33,033 bases of DNA, from positions 1-33,033 of IMG/VR virus record IMGVR_UViG_3300050343_000228; one strand, given 5' to 3'. Below, one piece after another: positions 1 to 33,033 of this stretch; the stretch's first letter is position 1, and every line of letters begins with the position of its first letter. The notes below the pieces were generated by a model. That model saw nothing but the letters and a program-made list of their open reading frames with translations. It was not told the origin of the DNA and did not search any database. The DNA comes from a virus. A program made the translations under genes and the position numbers.

Positions 1-101
1 CCTCCTACTGGTAGTGCAGTCCAAACCCCTCCCCCCGGTAGCCGCTGATAGTCCGCAGGCTAACGATCATCCAGGTCACACCGACCTAAGAGCGAGCAAT
101 A

Positions 102-129
102 GAGTCTCGCGGTATGCGACAGTCGACTC
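102..129. repeat. Stem-loop carrying the terminal motif GCGGTATGCGA (left copy)
   Basis: GAGTC (102-106) and TCGC (107-110) pair with GCGA (116-119) and GACTC (125-129), leaving the loop GGTAT and a 5-base bulge (120-124). The 11-base motif GCGGTATGCGA (109-119) recurs exactly at 33013-33023 near the other end, again presenting GGTAT in a hairpin loop. A diverged copy, GCGGTACGCA, lies at 32989-32998. The function is unknown; a packaging, replication or protein-binding site is possible. Confidence 0.5.
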
Positions 130-457
130 GCAGGATGCAACGAGGGGAATAAGTAGCGGCCAGCCACACACCACTACTAACGATCACCACACCCAATCAA
201 CCTAGTGGTTACCATCGGATACATCGATCTACTTCGGTTGGCCAGATATGACTGCAAGATCAAACAGATGGTAGCGGCGACAAGTCGGGATACTAGAAGA
301 CTTCGTCTTCAACTGCGCTCTTTATGACGGTGGATACTACGGGTTACTCCTGGCGAGGTTTGCCGCCGGGAACCCTTAATCCCGGCTAGACCCAAAACCA
401 GCTAAATAGGGAAGGGGTCAGACGAGCGAGCGAGTCGCTCAGGTTCTAAAAAATCAA

Positions 458-473
458 TGTTCCACATAGAACA
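458..473. promoter_or_regulatory. Operator-like inverted repeat upstream of the early genes
   Basis: TGTTC (458-462) and GAACA (469-473) form a 5-base inverted repeat with a 6-base spacer, set in AT-rich DNA about 165 bases before the first early gene. Short dyads of this kind are typical regulator half-sites, but no matching phage repressor gene was recognised. It could also be a chance palindrome. Confidence 0.25.
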
Positions 474-636
474 ATCGTGCTAACTAATAGTTATATAAAC
501 CCTTACTGATAGGCTAACACGGTCTAACTAGGTGGTAATAAGTCATACCAATAATGCTTAGGGCTTGATAGAATATGTAAATCAGATGGGGGGGTAGCAC
601 CTGCCATTTGACCAACCAAAACACGGAGAAACAAAT

Positions 637-902
637 ATGGACACCAAGACACAAAACCCCCAGTAATCCGCGCCAAGCATCTCAAGAGTAACCACACCTT
701 TGACATCTTCAACGGGCGCGCAACCGTAACCCTTGCCACCGTCACCTTTTACGACATGACGAGAAGCACTGCCGCGCGTGAAGCGCAGGCGATAGCCAAG
801 AGACTAAGCCCGCAGGACTGGACCATCTCATATTGTGACCCAGAAGAGACGCGAACACCTGCTGAGAAATTCATCGATGAGTTTGTGGAGGTGCGATCGT
901 GA
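637..902 (+). CDS. Small early protein of unknown function, interrupted by a frameshift in a C-run
   Basis: An ATG at 637 follows a GGAG ribosome site at 625-628, but its frame stops after nine codons. The +2 frame is open from before the ATG to the TGA at 900-902 and reads like a normal small protein (…HTFDIFNGRATVTLATV…, ending EKFIDEFVEVRS). Adding one C to the run of five at 657-661 joins the two frames into a protein of about 88 residues starting MDTKTQNPPVIRAKHLKSN. The end overlaps the GTG start of the ArdC-like gene (GTGA), which supports a translated unit. A later in-frame ATG (757) could start a shorter protein without invoking an error. I do not recognise the family. Confidence 0.6.
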
Positions 903-1756
903 GCGCCCGAACCGATCAAGTAGTTAAGCCAATTCTTGACGCCATTAACAACGGCGTCGCACCATGGGCTAAAGGCTGGGTATCCAAAGGAGGGATGCCT
1001 TGCAACCACCTAACCAATTACCAATACGGCATTGGTAACGCTGTTAGCTGTTGGGCGCACAACGAACATTACGGCTACACGTCAAACCGTTTCATCTCAG
1101 TAGCTAAGGCGTTCAAGATGGGCTTACAGATGAAGGGCGAGAAGGGCGACGCAGTACGCAAGACCCTGCCCATTTACTTCTTCAAGTCTGCCGAGGAAGA
1201 CAAGAAGACCGGCGAGAAAAAGCCGCCCTTTATGTTGGTTACTAACACCGCCAACATTGAACAGTTCCATGGCATAGAAGATATACGCGAGCCAATCTTT
1301 GCACATGATGGCGCAGACCTATCACCGGCAACAGCCTTACAGGTTGCGCTCGGTGTGAAGATGCGGGAAGGCGAGCCAAGCTATAGACCTCTGACAGATG
1401 AGGTTTCAATGCCTGACCTTTGCCAATTCAAAACAGTAAAGGGTTACTTATCAACCATGTTTCACGAGCTGGCACATAGCACCGGTCATAGCAAAAGATT
1501 AGACCGCGACATGGCCCACCGATTTGGCACTAAGGAATATGCTTTCGAAGAACTGGTTGCAGAATTGTCCGCTGTCTTTCTTTGTGCTGAGCATGGCATT
1601 GATTACGACATCGAACACCACGCCAGTTATCTAGCAAGCTGGGCAAAACTGTTAGAGGACGACAGCCAGAAGTTTATTAAGGCCAGCAGTCTCGCTACCA
1701 AGGTAGTGAACTACTGCAAGGAGCAGGTCAATCAAGAAGTGAGGGTGGCGGCATGA
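899..1756 (+). CDS. ArdC-like antirestriction protein with polyvalent zincin metallopeptidase domain
   Basis: The 285-residue protein has an N-terminal ArdC-type ssDNA-binding domain (about residues 1-125; seen as APWAKGW, then GIGNAV, then MKGEKG followed by a hydrophobic strand) and a C-terminal zincin domain. The zinc site is HELAH (H189, E190, H193) in the stretch FHELAHSTGHSKRLDRD, with a candidate third ligand in EELVAELSA (E218 or E222). The C-terminus (SYLASWAKLL…, then ASSLATKVVNY) matches the usual ArdC ending. Known relatives, carried by plasmids and phages, are injected or expressed early and protect incoming DNA from restriction; some bind ssDNA. The start is GTG, overlapping the previous stop, and the end overlaps the next start (ATGA). 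Position as one of the first early genes fits host take-over. Anti-restriction activity in this protein is inferred. Confidence 0.88.
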   Translation: MSARTDQVVKPILDAINNGVAPWAKGWVSKGGMPCNHLTNYQYGIGNAVSCWAHNEHYGYTSNRFISVAKAFKMGLQMKGEKGDAVRKTLPIYFFKSAEEDKKTGEKKPPFMLVTNTANIEQFHGIEDIREPIFAHDGADLSPATALQVALGVKMREGEPSYRPLTDEVSMPDLCQFKTVKGYLSTMFHELAHSTGHSKRLDRDMAHRFGTKEYAFEELVAELSAVFLCAEHGIDYDIEHHASYLASWAKLLEDDSQKFIKASSLATKVVNYCKEQVNQEVRVAA

Positions 1757-2088
1757 ATACAGTTAGCACAGCAACACTTACTTGTGACATGTGCGGGGGC
1801 CAAATGGCCCTCGTCACTCAAACCAAAACCGAGACACTCTGGAATTGTTGGGAGTGCCAGAACCCAGTGAGGGAAACGCCAATGATTATATTCAGAGAGT
1901 ACAGCCAGCTAACGGCAGAGGAGAGGCGCGACGGTATCGAGACAGCACAATACTGGTTGCGCGGCGAGTCCGCATTATTACTGCCTTGCGACATCACCGA
2001 GCAATGCCGCAACAAAATTGTTAGTGAAGCACAGCGCGCGGAGATGGATCGCGACTGGATAACGGATCGTATGGGGGTGACAGCATGA
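1753..2088 (+). CDS. Small zinc-ribbon protein
   Basis: This 111-residue protein has two CxxC pairs (C11-C14 and C32-C35) spaced as in a zinc ribbon, followed by an acidic, helix-forming region. Zinc ribbons of this size in phages bind nucleic acid or host polymerase, but no specific family is evident. Its ATG overlaps the ArdC stop and its TGA overlaps the next ATG, so it is translationally coupled within the early operon. Confidence 0.75.
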   Translation: MNTVSTATLTCDMCGGQMALVTQTKTETLWNCWECQNPVRETPMIIFREYSQLTAEERRDGIETAQYWLRGESALLLPCDITEQCRNKIVSEAQRAEMDRDWITDRMGVTA

Positions 2089-2242
2089 TGCTATGTAGCG
2101 TTAGCACATCCGTCCTAGATGACCCCGAATATTTGTCCCCCGCTCAAATGTCACAGCTTGAGGATGAGAGTATCAGGATTACTTGCAGGATCTAGAGATA
2201 GACCAGCAACCAATGAGCTTTGACCGCTGGCTTGAATCATGA
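2085..2242 (+). CDS. Small early protein of unknown function, frameshifted
   Basis: From the ATG at 2085 the frame runs 36 codons (MMLCSVSTSVLDDPEYLSPA…) and stops at 2195. Another frame then continues smoothly from about 2176 as DYLQDLEIDQQPMSFDRWLES to a TGA at 2240-2242. The two halves have the same acidic composition, and one extra base near TATCAGGATT (2171-2180) would join them into about 52 residues. Either the gene is interrupted by a sequencing indel, or the protein ends at residue 36. No family is recognised. Confidence 0.5.
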
Positions 2243-2297
2243 GCCAGCACCTACCCCCCACCTATCTAGCTGGTTTTAAAAATCGGAGAACACACTA

Positions 2298-2459
2298 ATG
2301 AAAGCCTACCGAATTGATTACACAGAAAACACCGATAATGGATGGCCGTGCCAATACACAATTCAGTTGAAAGACGAGTCACTGTTAGACGCAATCACTT
2401 GCTTTGATAGAGATCACCCACTTGCTTGGAATGTACACATTACTGAGGTGGCCCAATGA
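2298..2459 (+). CDS. Hypothetical 53-residue early protein
   Basis: The protein starts MKAYRIDYTENTDNGWPCQY and ends NVHITEVAQ. A CGGAG ribosome site lies about 10 bases upstream of the ATG at 2298, and the stop overlaps the next gene's ATG (ATGA). Alternating hydrophobic residues suggest a small beta-rich fold. The function is unknown. Confidence 0.75.
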   Translation: MKAYRIDYTENTDNGWPCQYTIQLKDESLLDAITCFDRDHPLAWNVHITEVAQ

Positions 2460-2764
2460 GAGGAGATGCAGGCACAGACCCAGCCGACACGCTGAGATTC
2501 TTTAAGCAGGAGCGCGTACACCTGAGAAACAGAGCGGCATGGGCGGCGAGACAGTGGCGCAAGCACAAGTTAAGTAGCGCAAGGGCTAAGGAGTCATACG
2601 TTAAAGACTTCTATAACACCGAGGCGCATATACAAGAGACCTATTACAAGGCATGGGCAACAGCGGCATCAGGTATCTGGCACAGCATCCGCAGAACAGA
2701 GACGGAGATGCAATACACCCAGCGTAAAGAGGACACGGTAAACAAACTGAGGGCGATGGCGTGA
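2456..2764 (+). CDS. Hypothetical basic helical early protein
   Basis: This 102-residue protein is rich in Arg, Lys, Ala and Trp, and appears almost entirely helical (AAWAARQWRKHKLSSARAKE, then ETYYKAWATAASGIWHSI). Composition suggests nucleic-acid or protein binding, but no motif identifies it. It overlaps both neighbours by 4 bases, so it belongs to the coupled early operon. Confidence 0.7.
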   Translation: MRGDAGTDPADTLRFFKQERVHLRNRAAWAARQWRKHKLSSARAKESYVKDFYNTEAHIQETYYKAWATAASGIWHSIRRTETEMQYTQRKEDTVNKLRAMA

Positions 2765-2985
2765 ACACTAACAAGTATCTAGTGGCGGGCATTGTCCGCC
2801 CATCCCTTTATGAATCACAGAAGATGCCACGCATTTGGATTCAGTGCGGCATCGGAGGCCCAGTGTTTTACACACAAGATCGTGCAGTAGAGAGAGCCAA
2901 CGAGATTAACAAGACAACGGACGATCACCATATCCGCAACGCCCAAGTGATTGAGCTAATGCGAGATGACTATTCGCCCTATTGA
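2761..2985 (+). CDS. Hypothetical 74-residue early protein
   Basis: The start is GTG (GTGA overlap with the preceding stop) and the protein ends RDDYSPY. A beta-rich first half (KYLVAGIVRPSLY…RIWIQCGI) is followed by a helix (DRAVERANEINK). The arrangement resembles small host-interaction proteins of phages, but no family is recognised. It is the last gene before a hairpin-bearing gap. Confidence 0.7.
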   Translation: MNTNKYLVAGIVRPSLYESQKMPRIWIQCGIGGPVFYTQDRAVERANEINKTTDDHHIRNAQVIELMRDDYSPY

Positions 2986-2988
2986 ATT

Positions 2989-3030
2989 TCCACAGTCGTG
3001 GAGATGGTGGGTAACCGGCCTTCTGGTTAC
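2989..3030 (+). other. Two tandem hairpins between early genes
   Basis: TCCAC (2989-2993) pairs with GTGGA (2998-3002) around the loop AGTC. Immediately after, GTAACC (3011-3016) pairs with GGTTAC (3025-3030), extendable by G·T and G-C to an 8-bp stem with a 4-base loop. No T-run follows, so an intrinsic terminator is unlikely. They sit in the leader of the ParB-like gene and could be an RNA-processing or translational control element. Confidence 0.4.
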
Positions 3031-3110
3031 ACCTAAGCCGCCAGGAAATGGAGATGTAGGCAATGAGCCAACACATTACCCGATCCGTTAGGCTAACAGG
3101 AGAAGTAAAC

Positions 3111-4007
3111 ATGTTGTCATTTAAAGCAGAGACTATCACCCCAAAGCAGGCCAGTGATTTACTAGAGAGATCAGCGATCACTTTTAAAAATCGCAACGTC
3201 ACCCCTTCATTTGTGAAGCGTTACATTCAAGATATGAAGTCAGGCAATTGGCATGCTGATACAGGTGAGACCTTAAAGATTGACATCAAAGGCAGAGTAA
3301 TTGATGGACAGCACAGGTTACAGGCTGTTGTGCAGGCAGACATAGACCAGAGGATGTGGGTTTGTCGAGGCATTGAGACTGAGATGTTTCAGTACATTGA
3401 CCAAGGCAAGACCCGTGACCTTAAAGATATTATGACTGTCGAGGAATGGCCTGACCCTAGAATCCTGCACGTCACAGGTAAGATGCTGTGGCGCTACGAG
3501 AAAACTCTAGAGCGAACAGGCAAGGGCGCACCTTATGCCCACGCAGGTTCATTCAATGAGTCGGATGGTGCTATCTATGATTGGTTGCAGAACGTGCGGC
3601 CAGGATTGCGCTCCGTCTGGGAGTCATACAAAGGTGTAGTCCTCAAGGCTTACAAAGGATCTGATCGTGCCATACCTGAGTCACTGTTGTTATATGCACT
3701 GTATCAATGGCATCAAAATAACTCTGACTTAACTCTCGACATCTTCACCTACCTAGGTGAGCCAATGAATCAAGCGTCACCACATGATGCTTGTGGATGG
3801 GCATTAAAGTACTGCCAGAAACTGCGGCAGGCCCAGAAAGAAACGGGAGTTGGAGGTACAACAGGTCGCCACGCTGATGCTAAAGAATCAATGCTCACTG
3901 CACTGAATCTTATGTGGGACATCATGAACGGAAAGGAGTCTATTAGATCATGGACTTCATTCAAACGTAGAGTAGCAGACGACGGTGCTTTTGCTGTCAC
4001 TGGCTGA
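3111..4007 (+). CDS. ParB/sulfiredoxin-like domain protein
   Basis: The motif VIDGQHRLQAVV is the conserved core of the ParB/Srx-like fold (the G-x-H-R nucleotide-binding loop). It follows ITPKQASDLLER and NRNVTPSFVKRYIQDMKSG and is followed by FQYIDQGKTRDLKDIM, the typical order in phage and plasmid ParB-like proteins. The open frame begins at 3063, but the ATG at 3111 has a strong AGGAG ribosome site 7 bases upstream, so I start there (about 298 residues). Family members act as CTPases, nucleases or kinase-like regulators; here a DNA-transaction or transcription-control role is inferred. No helix-turn-helix is obvious, and no ParA partner is present, so plasmid-style partition is unlikely. 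Confidence 0.75.
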   Translation: MLSFKAETITPKQASDLLERSAITFKNRNVTPSFVKRYIQDMKSGNWHADTGETLKIDIKGRVIDGQHRLQAVVQADIDQRMWVCRGIETEMFQYIDQGKTRDLKDIMTVEEWPDPRILHVTGKMLWRYEKTLERTGKGAPYAHAGSFNESDGAIYDWLQNVRPGLRSVWESYKGVVLKAYKGSDRAIPESLLLYALYQWHQNNSDLTLDIFTYLGEPMNQASPHDACGWALKYCQKLRQAQKETGVGGTTGRHADAKESMLTALNLMWDIMNGKESIRSWTSFKRRVADDGAFAVTG

Positions 4008-4149
4008 TACCCTACCACCGCTCGCCTTGTTGTTCGCTCTCCGTGTAACAGTAAGGTGCTACTTGGTTCGCTGGCCCCAAAGAGCAAAATGCCAGCACTA
4101 CTCATTAAAGATGTATAAAGATGCGTAACAGCTTGCAACATACAGTTAA

Positions 4150-4184
4150 GGCCTGTTAGTATAACTCTAACGGGCCATTTTTTT
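4150..4184 (+). terminator. Intrinsic terminator after the ParB-like gene
   Basis: GGCCTGTTAG (4150-4159) pairs with CTAACGGGCC (4167-4176) with one G·T pair and a 7-base loop, followed by A and seven Ts (4178-4184). This is a textbook Rho-independent terminator for + strand transcription. It implies a new promoter, or regulated read-through, for the replication genes that start at 4206. Confidence 0.85.
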
Positions 4185-4205
4185 GCCCATAGTTAGGACG
4201 ATAGG

Positions 4206-4874
4206 ATGAATGCAAAAGCAAATATAGATATACCGCCCGAGATTATTGACAGGCTTAGGGCTGTAGGTGAGACATCTGCCACTGCGCTGTGGGATTGCCA
4301 CGGCAACTGGATCATTAAGCACAAAGCGTTAGAGAAGATTGCCGCCAACGCTGGCATTACCTACTCGGACTGCACCGTGTACCCGCCGCAACAGGGGCAG
4401 GAGTACTTTGCCGTCAGTCTTATAGGTCACATGGGTGATCGCAGTGAGTGGAGTATTGGAGAGGCATCCCCCAAAAACTCAAAGAATAATTATTACTACG
4501 CTATGGCAGAGAAGCGAGCCAAGGACAGGGTGATTCTCAAACTGCTGGGGTTACATGCCTACATCTACAGCGAAGAAGAAGCTGATGAGTTTAAGGAGGC
4601 GGCTCCAGTTAATGATGACTTCTTGCTTGAGCATTCTAATGCGGTGCGGGAGAACATTGAAGAGGTGTATCGAATCAAAGAGTGCATCGCTAACAACGAT
4701 ATACATGGTGCGGCTGGTTACTACGCGGACATGAGCCGCGAAGTCCAGGTTGCATTGTGGAAAGCCCCCAGCAAGGGCGGGGTATGGACAACCGAGGAAC
4801 GCAAGCTGATGTCTGCTGACGGCGAGCTTGCCAAAGCTATTGTTAGCATTAAAAAAGGAGAGGGCAATGAGTAA
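4206..4874 (+). CDS. Phage DNA-transaction protein, possible single-strand annealing/recombination type
   Basis: This 222-residue protein has a beta-rich first half (residues about 45-95) and then the helix NNYYYAMAEKRAKDRVILKLLGL followed by EEEADEF. The pattern of an aromatic-Ala-x-Ala-E-K-R-A-x-D-R helix after a G-x-x-S-P-K loop occurs in phage proteins placed next to SSB genes and resembles annealing proteins of the Rad52/Sak or Erf kind. That assignment is inference. The C-terminal third (HGAAGYYADMSREVQVALW) is helical. Overlap with the SSB-like gene (8 bases) supports a joint recombination or replication role. The start follows a terminator by about 20 bases and has AGGA upstream. Confidence 0.55.
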   Translation: MNAKANIDIPPEIIDRLRAVGETSATALWDCHGNWIIKHKALEKIAANAGITYSDCTVYPPQQGQEYFAVSLIGHMGDRSEWSIGEASPKNSKNNYYYAMAEKRAKDRVILKLLGLHAYIYSEEEADEFKEAAPVNDDFLLEHSNAVRENIEEVYRIKECIANNDIHGAAGYYADMSREVQVALWKAPSKGGVWTTEERKLMSADGELAKAIVSIKKGEGNE

Positions 4875-5208
4875 CGGTTACAACAACGAGAAGCAAGAGA
4901 GGCGGGAGCTACCTGCTACTGGGTTTAGATTCTATCCAGCTAAGCCTGAGTTTATTACTGCAAACGTGGTCATCTTGGTTGATGACATGATCAAGTGGTT
5001 GCAAAACGAGAAGGCATCTGGCTTGAAGAAAGATAATCAAGGCAAAGATGTTATCCGACTGTCGATGCGGGAGACCAAAGAGGGAGCTAAGACTTCTCAC
5101 TGGCTGGCCTATGATGACTATGAGCCAAAGGAAGGTGGTCAACAGCCGCGCAGTAACGTCACCGCCATGCCTCAATCTGTTGCAGGCTTAGACGACATTC
5201 CGTTTTAG
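4867..5208 (+). CDS. SSB-like protein with acidic DDIPF tail
   Basis: The protein ends DDIPF, the C-terminal peptide by which bacterial and phage single-stranded-DNA-binding proteins recruit partners, preceded by a flexible Gln/Pro/Ser linker. The body (about 70 residues, FRFYPAKPEFITANVVILVDD … VIRLSMRETKEG … HWLAYDDYEP) is beta-rich and basic but shorter than a canonical OB fold. The start at 4867 is chosen because AAAAAAGGAGAGGGCA lies directly upstream; the frame itself is open further back. The neighbour upstream overlaps. The role inferred is coating ssDNA during replication or recombination. Confidence 0.6.
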   Translation: MSNGYNNEKQERRELPATGFRFYPAKPEFITANVVILVDDMIKWLQNEKASGLKKDNQGKDVIRLSMRETKEGAKTSHWLAYDDYEPKEGGQQPRSNVTAMPQSVAGLDDIPF

Positions 5209-5237
5209 CCTACTGGATCCTAGACCGGTAGTTGTTA

Positions 5238-5263
5238 GGGGTTGTGCAGACAGCCCCATTTTT
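5238..5263 (+). terminator. Intrinsic terminator after the SSB-like gene
   Basis: GGGGTTGT (5238-5245) pairs with ACAGCCCC (5250-5257), with one T·G pair and a 4-base loop, followed by A and five Ts (5259-5263). It lies 30 bases after the SSB-like stop and before the ribosome site of the next gene. Confidence 0.75.
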
Positions 5264-5276
5264 AAAAGGATTGCCA

Positions 5277-5456
5277 ATGAGCATCAAAGATAAATTCGTA
5301 CCATACAGTGAGCTTCTAGATTTGTTCGGTGTTCAGCGCGTCAATGCGTTGACCCGATGTTTAAATCAGAACGCTATACCCTTCATCCTAGATAAAACTA
5401 ACAAGCCCTTAGTGCTACGCGCCGCGCTAGAAAGCGCCAACAAGGGGACGGAATGA
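5277..5456 (+). CDS. DUF4224-like small protein
   Basis: The protein of 59 residues (MSIKDKFVPYSELLDLFGV…) follows the DUF4224 pattern: an N-terminal (F/V)xxxEL helix, a middle helix ending in a long-side-chain cluster, and an xIPFxxDKxNKPLVLR hairpin. These proteins are small DNA-binding or excisionase-like components of phages and integrative elements. The frame opens at 5232, but the ATG at 5277 has AGGA at 5267-5270, so it is the better start. The stop overlaps the next ATG. Confidence 0.55.
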   Translation: MSIKDKFVPYSELLDLFGVQRVNALTRCLNQNAIPFILDKTNKPLVLRAALESANKGTE

Positions 5457-5647
5457 ATCTAGAAGTAAACAAAACGCAAGCGCATTACTTGCTTGCTTTA
5501 AACAGAGATCGGCAAAGGCTACTAAGCCAAGCAATCACGCCATCAAATAGCCTTCAGTCTACTGATGTTGAATACAAAATCAGCATAGACATAGAGCAGT
5601 CGCTAATAGATTTGCTGACAGAGGAAGGCGAGGCAATACATGGATAA
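5453..5647 (+). CDS. Hypothetical 64-residue early protein
   Basis: MNLEVNKTQAHYLLALNRDR begins a small, charged helical protein ending LTEEGEAIHG. Both ends overlap neighbouring genes (ATGA at 5453 and 8 bases with the next gene), so it is coupled to the DUF4224-like gene and the loader candidate. The family is not recognised. Confidence 0.65.
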   Translation: MNLEVNKTQAHYLLALNRDRQRLLSQAITPSNSLQSTDVEYKISIDIEQSLIDLLTEEGEAIHG

Positions 5648-6110
5648 CAAAGAGATGGGTGATGTAGTGTTTGCCCTCAAGTATTGCTTTGAGTTCTATG
5701 GCAAGACGCTTGACCGCCAGCAGTTACAGGTATGGCAGAACATCGTTAGATCTAATAGCTATACCTCTGTCCAGTGGCAGGCTGTACTGAAGAGCTACTT
5801 CCATGTTGGCAAGTTTGCACCCAAGCCACCTGAGATCCTGGAGTTACTGGCCGAACACAAAGAGCGCACTGCTACTAGAGCGCCAGCACCTAAGCCAATC
5901 ACAACCAACTGCCCCGATCACATATCAGACGCGTGGAGATATTGGATCCCCAAATTCTGGGGCGAAGCTTTGCCCGGACCTAACGCAATAGTTATAGATG
6001 GCCCCGAAAGAGAGGAAGAATTTCTAATGACAGTCAACCGTGAAGCCAAGCGCACCAACAATCCTGACGCAATCCCCGATACACACAAGCTAAAGGAGGT
6101 ATGGGGATGA
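5640..6110 (+). CDS. Possible replicative helicase loader (phage loader P-type)
   Basis: The protein has 156 residues. The N-terminal helical region (WQNIVRSNSYTSVQW…VLKSYFHVGKFAPKPPEILELL) resembles the small helical proteins that load the replicative helicase in phages, such as lambda P-type or the G40P loader family, where a helical N-terminal repeat is followed by a [GK]-[KR]-F-x-P-x-P-x-[DE]-[IL]-L motif. The second half (YWIPKFWGEAL…) is less recognisable. Together with the SSB-like gene it suggests that the phage recruits host replication machinery; no polymerase is encoded. The assignment is moderate. Confidence 0.5.
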   Translation: MDNKEMGDVVFALKYCFEFYGKTLDRQQLQVWQNIVRSNSYTSVQWQAVLKSYFHVGKFAPKPPEILELLAEHKERTATRAPAPKPITTNCPDHISDAWRYWIPKFWGEALPGPNAIVIDGPEREEEFLMTVNREAKRTNNPDAIPDTHKLKEVWG

Positions 6111-6397
6111 CGTTTAAGGGTGACGGGCGCAGTGACTTAGAGAAGTTGTTAGACCAGTTCCCAAGGGAGTTCACCATCGATGAGGTGATGGAGTTCTTTC
6201 AGTGGCCTAACGCTAAAGCCAGGACTGCCATTGTCAACGGACAGCAGACCGATGCAGTGCGCATATCAAGAGAACACAGAACCCTGAAGGGTAATTCCGT
6301 TGCCATCTACGAGAACGTTAGGTGGCGTCAAATCTGGTTAAAGAGAGCATGGGGGACTAGCAATGTCAGAGACGATCAATCATCTAGAGCGGTATGA
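6107..6397 (+). CDS. Hypothetical protein with possible winged-helix fold
   Basis: A strong AAAGGAGG site (6092-6099) sits 7 bases before the ATG at 6107, so I start there rather than at 6101. The protein of 96 residues has [18 protein letters not shown] followed by [12 protein letters not shown] and [20 protein letters not shown], a helix-helix-beta-beta order compatible with a small winged helix. It overlaps the preceding stop (ATGA) and the following HNH gene by 35 bases. The function is unknown, perhaps a DNA-binding regulator. Confidence 0.55.
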
Positions 6398-6804
6398 GGT
6401 GGTGGATGGGTGCTGGGAATACACCGGCCCCATCAACACATCAGGGTATCCAAATACTGGAGCTAACAGGACGGGTCATCGCCTCTCTTATGAGCATCAC
6501 ATTGGCCCCATCCCAGAGGGAATGCTTGTGTGCCATAGCTGTGGCAACCGTAAGTGCATCAACCCTGACCACCTGTATGCAGGGACAGCTAAAGAAAACT
6601 ATGCAGATATGCGTGCAAGCATGGCACCCAGCCCAATTTTGCTAAAGGAGAGAAAAACGGTAACGCAAAGCTGACTCGAGGTACATGGCAATAGGAGATC
6701 AAGGGCAAGTGATCTGCGCCGCTAGAGAAGCGACAGCAGAATGCTTCATCGCTCGCATCAAGCTGTCTACTAGCATCCGCAAGCCGAAACACGTGGTGCC
6801 ATGA
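6363..6804 (+). pseudogene. HNH endonuclease, broken by two frameshifts
   Basis: The first 83 codons encode a phage HNH_3-type nuclease: [10 protein letters not shown] (residues 39-48), [16 protein letters not shown] (H58, C57/C60, C65, N67, H70) and [10 protein letters not shown]. After ADMRAS the frame shifts; another frame carries [19 protein letters not shown], the usual downstream segment, until a stop at about 6691. A third frame then gives ICAAREATAECFIARIKLST, ending at 6804. The three pieces make one plausible DNA-binding tail (about 145 residues). HNH genes of this kind are homing-type nucleases. Either the gene is genuinely decaying or the sequence carries indels; note that other genes here show the same defect. 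Confidence 0.7.
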
Positions 6805-6816
6805 TATGAGTGAGAC

Positions 6817-7212
6817 ATGGACTGTAAAGATCAGAACACCTGTAAGTTCTTTGTTGCCTACGTTGAGGATCAAGCGGAGCAAGGGATCGACAGGGTTTAC
6901 AAGATCCAGAAGGCAGACAGGACCTGGAGGCAGAACAATACTCTCCACCTTCTCTTCCGTCACATGGCTAAGGGCCTAAATGATGCTGGGTTTGAGATCC
7001 CCCACCCCTTTAAGCCTGACCTTGAGATCCCCTACTCAGAGGAGAGCGTCAAAGAGCTTTTGTATAAGCCCATCATCACTATGTACTTCAAGGTTGATCG
7101 GTCAACAGACCTAGATACAGAGCAACTGTCCGAATCAATGACCATATTAGTAGATGCAGTGAACAGAAACACTGGCGTGTACATACCAATACCCACAGGA
7201 GAGCCTGTATGA
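6817..7212 (+). CDS. Conserved phage early protein, family not named
   Basis: This 131-residue protein has the order RTWRQNNTLHLLFRHMAKGLNDAGFE…, an aromatic-Pro region, then IPYSEESVKELLYKPIITMYF and ending VNRNTGVYIPIP. I recall this arrangement (RQNxxLH, AKGLNxAGFE, VKELLxKPI) in conserved proteins of unknown function found near recombination genes of phages; this is recollection, not a database result. The start is uncertain: the ATG at 6817 lacks a clear ribosome site, and another ATG at 6807 opens a different frame (MSETWTVKIRTP), possibly joined by an indel. The end overlaps the next gene (ATGA). Confidence 0.6.
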   Translation: MDCKDQNTCKFFVAYVEDQAEQGIDRVYKIQKADRTWRQNNTLHLLFRHMAKGLNDAGFEIPHPFKPDLEIPYSEESVKELLYKPIITMYFKVDRSTDLDTEQLSESMTILVDAVNRNTGVYIPIPTGEPV

Positions 7213-7334
7213 GCCGTCTTAGGACAATAATGCTAGAGCAGTACGATCGTATAGCCTGGGATAACGAGGCTGTGCTGGCGATTGTGGCCGTCGTAGCTAT
7301 GGCCGCCGCATTAGAAGTGATAGCGATAATCTAA
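7209..7334 (+). CDS. Small membrane protein (41 residues)
   Basis: After a polar N-terminus (MSRLRTIMLEQYDRIAWDN) the protein has one strongly hydrophobic segment (AVLAIVAVVAMAAALEVIAII) reaching the C-terminus. It overlaps both neighbours (ATGA, TAATG). A single transmembrane helix with a short N-terminal domain could be a pinholin-like, superinfection or host-envelope factor. It is the only clear membrane protein in the early block, so it is a candidate, though weak, for a lysis-related role. Confidence 0.65.
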   Translation: MSRLRTIMLEQYDRIAWDNEAVLAIVAVVAMAAALEVIAII

Positions 7335-7561
7335 TGGCTGACCATCCTATTAATGTGCGACTGAGCAGGTCAGATCTGGCCAGAGCAGATCAGGCAAGCG
7401 CCCTTCGCTATCAACTAGCGAGAGCATCTGGCGTTAAAGACAGGCTGATTGATACATCAAGGAGCGGAAATCAATCTGACCTGCCCGGATTAAAAGCAGC
7501 TATGGGGAGAAGGACACATGGAGATACTAAGAGACAAGGCGAATGCAGTTATGAAGACTAA
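7334..7561 (+). CDS. Hypothetical 75-residue early protein
   Basis: MADHPINVRLSRSDLARADQ starts a charged helical protein. The C-terminal region (GRRTHGDTKRQGECSYED) has a different composition and overlaps the next gene by 44 bases in another frame, so the true end may be earlier if an indel is present. No family is recognised. Confidence 0.5.
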   Translation: MADHPINVRLSRSDLARADQASALRYQLARASGVKDRLIDTSRSGNQSDLPGLKAAMGRRTHGDTKRQGECSYED

Positions 7562-7655
7562 CAAAGAGCTAAGGGCAGAGATCAGTAAGCACTACAGGGA
7601 AGAAGTCAGGGCGGCAGAGGCAGATCCCAGCTACAAGATAGTGAGTTACAACTGA
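7518..7655 (+). CDS. Hypothetical 45-residue early protein
   Basis: MEILRDKANAVMKTNKELRA is a helical, charged peptide with a GGAG/AAGG ribosome site (7504-7513) and a TGATG overlap with the next gene. The overlap with the preceding gene is large (44 bases), so one of the two ends or starts may be misplaced. The function is unknown. Confidence 0.55.
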   Translation: MEILRDKANAVMKTNKELRAEISKHYREEVRAAEADPSYKIVSYN

Positions 7656-7846
7656 TGGATAACTTAAGAGAACTAACCTACGACCCTGATGAGACTAAGA
7701 AGACATGGCATTTCTATAATGAGAATGGAGATGCGACCATGGTGGTAAGCATAGACTACAAAGACGGACACACCGACACTAACCTTGAGCGACTGATTAA
7801 GCTACACGCTAGAGGTTTCAGAGTTAAGCACATAGAGGAGAAGTAG
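7655..7846 (+). CDS. Hypothetical 63-residue early protein
   Basis: The protein MDNLRELTYDPDETKKTWHF… is acidic with an alternating strand pattern (ATMVVSIDYKDG) and a C-terminal amphipathic helix. It is preceded directly by the stop of the previous gene (TGATG), so it is translationally coupled. No family is recognised. Confidence 0.65.
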   Translation: MDNLRELTYDPDETKKTWHFYNENGDATMVVSIDYKDGHTDTNLERLIKLHARGFRVKHIEEK

Positions 7847-8029
7847 TGATCTAGTAGAAAGCAGCTTGAAAGAATCAAAGCAAAGGAATGGGCAGACATA
7901 ACTCAAGCGAGGAGAATGATTTGCTAATGGCTTGTCTGAATAGGACACGAAGTAGAGCGATACACGCTTTACTCTAAGATAGAGATGTGCATGCTCAAGA
8001 GCTTTGCTTTGCGACAGGAAGCCATATAG
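7846..8029 (+). pseudogene. Last early gene, small helical protein with frameshifts
   Basis: A GTG at 7846 overlaps the previous stop and has GGAG upstream (7837-7840), but its frame stops at once. Removing one base puts GTG in frame with SSRKQLERIKAKEWADITQA, a clear helical protein. The frame stops again at 7916, then ANGLSE appears in a second frame, and the first frame resumes with VERYTLYSKIEMCMLKSFAL to the TAG at 8027-8029. Joined, these give about 60 residues. Three slips in 180 bases make either indel errors or a dead gene possible. Confidence 0.4.
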
Positions 8030-8064
8030 ATCTGTATAGACAATGCTAGATTGACAGGGTACTA

Positions 8065-8074
8065 GCTGTACAGC
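8065..8074. other. Palindrome in the convergent gene junction
   Basis: GCTGTACAGC is a perfect 10-base palindrome lying between the last + strand gene (ends about 8029) and the last - strand gene (stop at 8079). No T-run is present on either side, so no intrinsic terminator is visible for either converging transcript. It could be a protein-binding site or chance. Confidence 0.3.
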
Positions 8075-8078
8075 ATAA

Positions 8079-8309
8079 CTACTTTCTAGGTGGCCCCTTA
8101 CCCCTGCCCTTTCCGTAGCTGGATTTGTCAGGGGACTTACCATCCTTCCTAGTCCTATCCCACCCACCACTCTTTGGTGGGGACTTCTGCAATACCTTAA
8201 CTACCTTGCCACAGCCACGCTTACACTTAGCCCGTGCCGCCTTAGCTGAGTCAGCATAGACACCAGTGTTACGACCTTCAAAAAAATAAATGGCATTACT
8301 CTTCCCCAT
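8079..8309 (-). CDS. Basic C-terminal protein or tail of the 1299-residue protein
   Basis: The 76-residue frame reads like real coding sequence (NTGVYADSAKAARAKCKRGC…, then a Lys/Gly/Pro-rich end KGRGKGPPRK). Its ATG at 8309 has no ribosome site. It overlaps the end of the 1299-residue frame by 109 bases, and the last 30 or so residues of that frame look unnatural. One extra base in the 7-A run at 8280-8286 would fuse the two into a single protein of about 1,370 residues ending in this basic tail. If separate, it is a small basic, possibly nucleic-acid-binding virion protein. Confidence 0.6.
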   Translation of the reverse strand: MGKSNAIYFFEGRNTGVYADSAKAARAKCKRGCGKVVKVLQKSPPKSGGWDRTRKDGKSPDKSSYGKGRGKGPPRK

Positions 8310-11300
8310 TGATAATCATTTAGACCAATAGTGTTAAGGCTGATGGTAGAAACTATCTGGTCCCCCATGCCCATGATGAACCCGTTAACCGTCATCTCAC
8401 CGTCACCCATGAGCCACTGTCTAGACTCGTTGATTAGGCCAAAGCCGCCTGCGGCAAATATAACGTAACGCTTCATGTATTCTAGAGCTTCTTTGGTGTT
8501 GCCCTCTTCTATTTTTTCTACAACATTCTTTAAGGCCAGTGACTGTTGCTTCATAGCAAACCCACGAAGCGCCCACATGAACCTCATGTTAGGGTTTCGC
8601 GCCCAGCCAGATGACCTTCCTGATGAGCTAATCAATTGCTGTTGTGCAAGGCCAGAGAAGAATAGCTCCTCCATTAGATCAGCGCCCTTGCCCGTCATGC
8701 TTTGTACGTCAGTGCCGTGCTTTCTAATCTGAGCTTCAATCAGATCTAGCTCACGCTTAGAGAAATAGAATCCCCATCGTTTAGCTAGGTTGTCTACGTT
8801 GTCTACCGCATCACCAATTATCATTCTGGTAATGGCGTCCTTTCCTACCTTGTCCAGCCAAGCAAAGCCCGATGCTTTCATCAGGTAATCAGTACCCTCT
8901 CTCGTAACATCTCTAGCAATAGCAGAGGGAGCAAGCGCACCGTCATTGATCTGACCGATCATTGCGTTTCTAAATTCACCCAGGTTCTGGTTTAACTCCG
9001 CCCCCACCTTGGGGCCGCCTTTCTTAAATACAGATTTAGTTAGCTGTCCGGGGTAAAGCACAGCACCCTGACCAATATCATGCAGGTTAAGCAAGGCAGA
9101 CTTAGGGCCAGCCAATGACCCTGCATAACCTACAGAGTTAAGCGCCTGTATCCAGTTGTTAGGCGTAACAGTACCGCCAATGAAATCATCCCTCATAACC
9201 TTAGCGGCAAGCGCCGCCTCTGCTTTAGGAATGCCACGCTCAATTAGCTCAGCCTCAATCCGATTGAATACCTCGGCAGGATTAACTCCACCCTCTGGTA
9301 TCTTTAGAGAGAACATACGCGCTAATTCATTTAGCTTATCTAGGTTGGTGGTTCTTCTAAAGTCAGTGAAAAAGGGATTCATGTAGTCTTCAGCATTGGT
9401 GCCGTCTAAGTTTCTAGCACCCTGCATATCACCTTCATCAATCAGCGCCTGCTTTTTCCTCTGATAATCAAGCGCAGATCCCCTAGTACGAGACTCCATT
9501 GCGCCATCAGCCCTATCCTCTAGCTCATCAAGTGCCGCATTTCTATCTTCCTTTGGCTTCTTCTTAGGCTTTAACTGAGTATGGATGTGATGCTCAGCTT
9601 CATAGTCTCGGTTGCCAGAAAGATTCTTTCCATGCTCTGCCTTCTTGCCCTTGTTGTACTTTAGATATTCATCCCAAGCCGCAACAGCATCATCATCTAG
9701 CTCCCTTCTGATATACATCCTTACGTCATCAGCAGTAGGGGGGTCATCTACATTTAACTTATGCTTAGCTTTGTCTCTAAGAAGCTTCTCCCTGTTTGTG
9801 AAGTCAAGAAGCATCGCCTTGAAGTAAGAGCTATCATCAGCTAACTGAGCAACGGGCTTTAACGGCTCATAGATCTGAGTGAAGGCGGCAACAGATGCTC
9901 GCTCTGCCCTAATGTTAGCTCGCTTAAACCTGGCACCTACCTCTTTAGATACCTTACGCCACAAGTGATCGTCAGCAGGAGAGAACTGCTCATAGTAAAG
10001 ATCCTTGGCTCCTAGCTTAATAGCATCCCATGCTTCACCAACATTGGTAGCGTCACGCAACGTAGCATTGCGCTCCTGCATAGTGACCTCGCCAGTCTCC
10101 TTATCTATTACTTCTTCTTGAACCTTGCGACGGCTAGTCTGATCTTGATTCCTCGCGTTGTCATACTTACGAAGACGCTCGTACTGATCCTCTACACCCT
10201 TAACATCTACTGTTTCTATCTTAGATGTCGGAACCTCTACCCTACTGCTACCAGCCTGTATCCTTACTAAGCCATCAGATATTTTCTTGCCGCTTGCCTT
10301 GTCGTACTTAGGCTCCCTGACTACCTCAAGAACCTTAGCCTCTGCCAAGTCCCCCTCCTTTGCACCAAATCCCTGCACCCGATACATAATGCTAGAACCC
10401 GGCTCAATGGTTTGAGTCAGTATTCCCTCATCTAAGTTCTCATCGAAGTCAGTCTTCCCGCCCTCTTTAGAGATACCATTTGGCCTGATAGATTTAGTAG
10501 ACGCCCAATCAGTAATAGCACCGATGCTCTTACCTGCCGCCGCACCAATGCCAGCACCAAGAACGGCTCCGAATATCTTGTCCTCGCCCTCGCTGTACCC
10601 CTCTCCACCAAAGGCACCTTCAGCGGCACCCGTCCTGCCAAGACCAAAGCCTGCTTTCTGACCAGCCTTAAGGACTGCGCCACCTGTGGCTAATGCAGGA
10701 ATGATGTCTAATGCAAATGCCGCATTCTTATTGCCAGCTTGAAACTCTCTCTGTCGCTCGCGTAAGTCCTCTACCTCTGCCTCGTACTCTGTACCCTTCA
10801 GCAAAGATCTAATGCCGCCTTCTATCTCGTCAGCGTGACCGAGAGATACACCGCCAGCAATAGTGCGCATCCCTTCCTTGAGCGCAAATTGAGTAGGGTT
10901 ATCCCAGGCCTCTGGTTCGGGGATGGCTCTAATAGTGTCTGCAATAATCTCTGCTTTAGTTCTTTCTCTATCAGAGGGAGGGTTTGATTTCTCAAACTGA
11001 TCGTCAGGGGAGATGGTAGACACCGCTCCACTAGCCGTCATCACAACATTAGAAAGCTCAATAGAAGGAGGAACTTCACTGTCAGCCATATACCCAGAGG
11101 CAAGCTCACTCTCAATACGAGGCTCCGCACTTGGGTCAAGCTGATTAACAACACCCTCTTCTGAATCAGGCAAGGCAAGCTTTACGCCTTGAGATCGAGC
11201 AGTAATATAGCCTTGCACCTGCTTTAGGTGAGAGGGGTTAGGGAACAGAGAGGCAGAGACCTGCATCAGCTTATCAAGGGGAACACCGCTATCAATTATC

Positions 11301-12100
11301 TCGTCTAATCGTGACTGTACTGTCTTACCATCAGGAGTCTCTTGCTGAAGAAAGCCTCCGCTTGGCCCTGCCATCGCCGCACCAGTCGCACCAACACCAG
11401 CCGTAGCCGCCGCCGCTCTCTGCAACCTGGGGGACAGCCAGCCCATCACTGCCTTACGAACAGCAGGGTCATCAGTGCCTTGTATTAGCTCATGCGCCAT
11501 CTTCTTGATGCCGTAAACATAGTTCTCGCCGTTGTTGCCGCCGTCCCATTTACGAGCATCGGCAGTAAAGCCTTTGTCGTAATTACTTTGCTCATGAATG
11601 ACCCGCTCAACAGCCTTTCCGCCACCGCCACCTTCACGGTTTATCTTGTTTCTAATAATCCTGCCTGCGCCAGTAGCATCAAGCCCCTTCTTAAGGGCAA
11701 GAACAGGGACTGCCTCTGCATCCTCAGAAGCTAATGCTCCACCAGATACTAGAGCTGTAGCACCTAGCGTTTTATATAGCTTAGCTAATGGAGCGGGGTC
11801 GCCCTTTTTGTAGGCTATCTCAGCGTCAGTGACTGCTCTCTTCTGCTCATCAGGAAGACTTTGCTTCCATTCAAATGCCCTTGTGCCATCAGCTTGCACC
11901 TTAGCAATGACCCCAGCATCTTCCATGATGAAGTCTGTAGGATGCTCCCCCATAGTGAGTAACTGCTGGTCATGCTCATGCAGTGCAGTTGGTAGGTCAA
12001 CGTCACCATCTAATACCTGCCTAGCCCTTGCCTCAGATATGTCGGCCTTCTTTGACAAAAACTTAATAGCCGCCGTGGTGATCTTTCCCGTTCCAGCCAT
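8201..12100 (-). CDS. Giant virion-associated protein, polyvalent/internal type
   Basis: At 1299 residues this is the largest gene, placed last in the structural operon where podoviruses keep internal, DNA-ejection proteins. It has no transmembrane segment typical of a fibre. Features: an N-terminal helical part with a five-Gly stretch near residue 160; acidic linkers (about 315-390); a Gly/Ala zipper around residues 460-530 (…GAVLGAGIGAAAGKSIGA); a long charged helical middle (residues about 700-900); and a C-terminal region with GSLAGPKSALLNLHDIGQ and FGLINESRQWLMGDG that resembles the C-terminal domains of large phage polyvalent proteins. Specific enzymatic motifs were not identified. Start ATG at 12100 with CGGAG upstream. 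The last 30 residues may be out of frame (see the neighbouring entry). Confidence 0.7.
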   Translation of the reverse strand: MAGTGKITTAAIKFLSKKADISEARARQVLDGDVDLPTALHEHDQQLLTMGEHPTDFIMEDAGVIAKVQADGTRAFEWKQSLPDEQKRAVTDAEIAYKKGDPAPLAKLYKTLGATALVSGGALASEDAEAVPVLALKKGLDATGAGRIIRNKINREGGGGGKAVERVIHEQSNYDKGFTADARKWDGGNNGENYVYGIKKMAHELIQGTDDPAVRKAVMGWLSPRLQRAAAATAGVGATGAAMAGPSGGFLQQETPDGKTVQSRLDEIIDSGVPLDKLMQVSASLFPNPSHLKQVQGYITARSQGVKLALPDSEEGVVNQLDPSAEPRIESELASGYMADSEVPPSIELSNVVMTASGAVSTISPDDQFEKSNPPSDRERTKAEIIADTIRAIPEPEAWDNPTQFALKEGMRTIAGGVSLGHADEIEGGIRSLLKGTEYEAEVEDLRERQREFQAGNKNAAFALDIIPALATGGAVLKAGQKAGFGLGRTGAAEGAFGGEGYSEGEDKIFGAVLGAGIGAAAGKSIGAITDWASTKSIRPNGISKEGGKTDFDENLDEGILTQTIEPGSSIMYRVQGFGAKEGDLAEAKVLEVVREPKYDKASGKKISDGLVRIQAGSSRVEVPTSKIETVDVKGVEDQYERLRKYDNARNQDQTSRRKVQEEVIDKETGEVTMQERNATLRDATNVGEAWDAIKLGAKDLYYEQFSPADDHLWRKVSKEVGARFKRANIRAERASVAAFTQIYEPLKPVAQLADDSSYFKAMLLDFTNREKLLRDKAKHKLNVDDPPTADDVRMYIRRELDDDAVAAWDEYLKYNKGKKAEHGKNLSGNRDYEAEHHIHTQLKPKKKPKEDRNAALDELEDRADGAMESRTRGSALDYQRKKQALIDEGDMQGARNLDGTNAEDYMNPFFTDFRRTTNLDKLNELARMFSLKIPEGGVNPAEVFNRIEAELIERGIPKAEAALAAKVMRDDFIGGTVTPNNWIQALNSVGYAGSLAGPKSALLNLHDIGQGAVLYPGQLTKSVFKKGGPKVGAELNQNLGEFRNAMIGQINDGALAPSAIARDVTREGTDYLMKASGFAWLDKVGKDAITRMIIGDAVDNVDNLAKRWGFYFSKRELDLIEAQIRKHGTDVQSMTGKGADLMEELFFSGLAQQQLISSSGRSSGWARNPNMRFMWALRGFAMKQQSLALKNVVEKIEEGNTKEALEYMKRYVIFAAGGFGLINESRQWLMGDGEMTVNGFIMGMGDQIVSTISLNTIGLNDYQWGRVMPFIFLKVVTLVSMLTQLRRHGLSVSVAVAR

Positions 12101-12147
12101 ACTAAATAAACTCCGCTAGTTGTATTGTGCTAATCGCAGGCAAATGT

Positions 12148-13424
12148 TTAACGCATACCACTCAGCATTGGGCCGGTTCTAGAGAACGAATTGGCAAGGT
12201 CTTGGTTGCCCCTATTCCGATACTCATTGTCCCAGTCATTATCGAACTCCGTACGGTCTTGAGCCGTCCATGTAAAACCGGCCTCCTCTACGATGCGTCG
12301 AGTATCTTCAAGCGTTTGATTGTATGCGGGATCGCCAGGAAACATTCCTTTGTCATAATTTCTTCTAGCAGTAGTCTGCTCACTTGCATTATCTTTAGCC
12401 TCTTCGTCAAGCGCCGCCTTATTGTTACCTATTGCTTCATAAAACTTACCGTCTAAATCTCTCAGTGTTTCCTTAAAGACCCGTCGCGCCTGAGCCTTCT
12501 GCGCCTCTCTGTCTTCCTCGTTAATAAACGATATGTCGTTAGCTAAAAGAGTCTTAGTAAGCTCCTTGGCCTGAGCTACCACCACGTCATTGCTATCGTC
12601 TGTAAGGTAATCATTGATAGGCAGGTCATCTTCAAACCAGCCTTTCTGCCCCTTATCAATTAACGATTGAACCGTAGCCTCAACAGCAACTGCCGCACTT
12701 GCTACCGCCTTTTCCTCCTTCTGCTTTTTCCAATCCTTAACCAGCCCCTCATACTGCTTGTTAATTCTGATTAAATCAGCAGTGCCATTCTGAGCGGTAG
12801 CTCTAGCGTTTCTGTAGGTCTCCCTTAGATGCGGCGGGATTAACTCAGCAGGAATCTCTGCCCCCTGCGCCGTTCTATCCATCAGCGTGGCATCAGCCTC
12901 TGCTTCTTTAATCTTCCATTCACCTACCTTAATAGCGTGTTCTTCAGCCGCAACTCTAGCCGCCGCAGATCTTGCTACTGCTTCTGCGCCTTCTCGACCA
13001 GTGCCATATTCGCTTTCAATACCCAGCGCGTTCATTCTTTCTACTGTAGAGGCGTGAGCCTGACGTAGCGCATCAAGCCTAAGCAGGTCAGTAGGGTCTT
13101 GAGAATCACCTATCTGGGCCTGAGCCGAGCTAATGTTATCTAGCGCCTGAGTCATGCCCTGCATCCCCTTCTTATAGGTCTGCTTGCCTTCTACTTTTGC
13201 CCTCTCCAGACCAAGAGTTTCATAGCGATTAGCTTCCTCGTCATAGCCGTTTCTTCTAGCCCACTGCGAGTAATTCATCAGGCTAGTAGAATCTTCTCGG
13301 TCTCAGGAGCCATCTGTCTTTTAAATGTCTCTACATATTGATGGCCTGCCCCTGTGCCGCCAGCCGTTTCACCAATCTGAGACAATAGGCCGCTTAGGTT
13401 TCCTGCTCTTGATCCCGCTCTCAT
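12148..13424 (-). CDS. Helical internal virion protein, one frameshift
   Basis: From the ATG at 13424 (GGAG upstream) the frame gives MRAGSRAGNLSGLLSQIGET … FKRQMAPETEK and then stops after about 50 codons. The frame starting at 13278 continues with SLMNYSQWARRNGYDEEANR, and the joined order (…APE-x-SLMNYSQWARRNG) is a natural phage motif. The slip lies at about 13280-13295. The merged protein has about 425 residues, mostly long charged helices and coiled coil, as expected for an internal or DNA-ejection protein next to the 1299-residue gene. The end (SFSRTGPMLSGMR) is intact. Confidence 0.65.
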
Positions 13425-13434
13425 TGCCTATCTC

Positions 13435-14446
13435 CTAATCAAATAAATCAAACAGGCCGGTAACAGCGTCAATGCCGCCACCAATCGCACCCATTAATCC
13501 GCTACCAGATGAGCCATCAGCGCCTTGAGTGCCACCCAGGTTACCCAGCATGGAGTTATACAGGCTACCTGTTAGCTCATTAGCACTGTGCTGTGCGTTG
13601 ATGTTGGCGTTAGTACCACCCAACAGCAGCTGTGCAAGGTAGTCATTACCTGTTAGCTGGCCCTGTCTGAGCCATATCAGCATTGCCGTAGCCTAGCTTC
13701 ATAGCCTCTATCTGCTGTTGCATTGGCATGTACTGAGCCTGCATTCCCTGATTACCCATCTGACCAAACTGTCCAGCCATCTGACCAAACATTCCCATCT
13801 CTGAGTTAGCCATCTCCCTAGCTTTGAATGCCGCCTCATTAGACGCCTGCGCTCTTGCACGGGCCATAGCCGCATCTTCTGCTGTACCACCATACTGACT
13901 ACCCATCACGCCACCACGCCCCATAGCGTACTCTTGAGCGTTACTCTGTGCGGCCATCTGATCTAGCTGTGGCCGCTGAGTGTTCATGATGCTGGCATAG
14001 ATATCATTCTGCTGTTGGCCTACTCCATTCCCAGCCTGACCCATAGCGTAGTTAGCCGCGTTATAAGCATTGTTAGAGAAGGCCATGAGCATTAGGGTCT
14101 TGGGCATTAGTTCATCCCCATATGTTACCTGCATCTGACCGTTCTGGCCATAGTGGCACACTGCCGTTACCTAGTCCAGTGCTTACGCCATAACCTTGAA
14201 ACTGAGAGTCACCTTGAAGGTCTGCACCAAGACCTGACAGGTAGTCCTGAGTTGCCTGACCCATCTGCTTTGTTTCTTTGGCATTGTCTAAAGCGCCGTA
14301 ATAGTGGCCGCAGTGCCACCAGTGTTAAGCGCGCTATTCCCATGAGTACCTCCCACCAATGCTTCCAAGCAATCCACCGCTGGCGGTGGCGCCACTGGCC
14401 GTAGGTTGAACGTAACTGATGTGAAGTACCTTACTCTGAGAGCCAC
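13435..14446 (-). CDS. Gln/Ala/Gly/Met-rich virion protein, several frameshifts
   Basis: Pieces in different frames join into one protein of about 335 residues: a Gly-rich start (ASGGLLGSIGG), then LDNAKETKQMGQATQDYLSG and GDSQFQGYGVSTGL, then EYAMGRGGVMGSQYGGTAED, the Met/Gln-rich region FGQMAGQFGQMGNQGMQAQ, and finally QLTGNDYLAQLLLGG to the end GLFDLFD. Clear slips are near 13660, 14160, 14300 and 14390. Glycine-rich, Met/Gln-rich proteins of this type follow tail genes in marine podoviruses and are thought to be virion (internal or tail) components; that role is inferred. The GTG at 14446 with AAGGAG upstream is the best start, but the first 20 codons are uncertain. Confidence 0.55.
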
Positions 14447-14457
14447 TTTGTTTCTCC

Positions 14458-16243
14458 TTATGCTGAAATTCGGCCAATAGCAGAGTTAATTGTAATTTCT
14501 TGGAGGGCAAAGTAATCACCCTTAATCTCTATGTCTAAGCCCACACGGAAGAACTCACCAGAGCCTGACGTATGAACCTTATAGTTAAAGTAATAGGAGC
14601 CACCTAGTCCGTACTCTCCCTCGGCATACTCATCCTTAGCGTACTGAGAACCCGGGAGAGTCAGAGTCAATGCGGAAGTCATAGGTGCCATTCAACCCTG
14701 TCACCAAATCCCCATTAGCACGGCATCTCCCGGCAAGCTATTAGAGTAGATAGTGTAGATAACAGACTTAGGCATGATTACCTGCTGGAATGGGCCTGGC
14801 CAATAGCCATGCTTTCATAACTCATTGTGTATGGTCTCATCTTCTACATATCTTTGTACTTCATAAGGCCACGGTTAGGTTTACCTGCTAAATAGACAAT
14901 GTCTCTGTCGCCTCTCTTAGCCTCAAAGCTGTCGTTCCAATAGCAGTCCGTCCACCGTGTAACCTTTAACCCACCTGTCTTAGAGGGCATGTTGGTTTGC
15001 ATGGCATAAGCAAGCTCAAGGTTTCTAAACAAGACAACAGCCATAGACTTTGATGGCATGTACTCCATCTTGATAGCTGACCTACCTTGTATCTACTGCA
15101 AGCTCCTGCTGTGATAGCTTGCTGTATTGTCTTCTGATATTCAAGGACGGCTCTCAGTAATAGGGTTAGATTTCTCTTGTACTACCCTACCAATAGAACG
15201 TACCCCAGAGTCATCAACAAACAAGAACATCAGTGCCGATATTGCATATAGCATCACGGCGTACCAATCCCACATTAGATATAGCATCCTGTAGTTGTAT
15301 GCCATTCTCTCCCGCTGGATCTTGAGTTAGCGTTGGCATAGATCAATATAGAGTTACGGCCAAAGACCAGTAAGAATCCATTGTGTGCATGGATATTAAC
15401 TATGGTGTCATTACCAGTAGGCCAATACTCACTGACATCAATAACACCACCATCATTCTGTGGGTTAAAGGGAGGGTCATACGGGCCGTTAGTTATGTCG
15501 CCGTTAGTGTCATACTCAGGAGGGATTCGTGGGTCGTACCATGAATTCTCGTTAAGCAGGCTAGAGTAGTAGATCTTCTGATAGTTACCATCTACCCCTG
15601 ACACCCACAGCCTGCCGTATGCAGAGATAGCAATGTCACCATTAATATCCTGTGAGGGATTGCCGCTAGCATCTGTACCAAGGATTGCCTTGCCGCCTAC
15701 AACATCCCATGTCTTGTCATTCAGCACCATGAATGGGCTGTTCTTGGCAAATAGGAAGGTCTCATCCTTGAACATGGCTAGCTCTGCTGTCTGAACTGCC
15801 CATTAACTCCAGCAGGTACAGAGTGGTATCTCTAGGGCATCATCCTCTAGTATGGCAACCCCATAGTGGCACAGTTCTCATCTAGCTCCTCTACTTTCTT
15901 CATGAGAGCGCCTGTACTCGGTTTAAGCCTCTCTGCGTATCCAGCCTTGAAGCTTAGGTCCAAGATTGCCATATCTTGTATACACTGACAGGCCCCTCAT
16001 TAGTGCCGTGTATAGTCAACCTCTGTGACAGCACCACCAATCTTTGTGAACTCAATATTGTCTTACCTGCCAGCGTCCTATAGGTAGCAAATGCTTCCCT
16101 GCCACACAGCCTGCCTATCTGATCTATCACCACATTGTCAGCAAGCAGGGCAAACTCAGGGTCACCATTAATAGGAGATAGCTCAGTGTTTAAGCCTTGG
16201 AATCCCGGCGCTCGTAGACCTACCTGATTAACTTTTGAGCCAT
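14458..16243 (-). CDS. Tail stabilisation/tubular protein B-like protein, many frameshifts
   Basis: The ATG at 16243 directly follows the previous stop (TAAATG). Its own frame stops quickly, but a second frame continues LRAPGFQGLNTELSPINGDP and LADNVVIDQIGRL, the typical start of phage stabilisation proteins. The best preserved part (15275-15775) has FLFAKNSPFMVLNDKTWDVV, GDIAISAYGRLWVSGVDGN and IHAHNGFLLVFGRNSILIYA, which match the repeated blades (AYGRLW, FLLVFGRN) of T7 gp12 or P22 gp10-type proteins. Downstream pieces include VEYMPSKSMAVVLFRNLEL-like segments and end QEITINSAIGRISA. At least eight slips are needed (for example near 14660, 14700, 14780, 15090, 15150, 15200, 15310, 15800-16060). 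The merged length is about 595 residues. Function: distal short-tail structure (inferred). Confidence 0.6.
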
Positions 16244-16801
16244 TTATACTGCCTCCCAGACCTGTTCAAAGCTGGCGTAATTAGCGTCAAGGGCTATGGC
16301 ATCAGATAGATACTGATTAGCCATGTTGAATATCTCCTGCACTGATTGACCACCTACCTCACCACGCTCTCTAGCCGCTAGAGCATAGGCGTAATACATG
16401 ACTGCATTGTACGGCAGAACTATAGGGTCATCATCATAGTCAAGAGGTGTAACCCCTGCATGGCCTATCACTGTATAGCGCAGGGTTTCATCAGCAGGAG
16501 GAGGCATAAACTGTATAGAGACAGCCGCTGAGTTAGGGGTTGCTACTACAGCAAACTCACTGGCATCACCCTTCTTGATCTGACATCATCCTGTGTCGGA
16601 CAAGGTGTTCCTGACTGCACTGATTTAAGCACCAGCCATTCTATTAACTACACCAGAGATACGAGCGCCATGATCTGTGCCATCAAGAACATAAGAGTCT
16701 TTATTAGGCTCTGTAATAATCTCCCATTCACGCTGTGTAGCAGTCCATTGATGTGCCGCCCATACATACTTATAGGAATCATTGACCAGAGCCTCAACCA
16801 T
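16244..16801 (-). CDS. Head-tail adaptor/tubular protein A-like protein, frameshifted
   Basis: Starting at the ATG at 16801 (4 bases after the previous stop), the protein reads MVEALVNDSYKYVWAAHQWT, then WEIITEPNKDSYVLDGTDHG. The frame slips near 16640 and again near 16580, after which KKGDASEFAVVATPNSAAVS and VLPYNAVMYYAYALAARERG continue to the TAA at 16244-16246. The merged size is about 185 residues. The LPYNAVMYYAYALAARERGE segment with ADA-rich C-terminal helices is characteristic of T7 gp11-like head-tail or tail tubular adaptors. The pairing with the following B-like gene supports this. Confidence 0.6.
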
Positions 16802-16805
16802 ATTC

Positions 16806-19709
16806 TCAACTACGTTCTTCGCCACTGCTAGTAGACGAGTTATTGCCACCGCCTGATTGAGTAGCATTAGGGTTGTAAGGAGTTGGGCTAGATCCGTTAG
16901 GCTTGTGAGGGCTGTCTGCTGGAATACATGCCCCATTACCAAATGACCACCCAGTAGGACAGCCGCTATTAGGCTTTACTCCCGTCTTGTAGTCTTGGTC
17001 ATCCGTACCTTCCGTCCATGCACCGTTAACCCAACCAGAGTTTTTTGGCGGGGCAGGAGTAGGTTCGGGTGGCGGCTCAACAGGTGTTGGCTCAGGGGTT
17101 CCAGATATAGGAGTGTGCTGGGAGTCAATCCAATCCTGCTCCTTTTTAGTAATTGGCTCTGGTTCTGGTTCTGGTGCAGGCTCAGAGGTATTGTTGTTAG
17201 TGTTTGTGTTGTTGTTAGTGTTTGTGTTGTTGTTGTTGTTAGTGGCTGAGTTGTTGTTACTGTTGTTGTTGGAGCTAGTACTCAACGTTTCAACAACCTG
17301 CTCTGGCGTTGCTCCAGAATCCAAAGCCTTAATAACTTCTTGAACAGTCGCGCTTGCGGCATTAGCCATAGCAAGAATTTGCTGGGCAGTAAAGTTTGAA
17401 CTGGTAGCGGTAGATGATGACTGGCTCCCTCCGTTATTTCCCGTGTCCCCTGTGTTAGCGTTTTCTGAGTTAGGGTTACTTGAATTGTCTTTAGTCGTAT
17501 CTTTGGTCTCTGGGGGTTTCTCTGGATCTGGTGGGTCCGTGAAAGGATCATTATCAATAGGGGTATTGGGCGCGATGTCTGCGATCGTCCGAACTGTGGA
17601 GTCCTTGGTAGTATCAGGCGCTCCCAAGACGCCACCAACGTTTACGCTGTTGTTCGTAATCCCGTAGATTCCATCAGACGTATCGACATTGGTCTCAAGC
17701 CTCCAGCCATGTTCACTGCTGTAGTTAACACCGATCCCTTGGCGCTGTAGGTATCGTTCTAGGCCCTCTGCGCCGTATAGCAGGTCGCCTGTAACTGGGT
17801 CTGCATAGGGGGTCCTCTCGAACCGAGCCACCATCTCTGCCATCTCCCCATCATCTAGGGCTAACAGCATACCGTCTACGCCTGAGCCTCCTGCCGTAGC
17901 CTTCAGAGCAAACAAGTCATCGACGTACTGTTCACCCGTCATTGCCTCGTATGCTTCCTTAGACATGTTGAAGGGGTTCTCGATGCCTGACCCACTAGCC
18001 CCGGTCAAGGGGTTAATGCTATTCATGTAGTTGCCGATGGATGTGCTGGTGTTTCCGTTGTGGTCTACCCACTCCTTAATCTCAGGATCGAACTGAGCAA
18101 CAACTCTGCCGTTCTGGTTGTAAACTACATCAAAGCGACCATCTCCATCTCCGTCAAACATCATGCGACCATTAATCATGGTGCCTTGCTCAAGCAGAAT
18201 CTCTTGGCCGTCTACCATGTAGATGGAACCGTATTTGCTTCCGTCTACATAATGATCTATCTGATCCTGCGTGTAGACGTTACCCTCGCTGTCGAGGTAT
18301 ACCCGTGCGCCATTCTTTGTGTAGGGATTATCATCAGCGTTCGGTGAGTTTGATCCTAGATCGACAGGTGTATGGTTAGTAGTAATATTCTGTAAATCAG
18401 AGCCTGATAAGCGTCCATCACCATCAGTATCTATTTCAGACATGTTGCCTACATAGCCATAATTAGGGCCGGGATTGGTAGAGAACACTATGCCATTTAA
18501 CTCATAGAGTCCGGGGCCAACCTCTGTGCCTACTCTCTTAGCGGTAACAACAATCTCTTGTAGAGACTCATCATTGTTTCTGCCTATATCTGACAGATAT
18601 CCTGTTAGCGCAGTGGTGCCTCCAGCCATAGCCGCCGCTATTCCCGCGTCCTTCCAATCAATCTTTCCGCTTTTAACTAACTGAGTAACTAGGCTCATTC
18701 CCCCAGCCTGCAAAGCAGAGTTTAATACTGCACCACCGCCATCAAATGCGGCATTGCCTAGCGCGTTAACCTTGTCTGTCAGTGAGTTGAAGATCCCTGT
18801 ATTTCCTAGCTTGTTTGTGAGAGCCGATCCCCCATAGGACGTAGCCGCACTCATCAGTGCATCTTCTAGACTTAAACCTTGACCATTCATTAATGCAGTA
18901 GCCTGAGAGATAATTGCACTAGACGCGGCCTTGGCTAAACCGGCGCTCATAAATCCCGACATAGAGCTAGCCAATAATGGCCCTGCATAAACAGACATTA
19001 AGACACCAGCACCAATCTTGACGTAATCACCTACGCCCATGTGGTCATCTACTTTGTACGTCTTGGTGTAGTTAGATCCGTTGAATCGGAAGACGTCACC
19101 ATCATCATTAACAAAGGTGTCTTCAATCCCCCATGCGCCCATGATGGTGCTAACTACTTGACTCTCATAATCCTTAACTCTCTGAGCTTCTTCTAGCAAG
19201 ATCTCATTAAAGACGTCTGAGTTCGGCCCCCTACCAATCTCTCTATGAGCATAAAGCTCATCGTGTTTATTAAGCGTTAGTTGACCAGAGGCATACATCT
19301 CATCAAGCGCACCTACAAAGCCTATGTAATCATCAGCAGATAGGTGAGGATTGGCTTCTTGAAAATACCCCATGCCTTGATCTGCATTCCAAGCATCCCT
19401 GATTTCTTGCTCTGTACGCATAACTATGTTTTCGCCAGTAAAGCCACCAGAGTCATCACCTAGCTCGGAAGAGTCTCTGTAGACATATACCCGCTCGCCA
19501 TTGCCGTTGTAGTAATGACCGTTAGCGTCTTGCTCTAAGCCTGCTAAAGCCTGCTCTATCTGATGGATTCTGAATTCGTTTGTGCTAGACGCAGTGCTTC
19601 TTCCCTTCTCCTCAAACCAATCCAATACGTCCTGATATGTTTCACCAGTAAACTGATTGGCCGCGATCTGATTCTCGCGCAGTAGCTGATTTTCTAAAGG
19701 GTTAGACAC
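16806..19709 (-). CDS. Large low-complexity virion protein with calcium-loop-like motifs
   Basis: This intact frame encodes 967 residues. It has a helical N-terminus, a hydrophobic Gly/Ala-rich region (about 235-375; LMSVYAGPLLASSMSGFMSA), two EF-hand-like loops (DTDGDGRLSGSDL and DGDGDGRFDVV) and a long disordered part (about 700-870) rich in Pro/Glu/Asp and pure Asn/Thr runs (NNNSNNNSATNNNNN). Near the C-terminus a two-cysteine module, GCPTGWSFGNGACIPA, closes the protein. The start is a GTG that overlaps the preceding gene by 8 bases. No enzymatic domain is recognised. Between tail-tip genes it is likely a tail or internal component; calcium binding is inferred from motif spacing (D-x-D-G-D-G-R). 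Confidence 0.65.
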   Translation of the reverse strand: MSNPLENQLLRENQIAANQFTGETYQDVLDWFEEKGRSTASSTNEFRIHQIEQALAGLEQDANGHYYNGNGERVYVYRDSSELGDDSGGFTGENIVMRTEQEIRDAWNADQGMGYFQEANPHLSADDYIGFVGALDEMYASGQLTLNKHDELYAHREIGRGPNSDVFNEILLEEAQRVKDYESQVVSTIMGAWGIEDTFVNDDGDVFRFNGSNYTKTYKVDDHMGVGDYVKIGAGVLMSVYAGPLLASSMSGFMSAGLAKAASSAIISQATALMNGQGLSLEDALMSAATSYGGSALTNKLGNTGIFNSLTDKVNALGNAAFDGGGAVLNSALQAGGMSLVTQLVKSGKIDWKDAGIAAAMAGGTTALTGYLSDIGRNNDESLQEIVVTAKRVGTEVGPGLYELNGIVFSTNPGPNYGYVGNMSEIDTDGDGRLSGSDLQNITTNHTPVDLGSNSPNADDNPYTKNGARVYLDSEGNVYTQDQIDHYVDGSKYGSIYMVDGQEILLEQGTMINGRMMFDGDGDGRFDVVYNQNGRVVAQFDPEIKEWVDHNGNTSTSIGNYMNSINPLTGASGSGIENPFNMSKEAYEAMTGEQYVDDLFALKATAGGSGVDGMLLALDDGEMAEMVARFERTPYADPVTGDLLYGAEGLERYLQRQGIGVNYSSEHGWRLETNVDTSDGIYGITNNSVNVGGVLGAPDTTKDSTVRTIADIAPNTPIDNDPFTDPPDPEKPPETKDTTKDNSSNPNSENANTGDTGNNGGSQSSSTATSSNFTAQQILAMANAASATVQEVIKALDSGATPEQVVETLSTSSNNNSNNNSATNNNNNTNTNNNTNTNNNTSEPAPEPEPEPITKKEQDWIDSQHTPISGTPEPTPVEPPPEPTPAPPKNSGWVNGAWTEGTDDQDYKTGVKPNSGCPTGWSFGNGACIPADSPHKPNGSSPTPYNPNATQSGGGNNSSTSSGEERS

Positions 19710-20557
19710 GTCCCATATTCTCCATCAGCTTAGCGTATATGAGGTCTCTGTTCTTGCCCTGGGTGAACATACCGCCGCTATCAAACAGGTCACTAAACTG
19801 TGTCTGCACGGTTTGGTTATCCATTGAAGCCCAGTCTAGAGGGCTGTTGTAGGTGTACTGACCCAGCAAGCTATCCCAGTTATCAGCGCCGCCTCTGTTG
19901 AGAACGTCCATCCAGCTAGAGTTTTGACGAGATAACATTCCATTACCCGGAAGGACTGTTTCATTACCGGGATTAACTGGAGAGCCACCGCTCTCGTTGT
20001 AGTTTTGATTGGCAACAGCCCCTGCCTGCTCCCATGTAAGACCATACTTGTTAGCCAGATCTAGCTGGTCAAAGTACTGCTTGGTCATTACATCACTAGA
20101 TCTCGAAAGGCCTCGGTCTAAGCTATTGGCATCTCTAATGGCACTAGACCTGTTTTTTACCTGATCATCTCCAGCAAAAGCATTCTTGAACCAGCCAGCA
20201 ATGCTGTCATCCCTATAATCACCATAGTTTGACTGCTTGCCCCCATGCGTACCAAGAAAGGCGTTGTAATCATCGTCTCTAACGTAGTTGTAAGTGTTAA
20301 ACCTGTCGCCATGAAAGGTAGAGACTTGTAATAATATCCCTAGATTTTTCCTCTGATGGATTTGGCGTGTTTGCCGCTTCTACAGCGGCTCGCTTTCTAT
20401 CTCTCTCTTCCTGCTCTAGCTGAGCGACTGTCTTAGTAGAAGTGGGAGCTGGCTTATAGGCTGACGTATAGTCTGGGGTGTAAGCCGGTCTACTATGTGG
20501 AGAGACAGGAGTCCCCTTAGAGGGATCGCCATAAAGGGCCGCAATAATACTATTCAT
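19702..20557 (-). CDS. Virion protein of unknown function, one frameshift
   Basis: The ATG at 20557 gives MNSIIAALYGDPSKGTPVSP, a Pro/Ser/Tyr-rich stretch and a coiled helix (LEQEERDRKRAAVEAAN), then slips near 20320. The second frame continues FHGDRFNTYNYVRDDDYNAF … GWFKNAFAGDDQVKNRSSAI and runs into the 128-residue frame (19702-20088), ending LMENMGRV. Merged length is about 285 residues. It has many Asn/Asp/Gly/Tyr residues but no recognised domain. It sits directly before the 967-residue gene and overlaps its GTG, suggesting the two virion proteins are made together. Confidence 0.6.
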
Positions 20558-21450
20558 TTAAATACTCCACTGTGCTGGTCTGGGACTGAACATCACACTG
20601 TTACAGTCAATAGTTATGGGGGTGCCAGTACCTGTTGTTGATGAAGCCACTACAGCACCATTTAATGTCAGGGTGTATGGCACTCCAAAGTTAGCTAGGT
20701 AATCAATTAGCTCTTGTACTGTGCCTGTTGACCTAAGTAAGTAGCAGAGTAGTCACCACCCACAGAGATCCCAGTTTGAGCCGCCGCAATGCCACCCAGC
20801 CCTGCAACCGCTTCAACAATGCCACGGTCTGCCGCTTGATCCCCAAGAGGATGTCCCTGTTGTTATCCGATGCGTTCCTTTGTGTTTCTGCATTGATAGC
20901 CGCGATCCCTACGCCAGTTATTAATCCACCCACAGTTGGGGCCAGTGCCTTTGTCCATTCCAGAGCATCATTAGTAGGTCTCTGTAGCGATACGATTGGT
21001 GTATTGCTAGGCTTGTCCTGAGAGCCTCTGACGCCTATCACAGCCAACGCTACCGCTACACTGGGCGCTGTTGTGGGTTAGCTTCAGCGACCCTTGCAAG
21101 GGCATCTGACGAGCGCCTGCTGGGTCCAGTGATTCAGCCTTGGCTTCCTGCACCATTGCCTCTCTCTGTACAGCCACCATCCTTACTTGGTCAGCACCAT
21201 GCTGAGAGTGCCGCATGATTACCTTTCTCAGTGGCACATCCTGGAGGTAACCGTCACCAAAGTTCTCAGAGGGAACAGCGTCACTTGCCGCAGTTCCGTA
21301 AAAGTCAGTCAGCTTTAAAGGGGCAGATGATGTCACTCCACCCTCACCTAAATAACCAAGCAGGCTGTTGCCCTTACCAAACTCATCCTTTACCTCACTG
21401 AGCTTGATAGTACCGGAGCTAGGAAGATCCCTTGTGCCTGGGTTTATCAT
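20558..21450 (-). CDS. Tail-tip protein with LPSSGTIKL-type N-terminal module, frameshifted
   Basis: The first 70 residues contain LPSSGTIKLSEVKDEFGKGN and LKLTDFYG, a short adaptor module that begins many phage tail-fibre and tail-tip proteins. Charged helices (VQREAMVQEAKAESLDPAG) follow. The frame then slips near 21075 to SVAVALAVIGVRGSQDKPSN, near 20850 to DQAADRGIVEAVAGLGGIAA, and near 20730 to TGTVQELIDYLANFGVPYTL, ending QWSI at 20558. Hydrophobic stretches (VAVALAVIGV, APTVGGLITGVGIAAI) could be membrane-active, so part of this might be a separate lysis or ejection protein. The merged length is about 297 residues. Function uncertain. Confidence 0.5.
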
Positions 21451-21791
21451 CCTGTGGCTACCATATCCTTAGCAGTCAGAGTACCGTTGATAGTTGTATT
21501 ACCTACCTTTGGAACATACGCACTATCAGACTCAGACTTAGTGTATGAAGCACCGTTGAGTGCATAGTCTCCTTTAACCTGATACTTGCCATCAGACTCA
21601 GCCTTGGTGTAGGCGTCTACAGGGGGAGCATTCTCAAGCGCATCAATGCGAGTAGAGTTAGCAGAGATTAAAGCACGCACCTCTGCGTCGTCATAATCAG
21701 TAAGAGTTAGGACGGCCCATTTATCACCATCCCAAATCCATCTTTTGTACTCTTGATCTAGTGATGGGCTGGCTGGGAATTCTATGCTCAT
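21447..21791 (-). CDS. Tail-fibre-like protein with repeated YTKxESD segments
   Basis: Residues 1-35 (FPASPSLDQEYKRWIWDGDKWAV) form a Trp-rich tail-fibre entry segment. The second half carries two copies of AYTKAESDGKY/SYTKSESDSAY spaced by a short loop, the kind of trimeric repeat found in fibres, followed by NTTINGTLTAKDM. The protein is 114 residues with GGAG upstream, and both ends overlap neighbours. A tail-fibre or fibre-linker role is inferred. Confidence 0.6.
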   Translation of the reverse strand: MSIEFPASPSLDQEYKRWIWDGDKWAVLTLTDYDDAEVRALISANSTRIDALENAPPVDAYTKAESDGKYQVKGDYALNGASYTKSESDSAYVPKVGNTTINGTLTAKDMVATG

Positions 21792-21910
21792 TCAGTCTCT
21801 CCTTCAGTCTCTCCTTCCTCTACTGGCTCCGGAGCATTAGCCCTCTGCTCTGAGAGATAGATGTACATACTGAATAAGATGTCAGCTATATCTTGATTAG
21901 TTAAGCTCAC
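21788..21910 (-). CDS. Small 40-residue protein with duplicated GETE tail
   Basis: A GTG at 21910, overlapping the end of the previous gene, opens a frame SLTNQDIADILFSMYIYLSE … EEGETEGETE that stops at 21788-21790, overlapping the next ATG. The C-terminal GETEGETE is encoded by a 12-base tandem duplication (TTCAGTCTCTCC at 21791-21802 and 21803-21814 on the + strand), which also supplies the ribosome site of the next gene. It has one amphipathic helix. The family is unknown; tight packing on both sides makes it likely real. Confidence 0.5.
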   Translation of the reverse strand: MSLTNQDIADILFSMYIYLSEQRANAPEPVEEGETEGETE

Positions 21911-22235
21911 CCTTAACAGGCAGGTCTATTGTCCTGTTGTTATCCATAGCCATAAGATCGGCAACTGTTGTCTCATTAAACTCTAGGTTTTCATTAACAG
22001 ACTCTCGACGTGTCATACAGAACAAAACCAAAATTGTCAGAGACATCAATGTCAGCAAGCAAAGAGCAGTGCCAGCCGGTGAGTACCGTGTACCCTCGGC
22101 ATCGCTAATCACGTCCTCTTCTACAAACCTAACAAAAGGAGTGGTGCCGTCTGCAGGAGTGGTAAATACAACACTGCTTGCACGTCGGTAGACAGCCGCC
22201 AGTGTGCTAAATGTGGTCATCTTGTTAATAGACAT
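21897..22235 (-). CDS. Small tail-associated protein, two compensating frameshifts
   Basis: The frame starts MSINKMTTFSTLAAVYRRAS with AAAGGAGACAGAG upstream and ends MDNNRTIDLPVKGELN, both natural-looking. Between about residues 61 and 80 the reading is odd (CLLTLMSLTILVLFCM), while another frame there gives ADIDVSDNFGFVLYDTSR. One indel near 22065 and a reverse one near 22005 would restore a uniform protein of about 112 residues. No family is recognised. Confidence 0.5.
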   Translation of the reverse strand: MSINKMTTFSTLAAVYRRASSVVFTTPADGTTPFVRFVEEDVISDAEGTRYSPAGTALCLLTLMSLTILVLFCMTRRESVNENLEFNETTVADLMAMDNNRTIDLPVKGELN

Positions 22236-22250
22236 CTCTGTCTCCTTTAA

Positions 22251-22958
22251 TTACTTTTCGGTGATTACTATGGAGTAATTTCTGACGTTCATAGTTTTGC
22301 CATCAGCGCCGTCTATTGTTATCCCGACTGGGCCACTCTTCTTGCAGGTAAAATCTGTTGTCCCGGAAAAAGTTGTCCATGCAGTAGGCATAGGTTCCAG
22401 ATACTTCAGCGTCCAAAGTATTTCCATATCGCCCGACCTGTTGTAAAAGGGCGTTGCTTGCCAGCCTTTATGTCCGCGAGTCGTATCACAGCCCTGCCGA
22501 ATAGCAAAGAATGGGGCATTAGCACTGCTGTCGCCTCCTTTAATCTGAGCAGTCCATGTCGCAACGTAAACGCGGCCCGAGACAAGAACATTACCCGTCT
22601 TTCCTGCGACCTTGGTAAGGTTGGCATAGAAGTAGCTATTCCCGCTAGAACGCAATTCAGGCCAGCCAGCGCCATCACCGCCTACACCACAGCTTTGTGT
22701 GGAAGAACTGCTTCCATTCGACCACTCGCTTGCCACGCAAGCCTCTGCGGTTATATCAATCACCGAGGAGCTAGCGCCGTAATACTCGTTCATTGCATTC
22801 TGTGCGCCCGACGCCTTGCCAATAAGCCCCCTGACTGCGGCATCGTTCAGTGCCGTCTGACTGTTATTGGCCTGCCCTGCCTCTACTCCAATGGCATTCA
22901 AGTCAATCTGCCCACTGTTAGGTAGGTAGATAGAGGGACTGTCAGGTCTAAACCTCAC
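22251..22958 (-). CDS. Appendage protein with YLPNSGQIDL-type adaptor module
   Basis: This 235-residue protein is intact. The N-terminal segment YLPNSGQIDLNAIGVEAGQA … AMNEYYGAS is the same module class as LPSSGTIKL in the gene at 20558-21450. The rest is a beta-rich domain (SEWSNGSSSS…, NSYFYANLTKVAGKTGNVLV, MNVRNYSIVITEK) resembling a jelly-roll or carbohydrate-binding lectin-like unit. It starts with GTG, overlapping the stop of the S74 fibre. I infer a tail-tip adhesin or decoration role. Confidence 0.6.
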   Translation of the reverse strand: MRFRPDSPSIYLPNSGQIDLNAIGVEAGQANNSQTALNDAAVRGLIGKASGAQNAMNEYYGASSSVIDITAEACVASEWSNGSSSSTQSCGVGGDGAGWPELRSSGNSYFYANLTKVAGKTGNVLVSGRVYVATWTAQIKGGDSSANAPFFAIRQGCDTTRGHKGWQATPFYNRSGDMEILWTLKYLEPMPTAWTTFSGTTDFTCKKSGPVGITIDGADGKTMNVRNYSIVITEK

Positions 22959-24004
22959 TTCTTTAGCTCCTCAAGCTCAGCAGATAACTGCTTGATAGAT
23001 TCAATAAGGAGTGGAACAAGTCTTGGGTAGTCAACAGTAATATAAGATTCACCAGTGACACTGCCGCCCTCACCGTCATCATCTACAGGAGCGCGGTGTA
23101 TAAGCTCTGGTGCTACAGCCTGTACAGATTGTGCGCTAACACCTACCTGTATCTCAGAGCCTTCATAGCCAAGCTCACGCGCCCTGTCACCGTGTGTGTA
23201 GTAGAAGGTCTCAATGGCCTTAACCTTCTCAATGGGGTTCTCAATAGGCCCCTGTATGTCCTTCAGCCTAACGTCTGAGTAATAGGCAATGACGTTCTTC
23301 TTGCCTCTTATGTCTTCATTAAAAGTTTTAGTGCCGCTAATCGTTTGATTGCCAGATGTCTTTACAGCATCAGCAATGTTGGCTTACCAGTGAGATCAGC
23401 ATAGGCACCACTAAAGGTGCTTGCTCCAACATCAGCGGCAGATAAGGACAACAGCCCCTGTCTGACCATTCACGCTGTCTACTGGTGCGGCTGGAATCGC
23501 CGCTATAGCACTCATCAACGTAAACCTCTGTGGCATAACCATTTAGATCAACAGTGGGGATAACAACTTCTGACCATGAAGCATTCCGTCTAGCGTATTG
23601 CTTACCGTCCTCTGGCGCATCCTCAAGACCGGCTGAGTCAGGGCTATCAGTGCCAAACCAAACAGCACCATCCCAGCAATACAAGCCTTCTTGATCTGCC
23701 TGAGAGCAATACCACAGGTCACCCTCTTCTGGTGTTTCCATCAGGAGAGTTAATTGCTGGTCGCCGGGTCATCTGAAATAACAACAGGGTTGGCGCTGTC
23801 AGTAGCTCTGTTACTATTGACCACGCGGCGTCTTGTCTTGCGTATTGATTACCGTCGATTCTGGTGGCTCTGGAAATCCGTTAGCAATCAATCTTGTTAA
23901 ATTCATCATCAAACTCCACACCAAGAATCTTTTTCTCAGGGTGACCTTCAGCAAGGGTGTCTTTTAGCACCGAACTTGTCATCTGGATTAAGTGTATATG
24001 TCAT
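22955..24004 (-). pseudogene. Tail fibre with C-terminal peptidase S74 chaperone, densely frameshifted
   Basis: Pieces in three frames make one fibre of about 350 residues: MTYTLNPDDKFG, TLAEGHPEKKILGVEFDDEF, RIDGNQYARQDAAWSIVTEL, PEEGDLWYCSQADQEGLYCW, EDGKQYARRNASWSEVVIPT, then SAIAAIPAAPVDSVNGQTGA and TISGTKTFNEDIRGKKNVIA. The C-terminus is a peptidase S74 intramolecular chaperone: SDVRLK carries the Ser/Lys dyad, followed by EIQVGVSAQSVQAVAPEL and VDYPRLVPLLIESIKQLSAE. S74 domains trimerise fibres and then cut themselves off. At least seven slips occur within about 750 bases, more than elsewhere. Two DG(N/K)QYARxxAxWSxV copies are present. Host recognition is the inferred role. Confidence 0.65.
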
Positions 24005-24022
24005 GTCAAACCCCGTATGAAA

Positions 24023-24040
24023 GCCCCCCTTTCGGGGGGC
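24023..24040 (-). terminator. Intrinsic terminator downstream of the major capsid gene
   Basis: On the - strand GCCCCCC and GGGGGGC form a 7-bp stem with a GAAA tetraloop, followed by TTTCAT. The very GC-rich stem with GNRA-type loop is convincing; the T-tract is short. It lies 8 bases after the capsid stop and could tune capsid over-expression relative to downstream tail genes. Confidence 0.75.
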
Positions 24041-24047
24041 GTATTAC

Positions 24048-24943
24048 TTAACCAGCAACGTAGATAACTACACCTGAGTCTTCACGGTAAACATCTTCAC
24101 CGTAGAGCGTATCAGCAGTCATCAAGTCTGCAAGGTACTCTTGCTTGTATTGTGTCTGTGTTCGCACAGCCATCTGCTCAGCAATTACCAGAGCATCTGT
24201 GTGGAACAACAAGCAAGGCTTCTCGCCAGAGCTGTTAGCAGGCAGGTTAGTAGAGACAAATACGTCAACGCCGTATAGCTCACCAATCTTGCCGTTAACA
24301 ACACCACGACCATTAACAAAGTCACTAGATACATAGCGATCAATGCCCATGATGTGGTTACGAGCGGCTGGTGGGATAACTAACTTGCGGTTATCCATAG
24401 GTACATCGTTGTCATCCAAGATCTGAATAGCATCTCGGAAGGCTTGGTCGCTAAAGTCACCAGCAGATCCAGTCAACAGCAGGGACAACAAGCCACTGTC
24501 TCTGTTGCGTGACCTACGCTAGTGAAGTTAGCAATAGCAGTAGCAATCAGGTCAGAGTCAACCTTGCTTGCTAATGCGTAACCAGCGTCCTGCGTGTAGA
24601 ACTTACGCATAGAAGCCAACGCCTGTACTGAGGTAATGTCCTCAATCAGTCGTGAGTACTCCCAATGCTGATCTACAACAACCGTCTTGTTACCAGAAGT
24701 GTCAGCAACCAGTGTTACCTGAGTCTCTGTCAGCTTTTGGTTAGCCGATCCGCGCAGTGGCATAGGGATATTGATGGTATCTCCCTTCTTGCCAGCCATC
24801 TTCAGCGACTTAACGAGTGGCTTCATTACGAGAGACTTCTCGTACTCAGCCAAGATCTCATCACTCCATAACTTAGGAATGAATGTTGCGTGGTTCGTGT
24901 TGTTTACGCTTGAACCAGTAGCGTATGTTCCATCTAAAGCCAT
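24048..24943 (-). CDS. Major capsid protein, one frameshift
   Basis: The N-terminal part starts MALDGTYATGSSVNNTNHAT with AGGAG upstream and has ILAEYEKSLVMKPLVKSLKM, INIPMPLRGSANQKLTE and the conserved HWEYSRLIEDITSVQALASM. After KVDSDLIATAIANFTS the frame slips at about 24490, and the next frame carries GDFSDQAFRDAIQILDDNDV, VIPPAARNHIMGIDRY and a C-terminal strand. The merged length is about 298 residues. These motifs (IDQHWEYSRLIEDI, FRDAIQILDDNDVP) are those of phage HK97-fold major capsid proteins next to a scaffold. The frameshift in an essential gene points to a sequence error. Confidence 0.82.
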
Positions 24944-24964
24944 TATGACTCTCCTTTAAGGATG

Positions 24965-25785
24965 CTAATCTCGCACTCGCCCTTCTGCGTAAGCCGCCAT
25001 AATCTCCGGTTGGAGATCTTCATAGCGTTGAGGGTTGGTTTGCATTAGTTGTCGAATGTCGGCACGGCGGTAAACCCGCTTTGACGATGCCGCGTCTGCA
25101 TTACCACGAGGGCCACCAACTGCGGCGGCTCTCACGGCTTTCTTTTGAGCAGTCTTCTCTGCCGCTTTCGCGGTGGCAACTGTCTTATTCAACTGTTTAT
25201 AAGTAGCAATAAGATCATCAGCTTCATCAACATCACCTGATTGATCTGCATATTGGTAGCGGCGGAGGCGAGAAGGACTAGATTTAATCCATTGTCCAAA
25301 CTCATCACTGCTAGTACAACCTCTTTCAGATCAGGGTGACGTTGTTGCAGAGTAGCCAAGCCCTGTGCATAGGCCAGTTTCTGGGCCATATCTTGGGCTT
25401 GCTTCAAGGCAGGGTGGTTATCAATCCTAGAATCTACTGCTTTCTGTGGATCAACAAAGAAATCTGCCTCTTCTACTGGCTCTGGTTCCGGTTGCGCTGG
25501 AACAGACTGAGTACGGGCCATAGCTTCAAAGGTTTGTCGCATATTGCCTAGCTCATTTCCTTGTTGGCCAATATGTCGATCACGCTCTTCGCAGTATTGC
25601 GACCATCTCTTCATGTGACTTATCGGAAACTTGCTATCTGGGGTGTCTTCAGTAGGCTCTTCCTCTACAACAGAAGGTTCCTCTTCAATAACTTGAACAG
25701 GGGTGTCCTCCTCAATGTTGCCAAGGGTTTCGCCGTCGTGAAGTTCCATTTCTGGCTGTTGCTCGTCGTCAAGTAGTGTTGCCAT
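24965..25785 (-). CDS. Scaffold (capsid assembly) protein, one frameshift
   Basis: The N-terminus is acidic and Gln/Pro/Glu-rich (EEDTPVQVIEEEPSVVEEEP), followed by HMKRWSQYCEERDRHIGQQG and DPQKAVDSRIDNHPALKQAQ. Near 25315 the frame changes; the continuation SDEFGQWIKSSPSRLRRYQY … VDEADDLIATYKQL joins the separately open C-terminal frame (24965-25192), which has VYRRADIRQLMQTNPQRYED and ends AYAEGRVRD, a typical scaffold C-terminus. The merged protein has about 273 residues with coiled coil. Placed right before the capsid gene, it organises capsid assembly and leaves the head afterwards (family knowledge). Confidence 0.78.
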
Positions 25786-25877
25786 GCTTAGCTCCGTTCC
25801 TTTAAAGGGGTGTCGGATAGTTGAACAGGGGGGTATCCATTAGGTTCCCCTGCGTTTGCCCCCGGATGAGGCAGTTC

Positions 25878-26110
25878 TTATTGGAAGGTGCGATCTTCAT
25901 CATCATCTTCCGCAATATTCTTAATGTAGTTTTCAAAGTTCAGCATCATTCTAAGAACAGCAAGCCTGCCCTTTTGAAAGTGCAAGTCTTCAAGGGTCTG
26001 ACAGGAATCAAGGTTGCACATCTGCATCTGATCTTCCCATTCATCTACCAAGTTCTTCCAACCCGGCATGGAGAAAAGATCACGCGCATCCTCTTCTTCT
26101 CTCTCAGAAT
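25878..26110 (-). CDS. Small acidic virion or assembly protein
   Basis: The frame open from about 26110 reads DSEREEEDARDLFSMPGWKN, LVDEWEDQMQMCNLDSCQTL, HFQKGRLAVLRMMLNFENYI and ends EDDDEDRTFQ. Only the internal ATG (26069, MPGWKN) is available as a start, but there is no ribosome site before it and the upstream part is clearly coding, so an indel near 26110 is likely. Small proteins with LF-x-x-PGWK-x-L and a Gly-x-L-x-x-L-x-x-[IM] helix lie beside scaffold genes in podoviruses. The role is unknown; head assembly is inferred. Confidence 0.55.
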
Positions 26111-26280
26111 CAAGCGGCCTCCTCTGCCAGTGAAGCTATAAACTTCTCTAGCTCTTTGAGCTTCTTCTCTGTAGCCAGCATCTTCTGGTCAGCCTTGTCT
26201 AGCCTCACCTTCATCTCTGTAAACAATCGCTCTGCATTAGAGCGGAGTTCATCAAATGTATTCTGATCTACAGGCTTCAT
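26110..26280 (-). CDS. Small coiled-coil protein (56 residues)
   Basis: MKPVDQNTFDELRSNAERLF starts a single coiled-coil helix (TEMKVRLDKADQKMLATEKK) ending SLAEEAA. The ATG at 26280 has a strong TTAGGAGGAGAGG site and overlaps the previous stop (ATGA). It may form one reading unit with the following small gene if the stop at 26110 is an error. A structural helper role in head assembly is possible. Confidence 0.6.
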   Translation of the reverse strand: MKPVDQNTFDELRSNAERLFTEMKVRLDKADQKMLATEKKLKELEKFIASLAEEAA

Positions 26281-27095
26281 CCTCTCCTCCTAAAGCACTG
26301 GAAGATGACTTGGTGGGTCTTGCTCCGGTCAGGTTGTTGGTCGTTGACTCCAAAACCCGCCCAACTAGAATGGCCTTGAAAATGCTGTCTCGCAGAAGTG
26401 AATTCAATAACGTTCGTTGCGTGAAAAGAAAACACGGCGTGTGGTGGCTGGACTTCCCAAGCCCTGCCGCCCGAAACCTCCAACTCAAACCAAATTATAT
26501 CGCCGGGGATAAACTCATACTCTTCTGGCGGGAACCACTTATATAAGTCCTTGAATACTTCTGCGCCATGCCCCCCAAAGCTACTGTTAGACCATTTGCT
26601 CTCATTAGGGTTAGCCACCATCGTATGAACTTCTTCGGTGTAAGATATAAACGCGATTTTCATGTTGTACTTTATACTCAGGTGGTCGTTCCCGTCACCA
26701 CCAGACTCGCCCTCGGCACTGGGGGGCTGGATAATCTTGACCCTGACATCATCAGCGTTGTCTGCTTTAGAGCTAGCACTGAGAGACCTGACAAACTCAA
26801 CATCAATCACCCAATACTGGGCCGCGCCTTGACTCTCATCATGAGCACCACCAAGATTAAACGTCCATGTGCCGCGCTCTACAGATGGGGCAATGGCATC
26901 AATCTCTTCTTCTAGCTCAACAATTTCAGACTGGAGTCTTTTGATATCTTCCTGCGTAGCAAGCTCTGCACCTAAGCTGTCAGTGACAGAGTTGACCACC
27001 CATCGGGCTTTGTCCTTGTGAAAGATATATTCCACGCCATTCTCTAGCGTGACCTTATCGCCCTCTTTAGCGTCTTTAGGAAATGAATAGCTCAT
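26277..27095 (-). CDS. Appendage/tail-fibre protein of unknown fold
   Basis: The protein of 272 residues starts MSYSFPKDAKEGDKVTLENG, then VEYIFHKDKARWVVNSVTDS, a fibre-head motif also seen with coiled linkers (DIKRLQSEIVELEEEIDAIA) that suggest a trimer. A beta-rich domain follows (YWVIDVEFVRSLSASS, DIIWFELEVSGGRAWEVQPP, FSFHATNVIEFTSA) that could be lectin-like. TGATG overlap with the collagen-like gene indicates coupling. The last 40 residues are Gln/Arg-rich. Likely a virion decoration or receptor-binding protein (inference). Confidence 0.6.
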   Translation of the reverse strand: MSYSFPKDAKEGDKVTLENGVEYIFHKDKARWVVNSVTDSLGAELATQEDIKRLQSEIVELEEEIDAIAPSVERGTWTFNLGGAHDESQGAAQYWVIDVEFVRSLSASSKADNADDVRVKIIQPPSAEGESGGDGNDHLSIKYNMKIAFISYTEEVHTMVANPNESKWSNSSFGGHGAEVFKDLYKWFPPEEYEFIPGDIIWFELEVSGGRAWEVQPPHAVFSFHATNVIEFTSARQHFQGHSSWAGFGVNDQQPDRSKTHQVIFQCFRRRG

Positions 27096-29162
27096 CAGCA
27101 GATTCCTGAGATTGTTATGTAGTAAGGCCCAGACCCATTAGCGAAGTTGCCTCCATTCAGGGCAGTCTTGGAAGAGACATAGCAAAGAGCGTGGTCAGGA
27201 TGAAAATCAATCCTGCTGATAGTGCCTGTTACTTTCATCTTCCACCCACCACCTGATACTTCCCAGATAGTGAAGGGTACGTTATCGCTATAGCGAACGT
27301 CTTCACGGGGCGTATTGGTTCCCCAAGCAATGCCATCTCTATCTGTAGTGGCAAGCTCTAGGTGCTGATTACCCGTGCTTTCCTTTACCCACCACTGGAA
27401 ATACCCATTCGGCAAGTTAACGATACTGCACATGAACTTAAGACCGGGTGGCCTAGATGCAGAGACACCACCACTGTTGCACTAGACTTAGAATCTACAT
27501 AGCCTTTAGTAGCCGCGTGATGTGACTCAACAGGCTCCTTTAGGTTATAAACGCCAAGCTGACCACCAACGCTGTGTATCAGTGTCTTGTTCTTGCCTTC
27601 TGAGGTGTGTTGCCTAATCTTCCAATCAGTGTCATCAGGTAGCTGGTTAGCGCCTGAGTTATCTAGCTTTGGATGAAAGCCCTTGGTCTACATACTCTTG
27701 GCTCGCGCCTGCCTGATTCTGCGGGTAGACATAAACCTCTTCAGCCTCATCTACCTCAAAGTTGTTGGTGCCTGACAGGTACTCAACCGTCAGCGCGTTA
27801 TAGTCTCCGCTGACCACCTTGTAACGAGTAATCTCACCAGCATTCTTAGAGCCAACCGCCTCGACAAACTCAACAATGTCATCAGGGTTCGCAGGCTTAG
27901 TGGCCTGTCCGTTTGAGTCAAATGGCGCAAAGCTAATGTAGGTAACGTCTACCGCATTAGGGCTGTTGACATATAGCTCACCATTTCTAGTGGCTACATT
28001 GATCTCTGTACCCTTGACCGTGTATCGGGCAACTGCGCCCTTTAGTGATAGAAAGCTCTTCTATCTTGGCAACAATCTTTGCTTGGTCATCAAGGCTCTC
28101 TTGAATCTGTGCAATGATGGCCTGCTGTGTAGCCTCACCAGCACCAACCCTGCCCTCTAATGTTGTAGGGGGAGCAACAGGTATCCAAGCATCTGAGTCT
28201 TCATGCCAAACATAAAGTTGCATGGTGTCTTGGGAGTTATCAAACCACAGCGAGCCGTTACCAACCCCATCCTCTACCGGATCAGGAGCTTCATTTTTAA
28301 TGATGACAACGCCATCAGGTACCTCAGCAACAAACAGCACCCACTCAAATACTGTGGCGTCATCTTCTGTAGGCGTCCAGATATAAAGGTCTAAGCCTTC
28401 TGGATCTGGGTTGTCATAATCAAAGCTAGGGTCTTCAACCTGATACCACTGGTCATCTACCTCTAAATCATTAGGCTCGCCGTCCTCTGCGTAGGGGTAT
28501 TCTGTCGGCTCATCTTCAGCATAGATAGGTAGCCTGTCTTCTGGAAGATCTGGAGCTTCTGGCTCTTCCAGCAACCCCTCAATTGCGTTCCAAAGAAATC
28601 GGTTAACCTCTAGCTGGTTGTTTAACTCAGGCACATCACTAGCAGACTTAAAGCGTCCCTTAGAATCACGGAACACCATACTGCTGTTAGTAGCAATTAA
28701 GTCAGTAGTAGCTGGCGACCACTCACCTTGGTTACTGCCATCTGGCTCTCTGTAAACTAACCACTTGCCATCATGGGTGTTGGTTGGGCGCTTCACATAC
28801 TTTGATAGGTCAACCATCCCACCACCACTACCGCCACCTGCGGCTTTGTAGTGAACTTCTGTGGGATTACCCTGCTTATCAAGGATGGGCATTTCAATGA
28901 CATAGCTATTGCCATCTGTCATGTGCATGATTATGGAGTCATCAATATCCTGCTCAATACGAGCAACGCCAACACCGTCAGTGCCGTCATCACCCTTAAC
29001 TCCCTTATCACCTTTCTTACCCTGATTACCCTGTGGGCCTACTGGCCCTGCTGGGCCTTTATCACCACGCGGCCCTTGTATACCGGGGCCTCCGGGTTCT
29101 CCAGTAGCGCCCTTCTCACCGGCTGGGCCTGTGATTTTCTTGTGCTGACGCTCTTGCTTCTC
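27095..29162 (-). CDS. Collagen-like appendage/tail-fibre protein, frameshifted and lacking a start codon
   Basis: An 18-triplet Gly-X-Y collagen-like repeat (about 29129-28968; GPAGEKGATGEPGGPG, … GKKGDKGVKGDDG) follows VEKQERQHKKIT. Next come VARIEQDIDDSIIMHMTDGN, a Gly-rich hinge, and acidic repeats with DLPEDRLPIYAEDEPTEYPY and VEDGVGNGSLWFDNSQDTMQ (W-F/Y repeats typical of fibres). Slips near 28045, 27672 and 27473 join the remaining pieces (LKGAVARYTVKGTEINVATR; FHPKLDNSGANQLPDDTDWK; the ATKGYVDSKS motif; FMCSIVNLPNGYFQWWVKES). The merged length is about 690 residues. In this frame no ATG, GTG or TTG occurs between the upstream stop (about 29198) and the repeats, so either an indel is present at 29163-29165 or the portal frame continues into it. 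Confidence 0.68.
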
Positions 29163-31153
29163 AACCTGCCATTTGACGCTCTTCTTCTTGCATGAGCATT
29201 TGAGCTAGCTGAATCTTCTTCTCAAAGTCGACATCTATCTTGCCGTCCTTGTCCATATCTGAGTACTTCATGGCCGCTTCTTTCGGCATCATGTCTGACT
29301 CAACAGCGTACTTAGCCGCCCGTGCTTTAGCCTCTTCAGCCTGCGCCATGAGTACAGCAGTCTGTGCTTGCTGTAATTGCATCTGAGCTTCTGCTTGTTG
29401 TTGTTGCATTTGTTGGGCTTGAGGGTTGGGCTGACTAGCTTGATCTACAACTTCCAACAATTTCTCTTTGCTGGTCACATTCATGTGTTCAATGATGGCC
29501 TTAACCATAGCTCCATGAATAGGAGACTGTGGTGGCACCACCTGTAAGATCTGAGCTAACTGCTGAACCTCATACTCCCTAGCAATAACACCCAAACTAG
29601 AGATAACAGAGAAGTGATAATCCTTTGATGGGTACTTCTCAGGATCAAACTGCATGTAACGCCAAGCAGTCTTCTTGATTAGTGGCTTGAAAAAGGATTC
29701 TTGGAAATTAACTAGGGTACTTCTCTGACGCTTCATAACCGCGCCCATGCTCATTGAGATACCGGCGGCAGTTGTGTCGCTTGATGGGCCTTTCGCCATC
29801 TCAGCGGCGTCCTGTGAGCCTGTAGCCTGCTGAACCATCATCTGTAGGTTCTGAGCTTGGTTGAAACTGATCTGATCTACCTGCCCAAACTTAAAGGGCA
29901 TGATTGACTCTTGTGGTGAGCCGTTAGTTAGGATCATCTTGCCCGGACGTACCTCGAATTTGTCCCCTCTTGGGATTCGGGTAGCGTCTACTGCCATCAT
30001 TGGGTGGGTAGTCAGTGCAAGTGCATCAATCCTAGCCCGCATTTCGGCGTCTAATGCCTTCTGAGACATGTAACCCTTTTCACAGACACCACGACCCCAG
30101 AACCGGCTGGGTACTACGTCCCAAGGGAAGGCCGCAATAGGCCGATCTTGGCACATATAGGGATTTGACTGTGCTTTGAGGATTTCACCGTTAGCTATAA
30201 CAACTACAGCCTCTGTATATTTGCCATCTTCTAGCAATTCAGAGTCAACGCCCTCTTCCTTTAGCAAGTCAGTAGGCACTAACCCGTAATACCGCTTAAC
30301 TCTTACCTTTCTAACAGGCTGATGGGGTCAATTCAGAGTCAGCATCAACATCTGGGTCGCTAGGGTCTTCACCAATGTCTATATCACGGTAAACACCAGA
30401 CTCTTGTAGCTGTTCAACAGTGTGAATAGAGACAAACTCTTCAATACACACCCCCATAGCACTGGTTACACAGGTAGCATTGGGGTCAATCAGGAAGTTT
30501 TTGGGCTGAATAGGGGTTAGCTTGACCATTGGGCGGTCTTTTTTCTGTACACCGTACTCAACAAGGCTAGCCTCTTGGGGCATACCCTCTAATGGCTGGG
30601 TGCTAGGGATATATTCTTTAGAATCTTCAATAGATAGCTCACCAATGCCCGTACCATACACAGCGGCGTTGATTAAAATCTCTCCAATAGCCGCTCGGTA
30701 GTTAGCTCGCTCAATATCTTTGTGTAATTGGTCCCGAACCATGATGGATTCTTGGGGTGTTGGCTGATTTTGTGGCCTTGAGCCGGTGGTTGACCACCAC
30801 CCATCCCCTGCATGGCCTCGGGGGGCATCATCTGAGGAGGTTGACCTTGAGGAGGTGGGGGTGGTGTCTTTGCTGAGTCTTCAATGTCAAACATAAATGC
30901 CTGACTGAATGAAGCAGTCTCAATTTCTGCTACAGCACTCTCAACTGCCTGTTGTAAGGCAGGAGCAATGATGCGGCTACGCTCTGATTGTCTTGTTTTG
31001 TCTTCGTCAGCCCAAATACCACGCCAGAGCCGGTAGTATTCGTCATGCTTTTGCTCGTAGTTAGACTCGTAGTGGTCACGCCACTCCTGAGTTAAAGTTT
31101 CTAACCACTCAGTTAAGCCAGCCTTCTATACCAATATGCTCTAATTCAGCCAT
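29161..31153 (-). CDS. Portal protein, three frameshifts
   Basis: From the ATG at 31153 (right after the TerL stop) the frames join at about 31115, 30776 and 30331. The merged protein of about 663 residues has the head-tail connector order: LTEWLETLTQEWRDHYESNY, YYRLWRGIWADEDKTRQSER, IIAPALQQAVESAVAEIETA, MFDIED, a Pro/Gly/Met linker (PPPPPQGQPPQMMPPEAMQG), QLHKDIERANYRAAIGEILI, AAVYGTGIGEL, KLTPIQPKNFLIDPNATCV, then RRYYGLVPTDLL-like and NPYMCQDRPIAAFPWDVVPS. A typical Gln/Ala-rich coiled C-terminus (QQMQQQQAEAQMQLQQAQTA) ends EEERQMAG. Portal rings sit at the capsid vertex and pass DNA; genes TerL-portal-scaffold-capsid are collinear here. Confidence 0.82.
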
Positions 31154-32359
31154 TTAGAATCCCACTGCATCGTCTAAAGGTTCCCACTCATCTGCTAACT
31201 CAATACCATCTAAGTAAGCTACCTGTGCTATCTGATCGATATAAGACAGCGCATCTAATAGATCATCATGGACTAAGGTGCTAGGGAAATTAGCGGCCTC
31301 ATCCACAAAAGCATCATTCCAATCAGCTTTCTTCAAATGGATTAAACCATTTTCAAAGCGTCCAGCCAATGCCCAAAGTATCCTATTCTCTTTGTTTTTG
31401 TTGCCATGAGTCAATAGTTCCACATGGAACATTCTTGAGGTTCTTCTCATCACATCCTGTAGGGGACTCATAACAGCCTGTTGAGCAATGCCTCTCTCTA
31501 TCCCTATACGGTAGGGGCGGTACTTATCAACGGCGCTGAAAATGCGTTGTACGGTCTCCTCAAGGCTCCACTGTCCATAGATGATTTCTTCTACATACCA
31601 GTTACCATCATTACAGACATTGACGCAGGCGATAGCGGAGTTATCTCTTTTCTTAGCTCTTCGTTGGCCCTGTTGTTTAAAGCCAGCCAGATCCACAGCT
31701 ATATAGTGTTGTCCTTCTGGGGGTTTCTTATCGTAGTAATCAAAGTTGTCAGGATTGAAGTTGCCTGATGTTCTGGCATCAAAGCTAGCCATGAATTCTT
31801 GTTGGAAGGCAAAGGCGGGTAGGGTTTGTCTAGCATGTTCTATTTCTGCTGGGTCGACTAATGGGTTATCAAAAGAGGTGTAGTGGAAGTTATCCCAATC
31901 AGGCCATTCGTCAGCACCAGTAAATAGCTCATAGAAGTGGTTACGGCCTTCTGGGGTTCCTATAGCCATCATGGAGCCTTTCCTATCAGCCAATGCAGGT
32001 CTGAGGATGGCCTCCCAGACATCTGGCTTCATAAAGGCATATTCATCCAAGACCAAGTGTTTAAGAGATACCCCTCTTAATGTATCTGGTCTATCAGCCC
32101 CCTTTAGGAAAATGGTGTTACCACCAGCTAAAGTGATTTCAAGGTTATTAACATGGGATCTTTCTATGATGTCCCCAGCTATGTCAAAGATAGAGTGCCA
32201 CATGACATCTCTTGCCTGACCCTGTGTAGGGGCTACATAAAAGACCTTACCTTCCTTTTCATTTAAGGCGGCCAGTATTAGGGATATAGCGGCTAGATAG
32301 GACTTACCTGTTCTTCGACCTGCGGCAATGCGGGATAACTGCTTGTCTAATAGACTCAT
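31154..32359 (-). CDS. terL: Terminase large subunit (TerL)
   Basis: The protein of 401 residues has a Walker A-like loop AAGRRTGKS (residues 12-20), Walker B LVLDE (102-106), a coupling motif GTPEG (134-138) and a nuclease domain with acidic residues D223 (AVDLAG), E288 (GIERG) and D365/D366/D369 (VHDDLLDALSY). These are the ATPase and RNase H-fold nuclease of packaging motors. The N-terminus is short: the Walker A begins 11 residues after the start, so some N-terminal sequence may be lost or the start misplaced. The ATG overlaps the upstream stop (TGATG), and the stop is directly followed by the portal ATG. The motor packages DNA into the prohead. Confidence 0.92.
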   Translation of the reverse strand: MSLLDKQLSRIAAGRRTGKSYLAAISLILAALNEKEGKVFYVAPTQGQARDVMWHSIFDIAGDIIERSHVNNLEITLAGGNTIFLKGADRPDTLRGVSLKHLVLDEYAFMKPDVWEAILRPALADRKGSMMAIGTPEGRNHFYELFTGADEWPDWDNFHYTSFDNPLVDPAEIEHARQTLPAFAFQQEFMASFDARTSGNFNPDNFDYYDKKPPEGQHYIAVDLAGFKQQGQRRAKKRDNSAIACVNVCNDGNWYVEEIIYGQWSLEETVQRIFSAVDKYRPYRIGIERGIAQQAVMSPLQDVMRRTSRMFHVELLTHGNKNKENRILWALAGRFENGLIHLKKADWNDAFVDEAANFPSTLVHDDLLDALSYIDQIAQVAYLDGIELADEWEPLDDAVGF

Positions 32360-32601
32360 CAGCCATGAAGCTTTCTATTCGCTCTGGCGATCATTGCTAT
32401 ACGGCGGAACTTAGCCCTAGCTTCAGCCTTCTGCTTTTTAGAATAGCTACGGCGAGCCTGTGAAAGCCTTGCCTGCACCTCATCGCTAGACTTCTCCTCA
32501 CACCGCTGAATAGTCCCGCCGCTAGACAAGAACTTCTCAACATCAGTCATTAAGGAGGTGGATGCCTCTTTCTTGGTATTAAGCATGCCTGTGCTAATCA
32601 T
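32359..32601 (-). CDS. Small basic protein, possible small terminase position
   Basis: It lies directly upstream of TerL with overlap, where a small terminase is expected, but the sequence is not a clear TerS. It contains DVEKFLSSGGTIQRCE, a pattern found in several small phage and host-associated proteins, then a long basic helix (SQARRSYSKKQKAEARAKFR … ARANRKLHG). The frame is open to 32664; I favour the ATG at 32601, which has AGGGAAG about 8 bases upstream; the ATG at 32586 is an alternative. About 80 residues. It may bind DNA or RNA polymerase; TerS by position only. Confidence 0.5.
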   Translation of the reverse strand: MISTGMLNTKKEASTSLMTDVEKFLSSGGTIQRCEEKSSDEVQARLSQARRSYSKKQKAEARAKFRRIAMIARANRKLHG

Positions 32602-32664
32602 GGATAAAACTTCCCTGATCCTGTTGAACACATAGTAAATAGGAAATATCTCACCAGCAAGCAC

Positions 32665-33033
32665 TATTATGCTAAAAAATAGTAATTAATGTTGCGGAAG
32701 AGGGTAATTTCGGAGTAGGCTGTACAACCTAGCCCCGCGTTACCCTTACCACCTAAGCCTAAATCTACATCGATCCCTTCCTTTTTTTAATTTAGCGAAA
32801 ACGATTTCTAGTAAGCGGGGGTGGGACCTCTTCCCCGAACGCCGAGCCTTCCCCCTCCCCGGGGTACACTGGCAGACCGCCCAACGTCAGCACCGCAGTT
32901 GGTTCTCACCGCAGGGCGCAAGCCCGAGGACGGATAAAGACCGATTCATCGGAGCAACTATCAGGATCCGCAGTAAACACACACCACAGCGGTACGCACG
33001 ATCAGCTCTCGAGCGGTATGCGAGAGTAGAGGC
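32665..33033. other. Right non-coding region upstream of the virion genes
   Basis: No protein-like frame. Starting next to the small gene, an AT-rich block (32667-32690) contains, on the - strand, the promoter-like sequence TAGCATAATAG but no clear -35. The rest is C/G-rich with a T7 run at 32783-32789, a palindromic CCCCGGGG near 32858-32865 and a GGGC-GCAA-GCCC hairpin (32914-32925). The end holds copies of the terminal motif (32989-32998 and 33013-33023). If the ends join, the two flanks form one divergent promoter/replication/packaging region. Confidence 0.55.
33006..33026. repeat. Stem-loop carrying the terminal motif GCGGTATGCGA (right copy)
   Basis: CTCTC (33006-33010) and GC (33013-33014) pair with GC (33020-33021) and GAGAG (33022-33026), leaving the loop GGTAT and a 2-base bulge. 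The motif is identical to 109-119; the sequence outside it differs, but both are organised as imperfect stems with the same 5-base loop. A third copy, GCGGTACGCA, lies at 32989-32998. Confidence 0.5.

Follow-up and report, generated by a model that had tools for sequence, protein, structure and literature searches.

What is made from an open frame of 967 codons on the minus strand of a viral contig, in which a Gly/Ala-rich region, aspartate loops, asparagine runs and a cysteine pair are strung together, and where in the phage does its product act? The original prediction for this gene, made within the window (the whole stretch of 33,033 nucleotides that was analysed), was of a calcium-responsive tail or ejection protein. 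The frame and each of the features then listed are present in the minus-strand translation, while the plus-strand frame over 16806-19709 has many stops. The features, with two neighbouring frames, are as follows.

16806..19709, minus strand: open frame of 967 codons, GTG start at 19709 and stop at 16806
19050..19709, minus strand: N-terminal domain, residues 1-220, mixed helix and short strands in a model of residues 1-247
19056..19118, minus strand: signature hairpin, residues 198-218 (TFVNDDGDVFRFNGSNYTKTY), from the N-domain alignment
18585..19034, minus strand: Gly/Ala/Ser-rich helical stretch, residues 226-375, with two similar halves by eye and low model confidence
18534..18563, minus strand: LQEIVVTAKR, residues 383-392; the relative L136 has LEEIKVTAQH at the same place
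18396..18431, minus strand: loop 1 (DTDGDGRLSGSD, residues 427-438), of EF-hand type; L135, L136, L137/L139 and L140 have kept it
18120..18155, minus strand: loop 2, residues 519-530, DGDGDGRFDVVY, DxDGDGR, also in L001 and L137
17010..17612, minus strand: low-complexity Asn/Thr/Ser/Pro/Glu tract, residues 700-900, from the translation; the corresponding part is variable in relatives
17184..17276, minus strand: Asn/Thr tract, residues 812-842, an AAC-rich coding repeat with an 18-bp array at 17191-17234
16926..16961, minus strand: Cys unit CPTGWSFGNGAC, residues 917-928; by eye, L137, L138, L142 and L147 have units like it
19702..20088, minus strand: open frame overlapping the start of the gene, with GMLSRQ and GMFTQG in its translation
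16247..16810, minus strand: remnant of a gp11-like gene (tail-tube A) in a different frame, short of about 30 codons at its N-terminal end, going by its match to relatives' gp11

Alignment with the N-termini of L079, L083 and L084 backs the GTG start, and comparison with L001 (277 codons, 82% identity) shows the frame to be under purifying selection (dN 0.107, dS 0.415). The order of parts is N-terminal domain, Gly/Ala helical stretch, variable middle and C-tail. The model of residues 1-247 has a pLDDT of 80 and a pTM of 0.72, and the N-terminal domain gave no significant match in the PDB. Seven columns of its alignment are invariant in 28 of 28 rows (E82, G194, G204, D205, N210, G211 and Y214, window numbering), all of them within the signature hairpin except E82 and G194. 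The N/T/P/E-rich tract that had been described is present at about residues 700-900, and within it are the Asn runs (residues 814-840, window 17190-17270); AAC accounts for 18 of the 19 Asn codons of the Asn tract. C917 and C928 are the only cysteines; by eye, the pattern C...G.C turns up again in the middles of L142, L147 and L138, which are otherwise unlike.

That C...C unit had been called terminal; the two cysteines are there, but the C-terminus of the frame is probably an artefact, and 967 is, going by the sequence, probably a truncated count. The gp11 match in the window starts at residue 29-35 of the gp11 of relatives, at 16807-16810, where the 967-codon frame stops, and the conserved C-tail was found in no frame of 16300-17000. 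Because that tail and about 30 gp11 codons are absent, and several structural genes are frame-broken, the contig has probably suffered a deletion at the junction of the frame and the gp11 remnant. In the relative L137, the order is N-domain, both loops, a like Cys unit, a Gly-rich stretch, a GMLAG motif, the tail PAWGELFAPPAFRKHTPYQ and then gp11. A sharing of domain order by relatives had been proposed as a check, and L137 does have the N-domain, both loops and a like Cys unit; in the family, the middle is swapped. Within window positions 24051-31119, the portal match is in three segments of two frames, with scaffold and capsid in two frames each; portal, scaffold and capsid are whole in G001-G003, a sign of indel errors in the contig. 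The nozzle match, set against the whole gene of G003, is in five segments. Long-read viral assemblies have been described as carrying many indels, fewer after polishing, in one account (PMC6487183), and the window is presumably such an assembly. At 13477-16226, the nozzle-like and following internal-protein-like genes, intact in G002/G003, are also split over several frames.

On the evidence of sequence comparison, the protein belongs to a family without a name, here met in IMG/VR contigs only. The IMG/VR scans gave overlapping yields: 14 loci with the window protein, 60 with that of L007, nine with the nozzle of L001, 40 with the window TerL, 53 with the gp11 of L137, three with G003 proteins and one with G002 proteins. 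The place before gp11 is taken by three sequence groups: one of window type (with L001, L079, L135-L140 and others), one of L007 type and one of L148-L174 type, this last without a match to the N-domain profile at 1e-3. Two results speak against a universal gene. Of the 16 records of TerL or nozzle relatives, three were matched by the window protein, though partial members are present in two of the other 13, L080 and L081. No recognisable member precedes the distant gp11 of 15 loci (L175, L176, L178-L185 and L187-L191; L177 is cut off). The counts out of 50 below refer to a set of 50 genes, the remainder of 74 complete-looking ones after removal of near-copies, from which L175-L185 and L187-L191 (16 of the 53 gp11-fetched loci) were left out, their upstream ORF being unrelated-looking, short or cut off. 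The complete non-redundant genes range from 343 to 1700 codons. In L176, the 1317-codon ORF upstream of the distant gp11-like gene (1015-4968) has a start that we take to resemble a contractile sheath protein; PEVD repeats and a GMLG ending follow.

Profile searches gave the window protein no Pfam or NCBIfam match above cut-off, two chance-like NCBIfam matches (0.025 and 0.029) being far below; at E<=0.1, Pfam and PHROG yielded sub-cut-off EF-hand matches and one PHROG of unknown function (0.091). Among the relatives scanned, the only Pfam cut-off passed was for collagen repeats in L008 (97-3525, residues 647-703, a triple-helix repeat in mid-protein, Pfam E 9.4e-8). For PHROG matches no curated cut-offs exist, and that of L006 to tape-measure phrog_2335 (2.9e-7, residues 321-921, including Glu/Lys-rich repeats) perhaps reflects composition; the window protein has no PHROG match to a tape-measure profile. 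The query for the PDB-sequence search was the N-domain alignment only. In tblastn against annotated phages, the window protein and its counterparts from L007 and L137 had zero matches, as did the L001 gp11 and the L137 nozzle; the window TerL and the capsid of L007 do match named phages, at under 60% identity. A scan of bacterial and archaeal genomes with a single short N-domain pattern matched 45 stretches, 0 of which were confirmed. The gene is undescribed in the open-licence papers searched. Its carriers would be uncultured, probably short-tailed, aquatic phages, and a marine origin of the contigs is presumed.

The tail context that had been suggested is borne out by position, since copies in relatives adjoin gp11-like and nozzle-like genes, with the proviso that these labels denote PHROG matches to tail or structural families together with position, the best-scoring nozzle family being named 'amidase'. 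The gene ends at a gp11-like ORF in 70 loci (66 contigs by name), most of which were fetched with the gene itself, and with the gp11 start taken as the first ATG there is a 4-base overlap in 69 of the 70 (L108, L114, L115, L123, L125 and the window are left out of this count). In the independent fetches, a member-like tail is on the adjoining ORF in all nine nozzle-fetched loci, and 37 of the 53 gp11-fetched loci were taken as candidates. When the window is set against G001/G002, identity is 97-98% for TerL and 92-93% for capsid but 32-33% for the 967-codon gene and 32-41% for gp11, so the whole tail module differs and not this gene alone. Elsewhere in the window, the ORF at 899-1756, by eye like what we assume to be an ArdC-type antirestriction protein, has a 75% identical relative in G002 and a shorter, 82% identical one in G001.

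Position, the conserved C-tail and the coupling to gp11 together argue for a tail-linked virion protein; virion status is thus inferred from where the gene lies. The reading we prefer, with a little less than even confidence, is of such a protein whose ends serve for docking and whose exchangeable arm makes contact with the envelope of the host. At the other pole, the product might be a non-virion assembly or lysis factor whose coupling to gp11 translation is accidental. In several L007-type loci, a 132-residue gene, hydrophobic by eye, is just upstream (L007:7360-7758 and its like) and is perhaps a holin. Such a small upstream gene, and the indirect route by which virion status is reached, are what a lysis or assembly role has in its favour, but the docking-like conserved ends, the size of the protein and its place within the tail module make that role very improbable.

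The variable part of the gene is its middle. In L001, L077, L078, L079, L083 and L084, gp11 is 100% identical (rounded) and the C-tails are 90-100% alike, but the 260 residues before the C-tail are 2-37% alike between three variants (L001/L077, L078 and L079/L083/L084), as against 73-100% within variants. Likewise, L007 and L025 are 100% identical in gp11 and C-tail, and their frames run to 838 and 1398 codons respectively. L142 has a tail like that of L137 by eye, a gp11 that is 81% identical and no N-domain match. Divergence between otherwise near-identical phages, by which marine island genes are recognised, is therefore present here. The Asn runs had been flagged as a slippage risk, and as a family trait this has proved apt: tandem repeat arrays are present in 43 of the 50 genes (14,923 of 164,160 bp) whereas the 49 stretches that come next (up to 2.3 kb each, 103,405 bp in all) have none, and L079 and L083, 100% identical over 808 codons, have lengths of 808 and 816, by eye through one extra VEDPIVPI unit. 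A diversity-generating retroelement was considered and dropped, the pattern being one of exchange and repeat change; of five comparisons, four gave a dN smaller than dS, dS being saturated in two, and the remaining one, L079 versus L083, has zero differences.

In marine phages, fast-changing host-contact genes are known in metaviromic islands, on one account (PMC3909814), which also describes variation in virion-module genes between near-identical phages and repeat-rich, adhesin-like parts, to which the present family is alike. In the island fibres of that account (PMC3909814) the N-terminus is kept and the C-terminus varies, whereas here the conserved C-tail is by gp11 and the middle is variable. 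An exchangeable, slippage-prone middle suggests contact with a changing host surface, and it could be that the variable middle is itself the receptor-binding part of a host-range adhesin proper, with no membrane insertion. Swapping of the middle between near-identical phages would fit this, as would the resemblance to surface-protein parts of the L008 collagen repeats, the EF-type loops, the Cys units and a run in L151 that we take to be thrombospondin-3-like. However, much of the middle is of low complexity rather than a folded binding domain, and genes that by eye are fibre-like are nearby in relatives; their presence also counts against the preferred reading, since a second host-contact protein is not required. 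A T7 gp17-like tail fibre is likewise repeat-rich and, by analogy, host-facing, but the relatives have those fibre-like genes separately, and the T7 fibre N-terminal domain was not detected by Pfam in the window protein (E<=0.1) or in nine relatives (E<=0.05). In favour of an adhesin, among those genes of marine phage islands that can be identified, the ones for host recognition are the commonest in the account cited (PMC3909814); overall, an adhesin of this kind is judged unlikely.

Does the protein enter a membrane? The 'membrane-like' region originally proposed holds as to composition, a Gly/Ala-rich stretch being present, but its hydropathy is marginal, the best 19-residue value being 1.42 in the window and 1.98 in L137, below or near the usual transmembrane cut-off. 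As a candidate membrane-interacting part it is plausible but marginal. The model of residues 1-730 has a mean pLDDT of 61 and a pTM of 0.38. Foldseek gave zero matches at E<=0.001 in the PDB for either model and in BFVD for that of residues 1-730, a missing match being no proof of a new fold. The best VIA Z values, 6.3 and 4.0, were both to unrelated chains, and the weak structural matches of residues 220-294 (LTC4 synthase, GPCRs and complex I together with soluble proteins) include none that is significant.

Ejection proteins of the T7/P22 type are large virion-module proteins with a hydrophobic helical part, encoded near the connector genes, and the window protein resembles them in each of these respects. 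As such an internal virion protein, it would be held in the capsid or connector and expelled first, its Gly/Ala helices inserting and its disordered middle crossing the periplasm. The helical stretch, the membrane proteins among the weak matches to residues 220-294 and the long disordered segments all suit this. So does the presence of three internal virion proteins in hypervariable islands of marine phages (PMC3909814, as far as that account goes). On the other hand, the gene is before gp11 rather than after the nozzle, where relatives have large genes that by eye are internal-protein-like; its middle is repeat-expanding; and no sequence match to ejection proteins of this type was found, nor a fold match by Foldseek at E<=0.001, nor a PHROG ejection-protein match in the family members scanned. 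Rapid swapping also suits an exposed part better. Ejection is accordingly a possibility that we rate as rather doubtful, ahead of the adhesin and behind a tail-linked protein with an exchangeable arm.

The calcium aspect of the original prediction has fared less well. Both DxDGDGR loops exist, but only loop 1 fits the 12-residue EF consensus, loop 2 having Tyr at position 12 and presumably being closer to the VCBS/FG-GAP type. Loop 1 is modelled as a short helix (423-426), the loop and a further helix (437-445), with mean pLDDT 92 for 421-430 and 86 for 431-440. In 20,000 shuffles, the chance of one full EF-type loop was P=0.013 and of two DxDxDG P=0.001. Pfam EF-hand cut-offs were not reached (window 12.6-14.2 bits versus 25-30; for PF00036, 14 bits in the window and 13.8 in L135 versus 25.4). 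The EF-type pattern is in eight of the 50 genes, with 0.77 expected, at differing places, and a second such loop, DAN.DG.VT.EE, is in L001, L077, L078, L080, L135 and L144. Loop 2 has been seen elsewhere only in L001 and L137 (L139 being the same contig as L137). By sequence pattern, then, EF-type loops are recurrent but optional, which makes a dedicated calcium sensor unlikely. Proteins of the EF-hand, thrombospondin type 3 and VCBS classes have aspartate loops of the same consensus types, but here the loops are isolated, optional, within swapped pieces and, for EF-hand, below the Pfam cut-offs. A switch in which binding of Ca2+ to both loops sets off ejection or some change in the tail would draw on the conservation of loop 1 in close relatives and its improbability by chance; with so few relatives having an EF-type loop, fewer still loop 2, and the motif shifting place between members, such a switch is hardly credible, and calcium responsiveness as the defining function is not upheld. 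A more modest inference is a putative role for calcium in local stabilisation of folds. Relatives that lack calcium loops and the low-complexity segment had been named as evidence against the prediction: most of the 50 do lack the loops, yet a low-entropy stretch is in 51 of 52 sequences scored (a redundant set, some partial, window included).

A short motif at the ends also speaks for the preferred reading. Of the 50 genes, 36 have GM[LF] in the opening 60 residues, where 0.51 would be expected, and 32 have it in the closing 60, where the expectation is 1.88; of the 21 distinct C-tails in an earlier set, 15 have it in the closing 60 (0.82 expected). Related tails are not independent, however, and these enrichments overstate the number of events. 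In other genes of the same loci the motif is rare at the termini, the counts for first and last 60 residues being 6/214 and 15/214, nine of the 15 being one upstream gene type: downstream genes have 4 and 4 of 110, those further upstream 0 and 1 of 83, and those immediately upstream 2 and 10 of 21, with LMGMLGLG common to nine of the ten. The 132-residue gene of L007 has LMGMLGLG near its end. Two other genes directly upstream of a member have the motif at their start: that of G002 (L138:4932-5999) opens with MGMLTQG and contains GM[LF] twice more, and that of L079 (L079:2548-3648) opens with MAGMLGG. Counting against the preferred reading, no GM[LF] was observed near the N-terminus in the group to which the window belongs, and the window protein has one GM[LF] only, internal at residue 613. 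That it is only internal would be expected with the tail missing, and the upstream ORF that overlaps the gene has two. The ends might constitute a docking code, where a tail socket takes any motif-bearing arm and arms are traded with gp11 unchanged; the traded arms, of unrelated sequence, would be helical, collagen-like, Ca2+-loop, Asn/Thr or Glu/Lys repeat. This is speculative and, on balance, improbable as it stands.

Another lead, and a lead only, is LQEIVVTAKR, which resembles what we take to be a TonB box, and in that respect the protein is presumably like TonB-dependent receptors and colicins. Strict matches were confined to this string and LEEIKVTAQH among 460,908 residues of six-frame ORFs of >=150 residues (loci up to L138), with 0 in 53 later upstream ORFs; in the non-redundant set the string is in two of 51 proteins (0.06 expected), the pattern having been written after the match was seen and the two proteins being related. 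Unlike such receptors and colicins, there is no plug or barrel, Pfam matching neither a TonB-dependent receptor plug nor a beta-barrel in the window protein or the relatives scanned, and the box-like string is in those two proteins only. That the arm of the window variant, with a TonB-box mimic, hooks the host TonB system during entry is a very long shot.

For the tail-linked protein with an exchangeable arm, the steps would be these. End peptides would dock the protein on the tail, at adaptor or nozzle, and on infection the N-terminal domain and Gly/Ala helices would touch the envelope of the host or pass into it; docking, membrane contact and the presence of the protein in virions are all conjectural. 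The low-complexity middle would act as a flexible arm, with swapping and slippage adjusting its length and surface, and aspartate loops, where present, may take up Ca2+ from the water around the phage and make local folds more rigid, with no switch involved. The combination of kept ends, a repeat-rich exchanged middle before gp11 and terminal GM[LF] was not found in the open-licence papers searched. If the reading is right, a whole uncultured phage group would have a very fast-changing gene just before that for the tail tube, offering a model for how a host-contact arm is changed via recombination and repeat slippage, and the short GM[LF] motif may serve as a tail socket.
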